A DNA stretch of 64,000 bases from Megalonaias nervosa (Eukaryota; Mollusca; Bivalvia; Unionida; Unionidae). Below are positions 1 to 64,000 of this stretch, in pieces (within the stretch, counting starts at the first letter, position 1; each line of letters starts with the position of its first letter). A model generated the notes under the pieces. It was not told the DNA's origin and made no database searches. It saw nothing but the letters and a program-made list of their open reading frames with translations. Both the position numbers and the translations under genes were made by a program. The DNA lies in contig JAECUM010096241.1 in NCBI GenBank assembly GCA_016617855.1, positions 39,331 through 103,330 of the forward strand, read 5' to 3'.

Positions 1-97
1 GTACTGTGACCTCACCCCTGTTCAATTCCCATTGAGTTAGACAAGCCAAAGCCCTTGTCTCTATGTTCCATTCCCCTTGAGTCTAAAAAGGCCCAAT

Positions 98-481
98 CTA
101 CTTCATGTTAAATTCTCGTTCTGACCCCATAGTGCAAACGACCAAATTTAACAATCTCCTGAATCTATATCGCCCCACTTCACTACTGATCGGCACCAGA
201 TCGATCAGGATGTCATCTACCATTCTCAACTCGCGAATCAGCAGGGCTCCGGATAAAATCAGCATGAACGGATTGGCCTTAGCACCCGTGAAGACGATCC
301 CGGCCGCTGTCACCACGAGGGATACCGATGCGGCGAATCTCAGTAAACGTCGATAATGCCGATTCGCACGTTTGTACACGTAGATCTTTCGATGGTAATA
401 GCGGTAATACGATTCGAGTTCTCTCCGGTCCCCGTACGACAAATTCACGTCGAAGTGATTAAAATCGATGATCGGTCTCAT
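98..481 (-). CDS. Polinton 2TM protein (element 0)
   Basis: This 127-aa open frame starts MRPIIDFNHFDV. It matches the gene at 18227-18715 of element 1, which starts MKKPIIDFNH, and in architecture the proteins at 32490 and 53583. An N-terminal helix rich in Tyr and basic residues (about residues 18-45) is followed by a hydrophobic hairpin (about residues 48-85) and a charged C-terminal tail. The Asp-Gly-Ile-Ser/Glu-Phe tail of the element 2 and 3 homologues is not present here, so the protein may be truncated. Its function is unknown; membrane association is inferred from the hydrophobic segments only. No break is visible in the frame. Confidence 0.6.
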   Translation of the reverse strand: MRPIIDFNHFDVNLSYGDRRELESYYRYYHRKIYVYKRANRHYRRLLRFAASVSLVVTAAGIVFTGAKANPFMLILSGALLIRELRMVDDILIDLVPISSEVGRYRFRRLLNLVVCTMGSEREFNMK

Positions 482-681
482 CTTACGCTTCTGAATCGAC
501 TAAAATCCGGATAAGCAGCTCAGCTGGGGAAAATGTTATGTTACAAACTTCAAGTGTTCTCTGATCTTATCCGTTTTCACCCTAGATTCGTGCAGTGTAA
601 CCATTAACCCACGATGGGTCTTTCTTTAAATCTTTTGTTATTTTAGTCAGCTGTTTGAGCTTGACAAGATCCGCTAGCGTA

Positions 682-1071
682 TCAGGAGTAGCCTGTAGCT
701 TTAGACGGTCTAAATACCTCTCTGCTTCCACGACTTGCAATAAACCATAATTTGTTTCCGCGGAATAAGGTATTTTCCGATATTTGTAAAGGTAACAAAA
801 AGCTAGAGCGTTGAGGTTTTATTTTTCGAAGACCTGTATTGCTGGAAACATAAAATCTGTCAAAGTAAGCCCGGTGACTCCAGTGTTTGCTGCAATATTT
901 TTTTCGATCATTAATTTGCTCAAGTAACTCCAGCGTTGTTGTTGGATGATTCACAACACTGTTCAGCTTCTGTTCAATTTCACCCGGCTGAAAATTAGCC
1001 AGATAACTATACGCCTCTGCAGCTACACCTGGATCGACTTTTCCACGTACATTGTGCATGAAATTGGACAT
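682..1071 (-). pseudogene. Structural-block gene of element 0 (truncated)
   Basis: This 129-aa frame starts MSNFMHNVRGKVDPG and is helical and polar up to about residue 55. It sits between the fiber and the 2TM gene, the place held by the 16911-18210 gene in element 1, so it is probably its homologue, although direct similarity is weak. The second half of the frame is atypical and a second frame further downstream (to about position 590) is rich in Lys, Leu and Asp, so a frameshift is likely. I do not recognise a domain. Confidence 0.4.
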
Positions 1072-1086
1072 GACTACAGCCGTTGC

Positions 1087-1577
1087 CTATTCGCTTCCAT
1101 AATAAGCCTTGAAAGAAGAGGAAAATTTCGACGACAACGAGATGATCACACCACATCCGTTTCCTGTGTTTCCCGTGAGTGTTGGAACGTGCCCGGTGCT
1201 GTTTCTGATGCGGCACGTGTCCACGTATATTTTCGTGCCTACTTCGTTGCTCGCCACATGAGGATAATTCCTCACCACGAGTTAAGCTCCCGACGCCGAG
1301 GTGTGAGTTCCGAATACGATTTCGCCTGAGTGTTATCCATGATCGACCACGTCGTTGGGAGTTCCTTCAGTGGCCTGGACAGAGTGATTCCCGAGTTGGA
1401 GACCGTCATCAGTGCTACAGATGATTCTGAACCCTTCGTCACTGGTCTGCATGGTGATGGGCGAGTAAGTTCCTGACGGATATCGATCAACCCCAATAAA
1501 CCTCCCTGAGGTGCCAACTAGATCATGCTCCATCCTGTATTGAAACCGATGTACATCCCAACACGTCTGATATTCTA
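1087..1577 (-). pseudogene. Fiber-like gene of element 0, C-terminal half
   Basis: Three minus-strand frames (about 1533-1333, then 1278-1087, with stops between) read as a Gly/Thr/Ser-rich, beta-type fiber head. The N-terminal half lies at 19558-19946, on the other side of element 1, and the frame is open across the old insertion junction. The preceding repeats in that half resemble those of the element 1 fiber. By position it is the attachment-fiber gene, but the head fold is not recognisable. Confidence 0.5.
1571..1577. repeat. Target site duplication of element 1 (left copy)
   Basis: The heptamer TATTCTA directly precedes the first TIR base and recurs at 19551-19557 directly after the last TIR base. 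Polintons usually duplicate 6 bp, so one of the seven bases may match by chance. Confidence 0.85.
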
Positions 1578-2323
1578 GTAGTAAAGGAAAATAGGACTTC
1601 TAGATTTTAATGACCTTTGACCCCCCACCAACCCCTCCATCAGAAAATATTTGTAACGAACCTGTATCTTAACTTGAAACAGGTTAGAAAATATACTTGT
1701 CAGGAGAAGGCCCTCTCTCCCACTCCAGAACGGTCTAACTGTTTCCCCCCTCCCCTAGTAAAGGAAAATAGGACTTCTAGATTTAATGACCTTTAACCCT
1801 CACACCAACCCCTCTATCAGAACATATTTGTAACGAACCTGCAGCTTGACTCAAAACAGGTCAGAAAATGTATTTATCAGGAGAAGACCCTCTCCACTCC
1901 ATTTGTATTAACCAGGTTTTCTAGATTTTAGACCCCTTCTATTTGTCAGAGAAAAACACCCTCCCCCATTTCAGATATTCTATAACAGACTATCTTTCGA
2001 ACTATACATGTTCTCTGCCTGTAGCCCAGACGTAGTCTGGACAGAGACTGCAGTGTTGCGATCGATAAATGTACATTGTTCTCTGCCTAAAAATAGACTG
2101 CGGTGTTTATGAATGATTGGAACTGTGTTATTTAAAACTGCGTAATAAGAATGTTCCGGAAGGATGATGAAATACTGTGCAATAAGAATGTTCCGGAAGG
2201 ATGATGAAATATTGTGTAATAAAAATCTTCTGGAGAATCAGCACAGGCTATATAAGGCGGCCCAAATGTTCAGTCTGAAGATATGTGCTTCGCTGGGAGG
2301 ATTAAAAGGTAGGTGAATTTTTT
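1578..2323 (+). repeat. Left TIR of element 1
   Basis: It is inverted against 18802-19550 with small indels and substitutions. The outer part is internally repeated with a period of about 177 bp: the block starting TAGTAAAGGAAAATAGGACT at 1579 recurs at 1756, and a weaker partial third copy sits near 1915. The inner part holds a TATA-like box, an initiator-like TCAGTC and a splice-donor-like AAAAGGTAGGTG at the very edge. Confidence 0.95.
2249..2257 (+). promoter_or_regulatory. Inward-facing TATA box in left TIR
   Basis: TATATAAGG is followed about 22 bp later by TCAGTC, which fits an arthropod/mollusc-style initiator. Both are conserved in the right TIR (18870-18877, minus strand), which also differs at other sites, so the element may be kept for function. 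Transcription from here would run antisense to the polymerase gene. Confidence 0.45.
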
Positions 2324-2379
2324 CTTGAAAATTTAGGTCCTTTATTTTAACAAGAAAAAAATATTATTTTTATTTTCAG
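2309..2379 (+). other. Candidate short leader intron at TIR edge
   Basis: AAAAG/GTAGGTGA is a near-consensus donor at the inner edge of the left TIR. An AT-rich stretch ending TTTTATTTTCAG/A follows 70 bases later. The donor is repeated in the right TIR. This is sequence-motif evidence only. Confidence 0.3.
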
Positions 2380-2582
2380 AGGTCTTAAAGAACTTCGTCG
2401 CCAATAATTAATATTTCTACAGTAGCTACCAGAAATAATTTGTCATCATGTTTATACAAATGGAATTTAACTTTCCCACTTCCTTTTCGATGGCATCCAA
2501 ATAACTCTCTCATTGTTACCCTGTTGACATAATACTTATAACCTTTTGCAAAAATCTTCGACCGGTTTAGGTCAATATTTAT

Positions 2583-2837
2583 TTAGGTATATTTTTCCTG
2601 GCTGATTGGATTATAAAGATTAATATATTTTTGTCCGAGATTGTCTCTCAACTTTTCAAGATTATCAAAATATTTGCTGTCATCTGATTTAATAAGCGAG
2701 AGTTTTATACTATCAATTTTACTAAAACAAATACCTGAAATTTCATCATTAAATTCAAACCGTAGTGGTTGGTCGTTAATCATCAACACCTTAACCTTAC
2801 TATTAACTCCATCAGCTAACGTTAAATTTTCAAACAT
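2583..2837 (-). CDS. Small hypothetical protein next to polymerase
   Basis: This 84-aa frame starts MFENLTLADGVN, immediately downstream (6 bp) of the polymerase stop codon. It is acidic/lysine-rich with no Cys motifs or membrane segment. I do not recognise a family. Its position at the end of the leftward gene block suggests co-expression with the polymerase. The region 2324-2582 between it and the TIR shows no gene. Confidence 0.45.
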   Translation of the reverse strand: MFENLTLADGVNSKVKVLMINDQPLRFEFNDEISGICFSKIDSIKLSLIKSDDSKYFDNLEKLRDNLGQKYINLYNPISQEKYT

Positions 2838-2842
2838 TATTT

Positions 2843-5800
2843 CTAAAGTTTAGACAAAAAATGTCCAATAGCTAATGTATTAACCCCGTCCTCGCAATAG
2901 GCAATAGCGTTTGTCATCAAAATTACTTAGTCCACGTTTAATAATTGTATCTGTTTCAAGTTTGTGATGATTTGATCTAATAACATTTGTTTTAATAAAG
3001 CTGACATTATTGTTTAGTGCTGCTTTAAAATCATCAAATTTCATACATATTTTTACATACCCACGAGGAATACCTTTGCTTTTTTTGTCAGTTTATCGTC
3101 ATCTAAAATTACTGCGTACATTTTACTTCTTAGTCCGACAAATTCCTTAACTGGCACAAACATAACTTCGTCCTTAAATTTGCCAATAACTTTCTTGTTA
3201 GCTGGATCATGAAATCCACTACTTGCTGGATAATCCGATAAATCAAATAGGTCAAGGTGGTCATAAATATCCTGATAGACATCCTCACATTTTATATCAT
3301 AGACTAGCGAATCTGTATCGGTAAACAATAAGTTTGAATCTGGCCAGACTCTCTTAACAAATCCGTAGTGAAAATCGTACATCAACCACTTTGATATGCC
3401 CAATACCGACGAACCAACGTAAATTGGTTTATTTAACTTTAAATTTGTCTTTCGTCGCTGTATTGAAACAAGATTTTCATTAAATATTTTCATACTGACA
3501 AAACCGTCATCGTTAACTAATTTATTCCTGCGATTTATGTCGTTTACAATCTCAATATTTACGCTTTTTCGAATATTCTCCATCGTCTTGCCAAATACGG
3601 AATTGTTCATAAGTTTAAAGAAGTTCTTCTCAAATTCAGTTCTAGAAGTTGCGCGACGTTTGGTATTTAAATCAATATAATCTGCCATCCAACGACATTG
3701 TTTGAATTTTAACACGCGATGAACTTTACTTAAGACTAAGCCGTGGTCGACTGCTTGTTTTAGGTTTCTATAGTGCAAAACGTAATTCCGTTTACTGAGT
3801 AGATTTGGAACTAGCTTATTAACAATCGAATTTTTTGCTGTTGTCACCGCCTGTTGTTCAGGTGATAATAAACTATAGTCTATTACTATCGATTCTGCAC
3901 AAAACGGATAATCGTTATGTAGGTTGTGCAGTGACTCAGGATAATCGAGATCTACTTCAACAAAATAACTGACATCGGAAAAATCATTATTGATTTTTCT
4001 GGGAAGATTTTTTTCTGTTTCGCTAAGAAATTGATCTGGAGTTATCCAATGAAATCCACTGCACGGCATCGGCTCTGACATTGCCCAATCATACAAATTA
4101 TTTGAATCCAGATAAATAATATAATTTGAAGGTAAATTTTTATTGTAATTTACCAGACATTTATTATTAGCTACTGCATATTTTTTTTTTATATAACGCT
4201 AATTCCGCCTCTGACACCTTTTTCAATAAAATTAAACATATCAACATCTGTCAAGAGATCCAATTCTATCTTACTTGTTTTTAGCAGAGCATCCCAAGAT
4301 AGTCCTGGTGGAGAATAATACCAACAGGGGTCTAATCCATAATTTTCATGACTAACTCGACGAAAACTCTCGAAAACATCAGCTAACAATAACACATCTG
4401 TTTTCAAATATAAATCATGATAATCACCAAATGTTTTGCATCCGAATTTACTCCAAATATCTTGTGCATATTTGTACTCGTCGTCCGAAATACCATCACC
4501 CTTTAGCTCTGAATAAAACTTGTCTTTGCCAGCAGAGAAGTTTCATCAAATCTGCTCCAGTCGTCGAGATGCTCGTAAGGAAAAATACCTTTCTTTGTCA
4601 GATCGACGTAGTTTTCACCAAAACAACTTTTTAGATTATTGAAATTGTTATAACCTTTTACAAGTTCATCTAGCGGAGCTGCCATAAATTGCAGACTGTC
4701 CATGAAACGTAATTTGCCAAGCGTAACTGACATATATTTTTCAAAATTATTTGGTGTACATTTTACTACATTGTCGAGTTTTAGCTTAGATTTAATTTAC
4801 TCATTGCCAAAAGCTTCTACAATGATATGACTATCATAACCACGAAAATTATGTAAAACTACAGGAATAAATTTTGGTGCATGAAATTTTAGATTGCAAT
4901 TGTTATGAGCTGCTCCTCGATACTTGCCAGTTAGATGACAGTGATCTCGCACTTTATCATCACCTAACAACTTTTCGCAGATATGACAATTAACTGCATT
5001 ATCAAAATCAAGTTCTTGTTTGGATGTTATTTTCATTGGAGCTGTTTTGGATAATCTGTTAAAAATTTTATTAACATCATCTATTAAATTTTTTAATAAC
5101 CACACAGCCGGACTTTCAGATTTGCCACGATATAACTTTACTGGATTTGAAAAATTATCATTAGCACAACAAACTACTTTGTAGGAAACCCCGAAAGGAT
5201 AACGTTGTTGCATTTTCCTTGTACTCGATTTATTTTGATCATTTTCTGCACCTGCCACAGGAACAAGTAGACACTCAAAATCTGCATAAATAACAAATGG
5301 GATACTTAGCTTATTCTTATAATTTTTAAATTTTAATACTTTTTTTTCTCTGTTGGCATTGTTATTCTTTGAACGTTAACACAATATTCAACATGCCCTT
5401 GTAAAGTTTCAGGTTTAGAAAACCCTTGTAAACATCTGTAGCAGAAATATTTTTTTTCCATGATACTTATTATACTGTCTGCCAAATAACCCGTTAAAGT
5501 TTTTTATCCAGCAATAATATCCTTTATAAAATAACAAAATTATTGTCAACTGCGTAGCATTTTCTGAAATATATCTCGGGTAAACATTTTCTCGATCATC
5601 TAGTCCGAAACATTTACTGAAATATTTTTTTTTTTTCAAACTTTGGTATCTGATTTTCTGACACTGGAAAAGTTATTCCGTCAAAATCCAATTCATTTCT
5701 GTACGGCAAATATTTTTCAACTTGGTTGGAGTTACAATTTTGAGGATGTCTTGCAGACAAAATTGCCCAACCGAAACACTCATTGTCGCTGTTTTTGATA

Positions 5801-6337
5801 TTTATACAATATTTTTTTGTTTTTAATTTTTTGAGGAAGATCAACGTAAGAACTACCGCGAAGTACGTTATATTTTGCTGTGTGAAATAAAACTTCTTTT
5901 ATCATTTCAAATTTCCAACCTGATCCTGATGAAGTAAATTCCTCAAGCTTTTTCCAAATTTCTTGGTGTATTTCACTGGCAACTGTGGCAATATTTGTTC
6001 CAGTTAATATTTTTCGTGATTTAGCTGTTAAATATGGCTCGGCAATTTCGCTGTCGAAATTTGCATTTTCAAAAATTATATCAAGTACATTTTTTTCTAT
6101 TGCACGTAATTTTGATAAAATTACATGCTATTGCACTATCAGCTTGATACTTTTGTGAACTGCAAGTTCTTGAACTATAACAGGTTGTAAAAGATGAAAT
6201 AAATTTGTGGAGTTAAAATTTTCTAAAACATTTTGAATATCAAACTTATAACTTTTATCATAGCCAGAAAATGCCGCAGCAATTTTTTCAACATGTTCGG
6301 ATAGGCTCTTCTTGGTAATATCTCGCAATTTTAACAT
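2843..6337 (-). pseudogene. polB: Family B DNA polymerase (protein-primed, Polinton type), decayed
   Basis: The gene would copy the element's linear genome from its ends. Read on the minus strand it shows an exonuclease Exo I-like YADFE, an inserted Cys/His block (about 5000-4890) CHICEKLL...VRDHCHLTGKYRG like phage endonuclease VII, an Exo II-like region HNFRGYDSH, Exo III-like KTDVLLLADVF, palm motif A (DSNNLYDWAM), motif B (FEKNFFKLMNNSVFG) and motif C (FTDTDS). About 1,150 codons is usual for the family. Breaks: in-frame stops near 6126 and 4797, and frameshifts near 5825, 5635, 5455, 5340, 4530, 4185, 3080 and 2900, most of them in A/T runs. The start ATG at 6337 follows ATATATA. The polymerase call is certain; whether it ever worked in this copy is not. 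Confidence 0.9.
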
Positions 6338-6411
6338 TATATATAATATTTTTATATTCAATTGGTTTTCTGTTTATTTTTCAATTAGAAATATAATTTC
6401 TTACAGGTATA

Positions 6412-7221
6412 ATGTCAGAAAATATAACAGCAGAGGAACAGGAAGAATATCACGTTCACCCAGCGTACAACTTATATGCAGGAAACGCACTTGGTTCGAT
6501 TATTCATGTCAGGTACGGACGACCTTTTGGTAAAGCAACTCCAGCTGGAATGATAATAAGTGTGAAAGGAGATAATACAGATAGAATTAAAATGTTTAGA
6601 AAAGATTTTATTTAAACGTCATTTTGTGGAGATATACCAGAAGGACAGCGAGTATATAGAGTAAATGGCGCAGTTAATGATGATAATATTGAAAATTTAT
6701 CATTGCAAGACGAATTTCAGCCTCATCCAGTATTTGATCTGTATGAGGCTAATGACAAAGGGATTATTCGAAATAAAAAAAACAAAAAAGTTATTGGAAA
6801 GTTAAATAATACTGGCTATTTACGTATAAAAGTTAGAGGAAATGAAACAGATTTTATTAATTATAACAGTCATAGATTTGTGTTTGAAACTTTTAATGGT
6901 GATATTCCCAATAATTCAGTTATTGATCATCTTAACAAAATTAAAACAGACAATCACATTGAAAATTTAAATCTAGTTACATCTCAAGAAAATACACGAC
7001 GTGGAGCCGGTTCTTATGGATCTAATCTAAAAAATCCGACTAAACCAGTGATTTCTATAAATTTAGAAACTGGAGAAATAATGAAATTTAAGTCAACTTA
7101 TTCTGCTGCAAAATATTTTAAAATTGACTGCAAATCAATAAAATTTGAAGCTGACGGCAAAACTAAATCAGCAACATCACAATCAACTTTCGATAGATTT
7201 ATTTTCAAGTATATTTCTTAA
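6412..7221 (+). pseudogene. Freestanding HNH homing-endonuclease-like gene
   Basis: Plus-strand frame opposed to both neighbours, with one in-frame TAA near 6613. Two tandem HNH-like halves are seen: a first with a weak motif, and a second (6703-7221) with GIIRNKKNKKVIGKLNNTGY, then HRFVFETFNGDIP, VIDHLNKIKTDNHIENL and SQENTRRG, the core of the HNH family found in homing endonucleases. A C-terminal NUMOD1-like repeat (SAAKYFKI) would bind DNA. It lies between the polymerase and a small gene rather than in an intron. A related gene sits beside the polymerase of element 2 (36157-36633). Probably a selfish passenger; a role in replication is possible but unproven. Confidence 0.7.
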
Positions 7222-7473
7222 TTCTGTTTTGGTAAGACAATTATGAGCGAACATTAAAATATCATCACGATCAAATTTTAGTGTTATTAATGCACTATCA
7301 TTAAGTTTATTTTTTTCTGCTGCTGTTAGGAGAATCTTATCAGAGTCACCTTGCATAACATTAACATCAACAGAATAAGCACTATAACCTGACAGACATT
7401 TTCTAACTGCTTCAGCTAGTTCTTTATAATTTAATATATTTACTTTCTGATGATATTTTGTTTCTGTTGCCAT
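7183..7473 (-). CDS. Small hypothetical protein upstream of polymerase
   Basis: A 96-aa frame starting MATETKYHQKVN after AATAATAAA. It contains a short SGYSAYSVDV segment that vaguely resembles the FSGYDKSYKFD segment at the polymerase N-terminus, so it could be a related domain or a piece separated by the HNH gene. Its 3' end overlaps the HNH gene by 39 bases in convergent orientation, which may mean its tail was altered by the HNH insertion. The family is not recognised. Confidence 0.45.
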   Translation of the reverse strand: MATETKYHQKVNILNYKELAEAVRKCLSGYSAYSVDVNVMQGDSDKILLTAAEKNKLNDSALITLKFDRDDILMFAHNCLTKTELRNILENKSIES

Positions 7474-7514
7474 TTTATTATTATAATTAGATAAAAGAAA
7501 ATATATAATATAAT

Positions 7515-7811
7515 ATGGACCTGATAAAACGGTTTGCTGAAATATATGCCGACGACAGCGTCGTCGACAATACAATTGCAAGTGGTAAGATCACTAACAA
7601 CAATTTTACAGCAGGAAATTTAGATAAATCTGCTAGTTATAGCGAAGATGATATTTTATATAACAACGAATCCGAAGATGAAGTAGTCGCCGTCGTTGAC
7701 AAAAACAAATACAGCAGACCGACAACTGGACGATATAATATTAAATATCATATCGCTAAAAAAATAATAAAATTTAATTTTACTGTTGCCGAACAGCAAA
7801 TATTTTGGTAA
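7515..7811 (+). CDS. Small acidic hypothetical protein
   Basis: A 98-aa frame starting MDLIKRFAEIYADD. Its ATG is preceded by ATATAATATAAT, the start motif of the element, and it diverges from the 7473 gene with 41 bp between start codons. Residues 35-60 are Asp/Glu/Ser-rich. No known domain. A second frame after 7790 could continue it after a frameshift in an A/T run, so the 3' end is uncertain. It may act early or regulate, but this is inference. Confidence 0.4.
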   Translation: MDLIKRFAEIYADDSVVDNTIASGKITNNNFTAGNLDKSASYSEDDILYNNESEDEVVAVVDKNKYSRPTTGRYNIKYHIAKKIIKFNFTVAEQQIFW

Positions 7812-7989
7812 CTTATAAAACCGTTTTTAAATCTAAAGATAACTGGCCAGCAAAGGAGCATAAAATACGATTTCATTTTTGTTAAAATATTCAATTTGAT
7901 GCCAGTCGATGATACAAGAAAATTACATTTAATTTCCTTATGTAGACCGGTCAAATGTAAATCTGTACTTACGAAATACGAACAAGTAT

Positions 7990-9321
7990 TTATTCAATCA
8001 AGATCGACCGAGTTGGCACCCAACTATTAAACTTATCGCTATACCCGCGCCATTTGACTAAACTTTTGTTGCCGCGCTTCCTAATAACTTTATCAGTTTT
8101 TTGAAGTTCTTGTTCATAAAAACTGCCAGTTATAGGTTCTCCAGCCAGATCTTTTAACGCATATGTCACTGGTATTGTTAAAAGTTCTTTATCAACAACA
8201 AATATTTCTTCGCTCCAGTTTGGAGTAAATCCTTTCTCAAATATTTTTGTCGTCAGAGAAATTCAAACTCGATCACCAACTTTAAATTTATGTCTGCGGT
8301 ACATATTTTCATTTGCTAATATTGGATTTTTAATTGTGTCGTTTGGTGACATTTTGGTGGTTCGGTGTTTCGTGTTATTATATTCATCAACAATGTTTTG
8401 TAGATTGCCAATGTATTTAATTGTATTTTTAGCTGTCAAATACTTGTGTATTTTTTCGTTTAGTGTGCGGTTAAATCGCTCGACGACAACACTTTTACCT
8501 TCATTTCCAGTGACATATTTTTTGATGTTATTTTGTTCCAAAAACTGCTCAAATATTTTATTAAAAAATTCTGCTCCATGAACGGTCCAGATTCTGTTTG
8601 GTTTTCTTTCTGTACTAACGATAACCTGTTTTAACGCATCAGTTATTGACGTTCCTGTCTTATCTGGAACTGGTACACTAAAAGCATATTTGCTAAAAAC
8701 ATCTACAACATTAAAAAGATATCTTTTATTATTGTTAAATTCAGATATATTTGACATATCAACTAAATCTATTGCCCAGATATCGTCAACGACATTTGCG
8801 ACAACCTTACGTCGCGTAAACGTTTTTTTTTTAGGTTTGTGTAGCTCAGACGCAAGCGTCTTCGACACCAGATCATCATATAATTCTCTGCCGAGACCTA
8901 GTTTATATTTTGCTCCAATAAAACCTTGTACCAGCCTTCGGTCAAATCGCTCTCGCATATTCACAGGTTTCATGTCACGAAGTTCGTCTAACATTACTTT
9001 ATCGCAACCGGCCTTGTCCCCTTCATGGTCACGATAACAAATGTCGTGGCGCATTGCTATTGCATCAACTTGATTGTAAGGCTCTTGTCCTGGCAGCGGA
9101 TTATCGTTTTCGTCCAACTGTCTGTGTAGTGGATTATAAGGTCCAGTGTATTTATGGCCTGGCAATGTCCAACCGCCTTTTGGTTTTGGAAATTTGCCAA
9201 TTAATGTATGTATATCTATACCTGTTCCAATTATTTCTCTGTTGTTGCATTGTTGACAGAATGTAACAATTTTATTTTGCTCAAGACAGAGATATCTATC
9301 ACAATCGCACTCGCATCGCAT
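7990..9321 (-). pseudogene. PLA2-like domain fused to DDE integrase with chromodomain
   Basis: Residues ~1-30 carry Cys pairs (CDCDRYLC, CQQC). Residues 47-120 are a parvovirus-VP1-like phospholipase A2 motif: YTGPYNPL for calcium binding and AIAMRHDICY with the catalytic His-Asp. Residues ~175-330 are a retroviral-type integrase core: first Asp in AIDLVDM, Glu in VVERFNRTLNEK; the second Asp position reads WTVHGAEFF, so the acidic residue is missing. A TGA stop near 8260 interrupts the frame, which then runs on into a chromodomain-like KWRGYSDKFNSWVP and ends at 7990. Integration of element DNA and membrane lysis at entry are the family roles. Joining both in one protein is unusual compared with element 2. 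Confidence 0.85.
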
Positions 9322-9327
9322 TATTTA

Positions 9328-9525
9328 TCAATCATCTACTAAAATAACTGGACCCGCTCCGGAAAACTTTGTTGCCGGCGTTGGAGATTTCTTTAAAAAC
9401 ATACTTTTTCTTTTTCCGCAGACTGCACAAATGCTCCTTAATATTGTCCTATTATTTTTTGTTTTTTCTGTTGTTTCATCGCTATTCTCTGTTTTAGTTT
9501 TGCACTTGAGACAGTATGTTGACAT
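9328..9525 (-). CDS. Zinc-ribbon small protein
   Basis: 65 aa starting MSTYCLKCKTKTE after AATATAAA. Two CxxC knuckles (CLKC and CAVC) with a basic KRKSMF tail form a zinc ribbon of the kind widespread in adintovirus-like elements. The gene is 6 bp upstream of the PLA2-integrase and 1 bp from the protease stop, so the three are tightly packed. In elements 2 and 3 the homologous ribbon is joined to the PLA2 domain. The tail KFSGAGPVILVDD shows no PLA2 signal, so here the two are separate. The molecular role is unknown. Confidence 0.7.
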   Translation of the reverse strand: MSTYCLKCKTKTENSDETTEKTKNNRTILRSICAVCGKRKSMFLKKSPTPATKFSGAGPVILVDD

Positions 9526-9526
9526 T

Positions 9527-10103
9527 TTATATTCCTTGATTATATAATATTGCAATCTCATCATTGTTAGCAGATGGTCGTTTATCAACTTGCAAAATAA
9601 TCTTTAAAAAATCTGGACTTTTATTCATCTGTTTAATGAACATTATACAATAATATCCACAAGCAGAAGTTCCAACAGGCTGAATTTGATTAGACGAATA
9701 ATTTATTGTTTTATACTTGGACATGTATTTTTTTATCGCGTCACTTGGTGGAAGTCCAAATGAGTCAAAATAATTATTGCCGTAGACTGCTACCCAATGT
9801 GTGCCAGATCCATCATTGAAATCTTGTATATTTATCACACACGAACCCGGCGGAATCGCCGCAAGTTCATCTTTAGAATAAACTCCACGGAATCCGGGAA
9901 CCGATCCTAACTTACCTAGTATATCAAAGTTACTTAACGCAGCCACGGCTGAGTTCCTGGCAATGTTAGTCCTCGGCCGATTCCCAGCAGATTTGGCAGT
10001 AGACTTCCCGCTACTCCCGCCAGGAACGATCCTATAAATCCGCTTTTCCTTCTTCGCGATCGCGTCTTTTTTTAGTCTTTCTTACCGTTTTTCGTCGTGG
10101 CAT
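9527..10103 (-). pseudogene. Adenain-like (C5) maturation cysteine protease
   Basis: The catalytic set of the adenovirus protease family is present in order: His in GTHWVAVY, Asp in YFDSFGLPPS, Gln in NQIQPVG and Cys in SACGYYCIMF. It would process capsid precursors. The ATG at 10103 (after AAATATA) opens a Lys/Arg-rich leader (MPRRKTVRKTKK). A frameshift in the following A run moves the frame into a Gly/Ser/Ala linker and then the protease core. The basic leader resembles core or pX-type peptides, so the protease could be made as a fusion with a basic domain, as seen more clearly in elements 2 and 3. Confidence 0.85.
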
Positions 10104-10114
10104 TATATTTATCT

Positions 10115-10501
10115 TTAGACAAAAATTTTCTTTATTCCGTCTCCGGAGACAGCCTTTTTCGTTGCGCCAGATACTGCGCCAGACGCTGCTGCTAATCCTA
10201 ATGTACCAGGTACTGGCAAAATTTTAGGTATTAACGTTCTGACCGCTACAGATAATTCCGGCGCGAAGAAACCGCCATATTTTGCCATCGCTGTTATTTG
10301 TGCGGCACTCAGATTCAACACAAAAGGTTTTTGCGATCGTACCTGTTCACCTGTTTTTTTGGTTAACATTAATTTTGTCAAAGTACCTTTGTCCCCATGT
10401 TTTATTTTTAATGATACTGGCCGACCTTTTTGTAAACCCTGTCGGAGTTTCTTAACTTGACCATCAGTCAAATACATTTCTTTCACAAGATATTTTGTCA
10501 T
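10115..10501 (-). CDS. Minor capsid-like protein with C-terminal hydrophobic segment
   Basis: 128 aa from the ATG at 10501, directly preceded by TTTATATA. An N-terminal YLTDGQVKKLRQG repeat unit and a second LSAAQITAMAKYGGF unit are followed by a Gly/Ala/Pro-rich hydrophobic segment (LPVPGTLGLAAASGAVSG) and a basic tail. The element 2 homologue (30451-30887) has the same two-unit layout. By position after the major capsid gene and by composition it is probably a membrane-active or core-linking minor capsid protein (pX/pVI-like). The frame is open. Confidence 0.6.
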   Translation of the reverse strand: MTKYLVKEMYLTDGQVKKLRQGLQKGRPVSLKIKHGDKGTLTKLMLTKKTGEQVRSQKPFVLNLSAAQITAMAKYGGFFAPELSVAVRTLIPKILPVPGTLGLAAASGAVSGATKKAVSGDGIKKIFV

Positions 10502-10523
10502 TATATAAAGGTTGTAGATTAAA

Positions 10524-12059
10524 TTAAATCTGCACTGACATTTTACCTCCAACAGAGTCAATTGTAACAAATCTGTCGCTGATCTCTAACGCATATACGT
10601 ACAACTGTGCCGCTGAAACTGCACCGAGTGTCCAAGAAATTTCAATATCAGCTGTAGAATCGACAGTTCTCTCGTTGTGTTTACTAACATCAAAATAAAA
10701 TATTGGATAAAGTGTACGAAATTATTCCATAGAAATTTGAGATCCGTCTCCGACATCCTGATATTTCTGCACTGCATCGAGCAGGCACATATACGGCCGA
10801 GATACGTTTTTATTAGCGTCATTTGCAAAATTGCATTCTATCGCTCGTTCTGGATATTGTTTTGAATTTAGCCTAGCGTATATTCGTCTAACATCAGCGT
10901 GGTCAAATATTGCATTATTTTGTTGTTGGTTACCACGTCGCGCTTGCTGTTGGAAGACAACAAATAATTGTCTAGGTAACTGTTCACTTGATGTTGTTGT
11001 GACTCGCCATGTGTAGTCGGTGGTATTTTGAACTGCTGTTTGATATATTTTATGTTGCTGAAAATAAATTCTGTTTGTGTGTTTATCGAGTATACTATTT
11101 AATTCTGTCATTTTAGTGATTGACGGTGTTATTTGTGGCATCCATAGCGCAAGCTTGTTTATGATAAATTGTACATCGGCTCCGCCTGACCTAAATAAGC
11201 AGTCGTTTTGTTCTACTCCATCTAAAATAAGTGTATGTTTAACTCCACGAAATACTTTATTATAGTCCCTGCAAAATCCAAATATTGTACTTAATGGCAG
11301 CATCATTATAATTTGACGTGATCCTGCTGCAAGTTCTTTTCTCCTAGCAAAACCTTCATTGTAACGTATATTTCTTACGCTAATTGCACCGTTAACTATA
11401 TTTAACATTGCAACACCGTCCGCAGCTGCTCCTGGTGGTGTTATACCAAGATTATTACAAGCAGCAGTAAGTGAAACTCTTGTAGCGTCTGCGTTAGCGG
11501 CTGCATCTGGTGCGGCTATACCAAAATTGACAGCATTAGCAATGAGAAAATTTCTTACAATTACAACATCTACAGCGGCATCAGCTCCATGCTCTAATAC
11601 TCCTTTTGAAATAAATTCTCCAGATACAGTTCCAGCCCCAGTATCCTTAAACTACATCATGTTAGTTGCAGTTGATCTGGAATAATCATCGGAAAACGAA
11701 ATAGTATTTAAGATTGTAGTTGCAACTTGCGGGTGACTCGAAATATCTTAGACAGTTTGATTAGCTAATTGATATCGAGCACTTTTGAATAAACACCAGC
11801 CACTATTTATAAGAGCGATTTCTGCGCCTGCTCCAATTGCGACGGGCGGATTAGCTACTGTCATAATTTGGCCACGTATTTCTAACATTGCTTTGTGAGG
11901 CAGCAGAAATACATCTTCGTCTCTGGTATTAAATGTTCTGACACCAGCCTTATTTGGTTCATTCGAATTTTCGTCGAGATACTCAACATACTCAAATTCT
12001 GTTACTGTGTCGTCGACGTCATAAGTTTCTGCTAAATCGAGATAATTTTTAACAGACAT
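10524..12059 (-). pseudogene. Major capsid protein (double jelly-roll type)
   Basis: About 511 codons in one frame from MSVKNYLDLAET (ATG after AATATA) to 10524, interrupted by in-frame stops near 11748, 11655 and 10722 but with no frameshift. It aligns with the element 2 and 3 capsid genes through SDDYSRS, PLSTIFGFCRDYNKVFRG and TLYPIFYF. The family builds the hexon-like trimers of the Polinton virion. A stretch rich in Ala (about 11400-11620) is absent from element 2. The capsid call rests on synteny, length and these shared blocks rather than on a recognised motif. Confidence 0.8.
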
Positions 12060-12091
12060 TATATTTCTGGTTACATAAAATTCACCAATCA

Positions 12092-12454
12092 CTATGTGAT
12101 TGGCGCCGTTGCCTTAGATATTAATTTTTGTACAATTTGTTCCCCTCGCGGCGATAAAATTTTTTTTGCTGTTTTTGTCATCCGGTTTCCTGTTTCAGCT
12201 GTTGGGGCGATTTCTGATATAATTTGTTTTATCTCAGATGTAGACGGTGCGCCCCTCACCTTATCAGCTATTTTTTGTCCCACCGCGGTTCCAGCGGCAG
12301 ATGCAGCCCCAGTTGCAAAAGCTTTTGACGCGTCAAGTGCAATTGGTGCAACTTTATGCGCTATTCCCGGGACATTTTCAATAATTTTAGTAAATATATT
12401 TCCCAAAAATCCTCCAACTATTTTTCTTCTGTAAAATTTTTTTCTCTGTTTCAT
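12092..12454 (-). CDS. Gly/Ala-rich minor capsid protein, membrane-active type
   Basis: 120 aa from MKQRKKFYRRKIVGG, the ATG following TTGATATA. A basic N-terminus leads to a Gly-Phe-Leu-Gly segment and a long amphipathic/Ala-rich region (SKAFATGAASAAGTAVG). The same plan occurs at 28564-29037 in element 2, in the same position before the capsid gene. Adenovirus pVI-like membrane lysis is the suggested role by analogy only. The frame is intact. Confidence 0.55.
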   Translation of the reverse strand: MKQRKKFYRRKIVGGFLGNIFTKIIENVPGIAHKVAPIALDASKAFATGAASAAGTAVGQKIADKVRGAPSTSEIKQIISEIAPTAETGNRMTKTAKKILSPRGEQIVQKLISKATAPIT

Positions 12455-12486
12455 TATATCAAGGGGTTGTATAATTTTATTGCCAA

Positions 12487-13230
12487 TCACAAAGTGATCG
12501 CGCGTAGGTGTAGGTAATAAGTAACAACTTCATTTTTCAAATCCAACTGCCGTCCAGATTGATCTGTCAATTGCATATTTATTTGTGTTATCTGATTTTC
12601 AACATTTAGCGGATAATAAATAACTTTCCGCGGATTAATTTGCATAAGTGAGCCCGGTGGAACGTTCGGCGAAAAACTATAGATAGTCTGTCCTTTAATG
12701 CCCTGGGCTGAGTAAGATCCAGATGCAACAGAACAATTTATTAGTATTGTGTTTACGTCAGTAATATTTACTGGCAGTTCACCGTCATACGTCCTGGTTT
12801 GACCAGGAGCAGCACTATAAATTGCATGAGAAAATCCTATTAATGATGCAACGCTCGTTGATGGTGTAAAATCGATTAATATACCATCTTTTAGCGTCAT
12901 TCTAGCTCTTAATGTGTTATAGTTTGGTGTTAGCTCAAATTTATCAGCTGCAACATTATTTTTTGCTACAAATTCTTTCACTGCTTTATTTAGGTCGATG
13001 ATATTATAAGCTCCTTGTGGAATTTTTAATATTTTAATCTGCTGATCAGATGGCGTCATAAATGTGAAATCATCATTCACCCCAGTTTTTACGTTGGCCA
13101 TAGAACGCCATGCCGTGCATGAAATTAGACCGATCTGGTACTGTTTTTCAGGATCCAGTTGTACTGGTGGAATATAATTTACCGAAAAATTTGTTGTTTG
13201 CGATGAGTCGAGTAATAATGTTGCTGACAT
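12487..13230 (-). CDS. Penton-like minor capsid protein
   Basis: 247-aa intact frame; ATG after TTATATAAT. The predicted beta-rich sequence ends IYSFSPNVPPGSLMQINP ... QINMQLTDQSGRQLDLKNE, which matches the C-terminus of the element 2 (34260-34467) and element 3 genes (YAFSPQAPPGWL, FKLTDQSGHILDLRGE). This is the conserved single-jelly-roll penton of Polintons, which would occupy the five-fold vertices. Gene order ATPase, coiled-coil, penton, pVI-like, MCP is compact, with 20-40 bp gaps. Confidence 0.75.
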   Translation of the reverse strand: MSATLLLDSSQTTNFSVNYIPPVQLDPEKQYQIGLISCTAWRSMANVKTGVNDDFTFMTPSDQQIKILKIPQGAYNIIDLNKAVKEFVAKNNVAADKFELTPNYNTLRARMTLKDGILIDFTPSTSVASLIGFSHAIYSAAPGQTRTYDGELPVNITDVNTILINCSVASGSYSAQGIKGQTIYSFSPNVPPGSLMQINPRKVIYYPLNVENQITQINMQLTDQSGRQLDLKNEVVTYYLHLRAITL

Positions 13231-13250
13231 ATTATATAAGATCGCCTCGA

Positions 13251-14904
13251 TTAAATTAAATCGCCTTGTAAAATTTCATATTCGTCAGATGTTAATAAAT
13301 TTTCTGATCTCAAATGATCAAGTATGTCAATAATTATTTCATTGTCAATTTCAGCACCAGCATTACCAGCTTCTTTTGACGATATCAGTAACATTAATCT
13401 ACCTCTCATCTCAGATACTGATGTAAATATTTTTATCCTGGAGCCTGTGACTTTTTTGAGACGAAGTTTATTATGACCATCAAATACAGTTTTAAATTTC
13501 CTTCCTGACTTACCAAGTTCTTTTTTTCGAAAATCAATGGCAGCAACTCTAAAAACACTGGCAATAACGCTATCTCTAAATTTTTCATAAGATTTATCAA
13601 CATCTTTTTCTGTGGTAGCATCATAAAAATTACGTAAAGATTCTAAGCCACGTTCTCTAATTTTATATAATTTTTCAATGAGATAATCGTATTCGCTTTG
13701 TGTCCATTGATCAATATTATCAACATCTTCAATATAATTATCTTCCATAAAATTATAATATTCTGTTTCATATATTTTTTCTGTCATTTCGTATTTTAAT
13801 TTTTCTTTTTTATTTGATAATAACAGTAGTCTTTCTCGTTCTTTTTTTTTTCTTCTTTTTTTTTTCATCCTGCATTCTTATCACATCTGGATCTGATTCT
13901 TTTCTAGCAAGTTCTTTTAGATCATCAACCAACCGACTTAACTCAGTCTGTCTAGCAATAGGATCTTTTATGTCGTCTGGGACAACCTTATCTGCTCTCA
14001 TACATATGAGATCTAGTTCTTTTGCCTCAGTATGCAAACCACTAATATTACGTTCACTAAAATATATGTCATTTTTTATATTACGGATAGCTTTGATATA
14101 AAGATCTGCGTTAATCCAGTGCCGGTATAACCTAATACTTTCTCCGTAGGTTTCTTTTTCTGGTACTACATCGTCGAGATGTTTCTTACTTTTTTCTGCA
14201 ATTTCCGTTAACTTTTTAATATTTTCTTCGGCATTATAACCTGGTTTTTGAATATCACGTATCCTTACATTTTTTAAATTATATTCTTCGTTAAAAGATT
14301 CCTACTCGTAATCTTTTATTTTACTGTTTATGTCTTTTAGATTTTCCTCAGATCTTTCTCTATCTGGGATATCTAATCCACGCTCTTTTCTAAAAGCTCC
14401 TCGTTCAGCTTTTTCTTTTTTGCGCATCTCCTCCATCGATATATCGGCTTCACTTTTATCGCTCAACTTTCTTTCAATCGGCTCGACTAGTGTTACTTGT
14501 GCTAATCTTTGTTCAAGTGCAAGTGGATCACTTAATAGCCGTCTTAGTTCAGCTAGTCTAGCAGCAGGATGAGCAATATGTTTTACAAGTTTTCTAGCTA
14601 ACTTTACCTTTTATTCATCAGATCTTCTAATAATTTTTGCAGCAGCAGCTTCTTGTTGTTCTTTAACAAGCCCAACTAAACCTTTTTCCTGAAGTTTTTT
14701 AACTTCTTCATCTGATAGCGGCCTAGTTTCGGGTTGTTTTCCAAATAACGCCTCAGTAACTGGTTTGAGAGCTGTAGTTGCTGCTTCTGCGGCAGCTACT
14801 TGCCCACGTCGGGCTTCTTTCACTCGCTGCTTAAATTCTGCTTGAGATTGAGCAAGTTTTTTAAAATCTTCTATGTGTTTTCTGTACTTTGCTCGTTTAT
14901 CCAT
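13251..14904 (-). pseudogene. Coiled-coil structural/scaffold-like protein
   Basis: About 550 codons starting MDKRAKYRKHIEDF. In-frame stops near 14611 and 14290 and a frameshift in a poly-Lys (A-run) stretch near 13855 break it. It is almost wholly charged helix, with an N-terminal block (KPVTEALFG) comparable to the FKPIIEPTKK block of the element 2 gene at 27486. A C-terminal helical block (EIDNEIIIDILDHL) aligns with its EIINEAADICKRL. The role is unknown; a scaffold or core protein is a reasonable guess from length, charge and position beside the ATPase. Confidence 0.6.
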
Positions 14905-14915
14905 TTTATATTAAA

Positions 14916-15586
14916 CTACTGTAGATAATTTTTAATGCAACAGCGAAACATTTTTTTAGGATCACATGTAAGCTTATCAAACAAGAAAAAGTTATACTTA
15001 TCTGCCGTTGCCTTGTGATATAGTTCGATAAATTTATCTTTTGTTACGTCACCACATTGCTCGTTTGCAATATTCCTGACGTCCACGTTGTCCAATCCTG
15101 GAAATTATATAAAACAACCAGTATTTCGCCGAATAAATCTGTCAACGTTATACAAGCCTTGGGCTAAATAAACAGAATTACATTTGTTATTACGCGACAG
15201 TGAAAAATAGGATCTTATTTTATTCATCTCCGTATTGTTTAGCGGAATATCATCAAAAACAACTATCTTATGCTCGTCAGAGTCAATTTCACTCACTGGA
15301 ATAAGTTCTTCTGGTTGCTTGATAATAATAAAAAATCTTCACCAGCCTCAAGATCATAACGAAGTTTGTTATTGTATTCGCTAAGTAGTTCGTATTTGTC
15401 TTATTGTGGATTAATGGTATAAATATAAACTCGATCATAGTTAAAATTATCGCCCAGCAGCAAGTTCATAAGCAAATTTGTTTTACCTGATCCTGTGCGG
15501 CCAAGAATAAGATAATGGCAATCTGGAAGTTCGTTGTTGTGTACATGTTTCAGATGTCTGTCTGTATCAAAATTTAACATCGACAT
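14916..15586 (-). pseudogene. Packaging ATPase (A32/FtsK-HerA type)
   Basis: From the ATG at 15586 (after TTATAAT). Walker A is LILGRTGSGKTNLLMN; Walker B is KIVVFDD in the next frame. About 220 codons, the usual length. In-frame stops near 15401 and 15105 and one frameshift near 15330 break it. This ATPase threads DNA into capsids. It diverges from the fiber gene at 15617 with 30 bp between start codons, the same divergent pair seen in element 0 (19946/19965). Confidence 0.85.
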
Positions 15587-15616
15587 ATTATAAAAATTGT
15601 TAGACAATAATAAATA

Positions 15617-16874
15617 ATGAGCTATCTCACAAAATTTGGAACAAAATTAGAAGATTCGCCTGAGATTATAACTAAAAGCGGCGATATTGATTTATCTGGT
15701 TACCTGAAAAAAAATGGTGATACGATGACAGGAAACCTATCTATGTCAAATCATCGAGTGCTTGGTTTAGAAACGGCGTATCCACTACCAAGAGTTGACC
15801 TTACACAAGCTGTTAGTTATGCACAACTAAAATCAGTTGACGACAACAAGTTAGACAAGGCCGGCGGAAGTTTAAGCGGTAATTTAGATATGTCGGGAGA
15901 AAAGGTTGTAGGTTTGGAGACTGGATACCCACCAGCAAACTTAAATCAAACCCAAGCGGTAAGTTATTTACAGTTAAAGTATGTGCATAATAACAAGCTT
16001 GATAAAACTGGTGGGACACTTACGGGTAATATTAATATGTCAGGTCGACGAGTGTTAGGTTTAGAAACTTCATATCCGCCAGCAGATTTAACGCAAGCGG
16101 TAAGTTGTGCGCAACTAAAATCAGTTGACGACAGTAAACTTAACAAAGCCGGCGACAAAATGACAGGAGATCTGTCTATGTCAAATTCAAAAATAACTGG
16201 ATTACCGACAACCTCGCCAAAGTCCGACTCAGATGCTATTAGTTATGGCCAGTTAAAAGAATAACTTGCTCCATACTTTAAAAAATCCGGTGGACCAATG
16301 TCAGGTAATATAAACATGAGAGACAAAAAAAAATAACTACGACATATGTTCCTGTTAGCCAAAATGATCTAACAAATAAAGCATATGTTGACAGTCTGTC
16401 TAGTGGTACAAAACGAACTAAAAACAATGTTGGATATATTCCAACACTTTTTAAGGCAACTGACAATCGAGTTGGGTTTGAGGTAAGCGCATCAGCATCT
16501 TATCCTGAAAATTATCCTTATTACGCTTTCTCTGATAGACACGAATGGATGACCAACGGAAAAGTTGAAAATTTTTGGATCAAAATTAAATGTCCCATTG
16601 CAGTTGCTATTTGGCAATTTCATTTGCGAGGTCGATTAAATCCTGGTGTTGGAAGAATTTATAATTGGCAATTGGAAGGATCAAATGATGATATCGACTG
16701 GACAACATTATATAGTACAACAAACACTTACATTTCAACAACACAATATTTTACGATTTCGACAGAAAATACTATTAACAGTACTTATATTTCCGGGTTC
16801 ATGTTTTTGCTGCTGAACATCCGTTTCCAGGACTGACATCATTTCAAATATACACACTTAATGATCAGATATGA
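15617..16874 (+). pseudogene. Fiber-like protein with phage-tail-type repeats and discoidin-like head
   Basis: The shaft carries four units of about 45 residues with the pattern GDTMTGNLSMSNHRVLGLE...DLTQAVSYAQLKSVDDNKLDKAG, very like phage tail-fiber repeats. A stop near 16262 and frameshifts near 16325 and 16805 follow. The head (16480-16874) contains GRIYNWQLEGSNDDIDWTTLY, which resembles the F5/8 C (discoidin) fold, a ligand-binding module. It is likely the receptor-binding spike. The element 2 fiber (31379) has the same shaft idea but a different head, so heads may be exchanged. Confidence 0.7.
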
Positions 16875-16910
16875 TCATTGTGATCAAATTTAATCTAGTG
16901 CTATAAAATA

Positions 16911-18210
16911 ATGACAACACAGTGATTTGTAGACGTTGCGAGAGAATTTTATGATAATATTTTTAACCCCGCCAAAAAGGTTGGAGATGATTCACTAGCG
17001 GCACGTGCGATAAATACCAGAAAAAAATTCAATTCCAATGATAAACTCTCCAATGTCAGAAGAAGAAAAAATTTTGTTCGTGTTATGTATATGCGGGGAC
17101 CACAACTAAAAGAAGCAATAGAAAATTTTGAAGTGATAAGCAGATACTGCTATCCTGATGATTGTCTAGAAGAACATAAACAAGTTGAAATTATATTTTA
17201 AAAAATATTGCTCGAGCTTGATTTTGGAAATTTGGATTTGATAATAAAATCGGACTTAATAAAAACACGAGTTTACGGTGAAAAAGAAGATATAAAAAAA
17301 ATCTGTAAACAATAACCATGATAGTCTCAACAGATTTGTGGAATCTAAAATAATAAGAATAAAAAGAAACAAGAAGTTATACAATAGTTTTTCAAAACGA
17401 GAAATTTTTAAGTATCTCGGCATGTACTACCACGACAAAGAAACCCTAATTAAAATCGTTACTATGACACCAGACACTGAATAAATTATAAAATCATACG
17501 TAAACGCAATCATGCCAATGATACGTAAAAAAGACCCAGAATTTGATCCAATTATTGTTGACAGATCTATAAAGATAATCAAAAATTTTGACGATGAAAT
17601 TAGTGATCTTAATGACATTGAGCGAGAAAGTTTTTTTTATAAAGTCAGAGAAACAAATTTGGAAGTAAAAATTGATTCTTATTACGAAATAAGTGAAGAA
17701 GATGATATTCCATTTCCATCAATCCAGCGCTCTAGACAATTGTCATTACGAAATTATTACAATGAAATCGAGAAAATACTCACAAAACCATATGAAAAAT
17801 TAATGTTTAAAGTAGCTTCTGCTATTGGTCTTCTAGAAATTGAAGTAGACAAGCTTAAAAAATTAATGCTAGCAAATTTCGTGGTCGCATATGCAATTAT
17901 CAGACAACATCTTTTTCTCAAAAACTTCACGTTAGATCAGTTGAGTTTAGTATTAGGGTATATTGATAAAACAGAAATCGATTACAGTAATTTGGTGAAT
18001 AAAACAGATTTGTATGCGGTTGAAGTAGGAAATACTTTTGATTCATATACTTGGTTAAAGAAAAATGAGGTACTAACAGATAAACGATATAATGATACTT
18101 CGTCAGATGTTTATGAAAAATACAGAATTTTTATAGCTGATCCTAACAATAATAAGTTCCGTGAGTTTCTTGATTCGTACGCTGGTACTAGAACTTTTAA
18201 TATTGTATAA
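16911..18210 (+). pseudogene. Large helical protein of the fiber/2TM block
   Basis: About 430 codons: ATG at 16911 after CTATAAAATA, in-frame stops near 16923, 17199 and 17480, a frameshift near 17308, then a long open frame 17512-18210. It is helix-rich, acidic and without membrane segments (for example NFDDEISDLNDIERESFF; LTKPYEKLMFKVASAIGLLEI). It sits between the fiber and 2TM genes. Element 0 has a gene in the same place, and in element 2 the penton gene lies after the 2TM. Family and function are not recognised. Confidence 0.5.
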
Positions 18211-18226
18211 AAAAAAAAATTGTATA

Positions 18227-18715
18227 ATGAAAAAACCAATCATCGATTTCAATCATATTTCAGAAGATATTCCAAAATAAGATGTTGACGCACTAATGCA
18301 ATATTATAAATTTTATCATAAAAAGCTCTGGTGTGTTAAACAATGTTATAGGTATTACAATAGAATGCTTTGAGTAATATCGTATTTGCCATTGTTAATG
18401 ACTAGCTCTGGTATAATCTCAAGGGGAGCATTATTAAATCCGTTTTTGTTAATTATATCTGATATCGGTGTCTCTCATTCAACGGCATGTAAGAAGATCG
18501 AACCCAGGCTTGAGACGAAAAAAAATGCTTGTAAGATAGCTAGTATTACTTATAAAAAATTACTTGATCAGATACGATCTTATTTACGAGATGTAAAATA
18601 TGATATGGACGATTTAATACGCGAGTTCCGCATTATTGACAGTATATTAACAGATATTTTACCGATAAGGGTAAGCAAATATGAAAATAGTTATGACAGA
18701 AAATACGGCAAATAA
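18227..18715 (+). pseudogene. 2TM protein (element 1 copy)
   Basis: Starts MKKPIIDFNHISED after TTGTATA, same N-terminus as the element 0 copy at 98-481. Two in-frame stops (near 18281 and 18373) break it. At the second, element 0 has Arg in the same place, consistent with a CGA to TGA change. A hydrophobic segment (ALLNPFLLIISDIG) follows. The last part (DDLIREFRIIDSILTDILPI) matches element 0. Confidence 0.6.
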
Positions 18716-18801
18716 AATTTTCTCTAAACTGCTTGATATATAATAATACGACAATCTTAAGCCTGACCTATTTGCCTTGGAGTGTAATACTACTATTAAG
18801 T

Positions 18802-19550
18802 AAAAAAGTTCACCTACCTTTTAATCCTCCCAGCGAAGCGCATCTCTGCAGACTGAATATTTGGGCGGTCTTATATACTCCGTGCTGATTCTCCAGAAGA
18901 TTCTTATTGCACAATATTTCATCATTCTTCCAGAAGATTCTTATTGCACAGTATTTCATCATCCTTCCGGAACATTCTTATTACGCAGTTTAAAATAACA
19001 CTGTTCCAGTCATTCATAAACACCGCAGTCTATTTTTAGACAGAGAACAATGTACATTTATCGATCGCAACACTGCAGTCTCTGTCCAGACTACGTCTGG
19101 GCTACAGGCAGAGAACATGTATAGTTCGAAAGATAGTCTGTTATAGAATATCTGAAATGGGGGAGGGTGTTTTTCTCTGACAAATAGAAGGGGTCTAAAA
19201 TCTAGAAAACCTGGTTAATACAAATGGAGTGGAGAGGGTCTTCTCCTGATAAATATATTTTCTGACCTGTTTAAAGTTAAGCTACAGGTTTGTTACAAAT
19301 ATGTTCTGATAGAGGGGTTGGTGTGAGGGTTAAAGGTCATTAAATCTAGAAATCCTATTTTCTTTTACTAGGGGAGGGGGAAACACTGTTAGACCGTTCT
19401 GGAGTGGGAGAGAGGGCCTTCTCCTGACAAGTATATTTTCTAACCTGTTTCAAGTTAAGATACAGGTTCGTTACAAATATTTTCTGATGGAGGGGTTGGT
19501 GGGGGGGTCAAAGGTCATTAAAATCTAGAAGTCCTATTTTCCTTTACTAC
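18802..19550 (-). repeat. Right TIR of element 1
   Basis: Inverted copy of 1578-2323, with the same internal ~177-bp repeat, an inward TATA box at 18870-18877 and a donor-like CACCTACCTTTT edge on the minus strand. A few single-base differences and indels separate the two arms. Confidence 0.95.
18870..18877 (-). promoter_or_regulatory. Inward-facing TATA box in right TIR
   Basis: TATATAAG on the minus strand, with TCAGTC about 20 bp downstream, mirrors the left-arm box at 2249. Transcripts would run leftward, antisense to the fiber block. Confidence 0.4.
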
Positions 19551-19557
19551 TATTCTA
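19551..19557. repeat. Target site duplication of element 1 (right copy)
   Basis: TATTCTA, identical to 1571-1577. Confidence 0.85.
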
Positions 19558-19946
19558 TGCTGCTGGGGCTTGGTGATTCCATAGTTAAGTTAGAACTTAT
19601 ATTGACCGCCACGGAAAACGTTCACGCGACATGCACATTTCCTGACATGGATACACCTATTTTGTCATATTTTCAAGCAAGGGCCGCCCCCATGTCTGCC
19701 GACGACACAGCCTGAGAAGACGCCACAGACTGACTAGCGACCGGAGCAGGAAGTCCCTATAAGATTCTTCCACCCTTGTTCAGGTTTCCCGTCATGGTCC
19801 GCGCCAGTTGAGACCGTTGTTATCGCTTATGTGGAGATCACCCTGCATGGAGTCACTGGTGCGATTGACGTTTTTAACCATCTCCTCCTTGTAGGCAGCT
19901 ATGCTGCTTGCAGCATTGGAGCTACCTTACCCGATCCAAAGCACAT
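19558..19946 (-). pseudogene. Fiber-like gene of element 0, N-terminal half
   Basis: Minus-strand pieces carry shaft repeats of the same style as element 1 (MTGNLNKGGRI ... SQAVSSADMGA ... MSGNVHVA), with several frameshifts and stops. The last frame stays open through the TSD into 1577 on the other side of element 1. The candidate ATG is at 19946, head-to-head with the ATPase on the plus strand. Confidence 0.55.
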
Positions 19947-19964
19947 GATTAAAATAAAAAATTG

Positions 19965-20530
19965 AACATCATTATTTTAGACACCAAGACGAAGACGAAA
20001 GAGTACCAGCACCATTTTTTTGCTGCCGGATTGCCATTGCATGATCATGGGTCCTACGGGCCGCGGTTAAACGAATCTGCTGTTGAATCCGCTTCTGAAT
20101 AACACACTCAGTTACGATCGCATGATTATTTACACGTTAAATCCGCATTAGGACAAATATAAAACTCTGTCCGAGTTTAACGAGTCGTAGGAAAAAAATG
20201 TTGCAGGCGACCACCCCATCTTTACCATCGTCCAGACGGACGAAATCCAGCCAGTGGAGGAACTCGATTCAGACATGCACAAGATCAACATGTTTGACAT
20301 TAAAATCGATCGCGAGAACATGAAACAAGCACTACAACAGCATTTATTTCGCCAGTAAACGCAAGCGCCAGGACGTAATCAGAAAATTTGTCGAGCAACG
20401 AGCATCAAAAGGTCATCGAGGATAAAGTGGGTCAGCGGGCGTTTCAGCACAAATGTACGATCCAAAGTTTGTACTTCTTCCTGTACCAGCAGAATATCAT
20501 TTGTGGCTGAGACAATGAACTATCTACTAA
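19965..20530 (+). pseudogene. Packaging ATPase remnant of element 0
   Basis: The plus strand reads LLPDCHCMIMGPTGRG then a stop in the Walker A Lys position, then TNLLLN and YDRMIIYTLNP, which align block by block with element 1's ATPase (LPDCHYLILGRTGSGKT, YDRVYIYTINP). Later DSDMHKINMFD matches the Walker B region. Frameshifts and stops are frequent and the 3' end is unclear. Confidence 0.65.
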
Positions 20531-23500
20531 TTTCAACCGTCCAGGTAGCTACCTTAATTAAATATTATTAATTAATTAATCTATAATTTGCATATTTAGT
20601 TGCAGAAAGTAACTTTGCTATTGTGGTACACAAATTCTTGTTGGCTGATTGTGTCATCATATCTTTTGACGTATTCATGCACGTCCAAACAAAGAAAATG
20701 TGGTCAATCGGCCAACATGTTCAATCCATACATAAAATGACAACGTTTTGGCATATATCTGTGTATGAAAAAAATTATTTGCTAATTTGTCAAAAAAAAT
20801 AGTGGGGATATTTTGAATATTTTTTGAATGTTTTGAATATTGCATTGAAAGTAAACCCAGCATGTTTCTTCATTTTTTACCACTGGCATATGATTGAGAA
20901 AAGTAATGCTAATAAAAATGTCCCAAAAATCATCTAGGTATATTTTCAATCTCAAAAATTCTTATATAATTGATACATATTGATCCTAAAAATATAAAAA
21001 ATATCAAATGATCGAATCCTTGATGGCGTAAACTTAAAAGATGCCTTATTTATATTTGTGACAAATAACAATCACTAAGATTGTTTAACTTTCATTATTG
21101 CATTATTTATTTTCATGCCACCAAAAGCAAAACGATCTCGTGGATGTTTAAATGTAGTAATGAAAGAATATGAAATAATTCTTTGCGATGTATCTTCTGC
21201 ACTCGAAAGTGTTTTTATGGGTGTATGCAACCAGAAATGTGGAAACTTCAGTTATTTCCACTAGAGAGCTACATTGGCAGTCGATGGCGAGATTTGTCGT
21301 TTGTGCGTTTGTGTTGGAAGCTCATCATCGTCATCATCATCCCTTTGTTAGCAAAATATTTTGAATTTAACCATGTTCAACAGAGATACCCGCCCGTAAT
21401 TTCGCGAGGTTTTTACTTTGCATTTTTACTTGACATTTTGAAGTGATGCACCAATCAATTGTTCCTATCGTTATTTATAGCAACCACTTAGTTTTATGGA
21501 CTCAAAAGAATGCTGATTTAAACTTGTCAAGACTAAAATATTCGAAAATGATATGAGAATAAGCTTTAGACAGACAAGGTATGCAAAAGCATAATCTATA
21601 ATTATTTGCAAACCATGGTACCGGAAGTCTCCACAGACGTCTCTATTATTTTAGAAAACTTTTACGGCAAAAGACGTTAGAAATGTTAATTATTTATATG
21701 TAAGAAATGTAACAGATGAGGAAAACATGCAAATATCCCACTATGGCAACGATTTCCTAACACTGGAATTTGACGTTTCATTCGTTAATAAAATGAGATG
21801 AAGACAAATCCCGATAAAGACTAAATCCTGATATAATATCCCAATACCATAATAAACGATTAATTCTGATATATGGATTTTGTTCGTAACTTTATTAGAA
21901 ATACCAGTATTTTGCTTTTTCAGTTTGTGTCGTTTTTGTTTTGGGTCAAAATGTAAAAACAAATGATCGGTATATTAATGATGCGATAACGTTCAACACG
22001 CTGGTAATTAAAGCAAATGATAAACAGGTACAAAATATATTAAACAACAATTACACCATATGCTGTCAGGCAAATAAATGTCGATGCCCTGTGTCTCCAG
22101 GGTAAATCTCTCAATTGTAACACCTTTAAATCACTATGCACCACTATGGTTCACCATTTTAACAATGTATTTCTGAACAAGTTGTTTCCACTACTAGATT
22201 CATTTTTTTTAAAAGAAAACACTACATCAGCGTTTAAGGTTTATTTCTGTACCACACGTTTTCGCTACGCATTTTCTTAAAAAGTACACACTTTTTTAAA
22301 GGTATTACTTTTTCTAGTATTCCGCTTTCTAAAACACGAATGAAAGAAAAGTATATTTTAAAAAAAAATTAAAACATCCAGTTTTGAAAACACATTGTGG
22401 AACATATTATTGAAATATACAAACTGTAAATATACAAACTGTTAAAAGCATTAAAAGCACCAGTTACAAATCACACAAAATGGACATAAAAAACCATAGT
22501 GGTAAAGACGTACGTTAACAAAATTATCAAATTTAAGGACGTATTTGAATAAAACACATTTTAAAGCACATGATAAAAAGCATAGATTTTTAAAGCACAA
22601 GAACAATAACACAATAGGAATGCGCACAACTAGAAAACCCACATTAGAAAACATACACCAAACAACAAACATTTCTACATCCAGAATTAGTATTAAAGCT
22701 CAAACGTTATACTTTTGCACGGTACAGTTTGCTAACCTAGCTCTTGGAGACAGATGCTTACATTACGTGTAATATACGTGCTCCGTTCTTTAAATATGAC
22801 ACCAATATGCTCAGTCCATGTTAATATTATATCTCCAATCATCGACAGCTGAAAAAAAACTTGTCTATTCGCCAACCTAACTCCTCCTTCCTCAACCAAA
22901 GTGGGCATAGTATTCGCCATCACAGGATAAAGCGTTAATATCTTCAACGTTTTCGACATCTCTATCTCTATATATAGGATTACAAATATACATCAAACAG
23001 AACGAACAGTTCTGTCCCTGGATTCTACAGGAGAATGCTTGATAATACTAGCTTGCATTTTATAAATACTAATAAACAGTATTGTCATATAGATTAGATA
23101 ATTTTAATTCCTACACTAAGGAGATTCGAACCTTTGTTTATGGGTAAACGGCAGCCATCGCCTGCCTGTAAGCACCGACTCCAAAATGGCTAATGGTAAA
23201 AATCAGACTTGGTGAAAGATACTGAACAAAGAATGAGATTTCTGTAGTTAAACGCGATCGATTATAGCCTGTTCATATTGATATTATTGTGGTTGTGAGG
23301 ATTCTTGTTTTTAATGTTGATTGACACAACGTTAAAATGTAGCAAATATATCCATTTTTATTTTCATTGTATATTTCATTCCATTCTATATGATGATGAC
23401 GATGATAGTCCTTTTAATTATCACAATGAATAAATCAGTAAATTAATATTACTTTGGATCATTAATGTCTTTTTTGAAAGAAAAGATCCATTTTAATTTT

Positions 23501-24628
23501 GCTTATTAGATTCTCTATCTACCTACCTACCTACCTACCTACCTACCTACATACATACATACATACATGCATACATACATACATAATGATGATTATTTAC
23601 TGGACGATATGATAGCAAAATACTACAGTCTTTCAAAGTGGAGATTTATGTATACAGTAATCAAGTCAATGGAAATGTGAAGAGAAATGTTTCTACTTTT
23701 TTCTCATTCATGAAAGGATTTCGTTAGGGTGAAAATCCAACCCCATATTTATCTGTGTAAACCTTTGAATCGAAACATTGATATTGCATGAAACTAAACA
23801 TTTCAGACTTTGAATTCGATCGCTAGAAATTTACACAGATGATAAAGACAATCCCAAAGATTATTGTAGTAATTTTATTGGAATGATTGGAAATTAAAAT
23901 TAAATGCAAACAAAACAAAAGTACTAATTTTTTATAGAGATTATTAGGAAAAGTTTTTGTCTTTACATAGGTCAATGAAAACATCTGTCATTGTGCTGTC
24001 CTGAGTAAGACCGAAAGATTTTTCAAAGCTGTAAAGCAAACAAGATCATAGGGATCGGAAAAGTACCTATTCTACACTAGGGATCTGAAATTTGGGGCTT
24101 TCATAAAAAGGAAATTCAATGAGAAAATTAATACAGACTTTTAAAGATGGGTTAAACTGTAACAACAATGCCCCGCTACATGGAGAAAGTGGAACTTTGT
24201 GTGAAATTGAATACCATTTGCGTAGACTAATTGACGGAAAACATGAATAACACACGAAACTATTTAAAAATTTATCTAGCAATTTATCAACCTTTTAAAA
24301 CAAACTTGCAATTAACTTTTTTTAACCAAGAAGTTTTAAATTCCTTACTTTAAATTTAAACCGCATCAAACCACAGTTGAAACTGACAGCTGGCCACATA
24401 TTCCAAGAAGGAAAGTACATTATGCAACGAAAATGATTGAGGACATATTTAGTTGTCCTCAGTTCATATCTGAAAGAAAACTCTGCCTAGAAAAGAATGT
24501 CATAGAAGACAGAATATAGTACATTTTACCGATTTGTTTGATACGAAAGGAAGCAAGATGTTTACGAAATTCATAGAAAAATATTCCTCATCCTGGCTCT
24601 TACATGTGTCTTAGCTTTTTATATCAAT
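20531..24628. other. Non-coding host DNA
   Basis: AT-rich sequence with frequent stops in all frames. Short ORFs here (for example 21183-21446 and 22545-22772) look random in composition. Apart from a CTAC/CATA microsatellite I see nothing that I can name. Confidence 0.6.
23517..23585. repeat. (CTAC)n/(CATA)n microsatellite
   Basis: Perfect tetranucleotide tract that switches from CTAC to ATAC units, with one interruption (ATGC). Confidence 0.9.
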
Positions 24629-25063
24629 GTTGTTTACTTCAGAATTACTCATTCTTAACATCAGTATTAATGAAATAAATAATGAAGTCAATGTTAGCTG
24701 AGTTCAGATGAGAGGATTTAATTTATTTGTTTAAATCATTGATTTAGTACAAAATCACTATTTTGAAATTATTGTGAATTCATGAAAGGACATTTTGGAT
24801 TATATCATTATGATACATTCGAGACTACCGGCACATCAGCACATTCAAAATTGAAATTTATTCGGATAACCGCTTGAATTTACTCCAAATGCTCTATACA
24901 TTTCGACTTGTGATAGAACTTTTGCGACTATTTTGGATTGAATTCACATTCATTAAACATTATTTTAAATTTTCATTTTGTAAACAAGAGAAATAAATTC
25001 TTTGTTGAATTTTACAACAACCATTGGTTTTCACTATTTTTTGTTACTTAGTTTAAGACCACA
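24629..25063 (+). repeat. 5' LTR of the gypsy element
   Basis: Starts TGTTGTTTAC and ends near ACA. It aligns along its length with 45479-45930 (shared blocks TTTTGGATTATAT, ACACATCAGCACATTC, TTGTTGAATTTTACAA, TTTGTTACTTAG) but is clearly diverged, so the insertion is old. Confidence 0.75.
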
Positions 25064-25069
25064 GAAAGT

Positions 25070-25087
25070 TGGGAGCTCGTCCGGGAT
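25070..25087 (+). other. Primer binding site, tRNA-Pro-like
   Basis: TGGGAGCTCGTCCGGGAT follows the 5' LTR and differs at one base from the tRNA-Pro PBS known from gammaretroviruses. Confidence 0.7.
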
Positions 25088-25223
25088 ACGAATTTCTCTA
25101 AAATTTTCAGAAAACTTCAGTTTGTTTTTTAAACTTAAATTCACCTTGTTTAGGAATTTTATCAGTCCCATGTATTATTTCACATATCTAAGAAATCTAT
25201 TGTGAAACCAACAAGCATTTATA

Positions 25224-26400
25224 ATGTCATCTAAAGTGTCTAACTTTCCTTTAAATCCAACACAGGAACGGTTAAAGTCCTCGAAAAAAAATGAATCGCT
25301 CCAGCTTGCCAGACAATATGATCTCTCTGAGGCGAAGGCTTCTTTATCGAAGCAAGAAATAAAAAATATTTTGGTTCAGTATTTGGTGAAAACTTTCTTT
25401 TTCGATAAAAGAACTTTCGGCTTGATTAGAAAGTCCCTATTTGGCTCTGAAATAAAAGTAATAAAATTGAAATCAAAATGCGAGATGGAATTCAGATTGA
25501 GAAAGTGAAAGAAGAGAGACAATTGCAATTACAGAAAGAAGAAAGAGACATGCAATTGCAGAAAGAGGAAAGAGACAATGAAAATGAAAAAAGGAAGTGA
25601 TGGAAATACAGATGCGGAGAGAAAGAGAAAAAGAACGATAAATGCAATTTAGACTAAAATAACTATAACTGGTAAGTGGAAAATACTCCCCACTCCCTTT
25701 GCACACAAGTTCATTTTTTTGTTACAAGAAATATTAGGTTAGTACCCCTTTTAAAGAAACAGAAGTAGATACATATTTTTCTCATTTTCAAAATAAAAAT
25801 TGCTGAAAATTTGAAATAGCTAAGAGAGCATTGAATTATATTATTACAAGGTGTAATTCTTGGCAAAGCTAGTGACTTCACTGTCAATACAATAACTTGC
25901 TGATTACGATGTGGTTAAGGAATGTGTCTTGAACGGTTTGATACCCGAAGCATATCGACAAAGGTTTAGGAACTGTAAAAAAAGGAACCGGACAGACCCA
26001 TGTTGAATATGCAAGAGAAAAAGAATATATGATAGATAGTGCTCAGCCAAGAAGATTTGTCAGTCAAGAATACAATAACCTCAGACATTTCGTATTAGGT
26101 ACCATAGTGAAGTTAAAACCAACCTTGACGGTGGAAACGTTTGAAAATGATGGTCGTACAACTGACAATTATTCAGTCATTTTATTTGTCAGTAATTCTT
26201 CATCTCAGCAGTTCTTTTTGAGTAAACAAATATTTCAACCTCATACGAGCACTTCCAAATCTGGCACAACTTTTAGGAATCAAATCCTTATTTCTTCCTA
26301 CGTGCATTATTGCAACAAGAAAAGATACGTTATTCTTGATTGCAACAGATTGAAAAATAAGCAGCAAAATAAAAAACAATAAAAAATAAAAAAATAAAAA
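25224..26400 (+). pseudogene. gag: Gypsy gag remnant
   Basis: A 94-aa open frame starts MSSKVSNFPLNP, followed by a charged Gln/Lys/Glu repeat (LQKEERD) and, in shifting frames up to 26050, a capsid-like region with VDTYFSHFQNKIAE and a segment ending RQRFRNCKK typical of SCAN-like gags of this clade. Stops and frameshifts are many. It would package the retrotransposon RNA. Confidence 0.6.
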
Positions 26401-26449
26401 CTTTCTAATAGGTCACAGTCATGTACTGAAAGCAATAAATTTATTAGAT

Positions 26450-26903
26450 CATACAATCCCCAATTTTATTATATCACTTATTGGTGATTCTGAAAAGTTT
26501 ATCCCTCTAAAAATTGATATGGGAAACAGGAGCTTTTTGGAGTCTTATTATCAGGTTCTTTGCCTTTTTTTGAAAAGACTTCTTCTAATGAAAGTCTTCG
26601 TATTCAAGAAGTGGAGTGCGGCTTTGGTAATGTTCCACTCCGTTGTGTAAATTTGTTATCACATTTAGTCTCAGGACAGTCGGAACAGTGACGTCTTTAC
26701 CTATCGAGTGTATTCATTTATCGCTAGAAAATGACCTAGCTGGAGATAAGCTGAAAAAGAAATCTCTAACTTACACCCAGCTTGTGTTGTTACCAGAGCT
26801 AACTATCTCCTGTTTGTTTCAAGGGGCAATTTACGAATTTGAATCTGAAGACACAGTACCTGTTTCTTTTTTTGTTACAAATGGTGTTCTTATAAGAAAA
26901 TGA
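26450..26903 (+). pseudogene. Gypsy aspartic protease remnant
   Basis: Frames around 26530-26760 read NESLRIQEVECGFGNVPL and then SLPIECIHLSLENDLAGDK, the flap-to-C-terminus part of a retropepsin of this clade. The catalytic DTG is not clearly seen. At least two frameshifts. Confidence 0.5.
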
Positions 26904-26924
26904 GATCACCTTGTGATCCGCTTG

Positions 26925-27192
26925 TGATGAGTGGTCAGTGAGCTATCAAACTGATGTTTCTAAGTCGCACAAGAAGGAAATTCTTCGTCTAGCCCACGAA
27001 GCTCCTTTGGCTGGTCATTTAGGGGTAATGAGATTGATAATAAGATATTAAATCATTTTTATTTGCCTAAAATTAAAAATGATGTTTGTAAATACTGTAG
27101 ATCTTGTCACACTTGTCAAAGCGTACGAGAACCCAATCTGAAGATACCTATGGCCTGCAACCTATTTCTCCATTTGACGATCCATTTAGTGG
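26925..27192 (+). pseudogene. Gypsy integrase, N-terminal part
   Basis: A zinc-binding H2C2-type domain is visible: HKKEILRLAHEAPLAGHLG in one frame and CKYCRSCHTCQSV in another. The frame reads to the element 2 insertion point and resumes at 42821 without a shift once the duplication is counted once. Confidence 0.7.
27188..27192. repeat. Target site duplication of element 2 (left copy)
   Basis: AGTGG (AGTGGA if the first A of the TIR is counted) recurs at 42821-42825(6). Confidence 0.8.
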
Positions 27193-27450
27193 AGCAGCAG
27201 AGAGGGTGGACCCTACAACTTTTTCCTGACCTTATTTTACAAAAATAAAGGTTCCTACAGGGGCTGAAAAATAAGGTCAATAACGCTAAACCGAACCTCC
27301 TAACTTTTATTATTACCATATAGTTTGAAAAACGGATAATAAATCGTTTGGGTTAGCTCATTTTTGTTATTTTATTTTTGACTTTTGTTATAATGCGTTT
27401 AGTTTACTTACCGGGTCACTCAATTTTTGTCGTCCACCCTCTCTGCTGCT
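27193..27450 (+). repeat. Left TIR of element 2
   Basis: Inverted match to 42563-42820 with only a few differences. Its own two ends are inverted repeats of each other (AGCAGCAGAGAGGGTGGA and TCCACCCTCTCTGCTGCT), so the TIR looks like a small self-contained unit. A diverged relative is the single TIR of element 3 (50305-50546). Confidence 0.95.
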
Positions 27451-27485
27451 ATAAATTAAACAACCATTATAAATATTATTAACAG

Positions 27486-28532
27486 ATGATTATCGGAGAA
27501 CCACATTCAGCTAGATTAGCTCGAGAGCGACTAGAAGCAATTAGAAAATGTCTACCCGTCCGTGATTTAGTTAAACAACAACTACAATCACGTCAGGAGT
27601 CTCAGGTGGAATTTGCAGAAGGTACAGAACAATTATTTAAACCGATTATTGAACCAACAAAGAAAATTGTTACAGCAACTGAGGCAACACAGAAAGCTCT
27701 TGAAACATTGCCTGTTGATATTGCTGGTCGTATTCAAGCAGCTCAACCTGGGGCTCAACCACCACCACAACCACAACCACCAAGAACCATAACTAAGATA
27801 ATGGATAAATTTACACCTGAAGGTATTGCTGCTGTCAGGGATCCAAAAAAATTATTTGATATTGCCGCGTTTGGATATTATGAAAGACAAAAATATGTAA
27901 AACCAGAATATGTTAAATCTCTGAGCTCTACCAATTGGATCAGGGATGTATATCGCATCTCTACTGGTATTCCAGAAATCAGATCTAATGAAGATATTAG
28001 AAGTTTTAACAGATTTGATGAGGCTGTAAATAAATATATAGAAGAGGTTGAACAAAGTAAACGATTATCACCATCATTACCATCATCACCACAACAACCA
28101 CTACCACGACTACAACAACAATCTGAATTACCATCACCACAACGATCACAACGACTACAACAAGAGCTACAACGACGAGAACAAGAACGACAAGAAACAA
28201 TGAAACGATTACAATCACCACGATGACCAGTCCAAACAACAGGTAAGGAAGAAGAAGAAGAATATTGGCCGTCAGACACCTCTTCTGGCGACATAAGTGG
28301 AAGTGGATTTACTACTCATGGAAGTGGCCTTATTACTTGCCCCAATAACGTTCTTGCTGATGTTGATCGACTAGAAATCCTCATTGGAGGAAAACGAGCT
28401 GGTAATAATTCCCCAGAAATCATTAATGAAGCAGCTGATATTTGTAAACGATTATTTACAGGTGGAATTATGGATATTAATGTATATCGATCCCTCATTA
28501 TTGAAATCGCCGATGACTACTATAGTGACTGA
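27486..28532 (+). pseudogene. Coiled-coil structural/scaffold-like protein (element 2)
   Basis: Starts MIIGEPHSARLARERLEAI and runs in one frame to 28532 with a single TGA near 28224. N-terminal charged helix, a FKPIIEPTKKIV block, a Pro/Gln-rich linker (PPPQPQPP), a central folded part (about residues 100-180), a Gln/Arg/Ser-rich low-complexity tract (28060-28220) and a C-terminal helical block SPEIINEAADICKRL. It is the homologue of 13251-14904. First gene after the left TIR. Confidence 0.6.
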
Positions 28533-28563
28533 GTATGTAATTAAATACAGCTACTATAATAAA

Positions 28564-29037
28564 ATGATCGTACATAGTAATCAACGTGGACCAACCATGG
28601 TCAGGGCAGTAAATTCATGATTACCAGTATACAAAACAACCTACGGAGATGGACTAGGCGATATTGTTCAGGGTCTGTTTAGAAGGATAGCCCCAAAAGC
28701 AATACCGATTGCAAAGCAACTGGGGATGAAAGCTATTGATGTTGTTCGTGAAAAAGGTATTGGTACTGTTGGTAATCTCGCTAGTAAAGCGTTTTCAGCG
28801 ATCAAGGATAGACTAACACGATTAATAGGCAGACCTGCGGTCCGACCTCAACCTGTAAAATTACCTAGCACTGAAGTAATGCCTGCAAATATTAGTAAAA
28901 TAATAAATCAAGCTGCTAATCAAAAACTAGCAGAGTTGGCTGATGTACCATTATCAGAAAAAGAAAAAAATATAACCGCTAGTCTGATAGCAGGAAGTGG
29001 TCTCACTTCCCGAAGTGGTCTTCGTTTTAGACGATAA
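28564..29037 (+). pseudogene. Gly/Ala-rich minor capsid protein (pVI-like)
   Basis: ATG at 28564 after ATAATAAA, one in-frame TGA at 28618, then TYGDGLGDIVQGLFRRIAPK and an amphipathic region. It ends with LTSRSGLRFRR. It matches 12092-12454 of element 1 in plan and in position before the capsid gene. A start at 28515 is also possible, overlapping the previous gene. Confidence 0.55.
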
Positions 29038-29051
29038 TAATTATAATAAAG

Positions 29052-30412
29052 ATGTTCAAACGTATATCTGATCCAGCGTTTGACATGGATGCACCAGTAC
29101 TCAAGGATGAGTCTGTGCGTGATTATCAATAGTTCCAAATCAGCCTGGAAGGGTTGAACTTCAGGTTCAAGATACAAGCAGATATTTTCTACCCGCTGAG
29201 GCGTTTATTGAAGTAGAGGGCGAAATTTTAAAAGCTGATAATACTCTATACGCAGTTGAAACGGTTGTTAGTTTTGTTAATAATGGTATTATGGCGTTAT
29301 TTGACAGCGCCACTTATATGATTGATGGTAAAAATATTGAATCAATTCAGAAGGACGTTGATGTTGCTACAACAATATTGGGTCTAGCACGACACAGCGA
29401 TGATTATTCAAGATCAGCTGGTCCATCAATGATGTTTATAAAAGATACTTCTAATTTTCCAGAGCATCAGCAATATGAACTAAGACGACCAAGAAACTTC
29501 GCCAACAACGCTGATGCTGATGTGTGGCCGGTGGTTCATGGTGCTGATCCAGATTTCAACATAGGATTTAGATCACGTCGAGCGATATTAAAAGGTAATA
29601 GAAGAATGTTTTCATGCGCAATTCCACTGTCACATATCTTTGGATTCTGTAGAAATGTCAGAAAGGTTATTTTCGGAGCTAAACATACAGTTGTACTTGT
29701 ACGAAAAGGCACTGACGATGATGCAATATGGCGACCCGCTGGTACTGATCCTGGTAAAGGAATTCTTACAAAACTTTCATTGTGGATGCCAGTGATAACT
29801 CCATCAATATCTGAAGAAGGCCGGTTGCTATCTTTTATGAGTCAAGGTGGTAAATCAACGTTGTCATGGTTGACTACGACAACAGATTCTTTTCAAAGTA
29901 ACATTAATGGTTTATTTACTTGGCAAATAGCTTCTCAGCAAGGTGTTTCTGCACCGCGACATATATTTATTGCATTACAAGATGCTGCACGAGTAAACTC
30001 ACAAAATCTTAGTATTATGATATTTGACGATCTTGGTGTTTCTGAGATTTCGTTAAGAATAAATGGACATCAAGAACCATCTGAGGATATATTACTGAAT
30101 TTCGATCAAAATCATGTAGCACGTGTATATCATCGTCTTATGTCGTTTATGGGGCGTGATCAGAACATTGATACTGGTTTACAAATATCACAGTTAGATT
30201 TTACAACCTTATATCCGATTTATTACTTTTCGCTGGAACATTTAGATTTAACCAGACAATCAGTAGTCGATATACATTTTCGAGCTCGCGTAAACCAAGG
30301 AGTTATCGCTAATTACAGAGCTGTCGCTGTTATACTTAGCGATAAATCGATGTTACTTGAAGATGTTGGTGGACGAATGAGAGTTATTGATGCTCCAGTA
30401 GAAAACATGTAA
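29052..30412 (+). pseudogene. Major capsid protein (element 2)
   Basis: About 453 codons. One frameshift near 29130 separates a 26-codon start from the long open frame, which continues FLPAEAFIEVEGEILKA and contains HSDDYSRSAGPSMMF, CAIPLSHIFGFCRNVRKV, LTKLSLWMPVITPSI and FTTLYPIYYFSLEH, then ends RVIDAPVENM. It aligns with element 1 (10524-12059) and element 3 (55267-56525). The hexon-like capsid building block. Apart from the early shift it looks intact. Confidence 0.8.
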
Positions 30413-30450
30413 TTAGATCACCTTGATTTAAAATCAGGATAATAATTATA

Positions 30451-30887
30451 ATGTCATATCATCACGCTAGTGTTACCCTGACTCCTGGTCAGATTAAAAG
30501 GCTACAATCAGCATCAAAAAATAACTGTGGAATAAAAATATCGCTAAAAAAGAACAGATGAGCGGTTCAAATAAATTATCGTTGACCGAGCGTCAATTCA
30601 GAAACTTCAATGAAGCTAAAAAATCAAATAAAGGTATAAAACTTAATCTTTCTGCAGGAGCTATCAAAGATGCTGTTAAGACAGGTGGTATATTTCCACT
30701 TCTCGCAGCTATACCAGCATTAATAGCCGCTGCAGCCCCAGCTGTTGCAAAAGCAGCTGCATTAGGCGCTGTTGGAACCGCTGCTGGAATGGCATTAAAG
30801 AAAGCAACCGGACAGGGAATCAAAAAAAAAGGGAAAAGGTCTAAGACTTCCCGGGACCCCATATTCATGGTACGGAAAGGGTTTTAG
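30451..30887 (+). pseudogene. Minor capsid-like protein, in frame with the protease
   Basis: From the ATG at 30451 (MSYHHASVTLTPGQIKRL, after ATTATA), a frameshift in an A run near 30548, then LTERQFRNFNEAKKSNKG and a hydrophobic Ala segment (LLAAIPALIAAAAPAVAKAAAL). It ends in a basic 14-residue repeat whose first copy reads RSKTSRDPIFMVRKG. The following protease frame is the same frame, separated only by one TAG at 30885-30887. Confidence 0.65.
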
Positions 30888-30942
30888 ACTTCCCGGGACC
30901 CCATATTCATGGTACGGAAAGGGTCTAAGACTTCCCGGGACA
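30838..30942 (+). repeat. In-frame 42-bp tandem repeat between minor capsid and protease
   Basis: About 2.4 copies with period exactly 42 bp (14 codons): AAGACTTCCCGGGACCCCAT recurs. The element 3 gene has a diverged version (RSKTARNPSFMVR, then RSKTALDASLN), so the unit is older than either copy. Confidence 0.85.
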
Positions 30943-31373
30943 GTTTACTGATATCGCCTATGTCCAATTTTGATTTACTTAATGCTGCTAAAAAACTAAA
31001 ACTAAAAAACTTCAGAGGTGTTTTTATGCGCGATCAATTACCAAAACAACCGAATAATATTGAAACTGGTATTATTAATCTCGATAAAAACTCTGGACCT
31101 GGCACGCATTGGGTTGGATATGCAATTGATCCACGTGGAATTATTTACTTTGATTCATATGGATTAGTGCCACCTAAGGAATTTCTTCATTATGTCAGCA
31201 ATAATATTGCTCCAGTTTGGTATTCAACGTTACCAACACAAACACTAGCTGATCCACCAATATGTGGTCGTGAAGTACTTAATGTACTTGATGCTATATC
31301 AAAATCAACAAAACCACCTCATAAAGTCGTGCATGAATATACCACATTGTCACATTTAAACGGATACTTATAA
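30888..31373 (+). CDS. Adenain-like cysteine protease (element 2)
   Basis: His in GPGTHWVGYA, Asp in YFDSYGLVPP, Gln in PTQTLADPP and Cys in ICGREVLNVL are in the adenain order. The open frame includes repeat copies (MVRKGSKTSRDS) before a Met that begins SNFDLLNAAKKLK. The in-frame TAG at 30885 may be a mutation, with an internal start at 30909 or 30963. It would cleave capsid precursors. The fiber gene begins 5 bp after its stop. Confidence 0.8.
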   Translation, partial: TSRDPIFMVRKGSKTSRDSLLISPMSNFDLLNAAKKLKLKNFRGVFMRDQLPKQPNNIETGIINLDKNSGPGTHWVGYAIDPRGIIYFDSYGLVPPKEFLHYVSNNIAPVWYSTLPTQTLADPPICGREVLNVLDAISKSTKPPHKVVHEYTTLSHLNGYL

Positions 31374-31378
31374 ATATA

Positions 31379-32479
31379 ATGGTAGATAATTACGGAAGAT
31401 CTCGCAAAGCTCAGAAGCAAGTTGATTTATCTAAATACGTAACTCTTGATCAACTCAGAAATGAGATTGACGATTTATTAAATATTACAAGTGTGGATCA
31501 AAATGAAGTCGTTGTTTTTCAGGATAAACAAGGACGATTAAAAACGAATAACATACAACTGACAGATGTACTCGTACGAATTCCTACCGCAGTTGTTGAT
31601 AATATCGTTATTTTCTCCGATCAGGGTAAAATACAAGATTCTGGTAAGTCAGTTAACGATTTTATCAAGCGAGCTGGTGATTCATTCAGGGGTAGCATTA
31701 TTATGAATCGAAATAAAATTATAGACCTTGGAAATCCAACCGTAGATACAGACGCCGCAACAAAAAAATATGTCGATGATCAAGAATCTAAGTACGTGTT
31801 AGTTAACGGTGGTATAATGCGTGCATTTCTCAACATGAATAATAATGGTATTAATAATCTTAGAACACCAGAATCTGATTTTGACGCTGCAACGAAGAAA
31901 TATGTAGACGATAGCAACATTCCTACGACAACTTCGCTAAAAACAATCAATGACGAAATGACCACACTCAATGGTACTTTTACTAAACACGTGGAAACGT
32001 TTTTAAATTTTCGTAGAAACATAAACAAACCCATAAAAGATTTTTTTGGTGATCCACCAACCGTTAACATAAAACTAGCCGACGTTAACATGAAACTCAA
32101 TGATATTGTTAGTGGAATACCTAATATTGTTCAAAAAACTAATCTGATTAAAATCCTTCACAATCAGATCGTCAATGTCGTGTACACAGTAGTATCAGGA
32201 TTAACAACATGGTCACAGCAAAATAACACTATTAGATATACCGCGAATGTTACTGGTGTATATAGACTGTCTATCTTTAGCTCTGCAAAGTTTAAAATTT
32301 ATACTACAACATTTCCATGGCGTCATTCAGCCGATGCTTTCTCTGGAGTTGTATCTATAGTGTTAAATAAAGATGCTGAAGAAATATTTTTACTGGAAGC
32401 AGATGATCGAACAATAACCGCAACGTCTTACTGGTGGTGTTTGGAATTTGTAGCTGGAACACCACAATTAGTCACTTAA
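31379..32479 (+). CDS. Fiber-like protein (element 2)
   Basis: 366-aa intact frame after AAATATA. N-terminal anchor (residues 1-90, with DQNEVVVFQDKQGRL), then two phage-tail-type repeats (IIMNRNKIIDLGNPTVDTDAATKKYVDD and LNMNNNGINNL ... FDAATKKYVDD), a helical linker and a beta-rich head from about residue 255 (TTWSQQNNTIRYTANVTGVYRL ...). The head does not resemble the discoidin-like head of element 1. Probably the attachment fiber. It overlaps nothing and has neighbours 5 and 10 bp away. Confidence 0.7.
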   Translation: MVDNYGRSRKAQKQVDLSKYVTLDQLRNEIDDLLNITSVDQNEVVVFQDKQGRLKTNNIQLTDVLVRIPTAVVDNIVIFSDQGKIQDSGKSVNDFIKRAGDSFRGSIIMNRNKIIDLGNPTVDTDAATKKYVDDQESKYVLVNGGIMRAFLNMNNNGINNLRTPESDFDAATKKYVDDSNIPTTTSLKTINDEMTTLNGTFTKHVETFLNFRRNINKPIKDFFGDPPTVNIKLADVNMKLNDIVSGIPNIVQKTNLIKILHNQIVNVVYTVVSGLTTWSQQNNTIRYTANVTGVYRLSIFSSAKFKIYTTTFPWRHSADAFSGVVSIVLNKDAEEIFLLEADDRTITATSYWWCLEFVAGTPQLVT

Positions 32480-32489
32480 TATAACAATA

Positions 32490-33026
32490 ATGGATCAACC
32501 TCAGTCTCGCATCGACGTTCAACGTTACAGATACAATCAAGTATATGAACGTCTGTCTAAACTAAAGGATTTTATTAATTATTATAACATAAAAATAAAA
32601 AAATACAAAAGGCGTATAGTTGTCATCGATGTAGTTGTTTACTCAGTTTCTGCTGTTATTGCTGGAACAGGATTATTATTATCAACATTGACGATGACAG
32701 CACCTGTTGTTATAACCATCATTGTTTCAGCATCAACGACTATTGCTGGTGTTCTCGGTATTATAGCTAAAAAGATAGATACCTGTACAAATGTTAAATT
32801 GCACGATTATATGATTAAATTACATACAGTAACAGAGGCATGTTCTAAACTATCCTTGTATATTTCTTCATGCGTTAGTGATGGTGAAATATCCGATACT
32901 GAATTTGCGATGATGATGAAAACCTATGATGATGCGCTTAAGGTGACCGCTAATGATTTTGACGAATTAAATAATAACGATAATAATAATGACAGACAGG
33001 GAATTACTTCAGCAGATCGTCACTAA
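32490..33026 (+). CDS. 2TM protein (element 2)
   Basis: 178 aa, intact. Helical N-terminus (IDVQRYRYNQVYERLSK), two adjacent hydrophobic segments (about residues 50-95), then IIAKKIDTCTNVKLHDYM and a tail SDGEISDTEFAMMMKTYDD that resembles an EF-hand-like or short acidic loop. Element 3 has the same protein with NDGMISDQEFAEM. It is conserved next to the fiber and penton genes; it may be a membrane-embedded virion or assembly protein, but no function is known to me. Confidence 0.6.
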   Translation: MDQPQSRIDVQRYRYNQVYERLSKLKDFINYYNIKIKKYKRRIVVIDVVVYSVSAVIAGTGLLLSTLTMTAPVVITIIVSASTTIAGVLGIIAKKIDTCTNVKLHDYMIKLHTVTEACSKLSLYISSCVSDGEISDTEFAMMMKTYDDALKVTANDFDELNNNDNNNDRQGITSADRH

Positions 33027-34467
33027 TACAACTCCGTCAAAAACTACAATGGTTTAATTAAGTTCTACTAATCCTGAATTTAGCATTAACTTTCCAACCG
33101 CAATTCCTGCAAAAGAAATAGCATTAGCACAGTTACGGGTTTATCATAGCTGGCCTAATATTAGATCAAAACCATTTGGTGGACTACAGCCAGATAATTC
33201 ATTAGTATTCGCAAATAAGAATAAACCTGATGGAACTCCTGATTGGCAAGTAGTTAGTATTCCAACTGGCAGTTGTCAGATAGATCAGATCAACGATGAA
33301 TTCCAACGCAGAATTAAATCCATTACAGAAAAAGAATCCAAAATAGCGATTACTGCTTACGAACCAACATTATCAGCGGCGATTGAAATAAATTCCCCTG
33401 ATTATCTCGTAGACATTTATCAGAGTTCGATTAGATCAGTATTAGGATGGCCTGATATTCCACCGGTTTATAATGGAATTTCAGAACCAACCAAAAATGA
33501 ATTTCTCACAACGGAAAAAATATTTATAAACCTTCCAGAATATCGAAAAAAACAACCATGGTCTTATATATTATTTGAATTTGATCCAAACGACGACAGA
33601 TATTACTTTACTGATTTTGACGGTCGAAGGACTCCCAAGATGAATAGATCAGCATTTAATGCTATCATCGTAGACGCCAGGACGCAGACTACTAGAGATA
33701 TTGTTGATGAAAAATTTTTTAAAAGATTTTTAGATACTCTTAAAACCGAATACGATAAAACACTTAATGATTTAAGAAATTTATTTATTTTATTATCTCA
33801 ACGTTATAACGATGATGTAAAAAATCAGATAATCGTGTCAATAAAACATTTAAATAGGATCCTATTTGATTTATACATCGCCAATCGAAGTATTATAAAC
33901 TTTGTGATTAAACTCGATGGAAATCCTTACACATCTCCAGAACTTAAGCAATTATTTCTTAATCATTACAAAATAACAGAAAAAGACTTACAAACATTTA
34001 TAATTCCCGGATTTAACTCTGAAGAGCTAAAGAAATCATTAACTGATCTTATTGAAGAATATTATCCGGGAGTAATTGATTCATGGAGAAAAACCCCACC
34101 ACTGGTTATTCTTAAACATAACAACGATCCATACGGTGGAGGTCGTCATATATCGCCAGGCGTTGTTAATATAACATCAACGATCGCAGTCAATCTAGTA
34201 TGTGATGTAATTGATGGCAGTTATCAAGTAGACCTTGAGAAATCTAACCACCGCAGTGGCACTGCGGAGCAAGGTTATGTGTTATATGCATTTAGTCCTC
34301 AAGCTCCGCCTGGGTGGTTAATTGTATCTGAACCAATTAACCTCGTTTATCTACGTTTACATAATCCATTATTGTCGAGAATAAATTTCAAACTTACTGA
34401 CCAGTCTGGACACATTTTGGATCTACGAGGAGAGAATCTTAATATTAATCTGTATATACACTCGTAG
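32989..34467 (+). pseudogene. Penton-like protein with large internal insertion
   Basis: About 492 codons, overlapping the 2TM gene by 38 bp (ATG at 32989), with one in-frame TAA near 33055. The ends match the 247-aa penton of element 1: N-terminal FSINFPTAIPAKE, C-terminal YAFSPQAPPGWL and FKLTDQSGHILDLRGE. Between them lies a ~170-residue mostly helical insert (33640-34130) absent from element 1 and present in element 3. The insert could be an extra vertex domain. Confidence 0.65.
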
Positions 34468-35135
34468 AGTTGTCGTATTTACGCACCAACACTGTTTGTT
34501 TAGCGAATAAATTCTTTTGCAATTCAGAAAATATTATAGATCTGAGAAAATTTGCTTGTTTTATGTTATTTTTGCTTGTTTTATGTTATTTAGTCAGATT
34601 TCTTGCTCCGTGAGGGTCTAAATCATCACAACATTTGTAACACCTGGCAGGTCTCTATATACATTTCTCTCAAAACGCAGATAAAAATTATTTTTTTCAC
34701 TGTAATGAAGCGCGATAACTCTGCTCTGTCTCTCTGTCAAACGATTATCTCCCTTGTAATACATGTTATCTGTAATCGAGGTATTTCAGTCCCCGTACGG
34801 ACACGATATATATCGTTTTTCGTTAATTATTTAGTGATCTATCTTCTCTTTGTAAGAATCGCTGTTAGTGAAGCAGCAATTTGTAACAGAGAGGGATATT
34901 AATGCATCTTTTGACTCTAATAACCTTAAATTCACGTCAGTTTTATATACCAAGTAACGTAGAGTTATTTTTAGTTCTAACGTACTTTGACCTTAACGAA
35001 CGTTAACTCCATACGTGCGATTATTTTATTAATTTTGAAAAACTGAAGTAAATTCACGTTACATTAGTGATACAAATCCTGTGAGACAGCGCAAATATTT
35101 TATATACTTAAATTTAACTGTGTTATTGATAAGAG

Positions 35136-35170
35136 AGCGATGGCCGAAGTGGTAAGACGGTTGGACGTAG
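35136..35170 (+). repeat. tRNA-Ser-like 5' half
   Basis: GAGCGATGGCCGAAGTGGTA followed by AGACGGTTGGAC matches the acceptor/D-arm of tRNA-Ser genes with A-box. No anticodon arm or B-box follows, so it is a fragment or a retroposed tRNA head. Confidence 0.5.
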
Positions 35171-35238
35171 ATCGAAGTTTTGCAGACTCTCGCGTGTGCC
35201 GTCTGTATGTAGAGATAAGTTTATATGTAACTAAAGTG

Positions 35239-35530
35239 CCCAGTAATTTTCCACTGAGGTCAAATGGACAGTTAATCAGTGCCAGTAATTTTCCACTGAG
35301 GTCAAATGGACAGTCAACCAGTACCCAGTGATTTTCCACTGAGGTCAGATGGATAGTTAATCAGTGCCAGAAATTTTCCATTGAGGTCAAATGGACAGTT
35401 AATCAGTGTCCAGTAATTTTCCATTGAGGTCAAATGGACAGTTAATCAGTGTCCAGTAATTTTCCATTGAGGTCAAATGGACGGTTAATCATTACCCAGT
35501 AATTTTCCATTGAGGTCAGATGGATAGTGC
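35239..35530 (+). repeat. 43-bp tandem repeat, about 7 copies
   Basis: Unit CCAGTAATTTTCCACTGAGG followed by TCAAATGGACAGTTAATCAGTG. Copies drift at a few sites (CCATTGAGG in the last four). It lies in the element's non-coding centre. Confidence 0.9.
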
Positions 35531-35656
35531 CGTCCAAAATCATAAACCATCTGTATATATTTCATAACCATATATCACACAAAAACAGCCCCCTGACAAA
35601 AAAAAAGTCATGGGTGGCTAATATTTTTTTATTTTAAATATATAAATATATATATA

Positions 35657-36094
35657 ATGAACCATGAAAACATCAATGATATTATCTGTGCTATTAAAAA
35701 ACTAAAACATAACGGAATAAAAATATCTGATAATCTCGACCCTCATAAAATTATGTGCGATTTTGAATCACTGCAACAGAGAAAATTTGATAATAAATAT
35801 ACACTACCTTCAAACTACAGATTTATAAAATTAATATATCAATCTATGCTTGAATCACTAGCTATGGTAAACGATGATCAGGTAAAGCTATTTGCACCTC
35901 TTGCACAGTCAATAGAAAAGGTTAAATCCGAACTATCTCACGAGTACGAAAGAAAAAAGATCCTGGATAATCGTATAATGCAATTAAGAAAGATTATGCT
36001 ATCTGATTCTGTCAATAATGACGCTGAGAGCAGCGACGGTGAAGGTGGACCCTTGACTGTAATTATGGCTAAACAAAAGTCCTGGCAAAACTGA
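35657..36094 (+). CDS. Hypothetical helical protein (element 2)
   Basis: 145 aa from MNHENINDIICAIKKL, its ATG preceded by TATATATATA. Polar, helix-rich, with a coiled-coil-like middle (SELSHEYERKKILDNRIMQL) and an acidic C-terminus (NNDAESSDGEGG). No recognised family. It begins the replication half of the element. Confidence 0.45.
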   Translation: MNHENINDIICAIKKLKHNGIKISDNLDPHKIMCDFESLQQRKFDNKYTLPSNYRFIKLIYQSMLESLAMVNDDQVKLFAPLAQSIEKVKSELSHEYERKKILDNRIMQLRKIMLSDSVNNDAESSDGEGGPLTVIMAKQKSWQN

Positions 36095-36156
36095 CAGTCG
36101 AACTATATAGAGTAATTCTGTTTTTGTTTTGAAGAGTTATTTGACGTATTTAAATA

Positions 36157-36633
36157 TTACCCGCTGATTATATATTTTCGAAAATGCAGATTTGTACATT
36201 TTACAGCTGCAAATTGTACCGATCGTGGACGTATATCAAAATATCTGGCAGCTGCGTTTATTGATGGGAAAGTTATTTCTTGGTCTGTTTCTATATTTAT
36301 GGATATAACAGACCTCGGGATCTTGGGATATTTACCAGTATTTCCACGTGCAGTATTCTCTCTCTGTGTAATAGCCTGCAGGTTAGATAACCGATTATTC
36401 TTGGGATTTCCATCAATGTGATCAACTACAAATCCGTCTTTAATCAATCCAAAATAACACTCAAAAATGAACCTATGAAATAAATATCTATTTCCCCCAG
36501 CACTGAATCTAAAATAACCAGTATTATTAAGACTACCGACTGGTTTTTTTAATCGACAGTTTCTGATAGTGCCATCACGAGACGCTTCATAATTGGTGAT
36601 GATTGGATGCTTCACAAATTCATTTTGCTCCAT
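36157..36633 (-). CDS. HNH homing-endonuclease-like gene (element 2)
   Basis: 158-aa intact frame. NUMOD4-like ITNYEASRDGTIRN...KPVGSLNNTGYF, HNH core HRFIFECYFGLI ... VVDHIDGNPKNNRLSNLQ..ITQREN, and a C-terminal NUMOD1-like DNA-binding segment (INAAARYFDI). It is freestanding, opposed to its plus-strand neighbours, and in the same place (beside the polymerase) as the element 1 gene at 6412. Probably a selfish nuclease; it may also act in element mobility. Its ATG follows AGTATATAA. Confidence 0.8.
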   Translation of the reverse strand: MEQNEFVKHPIITNYEASRDGTIRNCRLKKPVGSLNNTGYFRFSAGGNRYLFHRFIFECYFGLIKDGFVVDHIDGNPKNNRLSNLQAITQRENTARGNTGKYPKIPRSVISINIETDQEITFPSINAAARYFDIRPRSVQFAAVKCTNLHFRKYIISG

Positions 36634-36662
36634 TTATATACTAATACTATTTGTCTAAATTA

Positions 36663-36950
36663 TTATTTTGAAAATCTAGCGAGATAATCTTCTTCAGTTT
36701 TTATAGGAGATTTACCATTTTTTTTGTCATAATAACGTTTTAATTCTCTATATTTTTTACCGCCGCATTTTACACATAACTGAGTTTTTCCTCTGACTCC
36801 AACACCACACTGAATACACGGTTTTGGTCCAAGACTTCCATATCTAACACATTGCATATGGTAGCTACAGAATTCATTCACGCATGCTCTGTTACAAGGA
36901 GAAGTATGTCCAATTTTAAGCCAGTGGCAGTAATTCTTTGTTTCAATCAT
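36663..36950 (-). CDS. Cys-rich zinc-binding protein
   Basis: 95 aa starting MIETKNYCHWLKIGH, ATG after TATATATA. Cysteine/His spacing (CNRACVNEFCSYHMQC, CIQCGVG, CVKCGG) suggests two zinc knuckles, and a basic KKYRELKRYYDKK tail follows. The frame is intact. Function is unknown; DNA- or RNA-binding is plausible. It diverges from the polymerase gene, with 44 bp between their start codons. Confidence 0.55.
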   Translation of the reverse strand: MIETKNYCHWLKIGHTSPCNRACVNEFCSYHMQCVRYGSLGPKPCIQCGVGVRGKTQLCVKCGGKKYRELKRYYDKKNGKSPIKTEEDYLARFSK

Positions 36951-36994
36951 TATATATACACTAAAAATTCAATTTAAATATTTGTTTTAATTAT

Positions 36995-39900
36995 ATGGAG
37001 GAATTATCCATGATTGAACCTTCCCCTGCTAGATTTGACCTTGACAGACTACCAGAATATAAATTTAGTATTTCGATGCAGGATCTAGCTTTAACGAATG
37101 AAGATATAACAGAACGTATCCGTGATGCCAAGAAGGAATTTCGTGACGATAGTGCTGCTCATGTATGGTCAACGTTCAGAGTTGGAAATGTTTTCAATAT
37201 GATGAATGACGAACGAGGAAAAGTAATTATTAACCACCTTGATAATCAAAAATATTTTATTTTAATAAAATTTATTGTAAACACAGATGATGATATCTGG
37301 ATTATTCGTGATAAGCGTGATCCAGTACGTGTGCAGTCGGGAAGCAATATTGTTCTCTTAAATAACAGATCCAAGCCCGGAATACTTACTGGTATTGATA
37401 AGCCATATTATGAGCGAGGGTATCCTGTGACCGCAGTTGTATATGCAATATATCCGCTGAATGATAAACCTGATGTTAAGAATCTTAAACCGATGAAACT
37501 GTCGAGAATAAACTGTGTAGCTGAACGAGTTACAGAACATTTTACAAATGCGATACGTGGTAATGGCCTGACAGATTTAAGACGTAAAAAAATAAACACA
37601 TGGGCAGAAACAGTTAAAGATACCGGAGCGTCTATCAAAGATGTCGCTGAGCTAGAAAAGAAATTAAGATTTCCAATAACAGTGAAGACGTTAACCGGAG
37701 AGATTTTATATAAACCAAAATACATAAAAAATGGAGCTCCGATAGACATAGTCGATCATAATTCGCATGCGTGGACCTCAGCAGTAACAATATTTCCACG
37801 AGATAGAACGGTTAAATTTTATGATGGTCATATACTTGATTTTATCAAAAATATCAGTAAAAGTGACCCTGTATCTGTGTGGTTATTTCAAAGTTCAGAA
37901 TACGAACATTACGATCAGTTTGTACGGCCTAATGGTAATATTTACCGTACAGAATCTCTTCATGAAGAAATGGAACATCTTGCGCTGAAATATGCTTCAG
38001 ACGATGTCAAAGTTGGACAATTATTAAATAATTGTTTTACCGTTTCATCAGTAGCTGCCCATTTCGCTCAGGAGAAAAATTCATGGAAACCGACACGATC
38101 GGAATTTCTTGAAGATGTCCAGAACACTTGTATGGAATATGGACACGGTGGATTATGGAATACCAAATACAACTATAGTGACGTTATCTCTGTTGATATG
38201 GCAGCGTGTTATCCTGGAAGTTTTCTTGGATATGGGGAATGTTCTAGATACTTTAAGAGATTTGGACATATCCATCACACGAGATGACCAAGGTTTCGAT
38301 AAACGGATCCCTACCAGATTTTGATTTAACAGGATTTGCGTGTGTAGAATCATTCGAGTTTGCACAAAATCTTCATCCTATCAACTATATTTGGTTTGGA
38401 AGACATTTTTCAGAGAAGTACTGGGTACCGATAGTGCTGTTGAGGTATATGCTTGATGCTGGAATTTTAATATCGTTAAGAGTAACTGAAGCGATTATAT
38501 CATATCGTCCGCAGAAGCAAGTTTGGTTACCAGAGCCTGTTGATGATGCCAGGAAAGAATTCCTTGATCTTGACGAAGATGACTGTAAATGCAGGGACGA
38601 TGAAAAACTTGTAAAAGATCTTGGTAGAAAGATAATCGGCAAGTTCACTCAAGGTAGTTCATACGATTATAAACGACACTGTACAAGATTGATTATGGAC
38701 GATGCTGAGTTAGATTTTATAATCGCTGATACAACGGAAAAAGGTACATTTGTAAACCGATGTAGTGCCTATTTATCAGATGAAACCAAACTAGGTACGA
38801 TTGTGAGTTATATTGATGGCGATTCACCGCAGTTCACTCATTTAAGATCTTCGATGTTGGCTTATGTTTCAATAAATCTATTGTCGATGATAAACAGATT
38901 TCCTAATGATGCTGTTAGAGTTGCTACGGATTCATTTTATATACATAAAAAGTATAAGAATTTATTAAAACCGCTGCTTGGTAATGGTGAATGGGGAACA
39001 TGGAGAATAAAACAAGAGAATATACTTAGCTATTCTGAATCTGCAGACGTTGAAATTATGGAGAAATATTACAAAAATAATAATCAAGCATCAAAGTCAT
39101 CTGCACCATCTGTATACGACCCTGTAGCTAGACATAAGACTGTTTATCTTAACGGATGCGGTGGTTCAGGCAAAACAACTCGTGCGATTAACTTATTTAT
39201 GAATAATAGTTCAGATATAATTGTTTTGACACCTACACATAAATTAGCCAGGAAATAAAAGAGCGAGGAGTAAAATCATGTACATACCATAGTTTCTTTA
39301 GATGGTGCGGAGACACATGGACTCCTGAGAGAATGGGTGAAAAATATATACCTAAGTATATTATATGGGACGAGATATGCACGGTGTCGTTAGAAGTATT
39401 AAAAGTATTTCTTGAGTGGTTGTTATTAAAGAATACTGCTGTGATAATGTGTGGTGATCATGGTCAACCACCACCTTTTATTGGACAATCTCCACATGAA
39501 TGGCTGAAGAATAACGTAGATTATTATGAAGAAATAAATGATGACCGTAGAGCCATTGATGAACCGCTGAAGGAGTTTAAAAGATTAATCAGACTGCAGC
39601 CAGATAAAATACAATGTGAAATAATGCGAGGAGTAATTCCAGAAACTACGATGAGTGATTTTTTGATTTTATGGAGACCCGCTGATTTGATAGTCGCAAG
39701 TAGAAAGATAGTTCGTGATGAACTACAGGAAAATTATTTCTGTTACATAAAGAAAAGTTTTCAGATCTACCTGTACCTTTGTGTTATCGCCCAGCAGATA
39801 CTCGACGACAGAATATCGAAGTGGAAATTCCTGGTGTATCGGTGGAACCAAAGGTACAGAATCTCGTCTTGAATGATATTGTTTTGGTTGCTATTGATGT

Positions 39901-40467
39901 TGTTGAATGCGCATTGAATATGGATAAATCTCCATGGACGTTAGGATATGCTATAACGATCCACTCATCTCAAGGATTAACTATTTCTGATAAAAATATC
40001 TGGATTGTAGATGATCGGATTGAATGGTCGAATTTAGTCTATCTTGCAGTTTCTCGAGTCAGAAGAATATCTCAACTACATAGGGTTATTATAGATTACG
40101 TGATAACTGAGGAAATCACTAATGACACTGCTGCAATAAAGAAAAATTAGCGGGTTATAAGCAATGTGACAAAAAAAATAAGCGTGACTTTGATATTGAT
40201 GCTGAATTTATTATAACGCTAAAACAACGACAGAATAATGATTGTGCAAGCTGTAACTGTAAGATGCTATGGCAGTATTCGAATAATAATCCAAGACAAT
40301 TTACCGTAGATAGAATTAATAGCGATCTAGGTCACACACGTGATAATGTGATGCTGACCTGTCTTGAATGCAATCGACGTAGAGGTTCTGGTTATGTAAT
40401 TGTATGTGGTGGTAATTGTGTACCCGCAGGAATTACTTGTAATTGTTCGCGTACAAATCCACGCTGA
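36995..40467 (+). pseudogene. DNA polymerase - SF1 helicase - HNH nuclease fusion
   Basis: Four consecutive frames read as one protein, separated by frameshifts near 38282, 39251, 39740 and 40140. Polymerase part: motif A-like ISVDMAACYPGSFLG, motif B-like RKIIGKFTQG, motif C-like VRVATDSFYIHK. I see no clear exonuclease motifs. Helicase part (39150-40130): Walker A GCGGSGKTTRAI, Walker B YIIWDE, GDHGQPPPF, TIHSSQGLT and AVSRVRRISQ, typical of SF1 (RecD/PIF1-like). HNH part (40240-40403): CASCNCKM, FTVDRINSDLGHTRDNVMLT and CLECNRRRG. The 3' end overlaps the opposing integrase gene by ~75 bp. The whole would combine copying, unwinding and cutting. Confidence 0.75.
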
Positions 40468-41368
40468 GGGGCTGTAGAATCTAATCTGTAGATTGCAGGT
40501 CTTCCAGTGGATCTAACTATGTCAGAAATTGTATGTGTAGTAACGCTCCAGATAGGATCGGTTGCTCTTTTTTTACCACCCTCAAGTTCCCCAGGCTCAT
40601 ATAAATATCTTACAGTTACATTACCTAATACCGGTCGAGGTTGTTGTTTATCGCTACGGGTTATATATTTTTTTGTAATCGCATTAGAAGGTTTCATGGA
40701 AGTTGCACGAGTAATTTCATTATTTAGCGTAGATATCACACCTGGTAATCTTGCAACCCATTCACGAGATCGCTCACCGGATTTAAAGTTAGTAGATATT
40801 TCCTTTGCGTATTGGTATCCAAATAACCGCTCAGCAAGTGTTCTATTAAATCGTTCAACGATTGCCTGATCACGATGAATTTCAGTATGTCCTCGTCTGA
40901 TTTTAACGTTATGTTGCTTCATCAATGATGATACTGTACCAAGAAATTCTTTACCAGGATCAACCTGTAATAATTGTGGCCATCGCAAAGGTCCTCGCTG
41001 ATAAATTCGCTCGAACGCAGATGCAACTTCAGATGCTGTCTTTGTTGATAATGGTTCCGCTTCTTTATATCTACTGCAACGTCAACGACAGTCAATGCGT
41101 ATTTGTACGTGCGTGATTTTCGTCCACGTGTTTTAATAGTATCGTGCGGTAAAAATAAAATATCTGCTTGATGAACTTCATTAGGGACGCTGACATCAAA
41201 ATGTGCGTATTGAATTTTTTTAGGTGGTGGTAGATAAATCTGCCATATTGCCTGTCGTGCTAACCACGCTGCAGCGACATTACGTGAGACTTTTGCTGCT
41301 TCGGAAAGTTTAGTAATAGCTGCTTTGCCTCTCCAATATCCTCTCGAGGAATAATAAACAGATTCCAT
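40392..41368 (-). pseudogene. Retroviral-type DDE integrase (element 2)
   Basis: Starts MESVYYSSRGYWRGKAA after TAATATA. The first Asp is in HQADILFLP. A 1-base frameshift near 41077 follows. The later frame has LQVDPGKEFLG (second Asp) and AIVERFNRTLAERLFG (Glu), so all three catalytic acids are kept. C-terminal part with VRYLYEPGELEGGKKRATDPIWSV and PQRGFVREQLQVIP is typical of the Maverick integrase lineage that was first noticed in nematode transposon-derived proteins. It lacks the PLA2 and chromodomain of element 1. Confidence 0.85.
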
Positions 41369-41384
41369 TATATTAGTTATATAA

Positions 41385-41884
41385 TTAATTACCAGCCCCT
41401 AGCATTATTTTACTTTTCATAGCAGTTTTTACTAGAAAACTAGCGAGTTTTTCTCTGAGAGATTTATTAGGTATAGAATTTAACGCATGAATCAATTTCA
41501 CATCTGCGAGATATCGTTGTTGTAAATCCTTACTTTTATACGCAACATCATGAACATGACACGCTTGATCAATCTTATTTACTGGATGCTCTCCTGTTCT
41601 TGGTTGATCTTGATCATCAAGTCGGATATCAAGTCGGGTTCCAGGACCACAATAATTATATCCAGGAAGATGTTTCTCACCAGGGTATTTAGCCCATGGG
41701 GTTCCTGGTAATTTCCCTAATGAAGCGGCTATATCTCCACCATCTTTGATGAAATAAATTTATATTTTTTTGTACCACATTTTACACATTTACCTGTAAT
41801 TGCACGTCTTTTATTTTTTGTTGTTATTGTCATTAATCCAGTGGTATCGGTAGGTGCTCTGCATCGAACACAATATAGACTCAT
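41385..41884 (-). pseudogene. Zinc ribbon - PLA2 protein
   Basis: Starts MSLYCVRCRAPTDTTG with CxxC pairs (CVRC, CVKC). A frameshift near 41745 separates it from a parvovirus-type PLA2 domain with YNYCGPGTRLD (calcium loop) and ACHVHDVAY (catalytic His/Asp), then a helical end. In element 3 the ribbon and the PLA2 lie in one frame, so this was one gene. Likely a membrane-penetration factor carried in the virion, by analogy with parvovirus VP1. Confidence 0.75.
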
Positions 41885-41896
41885 GTTATTTATTAT

Positions 41897-42556
41897 ATGG
41901 ATATAATTGATTTTTCAGCGACACGAAAACAAGAACCAGTAAAGCACCATCCAGCATTACCAAATTCTATTAGAATGATTATAATAGGTCCATCTGGATC
42001 TGGTAAAACGCAATTGCTGCTTAATCTAATAATGCGATGGCTCAAGTGGGATAGGTTATATTTGGTAGCACCATCTGTAGATGATCAGTGGTGTTATGGG
42101 GTACTTAAAGATTTTAATGAAAATGCAAAGATACTGGATAATGATGTTATTGATTTTATTACCGATATCGATGAGGCACCATCCGTAGATGATCTAGATG
42201 GACTTATTAATAATTTAGTAGTGTACGATGATGTTATGCTGGATAAACAATCGAATCCAGCTAGAATATTTTCTCGAGGTAGACATAAAAATACTGATGT
42301 GATTTATGTTACACAACGATACACGCAGATACCTAAGGTAATTAGAGATAACTGTAATATTTTAGCTGTATTTAATGGAGTAGATAATTATACCCTGCAA
42401 AATATTTATTATACTTGGTGTTCAGGGGACATGGACATGATTAAATTTAAAAACTTATTTTCAAAATCACAAGCTGTTCCGTTCGGATTTATAACGATAA
42501 ATCTACATGACCCAAGATCAAGATATCGTGTAGGTCTGGATAAAATCTTTGGTTAA
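41897..42556 (+). CDS. Packaging ATPase (element 2)
   Basis: 219-aa intact frame from MDIIDFSATRKQ. Walker A GPSGSGKTQLLLN, Walker B LVVYDDVM, then RGRHKNTDVIYVTQRY, which is the sensor-like Gln region of A32/HerA-type ATPases. Ends 6 bp before the right TIR. Start codons of this gene and the zinc-ribbon gene are head to head only 12 bp apart. Confidence 0.85.
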   Translation: MDIIDFSATRKQEPVKHHPALPNSIRMIIIGPSGSGKTQLLLNLIMRWLKWDRLYLVAPSVDDQWCYGVLKDFNENAKILDNDVIDFITDIDEAPSVDDLDGLINNLVVYDDVMLDKQSNPARIFSRGRHKNTDVIYVTQRYTQIPKVIRDNCNILAVFNGVDNYTLQNIYYTWCSGDMDMIKFKNLFSKSQAVPFGFITINLHDPRSRYRVGLDKIFG

Positions 42557-42562
42557 TTTTAT

Positions 42563-42820
42563 AGCAGCAGAGAGGGTGGACGACAAAAATTGAGTGACCC
42601 GGTAAGTAAACTAAACGCATTATAACAAAAGTCAAAAATAAAATAACAAAAATGAGCTAACCCAAACGATTTATTATCCGTTTTTCAAACTATATGGCAA
42701 TAATAAAAGTTAGGAGGTTCTGTTTAGCGTTATTGACCTTATTTTTCAGCCCCTGTAGGAACCTTTATTTTTGTAAAATAAGGTCAGGAAAAAGTTGTAG
42801 GGTCCGCCCTCTCTGCTGCT
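42563..42820 (-). repeat. Right TIR of element 2
   Basis: Inverted copy of 27193-27450 with a handful of substitutions; it also begins and ends with the AGCAGCAGAGAGGG / CTCTCTGCTGCT pair. Confidence 0.95.
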
Positions 42821-43660
42821 AGTGGAATAATGATAGACTGTGTCGTTTTCGGTCTCTTACCTAAGACCAAGTCAGGCAACCAATATTTGTTACTCATAAT
42901 CCTCTGAGGGATTTTAAAACTAAAACCATAGTAAACGTTTTGATAAAGTTTTGTTTATACAATTTGGCCCCAAATCTGGCCAGTCTGATCAGGATTCAAA
43001 TTTCATGTGGAATTTTCTATCAAATCATGCATGAATTAGGAATCCAGCAATTTAGATCTTCTGCTTATCATCCTGAAAGTCAAAGGGCTTTCGAAAGAGT
43101 TCATCAAACTTTTAAAAATATTATTCGGTCATATTGCTTTGATACCGGAAAAGATTGGGAAAAGGGTGTTCATTTAGTGTTGCTTGCTGTTAGGGAATCA
43201 GTTCAAGAATCATTAGGATTTAGTCCTTTGGAACTAGTTTTTGGACATACTGTCCGTGGATCATTGAAGTTATTAAAAGAGAAACTTCTTTCAACTGAAG
43301 ATTCAGATTCAGTCTTCTTGACTATGCTTCTGATTTCAAATATAAGTTGTTCAAGGCGTTTGAAGTAGTTAGAACTAAATTTCACTCTTTCATTCAAAAA
43401 TGAAATTAAGGCATGACAAAAATACAAGGGAATGGAATTTTCAGCCTGGTGATAGACTTCTGGCTCTCAGTACTATCGTTCTTACACAGTTGAAAAGAAA
43501 GTAAATGACTTAAATTATATTATTAACACTCCTGGGAGTCGAAGACAAAAACAACTTTCCCAAATAAATATGTCGAAGGAGATTGAGATAGCCATGTTAA
43601 TCATGCAGTCAATATAGTTGTACCTGACCCAGTCAGTGAGGATTTGCGTGATGGAATGAA
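42821..43660 (+). pseudogene. Gypsy integrase, catalytic part
   Basis: From the insertion site it reads GIMIDCVVFGLLPKTKSGNQ (first Asp), then in another frame SSAYHPESQRAFERVHQTFK (Glu in FERVHQ) and ESLGFSPLELVFGHTVRG, then a PGDRLLAL and KVNDLNYIINTPG tail. Several stops. Confidence 0.75.
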
Positions 43661-43839
43661 ATCGGACTGAAATTACTTTGATGTCATAAATCTTCGAAAT
43701 TCAGAAATATCGAATACTACGGGCCAGAAACTTTCACATACAGCTATAATAAAAGAGTGAACTAAAACTCATCTATTATTTGAATATGACCACTTTCTTC
43801 AGGATGTATCAATACGAATACATAATCAACCATGACGTC

Positions 43840-44890
43840 GAAATTATAGATTCTACAATATGAAATAACAACCGTGTAGGATGAATCCTCTCAAACAGGA
43901 ATGTTTGAAAAAAGAAATTGAGTATTTTCTGGAGAATGGCTTCATGGAGTCAAGTAAATGTGATTGGAGTTCACCATGTATTTTTGTGCCGAAACTATAC
44001 AATACTTTCCGCATATGCACCGACTATAGAAAAGTGAACAGTGTGACTAAAACAGATTCATTTCCATTGATATAATTGGAAATGCAAAATATGTTACCAA
44101 TTTCGGCACTCGTAACTCCAGATCGACTTATAAAGTGATGCTGTTTGGGATGAAAGGTTCACATTCTCCTTTTCAATGTTCAATGAACATTATTGCATCT
44201 AGTCTGGATAATTTTGACGCTTACATAGATGATGTCATCGTTTACAACGACACCTGGAAAGATCACTTGGCAACCATTCGGAATTACTTTGATAGAATCA
44301 GTGAAGCAAATCTGACAACTAATTTATCCAAAAGTGAGTTGCCGTACCTGTATTACATTTATAGGATATATTGTTGGACGTGGTCAAGTTAAACCATCGA
44401 CGTTAAGGTCAAGGATATCTCTGATTTCCATGTGCCTATCAGTAAAAAGAAACATGCGATTTTGGGGTATGGATGGATATCATCGGAAATTTTGCTCCAA
44501 CTTTTCCATATAAGTTGAAGTCCTGACCAGTTTGTTCAGTAACAAAAATCAAGTTTCATTGGTCTGAAAAATGTCTGGAGAATTTTGATAAGTTATAGGT
44601 CATGCTTAAAAGTGCACCACTTCTTAGAGCTCCAAATTTCCTTAATTATTTAAAATATCTGTAAATACAAGTAATGTTGGAAGCATTGATTAAATAAGCA
44701 CCAAAAAAATTATTCCGCACTCGAGAAGGAATGTTTGGAGTTGATTTTGGCCTTATTTTCATTCAGACGATGAAAAACAAAACTCAGATATTCTTAGGGT
44801 AGAGTTTGTTGTTGCAGGAATACAATATTGACATCAGGCACGTCAAGGGAAAAATGACCTAATTGCAGATGCACTTTCACATGTTTAGAA
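43840..44890 (+). pseudogene. Gypsy reverse transcriptase and RNase H
   Basis: Reads SSKCDWSSPCIFVPKL, FRICTDYRKVNSVTKTDSFPL, a palm piece AYIDDVIVYNDTW (catalytic D-D pair in IDDV) and an RNase H end GKNDLIADALSHV. The frame is broken by many stops. It comes after the integrase, which is the diagnostic order of Gmr1-type gypsy elements. Confidence 0.8.
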
Positions 44891-45017
44891 GTATTATATT
44901 CTTGCATTTTTGTCATTTATAAGACATTAGCTACTGTAATTTTTAATCACATGTATTTTTAAGAATTTAAAAATAAAGCTTTATTGTATAAATCTTTCTT
45001 TTTCTTTATAAAGAGAG

Positions 45018-45163
<146 letters not shown>

Positions 45164-45478
45164 TATCCTTTATTGGCTTTTCTTAATGTACTTTTTATGC
45201 ATTTATTACTTTACATTCTTCCAAAATCAAGTGAAATGGGTACATGACTAGTGACATTTATTTGTAATCACCATAATAAAGAACTTATATTTCTCAATGA
45301 TTGTGGATTAAATATTCATATTATTATTAATTGTAAACATGGTTACTTCAATTTGAGTTAAAGATGCAGTAATGATTCTGACCTTAGAAAGTTCTGGAAT
45401 GGAAATTTCCCATTAAGTTGACAGAGTATTTCCAGAAAATGGTAATTGTGGCCTAAGTCAACTAGAGGGGAGTATAAT

Positions 45479-45930
45479 CTTGTTTACCTAAGAATTAGTA
45501 ATTCTTGCCTTAACATCCGAAGCAGACTCAGTCTTATTGTAGTTTTCTTTTTTTAATTGAGATTGATTTATTTATCCAAATTATTATTAACATAAATTAC
45601 AAAGTACTCAAAGTGGACTGAAAGATTGATTTGGAGCTAGACTGAAATCAGTCAATGACTTTTTGGATTATATTGTTGTGACTTAACAAATCACCATATT
45701 CCAGGCCATTGACACATCAGCACATTCGAGACTACAGATACATCAACCCATTAAATATTGGAATTTTTTTGGAATACCACTTGAATTCAGTTAGAACTTC
45801 ATTCTTTGGGACTTAATTCACAATACAGTTCTTTGACATTTTCACTTTGTATTCTAGGGAAATAAGTTAATTGTTGAATTTTACAAAACTTGTTGGTTAT
45901 CACTCTTTGTTACTTAGGCCTAAGAAGAAA
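45479..45930 (+). repeat. 3' LTR of the gypsy element
   Basis: Begins after the polypurine-like GAGGGGAG, aligning with 24629-25063; the boundaries are approximate because of divergence. Confidence 0.7.
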
Positions 45931-46179
45931 TATACAGTTGAATGAAATGGATTTTATAACGTAAAGGTCAAGGAATTATTGGAAAAAGAAAATGCTGAGT
46001 ATTTTTCCACTCTCTCGGACAATAAGCGTCTTTGCTTAAAAGATTTGATTGAAGTCTTAATACAAAAATGTGGAACCATTTTATTGAAAATAAAACAAGA
46101 ATATAGGTAGACAATCGAAGCAGTCAAGGAGGAAAACAGCCCTATAGATAAACTAATTAGGCTATCGTATTCGTATGAT

Positions 46180-46440
46180 ACACCCGAATATAAAATAGGT
46201 CAGCATCTCAAAATATAAAACTGTTTTTGCTAAAGGCTCTCTTCCTAATTTTACAGAGGAGATTTTTATAATCAGAGAAGCAACCTTGTTAGACCTTGTA
46301 TGATACAAATTAGAAAACTCAAAAAGTTGAGAATATTGAGAAGGGATTATCTCTATACGACTATCAAGACGATGTCTTCAAAATTAAGAAAATTTAAAAA
46401 GTAAAACAAATGAACGGAAAGTATTTTTTTCCTGGTGAAA
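46180..46440 (+). pseudogene. Polinton-type integrase C-terminal fragment
   Basis: Frames read KTVFAKGSLPNFTEEIFIIREA, the segment that lies before the chromodomain in integrases like the one at 7990 (compare KIFEKGFTPNWSEEIFVV), then LYDYQDDVFKI. Broken by stops and a frameshift. No TIR is visible, so this is a scrap of another element. Confidence 0.45.
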
Positions 46441-49400
46441 TAGAAATTATATGAAGAATCAACTGGCTGTTTGGAGCGGAAGAAACCGTTGTCTCACTAA
46501 AAGAGTCCTAGAGAAACGCAGACCTGGCGCCCCGTCACGTTCACAACAAATGTTTTAGTTATATGTAATTAATTGACACTAAATAAATGTAACAAATTAT
46601 CTGTTATGCGTTTTATCAAATTAAGTCTATTGACGAAATGGAACATTGAAATACTCTCTAAAGACGAAGTGTGTGTGTGTGTGTGTGTGTGTGGCTTACA
46701 ATTTTTCCGAGGCAGACGCTTAGGCCACCGGAGCGATCCACTAAACACGATGATTGTGCAAATATAATGAAATTTTAATAGCATTAATACAACGAAACAA
46801 AATAAACGCAAATGTCGAAAAAATAAAACATATTCTTACTGTTCTGTCTTTAAAAACGTAGAGTCCACACTATTTATACAATTAGAAAACCCTAAAAGAC
46901 CCAAACACTAAACATTTTTTAAAGATATTTTGTTCCACAAACATGAATATGGCATAGAATTCGCTTGATAAAAAGAATATTTAAAAAATGAAAGAGTGAA
47001 ATTGCAGTAGCATATAATTAGTCTTCCATCTTGAAGAAAAATGAAAGAAGCTTTGAATGAAGCTAAACAAAAAAGAATCATCGCGAAAAATATACAAGAC
47101 TCATTTTAAAAAATTAATTGAATAAAAATTTGATGGTGGAAAAAGAAAACCAGAACCTAGTATTTCCGTTTTTGTAAAAGTTGAACCATACTTATCGGGA
47201 AAATAGGAAATTATACATTAAGGTTTAGTAAAACTCCAGTTCGATTTCTTGATTTATGTCGTTACAAAGGACAGAGATGAAGACGGAATGCCAAAATAAT
47301 ATGAGCAAAAATGAAATAGAAAGAAACGTTTAATCTACTATATCCACATTTCATGAGGAAACAAGTATAAATATACATTTTGTATAATTCATTTTAAGAA
47401 GACTTATTTAACTTTACATGCTGATAAATTGGGCTCATAGCAACAAATTTATACAAGACTCATAAAAAGGCCTGTTTTAATCTACAAAATGAAATTAAAT
47501 ATCTTTTGATGTATCTCAAATGCAAAATAATCTATTTTAAATTCATTTAAGGATCATCACAAAACAATCTTCAAAATATAAACTTGGATATAATACCAAA
47601 TTATGGTTTTATCGTTACATTTAAAAAATACCAAAATTGGTATTTAGGTAAGATTAATTCTGTTCATTATTGTGATTTTGAGAATTTCACTACCGGTGTC
47701 ACAACCAATACGTCCTGACCTAAACATGTCATGGACAATAAAAAAACAGCGCAACATATACGTTCATCTTAGATCATCTCCAAATGAGTATGAGCTAATA
47801 GTTTACAGAGGAGAGGACTGTACAACTACATTTTATGACTCAGTTATTAAGACTGTTTTATTAGATAGTCACATGTTAGTTTGAAAACCGGTTAAAAGTG
47901 AATGAAAACTGTTTAACCGGTTTAAACTGAATAGAACAGGTCAAGTGGCCAAGAACTGAGATTTCACCCACTACTGACGTTGGTGACGACCTCTGATAGT
48001 TATCACTTTCCAACATAAATAAGAAGTAATAAATAAAATCCTTAAGAAGAGGCCAAAGATGGAAATTGAATAGCTCACTGTGACATTAGACAGAGTAAGA
48101 GGTAAACATGGAAATGCCATACTTCTAGGATGAACTCCCTTCTACTATTAAATCGTTAAGGAATGTCGAACGATAAATAATTTTTTAAACATCCGAAAAT
48201 CTGTGTATCAAAAGCTTTTAAAAATTCTCCCCCCAAAAAACTCTCCAAATATTCTTCGCCAGAGAACTAAACAGAAAACTTCTGTCGTGATTTAAAATCT
48301 GCTGACATGAAAGTTGTAATAAACCGTTCACACTTAAAGAACTGTTAGACACCCATGTTGGTGAATATGACACGTAATCAGTACCAGTGATACATCGGGA
48401 TGTAACACTTTCCAAAAGCACAACAGAAACAATAAAAATTCTCGCATCCGTCTGTTTGACTGATTAGGGGATGGATTTATATTTATAAAAGTCTTCGATA
48501 AATAAAATTGTATCTAATTCTGTTAATAGCATTTGTGTAGGATAATACAGGGGCCGTTATTTAACATTCGCTCGTACGAATGGACGAAGAAATGGATATG
48601 ATTACATCATTTCCCTCGCTTTTCAGAAACTTTGAAGCTTAATTCCATCATGAGAAAAGTATTTTGAAAAATATATAATAACGAATTAACTCGGCAACAA
48701 CGCATCGGAAAATATGTACTTTAGATAAATACTACCTGTACTATGCTTGATTTTGCAATATCATTCCATACGTTTTGTTATCACCAAATTGGTAGGATTT
48801 TCTTTTCTTTGTTCACATTGTCACTTATCGCTGGGATAATGGTAATCACTAAAGGTACGGGTTATCATAGACGTATATATTTCTCTAGAAATGTAACTAA
48901 ACAATTACGTTAATGGAACATAACTGAGCTATTGTTAGACATTACGAGATAATTATCACCTATTACATCAGAACATACTGATTGATTGTAGAATTTAAGG
49001 TGCACCAGTACTATAAGGTTATATGTCGCCACAACGAAAGGTTATATCATAAAGATTTCTGTATCAGACCACAAACAGGGCGAAAAACCTATTGCTCATA
49101 TTTGATCATGTTATTAAACTTATTTTGCAGTTATCACATTAGAGTAACGTCGTTTGTTTGTTTTTTTTTATGGAGTTGGTTGGTTTCTGATTGATTGCCG
49201 CCATTAAATCTGAAAAGTTCTCGATAACATTTTAATTTTACACAAATTTAATTAAGTCAGATTTGGATTAAATTATAGGGCCAAGATTCTTCCTTGACAT
49301 GTAATGTAAGGTAATAGCTAGAGTTGTGATTATCTTCTGGAATAATGCCTATAACTTAAAATACGCATTAATAGCGATCCGGCCTCCAATCAGTCAAACT

Positions 49401-50227
49401 GACAGATACCAAATCCATTACTGCATCCCAATTAATAGGCTTGTTTTTCTCATATTTGATCAGAATATTTTCGAGTTAAATTCAGATTTTAGTAAAGTTT
49501 CATAATGGAGGCCAGTATCCTCTCCTTGTTTACAAGTGCCATGTTTGATCTCCTTTTCTCACTCAAGCTCATATTTTTGGACACCAGGCAATGTCTGATA
49601 AGGGCCAGTTTGTCGTACTGATTTTTATACTCACACTGGGCTATCTTACTGCACTTATCTGGCCTCTCCGTAAACCTTTATTGAACATTTCGAGTAATAA
49701 AATGTAACTCCGCTTTTGCAAATATTATCCGAAATGTGCAAATGCAGCATTTTGATTCGTCGGAATATTTTTTAGTAAGATTTTGCGTCGAATATAGTTT
49801 TACTGTTGCACATTCTACACAATGACCAACGGTGAGACATCTTACATTTATGCACTTTCTTTCACCTTTATGACAACGAGCGCCCTGTTATGTTCCACAT
49901 TTAGAAATCCTTGTTTCTTTCTTTAGTTATCGCTGTTCCAGCAAGGACTGTTCTATTTTCGTCGCAAACTGTCCGTGCGTTACCTTTTCCCTCTATTTTA
50001 ATGTTCTCTTTATTCTCATAATCCAATGGTAGTTATTTCCTTCGTTCCTTTTGAGAAACCTGTACCAAGGCTGCAAAATATTCTTCATTAGTTCTGACTA
50101 TGTTCTTAGGTTTTCCTGCTCTGTCAAAGCAGTTTTCAACCTTATCAAATAACTGTCCCAAGAAACTACAGCATTACAGGAAGCTGAAATTTCCTTTGAT
50201 GTCGAGACCACTTTTTTCATTTGTTTA
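46441..50227. other. Non-coding host DNA with transposon scraps
   Basis: No supported gene. It holds a (GT)n tract at 46667-46690 with an adjoining piece that looks like a tRNA-like SINE head on the minus strand (46693-46740, GGTGGCCTAAGCGTCTGCC), and stop-rich sequence. The ORFs at 47672, 48982 and elsewhere look random. Confidence 0.55.
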
Positions 50228-50304
50228 ATTCGGAATAACTTAGTGGTTAGAGCGTCAGCCTCGGATGCGGGAGGTAGCGGGTTCGAACCCCGGCCAAGTC
50301 ATAC
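50228..50304 (+). repeat. SINE tRNA-derived head
   Basis: A-box TTAGTGGTTAGAGCG and B-box GGTTCGAACCC at tRNA spacing, ending GGCCAAGTCATAC. The same head is found on the minus strand at 63574-63650, joined to a SINE body. Here the body is absent because element 3 starts at the next base. Confidence 0.7.
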
Positions 50305-50546
50305 AGCAGCAGGAAGGGTGAACAGACCACTTTTCAGAGAAGTTCATTTTTGAAAATAAAGCTTCCTACAAAATTTGAAAATACAAGGTCAATAACGTTA
50401 AACCGAGACTTCTAACCGACCGAGACATTTAACTGGGTTAGCTCACTTTTGTTATTTCATCTTCTGACGCCTGTATTTTCAAATTTGTATGCGTCCTCAT
50501 TTACCGACCTGGGACACTCACTGTTGGTCGTCCCCTTTCTGCTGCT
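50305..50546 (+). repeat. TIR of element 3
   Basis: Diverged copy of the element 2 TIR: starts AGCAGCAGGAAGGGTG, ends CTTTCTGCTGCT and shares the AAGGTCAATAACGTTAAACCG and GGGTTAGCTCA blocks. Confidence 0.85.
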
Positions 50547-50553
50547 GTCTCTC

Positions 50554-50855
50554 TCAACCAAAAATTGTATCGTTGATGTCGGTGATAAAATCGATAATAT
50601 CATTACCGTCCTCGTCCAACAATTCTGCATTTTCATTAAAATCTTTAAGCACGTCGTAGCATCGCTGATCATCTACAGATGGTGCCCTAGATACAACTTA
50701 TCCCACTTGAGCCATCTCATTATCAAGTTAAGCAACAATTGCGTCTTACCAGACCCAGATGGACCTACGATAATTGCTCTGATAGAATTTGGTTGCTCTG
50801 GCTGATGTTTGATTGGCTCTTGCTTTCGTGTCGCTGAGAAATCAATGACATTCAT
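50554..50855 (-). pseudogene. Packaging ATPase with internal deletion (element 3)
   Basis: Starts MNVIDFSATRKQEP, has Walker A GPSGSGKTQLLLN, a frameshift near 50690, then runs to IIDFITDIND and joins directly to the final IFG residues before the stop. The C-terminal half, including Walker B, is deleted while the start and stop ends are kept. Confidence 0.75.
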
Positions 50856-50856
50856 G

Positions 50857-51270
50857 TTGTGTTCGATGCAGAGCACCCACCCCCACCGGTGGATTAAAAA
50901 CAATAACGAGGAATAAAATGTTGCACTTACAGGCAAGTGTGTGAAATGTGGTACAAGCAAATACAGATTTATCTCTCATGAAACAAACGGAGATATCTCT
51001 GGTTCACTGGGAAAATTATCCGGAGCTCCATGGGCTATGTATCCTGTCGAAAAGCATCATCCTGGATATAATTATTGTGGTCCTGGAACCCGACTTGATA
51101 TTCGACTTAACGAGAATATCAACCAAGACATGGAGAGTATATATTAAATGCGATTAATCAAGAGTGCCACGTTCATGATGTCGCGTATAAAATTCCAGAT
51201 CTACAACAACGACATATTGCAGACGTGAAGTTGATTCACAGTTTAATGTCTGTAAAATATAAATTTCTCA
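50857..51270 (+). pseudogene. Zinc ribbon - PLA2 remnant (element 3)
   Basis: GKCVKCGTSKYRF of the ribbon reads in the same frame into the PLA2 calcium loop YNYCGPGTRLD, supporting the view that both form one protein. HVHDVAY of the catalytic site follows in a shifted frame. The start codon was lost in a small deletion next to the ATPase start. Truncated at about 51270. Confidence 0.7.
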
Positions 51271-51276
51271 GAGAAT

Positions 51277-51575
51277 CGCTTATTATAATATTTATCCAGA
51301 ATCAGATTATAATATTTATGCAGAATCAGATTATAATATTTATTCAGAATCAGATTATAATATTTATTCAGAATCAGATTATAATATTTATGCAGAATCA
51401 GATTATAATATTTATTCAGAATCAGATTATAATATTTATTCAGGATCAGATTATAATATTTATTCAGATTGTAATATTTTTTTTTATTCTGATTATAATA
51501 TTTATTCAGATTATAATATTTATTTTTATTTTGATTATAATATTCATTTTTTTTCAGATTAGAATATTTATTTTA
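51277..51575 (+). repeat. AT-rich tandem repeat at internal deletion
   Basis: A unit close to ATCAGATTATAATATTTATT repeats about twelve times with drift. It sits where polymerase, integrase and HNH genes are missing compared with element 2. Confidence 0.85.
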
Positions 51576-51669
51576 TGTTGAAGATCTACGACCTCGGCGT
51601 TTTACAAACGCGAAGTTCTACGAACTCACGAACGCGAACTCACGAACGCGAAGATCTTACGATGACGCT

Positions 51670-53043
51670 CTATGAGCGTACATGCAAACTTATTTTAAGA
51701 GATTCATCTCGCAAATTAAGAAGGTGTCAATTTTGGTCAGTAAGTCTGAAATGCGTCCGTGATAATAGCGGATTATGACATCTCAGATAAACCGGATTAA
51801 CAGGTACTGACATAATTAAAAATCCATGCGGAGCTTCAGGGGTGAGTAAATATAGGATATATCCTTGCCGTGCCTGTCTGGATTTTTCAAGATCTACTTG
51901 ATAACTGCCATCGATTGCATCACACACCAGACTGACTGTGATTGTTGGTGTGATATTGACAATACCTGGTGATATATGACGACCACCGCCGTCTGGATCA
52001 TTGTTATGCTTGAGAATACTCGGAGGAGGGGATATTTTCCTCCATGCTTTAAAATATTCATCGATGATATCGTTGGCGTCGGCGAAGTTAAATCCTTGCA
52101 TTATGAATTTTGGTAATTCTGCTTCTGTGATCGCGTAGTGTGTAATAAACAACATTATTAAATGTCGTTGTCTTCTTATCCGGTGGAAGATCGATGAATT
52201 CATCTCCAGTAACAATCGTTGCTTCAATAATAATCCAATTGACATTTTTTTAGGTCGGATACAACTTGATCTAGATGTTGTTTCGTTTCAATGAGTTGCT
52301 GCTTTAGATCGTTGTTTGGATATTCTCGTATGTAACTTTGAAACAACTGACGCAGTTTGCTGCGTATACGCGTGTGTTCAAGCGTAATAGCTTCAACGTA
52401 CGAATTAATATATTTTTCGTCGATGATTGACTTGTTATTATCATCATAATCATAGAAAGCTTTAGATGGCTTTGGAAGTTTTGTACCATTGCTCGCAGTA
52501 AAAATTATTTTTCAGGATATAATAGCGACCCGTCAGCGCTTATTCTTTTGGGTCGATCCATCCATTTCCTTGGATGAGTTTTCGATACTCTGGAAGGGAA
52601 GAAAATATTCTTTTGTCTGAAACGTAATCAGACCGTTGAGGCTGTGGTGGTACTGAAGGTGTTGGTGGTGGCGCTTCTGGCCATCCTAACACAATTCGGA
52701 TCGATGATTAATATGTATCTACGCTGTAGTCAGACGTTGATATTTCAATGGCGGCTGATAACGTTGGCTAATGAACCGTGATAGCGATTTTGGATTCTTT
52801 TCCTGTGATAGATTTAATCCTGCGTTGGAATTCACTATTGATCTGTTCTATTTCATAACTGCCCGTAGGAATACCAACAACTTGCCAGATTTATTTTTAT
52901 ACGCAAATACCAATGAATTATTTGGCTGGAATTACCATTGGAAAACTAACGTCAAACTCAGGCTTGGTTGAGCTCTCTGATATCATCGTGGTTGCTGGTG
53001 GTGTTGTATTAGCGACGATTAGTTCTAGCAGTTCTTGCGACAT
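51670..53043 (-). pseudogene. Penton-like protein remnant (element 3)
   Basis: Starts MSQELLELIVANTTPP, matching 32989 of element 2, and ends with FRLTDQN then a stop and NLRDESLKISL. The helical insert is present. Many stops and frameshifts. Confidence 0.65.
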
Positions 53044-53085
53044 TATTATTTAAGTCCTGATTTTAAATGTCGGAGACGGCAGCGT

Positions 53086-53583
53086 CTATAGACTTCGACT
53101 GTCCTTGTCGGAGACGGCGGTGTCTGGATTTCCAGTTGCTTCATGGTAAACCTTAATCATTTCTGCGAATTCCTGATCTGATATCATTCCATCATTGGGC
53201 CCTGATGATATCAGCGATGATAATGTGGCGTGCGCGTGTGTTGCCGCTGATTGAAACGTTGTATATTCATGTAATTTATCAGCCGCACAAGTATATATCT
53301 TTTTTGCGATGATATTAAGAATACCAGCAACACCGGTTATAACTGCAACACCAATTCCTATTGCTGGTGCTATTATGTACGTGGCTGATAATGATCCAAT
53401 TATAGTTGCTGTTCCAGCGACTACCGCGGATGCAGAATATACAATTATGTCAGTAACAGCAACACGTCTGCGGTATTTTTTTAGTTTTACTGTATACGCA
53501 TCAATGATAATTTTCAGTTGGGTCTGCCACAAACACACTTGCTCGTAACGCTTGAAATGTTGAACTTCAATCGATTGGTTCAT
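53086..53583 (-). CDS. 2TM protein (element 3)
   Basis: About 165 codons open from MNQSIEVQHFKRYEQ (ATG after TTTATATAA). Hydrophobic hairpin, IIAKKIYTCAADKLHEY and the NDGMISDQEFAEMIKVY tail match element 2. The upstream fiber frame runs into it. Confidence 0.6.
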   Translation of the reverse strand: MNQSIEVQHFKRYEQVCLWQTQLKIIIDAYTVKLKKYRRRVAVTDIIVYSASAVVAGTATIIGSLSATYIIAPAIGIGVAVITGVAGILNIIAKKIYTCAADKLHEYTTFQSAATHAHATLSSLISSGPNDGMISDQEFAEMIKVYHEATGNPDTAVSDKDSRSL

Positions 53584-53589
53584 TATATA

Positions 53590-54322
53590 AATTGCTAACA
53601 CTTTAAGTAATTGGTAGTTTGGCGACGAATTCAATACGCCAATAGTACAACACGCCGAGGTCTTTTTATGAGTAGCATATTCAGATCTAAATGTGGTCAT
53701 TCCATCATTGACTGTCATTAACGATGTCATCATCGGGATGTTGCTATTGTCGGCGTATTTCTTCGTTGCAGCGTCATCGTCTGATTCTGGTTCTCCAAGA
53801 CCCGTAATTTTATTATTAGCCATATTGAGAGAACCAGTCATCGTATCACCGGTATATAGTAAACGATCAATGATCTCGGTTCTGATCGTGGTGCTGTTGC
53901 TGTCTACGTATTCTTTTTGTTGCCACAACATCGTCTGATTTTGGTTCTCTCACACTGATAATTGTATTTCTGCTCATGTTGAGATCGCCATACATAATAT
54001 TTCCAATTCTTCTGATGCGTCCAGCATTTCTCTCGTGGGTGTTAGAATTGATTCCTTTTGAGTTTTAAATTTTACATTTTTTAGCAAACACCACTAAGTT
54101 ATCTTCGGTCGCATCTGGAACTCGCATAATAATATCCGTCAACGGTAAATTGCTCGTCTTTAATCGTCCTTGTTGATCCTGAAAAACAATAACTTCATTT
54201 TGGTCCACATCTACGAGACACAAAAGACTAGCGAGCTCATCCTTGACCTGGTCAATTGTTGCATATTTGGATAAGTCACCTTGAAGCTTGCCGTTAGCAG
54301 ATCTTCCGTAAATATCTACCAC
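53590..54322 (-). pseudogene. Fiber-like remnant (element 3)
   Basis: Starts MVDIYGRSANGKLQGDLSKY and DQNEVIVFQDQQGRL as in element 2, then shaft repeats (GDTMTGSLNMANNKITGLG, DDDAATKKYADN). Frameshifts near 54070 and 53935; the head is lost. Confidence 0.65.
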
Positions 54323-54328
54323 TGTATA

Positions 54329-55222
54329 TTACACTAAGACCTGTTTAAAACGACCACTTGTATACTCGTGCACAACTTTATGAGGCGGTGACAGCGACCT
54401 TGACACAGCGTCGAGCACAACGAGTACTTCACGGTCGCATATTGGCGGATCGGTTATTGTCTGTGTTGGTAATGTTGAATACCAGACGGGAGTGTTTTGA
54501 AGTCCGCCGACATATTTTAAAAATTCATTCCGTGGTGACAGTCCATACGAATCAAAATAAACAACTCCACTTGAATCAATCGCGTATGAAACCCAGTGAG
54601 TACCTAGACCAGAACTTCCATCGAGATTAATGATACCGGTTTCAACACGGTTTGGTTGTTTTGGTAATTGATCACGCATAAAAACACCTCTGAAGTTTTT
54701 GATGTTTATTTTTAGCAGCATCAAGTAAATCAAAATTGGACATGGAAAGCATGTTTAGCGAAGCGTCCAGAGCAGTCTTAGACCTGAGCCGCTCGCAGCT
54801 TGACCGTACCATGAATGAGGGGTTCCTGGCAGTCTTAGACCTTTCCCTTTTTTTGGAAGTATTTAGTCCGTGACCTGTTGCTTTCTTTAATTCCATCACA
54901 GCAGCAGTTCCAACAGCACCAAGTGCGTCTGCTTTTGCAACAGCTGGGGCTGCAGCGGCTATTAACGTTGGTATAGCTGCAAGAAGTGGAAATAGCAATA
55001 TCTTTAATGGCACTCGCAGAAAGATTAAATCAAACACCGGTCTTTGATCGTTTGGCGTCATTAAAGTGTCTGAGTTGACGTTCTGTCAGTGATAGTTTAT
55101 TTGGACCACCTGCGATCTGTGCTGATTTTAGCTATAGTTTTATTCCCGAATTTTTTTAATACTCATTGTAGCTTTTTAATCTGACCAAGGGTCAGAGTAA
55201 CACTAACATGATGATATGACAT
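54329..55222 (-). pseudogene. Minor capsid - protease fusion (element 3)
   Basis: The minor capsid frame (LLAAIPTLIAAAAPAVAKA) continues without a stop through the basic repeat (RSKTARNPSFMVR) into the protease N-terminus MLSMSNFDLLDAAK. A frameshift near 54700 then leads to the core with GTHWVSYA, YFDSYGLSP, LPTQTITDPP and ICDREVLVV (His, Asp, Gln, Cys). Start at 55222, other breaks near 55165 and 55060. Confidence 0.7.
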
Positions 55223-55266
55223 TATAATATCATGAGCGATTTAATTACTGATCACGAGTGATCCAG

Positions 55267-56525
55267 TTATATGTTTTCCACTGGGGCATCAATGACTCTC
55301 ATTCGTCCACCAACACCTTCAAGCAACATTGTTTTGTCTGAGAGTATAACAGCGATTGCTCTGTAATTAGCAATAGCTCCTCTTGCCACACGAGCTGGAA
55401 AGTGTATCTCAACGACAGATTGTCTAAATAAATACAGGTGTTCCAGCGAAAAGTAATAAATCGGGTACAGCGTTGTAAAATCTAGTTGTGATATTTGTAG
55501 ACTAGAATCAACATTTTGATCACGTCCCATGAATATCATCAAACGATGATACGTACGTGCTTTATCAAACTCTAGTAATATATACTCAGCTGGTTCTTGA
55601 TGTCCATTTATTCTCAGTGAGATTTCAGTAATACCAAGTTTGTCAAATATCATTATACTGTGTAATTATGAGTTTACTCGTTCAGTATTTTGGAAAGCAA
55701 CAAATACATGTCGCGGTGCAGAGACACCTTGCCGTGACGCTATCTGCCATGTGAATAAACCATTAATGTTTCTTTGAACACTATCTGTGGTCATCTACAA
55801 CCATGATAATGTTGATTTACCATCCGAATCCATAAAAGAGAGCAGTGAGTGATGGTAACATTGTTGGTATCCACAATGAAAGTTTTGTCAGCATTACTTT
55901 ACCTGCATCACCGATAGGGCGCCAGATTGCATCATCGTCGGTAGCCTTTCGTACAAGTACAGCTGTATGCTTGGCTCCAAAACTAACTTTTCTGACATTT
56001 CTGCAAAATCCAAAGATGTGGGACAGTGGAATTGCACATGAAAATTGTCTACTTCCATCTTTCCACATTGATCGACGCGCTGCGAATCCTAACTTGAATT
56101 CTGGATTAGCACCATGAACCACCAGCCACACATCAACGTCAGCGGCATCGGCGAAGTTTCTTGGTCGTCTTATATTATACTGTCTGTTGTCAGAGTGGTA
56201 AGAAGTATCCTTTACAAACATCATTGATGGACCAGCTGATCTTGAATAATCATCGGAATATCTTGCTAGACCTAATATCGTCGAGGCAACGTCGACATTT
56301 TCCAGGCATGATTCAATGTTTCTTCCGTCGATGCTATACGTGGCACTGTTGAACAACGCTATGATGCCATTATTATCAAAGCCAACTCTAACATCAGCTC
56401 CATATTCAGTATCATCTGCTTTTAGAATTTCACCTTCTACTTCAATAAATGCTTCAGCGGGTAAGAAATATCTGCTTGTATCCTGAACAAAGCAGTAATG
56501 TTCCGGAATGACTGGCAAGGCAGAG
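55267..56525 (-). pseudogene. Major capsid protein remnant (element 3)
   Basis: Two main frames (56518-55817 and 55653-55267) align with element 2: FLPAEAFIEVEGEILKA, CAIPLSHIFGFCRNVRKV, FTTLYPIYYFSLEH and RVIDAPVENI. The 5' end of the gene and the rest of the element are missing. Confidence 0.75.
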
Positions 56526-56848
56526 AAAAGTATAAGTAGCTCTGTCTACCATTTAACACTTAATTCAGCTCTTGCAGCAGGTTAAAACATGCGTTTTTGA
56601 AGAAGCTGTTTAACATGTTAATAGATTCGCCAACAAAACTAAATATGGTAGAACTTATAAAGTTATCAAGATTTTTAAGGACAGTATCTGATAGATAATC
56701 TAGGAGCAAAAGAGATACAACCAGACAAGATAATCAAATAAAATAAAATGAGTGCTAGTCGTCGATCTAATGATAATTACATTTTAATGTTAACAAGTAA
56801 ACCAATGGGATGTATGGGGAAACCTAAGTAAACAAAGTAATAAATCTG

Positions 56849-56898
<50 letters not shown>

Positions 56899-56929
56899 TT
56901 TGGATATTTAACGTAGCTGTAACAATTAT
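56526..56929. other. Host DNA with (TG)n tract
   Basis: Stop-rich sequence; (TG)n at 56850-56897 directly precedes a SINE in reverse orientation and is probably its tail. Confidence 0.6.
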
Positions 56930-57125
56930 TCAGTCATATCGCTACGATGTCTGCAGTGTGGCAGTTTTATAGTGATCTCTTGAACTGGGGCATCATGCCG
57001 CAGACATGTAGAATGATGTCCCACCCAGTCACATTATCCTAACACTAGGCCGACCAGACCAATACTAACCTCTTAATGCTGAGCGCCAAGCAAGGCAGCT
57101 GTTAGTACCATTTTTGTAAGTCTTT
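56930..57125 (-). repeat. SINE body (5' truncated)
   Basis: CATATCGCTACGATGTCTGC through CTTAATGCTGAGCGCCAAGC, nearly the same as 63385-63573. The tRNA head that follows in the other copy is absent here. Confidence 0.75.
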
Positions 57126-58006
57126 GTAAATCTGATACAGCTCATAAATCAAAAGCGAAGCAAAAACAAAGGCTGTCTATTTCGTAAATGTCATGGGAGA
57201 AAAATGCCAAGGGCGCCAAATTGTACCCAATGGTAATCAACGAAATTAAGAAAGATTTTGGTTAAGAAGATTAAGCATTGTATAGGTGTCACAAAAATGT
57301 ACCCCAAAAAACGTGCAAGTTTTTAAACTGACTTGCGGTTAGCATGGCGACTGCATCGGGTGAGAATCAGTGCTGCTTTCTTAGGTATGGCAGAAATAGC
57401 AAGATGGTTTATTATCCATTCGGCTTTAGCGGGTTTGATGCAACGTTACTTGGGTTTGTTTCATAATTATCAGAGAAAATCGAGTATACAGTTTTCAAAC
57501 ATAATGAGATCGTGACATCTGCTGCAAGCAAGTTTAGCAGTAGTGATGGTATTGTGAGTTAAGCAATAGATGATAAATAAACAAGTAACTATGAATTTAA
57601 TATGACTGTTATCAGAAAGTCAAAAGAATGAAGAGTTACAAAAACGTTTAAGAGTAAAGAAAGAAAATAAAGATAAATCAACTTTTTGGAGAGGTTACAA
57701 TAAGTAAAAAGAATCCAAAGTAAATAACATAAATCGCAAATCTGCATCTGTTGGTTGTATGAATATTAACTGCTTTAATTTATTCCACTGAAATGAAACG
57801 TTAATTTACCGTTGAAAGGCAACCTAAAAGGAAACATGTTTTATCAATCTAACTAATAACAGAAACAGTGAATTCTACATTTTATTAGAGAAAATATATT
57901 TTGCTGTTAGTTATTTTAATATAAAAATGATCCGAAAAACAACTTATTTTATTTAATTGGCGATAGAAAGACACAAACTTCTTTTATTTCCTGAAGGGTT
58001 CTATAA

Positions 58007-58092
<86 letters not shown>

Positions 58093-61000
58093 TATAGATA
58101 GATAGATACACACATGGATAAAGTCAAATAGGAAATGACTGCTAATAAAATCGGGATGAGAAGTATTGATATCGAGTGCATAAAACACAAATAAAAACTT
58201 CTAGTAACTCCTAGCTATAATTACACAGTGTACACAACCAACTAAAATTCTAAACTGCTATGAGTAAATAGTCATAAACATGTACAGACCCTTTCTGAAT
58301 TGGATACCGTTTATGAGTGTTAGAAACCTAATATTTTTTATATTTTTCTTGACCATATTAATGGCACCAAACATTACACCAAATAATATTATTAAAGGTT
58401 GCAAGAATTTCTATCCGTTAGATATTGTCACAATTACTTTGTTTCAATCAATGTTAACGGAAATTACAAGGAATTACAAAGAGGTACACTGAACCGGCTG
58501 AATATCAGAATTCAAGATGACGACGAAAAGAAAGAGACCTTTCGGGGTATTCTTGTAGTATGTATTTCATTATTAGTATCAATGTAAACGATTATGTTAT
58601 TTTCTAGTTCATTGAAAACATCGTTATACCCAGTAATCAAGTCTGTTCTCTGTAATGAATGGATATATTTCCATTTCTTGTATCAGTTGGTTTGATAAGC
58701 TATATTTCCTATCAGAGAGACCATCGCTAGTATTATTACTCCCTTGTTTTACATGTCTTCGCGTTTCGTTCGTTTAAAGCTTTTCTTTTAAACCAGATTT
58801 CATCATTTTGTTTTTAATTATTTGAATCTCTTGTGAAATATGGATTTTCACTCAGTTAATATGTAACGCATTTGTCAGGGAAAAAAGTCATTTTGTCATC
58901 AGGTAGTCCAACTGGTTAAGAAGCTAGAATGATAAATTTGAAAACTTCATCATTGTTCATTGTTGATGGCAGAACAATTGTAAACATCAACAGATTTTCC
59001 AAAAGTAAGCAACAGTAATTACATGAGTTAATGTTGCCTAATAAAAAGGGGCTGATTTTGTTCCCCTCGATAACTCCTTATTCATCTGGCGAAAAGGGTA
59101 CGCAATATATATTGAATTTCAGTTTTGTCTCTATAAGCGCTAACTAAGTCACACGCCATCAGGTAGTCGATTGTAAACTAAGTAAAAATGCCCCCTCCCC
59201 CCCCCCCCGGTAGTCGAGTGTGAAGTAAGTAAAAATGGAATAATCAGTTTTAAAGGTTTTTATTGTAAAAGTTTGATGGCCGACCTAGTGACACCTTAAA
59301 TAGCCTCTCTGAGGTCATTTAACTTTGACTGCTGTAAAAAAAAAAGTACAATAAAGGTTGTGCCGATATCACACAACGTCTTATTATTTATCTTGTAAAA
59401 ATTGTTTGCCTACAAGCTACAGACCTTTAAAGCAACAATGGTATTGGGTTATATTTTGACAAACTCTAGTCGTCTCCGTCAGATAGTTTTGATTATTTAT
59501 TCTTAAACCCAGTATCTCTTTCCCCAGCACTTTTAATCTCTTTTCACCAAATAAATGTAATGCTTAAACAACTACACCAACAGCTATCAAATTACAGAGT
59601 GTGTTCTTTCAGTCCCTTTTTGTTACATTCACGCAGTAACGTTCTTCGCATAATCTTCGACATTTTGGACTCTTCTTCTTTAAACGGTTCGGCTTTAACG
59701 TTTTAAATTACTGCCAATACATCTTCCAAGTTCAACTCAACGTGGAACTTTTACCTATTGTGAGGTTGCCTTTTCAAGTTCTTTATTAACATTAGATTAG
59801 TCTTGCTTGATGTCGTGTCATTCCCATTTATTTAACAAGGTCATTTGTAATAAAGACCAACATAAATATGAGCTGGGACAATGGCTAATTATTAGATAAC
59901 TTGCAGTGTTGCGATGATTAGTTAAGAATAATTCGATATGTAATTGGGTAAATTAATAGATGGATATAAAGACGTGTTCAAAGCGTCAACGAGATATATC
60001 AGCATCAACTGGAGCCAAGTTTGCAATGGTATCAAACACTCACTTTGCATGTACACTTCCACCACACCACTTTCACAAGCACAGCGAAGTGTATCTCAGA
60101 ATAGAGCATGATTCTTTCCCAATTATTCCATGGTAAAAATCAGTTCTTTTTATAAATATTTACCTTTCAAACGCACAGAAAACAAATAATCTAAATTTAG
60201 ATGCGAACCACTTAGCTGGTGATTAATCCTGAAGAAGTGTATCTGGGTCTGATATTGATTACGTCAACCACCAAGCAAACATTTTCACAGACCTAGTCAA
60301 ACACTTACAGTTCTCATCCTCCCCATATGTACATTCTCATTATAAATTCATGGTAAACAGAAAGAGAACTAAACCCGATTGCGTAATTTTGTCAAAATTC
60401 TCGTGTCCTTTAAAGGGTATTTCGCAAGAAAAAAAAACAAACCCTCAAATTTGGAAAATTATAATTCATTAATCACAACTGCCTCTTAAATAAATAAATC
60501 AAAGTATATCCAATCCCATACTTTACCATTATCAAGAAAAATATAAATATTTCCTGATGACCTTGGTAGTCAGCCGTGTTTGTTTTGTGCATGTACTTAT
60601 ATCTTGCATATATTTAAATATTATTTACCTATTAACTATAGTCACTTACATACACCGGGGTACTCTGTAAAGGCCCTCGATATTTAACAGGTCCAAGTTT
60701 GCTTTAATCTTTCCCACTCTATTTATTTCACTTTATTTTGGCCATGGCTCATGAAAACCAATTACATAATGATATTACTTCATCATTTACTCTACTTTTT
60801 GTGTTTTAGTACACATTCAGGTCACAACTTTAGTACACTATCAGGTCACAACTTTGTGTTTAGTACACTGTCAGGTTACAACGTTGAGGAAGCATTCCAC
60901 GTGATACCACTTTACCATCTATAAAGTTGGTAATTTTTTTTCAATTCCAATAAACAACATTATAAAGAGGGATAAAGCAGCCAGAGCTGCCATATAGTCA

Positions 61001-63337
61001 CCCATTTATGAAGGAAGATTACATATAATTACTTCAATATTATATAAATAAGTATGTTCTATATACATGGCAATATGTGGAATGAAAACTCCCCAAACAA
61101 GCATTGGAAAATAGCATCAGACATGCAAATGAGGTGGTATTTTGTCTCACATGTCGCACCTAACTGATTCATACCTCCAGAGAGGTGGTCCTAGACCAGA
61201 ATTCATACTTTGCCAGTGTCCACTGACAGTTTAAGATATCGACTTCCAACCTGTGAGATAGAATTGATTGTTGTGTGTACGTCATGAACACAGTTAAAAC
61301 TCTTTTTACTATCAGAGACGATCTTGGACTTTCTAAAAGAATGCGGTTCATTTCTGGCGTAGAGTTTTGATGATTTCACATTTTGACCGTTAGCTATTGT
61401 TTTAAATACATAGTAAAGCATTGTAGCAGCATTCCCTTTTATATTTCATCTTATTTACTTGTATTTACTTCTATGTTCAAGGGTCTATAGACTTTGAGAA
61501 TGTTTACATTTATAAATTTAACTTTTAATAGGCATTATATAGTCGAGAATGCGTTGATGTGCCGTTAAACATTATAAGTGCGCACATACATTCATATGTA
61601 CGTGCGTGCGTGCGTACGCACAGGCATACATATATACAAACATGTTGTTAATTCTTTTGCTCACTCCCTCATAAATACGCATGAATTAGACCTATCCTCG
61701 TCATTTACGGTCGCTATCCTAAAAGTTGACGTCTTTGTGTGTGATTGCATTGCCACAGGAAACCACATTATTCAGTCAATGAGCTAACATAATCCATCTT
61801 CAATGAACGCAACACCTTGTTATGGTATCCCCTCCTTGGTTCTATATATTGACCTCTGTACATGCAATCAGGTCTTGACAAGCGAAGGATAGGAATTAGT
61901 ATCGGACGATAGACAATATTGATAAGTTTCTGCTACTTTACATTCATTTTGATGCATATGCAGGGGTTGGTGGTAAGAGTGATACATAACGTTTGAGATT
62001 CTATTACAAGATGTATTGATTTTTTTTTACAAAAATAATTATTAATTAATTAATTAATAATTAGTTTTATCCGTGAGTAATTAAAACGTTGTAACGATAT
62101 ACAGAGAGGCAAACAAAGGGTTTGGTATAGAGGGACTGGATATTGAGAACAGAAAAAAAAAAAAAACGCAAAGTAAATAATAACCATAATGCGTTGGGGA
62201 TATTTAATAGTGTCTTTTTAATTTTAGGTTCTCGACATAGAGTATGCAGTTCACGCCGGTTTATAGCGCTATACTCTATAGATGTTATTGATTAACAAGC
62301 CCAAAAATTTCATCATTTCCTGCCATAACGCTAAATAACGGCACCTACTTTAATCGAATTCGCAAGAATGAAATGCTACAAGAGAAACTATTAAAGGCAA
62401 ATATTTTACATTCTTTAAAAAGTATAAAAATGAAAGAAAACAAACAAAAACTTAAAACATAAAAGGTCAAAATTTATCACATAGGACGCATTTCTTTTTG
62501 TCTCTTCATATTTAGATGGTACATCATTAGAAAAAGCTTCTTAACTGAATTCACAGGGAAAAAAAAAAAACAACACGAAAACAAATTATGTCTCATACAG
62601 TGGAAGTTGATACTTTCTACATTAATATGCTCCACCGTCAGTGGGTACTTCCAAGGTTGTCTTAGGTGTCAAAGGTGTCATATGTCACGTGACCTATAAG
62701 TCAGCGGAACAATACTATTTTATCTTAGCAGTTCATTCTGTATGCTGGTTGCCAGCTCCGATGATGACTTGGATGTTCTAATGTTCTGGAGTCTGATGTG
62801 CCGAAGCTTGTTTGAGGAGTTTCCATTCAATATATTTCGCCAAGAGTATAGAACATAACGCTGTGTATAATATTTGAAGGTTGTATCTGGAATCTTCCAT
62901 TCAACAACTGCTAATTGCAGGACAGCAATGCCTGTTTATCTGCATATTAAGTATGACTAGGCACCCAACGATACAGATTTTTTCCCCCCAGATTATGTGA
63001 GAAAATCATGCAAGATCTGGATTATTTACTGGTTTTCAGATTTAACGTTTATTGGGCACATCCTTTCAGAGGTTTCGATAAGTTTAAATATTTGAGTAAT
63101 GGCTGACTTTTCTGAAGTAAAAATCGAAGCTTGATCTGGTAACTGGTTTATTTGCAGCAAAGGAAAGTCTACTCGAGCGAATAAATACGGTGTAGATGGG
63201 TTTAAAAATCAGACACTGGAATAATAGACGTATTAAACTTGAATCATTGTCCTGCTAAAACTTATTTTCATCTAACTTCAAACGCATATTCACGATCGTC
63301 TATCCGTTTGGTAATTCATTCAAACACTGTCCCCATT

Positions 63338-63340
<3 letters not shown>
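57126..63340. other. Non-coding host DNA
   Basis: No supported gene. It holds a (TA)n/(GATA)n tract (58010-58110), a C-run at 59188-59207, a TCAGGTCACAACTTT-type triplicate at 60820-60880 and small A-runs. Called ORFs here are short and random-looking. Confidence 0.6.
58010..58110. repeat. (TA)n/(GATA)n microsatellite
   Basis: About 80 bp of TA followed by GATA units. Confidence 0.95.
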
Positions 63341-63389
<49 letters not shown>

Positions 63390-63650
63390 CGCTACGATGT
63401 CTACAGTGTGGCAGTTTATAGTGATGCACTGGGGTATCATGTCGCAGACATTTAGCATCATGTTCCACCCAGTCAAATTATATTGACACCAGGCCGACCA
63501 TTCCTAACACTAACCTCTTAATGCTGAGCGCCAAGCGAGGCAGCTACTCGTACCGTTTTTATAAGCCTTTGGTATGACTCGGCCGGGGTTCGAACCCGCG
63601 ACCTCCCAAATTCGAGGCTGATGCTCTAAACACTAGGCCACTGTAGCCAT
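63341..63650 (-). repeat. Full-length tRNA-derived SINE with (GA)n tail
   Basis: Read on the minus strand: tRNA-like head with A-box CCTAGTGTTTAGAGC and B-box GGTTCGAACCC (63650-63574), a body conserved with 56930-57125 (GCCTCGCTTGGCGCTCAGCA) and a (GA)n tail (63384-63341). The body resembles widespread molluscan SINE families; I cannot name it with certainty. Confidence 0.75.
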
Positions 63651-63859
63651 CTCTTTATGCAACCGATGAGTTTTCACGATTGATAATCTAGGATAACATT
63701 AACTAACTACTTAGGCACAGAAGCGCTCCCCGCCAGTCTCTCTTTACGTATATATTCTTATCATTCTTCCAAGACCTTTGATAATTTGAACAAGTTCATC
63801 ATGAGATAAAAAGTGCTAACATAATATCTATATATTGCTTGATTGATATGAAGTTCATT

Positions 63860-63866
<7 letters not shown>

Positions 63867-63890
<24 letters not shown>
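63867..63890. repeat. Short (TA)n tract
   Basis: About 24 bp of TA repeat near the right edge of the window. Confidence 0.9.
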
Positions 63891-63891
<1 letters not shown>

Positions 63892-64000
63892 CATGTCTGT
63901 CCACACGCATAAGGGAGAAAACTGAACAGAGTAGCAAAATTTCAACAGGTCAGTTAAGTATTGGTGCTTCCATGGGCGCCCACAGGATTTTTTGCGGGGG

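What the first reader, a model, noticed from the sequence alone, without database searches (positions are those of the whole stretch)
36995..40467. Polymerase, SF1 helicase and HNH nuclease appear to be one gene in element 2
Four successive plus-strand frames, each shifted by one base, carry polymerase palm motifs (ISVDMAACYPG, VRVATDSFY), a full SF1 helicase motif set (GCGGSGKTTR, YIIWDE, GDHGQPPPF, TIHSSQGLT, AVSRVRR) and an HNH core (VDRINSDLGHTRDNVML, CLECNRRRG). No intergenic space separates them and no start motif precedes the later parts. I do not know of this combination in described Polintons, whose polymerase normally stands alone with exonuclease domains. It could be a one-protein replicase for the element's ends.
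Basis: partly seen in the sequence, partly recalled or inferred. Interest (0 to 1): 0.85.

Follow-up and report, generated by a model that had tools for sequence, protein, structure and literature searches.

The report
Fused polymerase-helicase-nuclease of a Polinton
A virus-like mobile element repeated over a hundred times in what looks like an invertebrate genome seems to copy its DNA with one long protein that joins a DNA polymerase, a helicase and a cutting enzyme; the joined design was known mainly from viruses of microbes, and here it turns up in mollusc and soil-fungus genomes too.

The parts
27193..27461 (.). left terminal inverted repeat of element 2; TAGTGG just outside at 27187-27192
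   Evidence: 269-nt arms, 98% complementary to 42552-42820; flanks read
42552..42820 (.). right terminal inverted repeat; AGTGG follows at 42821-42825 (TAGTGG if counted from 42820), a 5-6 bp target site duplication
36995..38287 (+). fused gene, frame 1: Met start, N-terminal domain, Cys/His protease-like (vOTU-like) region, palm motif A
   Evidence: ORF; relatives; Cys and His conservation
38257..39258 (+). fused gene, frame 2: rest of palm (motifs B and C), Walker A of the helicase
39243..39872 (+). fused gene, frame 3: helicase motifs II and III
   Evidence: AAA_19 E 0.001, below cut-off
39722..40150 (+). fused gene, frame 4: helicase motifs V and VI
   Evidence: PHROG Dda-like helicase E 2.8e-5
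40126..40467 (+). fused gene, frame 5: C-terminal HNH (endonuclease VII-like) domain
   Evidence: PHROG endonuclease VII E 3.4e-11
29123..30412 (+). double jelly-roll major capsid protein of the element
   Evidence: PF21738 E 6.7e-19
30888..31373 (+). adenovirus-type protease
   Evidence: PF00770 E 0.017, under cut-off; matches element 1's ORF 9527-10081 E 9e-14, itself PF00770 E 0.0022, under cut-off
36157..36633 (-). separate HNH_3 / NUMOD endonuclease gene upstream
   Evidence: PF13392 E 1e-15; present in 11 of 12 fetched copies
40392..41398 (-). rve-type integrase, in two frames in this copy
   Evidence: PF00665 E 0.024, under cut-off; matches element 1's rve ORF (PF00665 E 9.3e-12) at E 5e-11; in 12 of 12 fetched copies
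41385..41759 (-). phospholipase A2-like protein
   Evidence: PF08398 E 4.6e-13; in 12 of 12 fetched copies
41879..42556 (+). A32-type genome-packaging ATPase
   Evidence: PF04665 E 1.7e-12; in 12 of 12 fetched copies

Best explanation
The gene encodes a pPolB-S1H fusion (a 'Tlr1-like helicase'): N-terminal domain, vOTU-like cysteine protease, protein-primed family B polymerase palm without a recognised exonuclease, Pif1-like SF1 helicase and HNH nuclease in one polypeptide of about 1,160 aa. It serves as the element's own replicase in place of the stand-alone pPolB of ordinary Polintons. Likely course: the N-terminal domain primes at the terminal repeats, the palm extends, the fused helicase opens the strand ahead so that synthesis displaces it, the protease frees the primer domain, and the HNH cuts branched or joined intermediates. 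Shown: one gene, the polymerase, helicase and HNH domains, their conservation, selection on every part. Inferred: the protease and primer roles and every enzymatic step. The copy in this window is broken by four frame shifts.
Against: No polymerase family in Pfam or PHROGs for any of the five window pieces or in Pfam for the 9 relatives of A5; by sequence the PDB gives nothing for piece 2 and only helicases for profile A6. Motif C lacks its first Asp in 71 of 71 rows, once read as inactivation. The whole-length model is modest (pLDDT 64, pTM 0.35). No OTU structure was matched. No direct sequence comparison with the Tlr1 protein was possible. No expression or activity data.
Confidence: 0.85

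Rival explanations
1. The palm is catalytically dead; the protein is a helicase-nuclease with a structural palm, and the element borrows a polymerase (the host's, or that of the ordinary Polintons in the same genome).
For: The first position of motif C is A, T, V or M, never D, in 71 of 71 rows; ordinary pPolB genes with open frames up to 1408 aa are present in the same genome. The fusion was titled 'inactivated' in 2016 (Krupovic et al., title seen in reference lists only).
Against: Motif A Asp, motif B Gly-Lys and the last Asp of C are nearly invariant and the palm has the lowest mean dN/dS of the five parts. PMC11071308 section 10 points to active polymerases that lack the same Asp.
Confidence: 0.2
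2. The HNH is a homing-endonuclease passenger fused to the end, not part of replication.
For: PMC11071308 section 10 takes the GIY-YIG and HNH ends of these proteins for intein-type invasions; a free HNH_3 gene sits next door.
Against: It is terminal, so not an intein between two halves; its His is kept in 51 of 52 rows and three of its Cys in 49 of 53, 50 of 52 and 50 of 51, across mollusc, fungal and unnamed members, and it is under about the same selection as the palm and helicase.
Confidence: 0.35
3. Separate neighbouring genes that only look joined because of assembly errors.
For: The window copy has five frames and no visible gaps.
Against: Open single frames in own-genome copies and in unrelated data sets.
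Confidence: 0.01
4. A host gene or a wholly dead fossil with no selection on the protein.
For: Few listed copies are open: 9 of 121; 36 of 121 rows report a stop in the one 333-aa piece (hand count).
Against: dN/dS about 0.2 among the nine open copies (these were chosen for being open); constant viral neighbours in 12 of 12 fetched copies; terminal repeats and target duplication.
Confidence: 0.03

Closest known systems
Tlr1-like helicase / pPolB-S1H of polinton-like viruses, Tlr1 element and transpovirons (PMC11071308)
   Same: Order N-terminal domain, vOTU-like, palm without recognisable exonuclease, SF1 helicase, C-terminal homing-type nuclease (GIY-YIG or HNH); motif C lacks its first Asp; Tlr1 also carries an rve integrase.
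   Different: Carriers named in the sections and passages seen are a ciliate, algal viruses, metagenomic polinton-like viruses and mimivirus-linked transpovirons; this clade sits in an invertebrate-like genome with relatives in molluscs and arbuscular mycorrhizal fungi. Phylogeny with Tlr1 not done.
Polintons / Mavericks (canonical)
   Same: Terminal repeats, 5-6 bp target duplication, DJR capsid protein, packaging ATPase, rve integrase, protease.
   Different: No match to the genome's canonical pPolB in this element; that gene exists elsewhere in the same genome.
OmPLV helicase SF1-pPolB of Oxyrrhis marina (PMC12721341, abstract and passages seen)
   Same: SF1 helicase and pPolB in one long gene of an endogenous element, mostly broken into several ORFs.
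   Different: Reverse order (helicase first) and a full exonuclease; the paper holds it an independent fusion.
Mavirus and bidnavirus-type pPolB
   Same: BFVD structure matches, weak (ranks 43 and 44).
   Different: No fused SF1 helicase or HNH as described in PMC11071308 (mavirus has a separate SF3 helicase gene).

Membership tests
pPolB-S1H (Tlr1-like helicase) | polymerase palm and SF1 helicase in one open frame, palm first | tested here: met
pPolB-S1H (Tlr1-like helicase) | palm of the protein-primed family B type | tested here: met
pPolB-S1H (Tlr1-like helicase) | motif C without its first Asp | tested here: met
   71 of 71 rows with a letter
pPolB-S1H (Tlr1-like helicase) | no exonuclease domain | tested here: inconclusive
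   no exonuclease family in Pfam and no conserved acidic triad seen by eye in A5; the phi29 alignment nevertheless starts at phi29 residue 55
pPolB-S1H (Tlr1-like helicase) | vOTU domain with catalytic Cys and His before the palm | tested here: inconclusive
   Cys in 50 of 50, His in 51 of 52 rows with a letter; no OTU structure matched
pPolB-S1H (Tlr1-like helicase) | C-terminal GIY-YIG or HNH nuclease | tested here: met
pPolB-S1H (Tlr1-like helicase) | groups with Tlr1 / transpoviron / TvV-S1 proteins in a tree | not tested
   those sequences were not in hand; BFVD lists TvV-S1 M4QM65 at rank 46 and an unnamed whole-length match H6WBE3 at rank 1
Polinton / Maverick | terminal repeats and short target duplication | tested here: met
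Polinton / Maverick | DJR capsid protein and packaging ATPase | tested here: met
Polinton / Maverick | rve integrase | tested here: met
   Pfam under cut-off in this copy but E 5e-11 to element 1's rve ORF
Polinton / Maverick | canonical pPolB with exonuclease | tested here: not met
   the pPolB ORFs of L033-L036, four copies from this genome, match nothing in element 2 at E 1e-3

The most novel reading that the evidence does not exclude
Animals and arbuscular mycorrhizal fungi host their own ancient branch of Polintons that replicate with a single-chain replisome (primer domain, protease, proofreading-free polymerase, helicase and a built-in HNH that resolves ends or branches), coexisting with and perhaps competing against ordinary pPolB Polintons in the same genome.
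Probability: 0.35. Interest if true: 0.65.

Novelty: new member of a known kind. Interest (0 to 1): 0.45.

Why it matters
It extends the pPolB-S1H replicase from the protist and giant-virus world to mollusc and fungal genomes, supplies 75 aligned relatives on which the disputed palm, the protease-like region and the HNH can be tested, and offers a genome where two Polinton replication genes live side by side.

Tried and rejected
Chance or misread motifs: rejected. Separate genes: rejected. Canonical pPolB: no Pfam hit to any piece, and the L034 pPolB ORF matches the fusions P0057 and P0061 with no E below 2.3. Virus contigs of IMG/VR: two single pieces gave nothing; alignment A5 gave one distant helicase-only match at 24%. 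Bacterial and archaeal genome contigs: no relative. VIA-align on the P0057 model listed helicases; absence of other folds there says nothing. Host by name: not found. COX1 reads through TGA and holds in-frame AGA/AGG, which speaks against the standard and the vertebrate mitochondrial codes and fits an invertebrate one; that AGG means Ser was assumed, not tested. Papers on this fusion in molluscs or mycorrhizal fungi: none seen in the listings of searches; the 2016 Virus Evolution paper and the adintovirus paper are not held, so prior mention in animals is not excluded. H6WBE3 may be a transpoviron protein; that is recall only.

Full report
Setting. The window holds three virus-like elements. 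Element 2 runs from 27193 to 42820 between inverted repeats of 269 nt that are 98% complementary, with TAGTGG on the left and (T)AGTGG on the right. It encodes a DJR capsid protein, an adenovirus-type protease, a packaging ATPase, a PLA2-like protein and an rve-type integrase (protease and integrase are under Pfam's cut-off in this copy). The host assembly has 2.19 Gb in 54,709 contigs. Its COX1 reads through TGA and holds 11 in-frame AGA/AGG codons in the open stretch, which fits an invertebrate mitochondrion; the species is not known.

Observation. The claimed motifs are present, spread over five frames with four shifts, all in one direction. Helicase and HNH pieces gain support from PHROGs (Dda-like helicase 2.8e-5, endonuclease VII 3.4e-11). 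The two polymerase pieces match no Pfam or PHROG family. Each of the five pieces, searched apart, falls on consecutive parts of one intact protein, P0057.

One gene. The second piece alone finds 121 listed places in the own genome, a lower bound since only 121 of 20,888 first-look candidates were scored. By my hand count of that table, 9 of 121 have an open frame of at least 1140 aa with no stop reported, and 36 of 121 report a stop inside. Of twelve stretches fetched because of their long frames, nine hold one ORF of 1142-1174 aa and three hold 1013-1079 aa. Outside this genome, 15 proteins match such an ORF, 10 of them over at least 89% of it. A further search with residues 400-1060 of P0057 found 74 at E <= 0.1 among the 7,994 candidates scored, including a EukProt entry, Elysia crispata (a sea slug) and the mycorrhizal fungi Diversispora, Gigaspora, Rhizophagus, Cetraspora, Racocetra and Ambispora; the mussel Sinanodonta woodiana had appeared.

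Selection and neighbours. Over 36 pairs of the nine open copies dN/dS is 0.18-0.40 and third positions change most; the five parts have means of 0.19-0.26. These copies were chosen for open frames, which biases against stops but not directly towards low dN/dS. Integrase, PLA2-like and ATPase genes follow in 12 of 12 fetched copies; the small HNH_3 and 36663 ORFs precede in 11 of 12 (the twelfth starts at a contig end).

Two replication systems. PF03175 (canonical pPolB) gives 150 matches, about two per gene, from 75 scored candidates in the same genome, with open frames up to 1408 aa. The ORFs of four of these loci have no match in element 2, and the one compared (L034) has none above noise to P0057 or P0061; a weak match lies in element 1 at 4545-4862.

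Mechanism. By analogy with PMC11071308 (sections 9 and 10 read, other sections as passages), the N-terminal domain should prime, the protease free it, the palm and helicase do strand-displacement synthesis without proofreading, and the HNH act on intermediates. None of these steps is shown here. The missing first Asp of motif C is the main doubt; that paper argues that active polymerases lack it too.

Relation to the known. The architecture equals the published pPolB-S1H with HNH end. Bellas et al. [quoted passage not shown] A tree of 69 of the 75 rows (those with at least 400 residues in the region; six dropped) puts the 17 fungal rows kept in one clade (100/100), the three Elysia proteins inside another, and P0057-P0060 apart (100/100); P0130 and P0104 are long branches, and the root is a midpoint. 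The own-genome copies were not in that tree; the one searched with matches P0057-P0060 best.

Verdict.

Noticed in passing
window 1743-19383: Element 1, a second Polinton-type element with inverted repeats of 581 nt (95%), DJR capsid, rve+PLA2 ORF and an Endonuclease_7 ORF at 4797-5375 (-); weak canonical pPolB match at 4545-4862.
   Followed up: partly
window 50416-56545: Element 3, an inverted, diverged relative of element 2 (74-87% matches) with capsid remains; P0057 and P0061 find no replicase there by tblastn.
   Followed up: partly
P0130 (1727 aa): A distant relative with palm and helicase in the same order but without the HNH residues and with a long C-terminal extension in which Pfam finds nothing.
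   Followed up: partly
window 35235-35532: About seven tandem copies of a 42-43 bp unit just upstream of the 35597 ORF, inside element 2.
   Followed up: no
G000 contig C2306: COX1 occurs twice 16,026 bases apart, so the mitochondrial circle may be assembled in more than one round.
   Followed up: no
P0033-P0035, P0038, P0045, P0046, P0051, P0053: Relatives filed under 'Candidatus Thiodiazotropha' MAGs, a clam symbiont (recalled): probably host DNA in bacterial bins.
   Followed up: no
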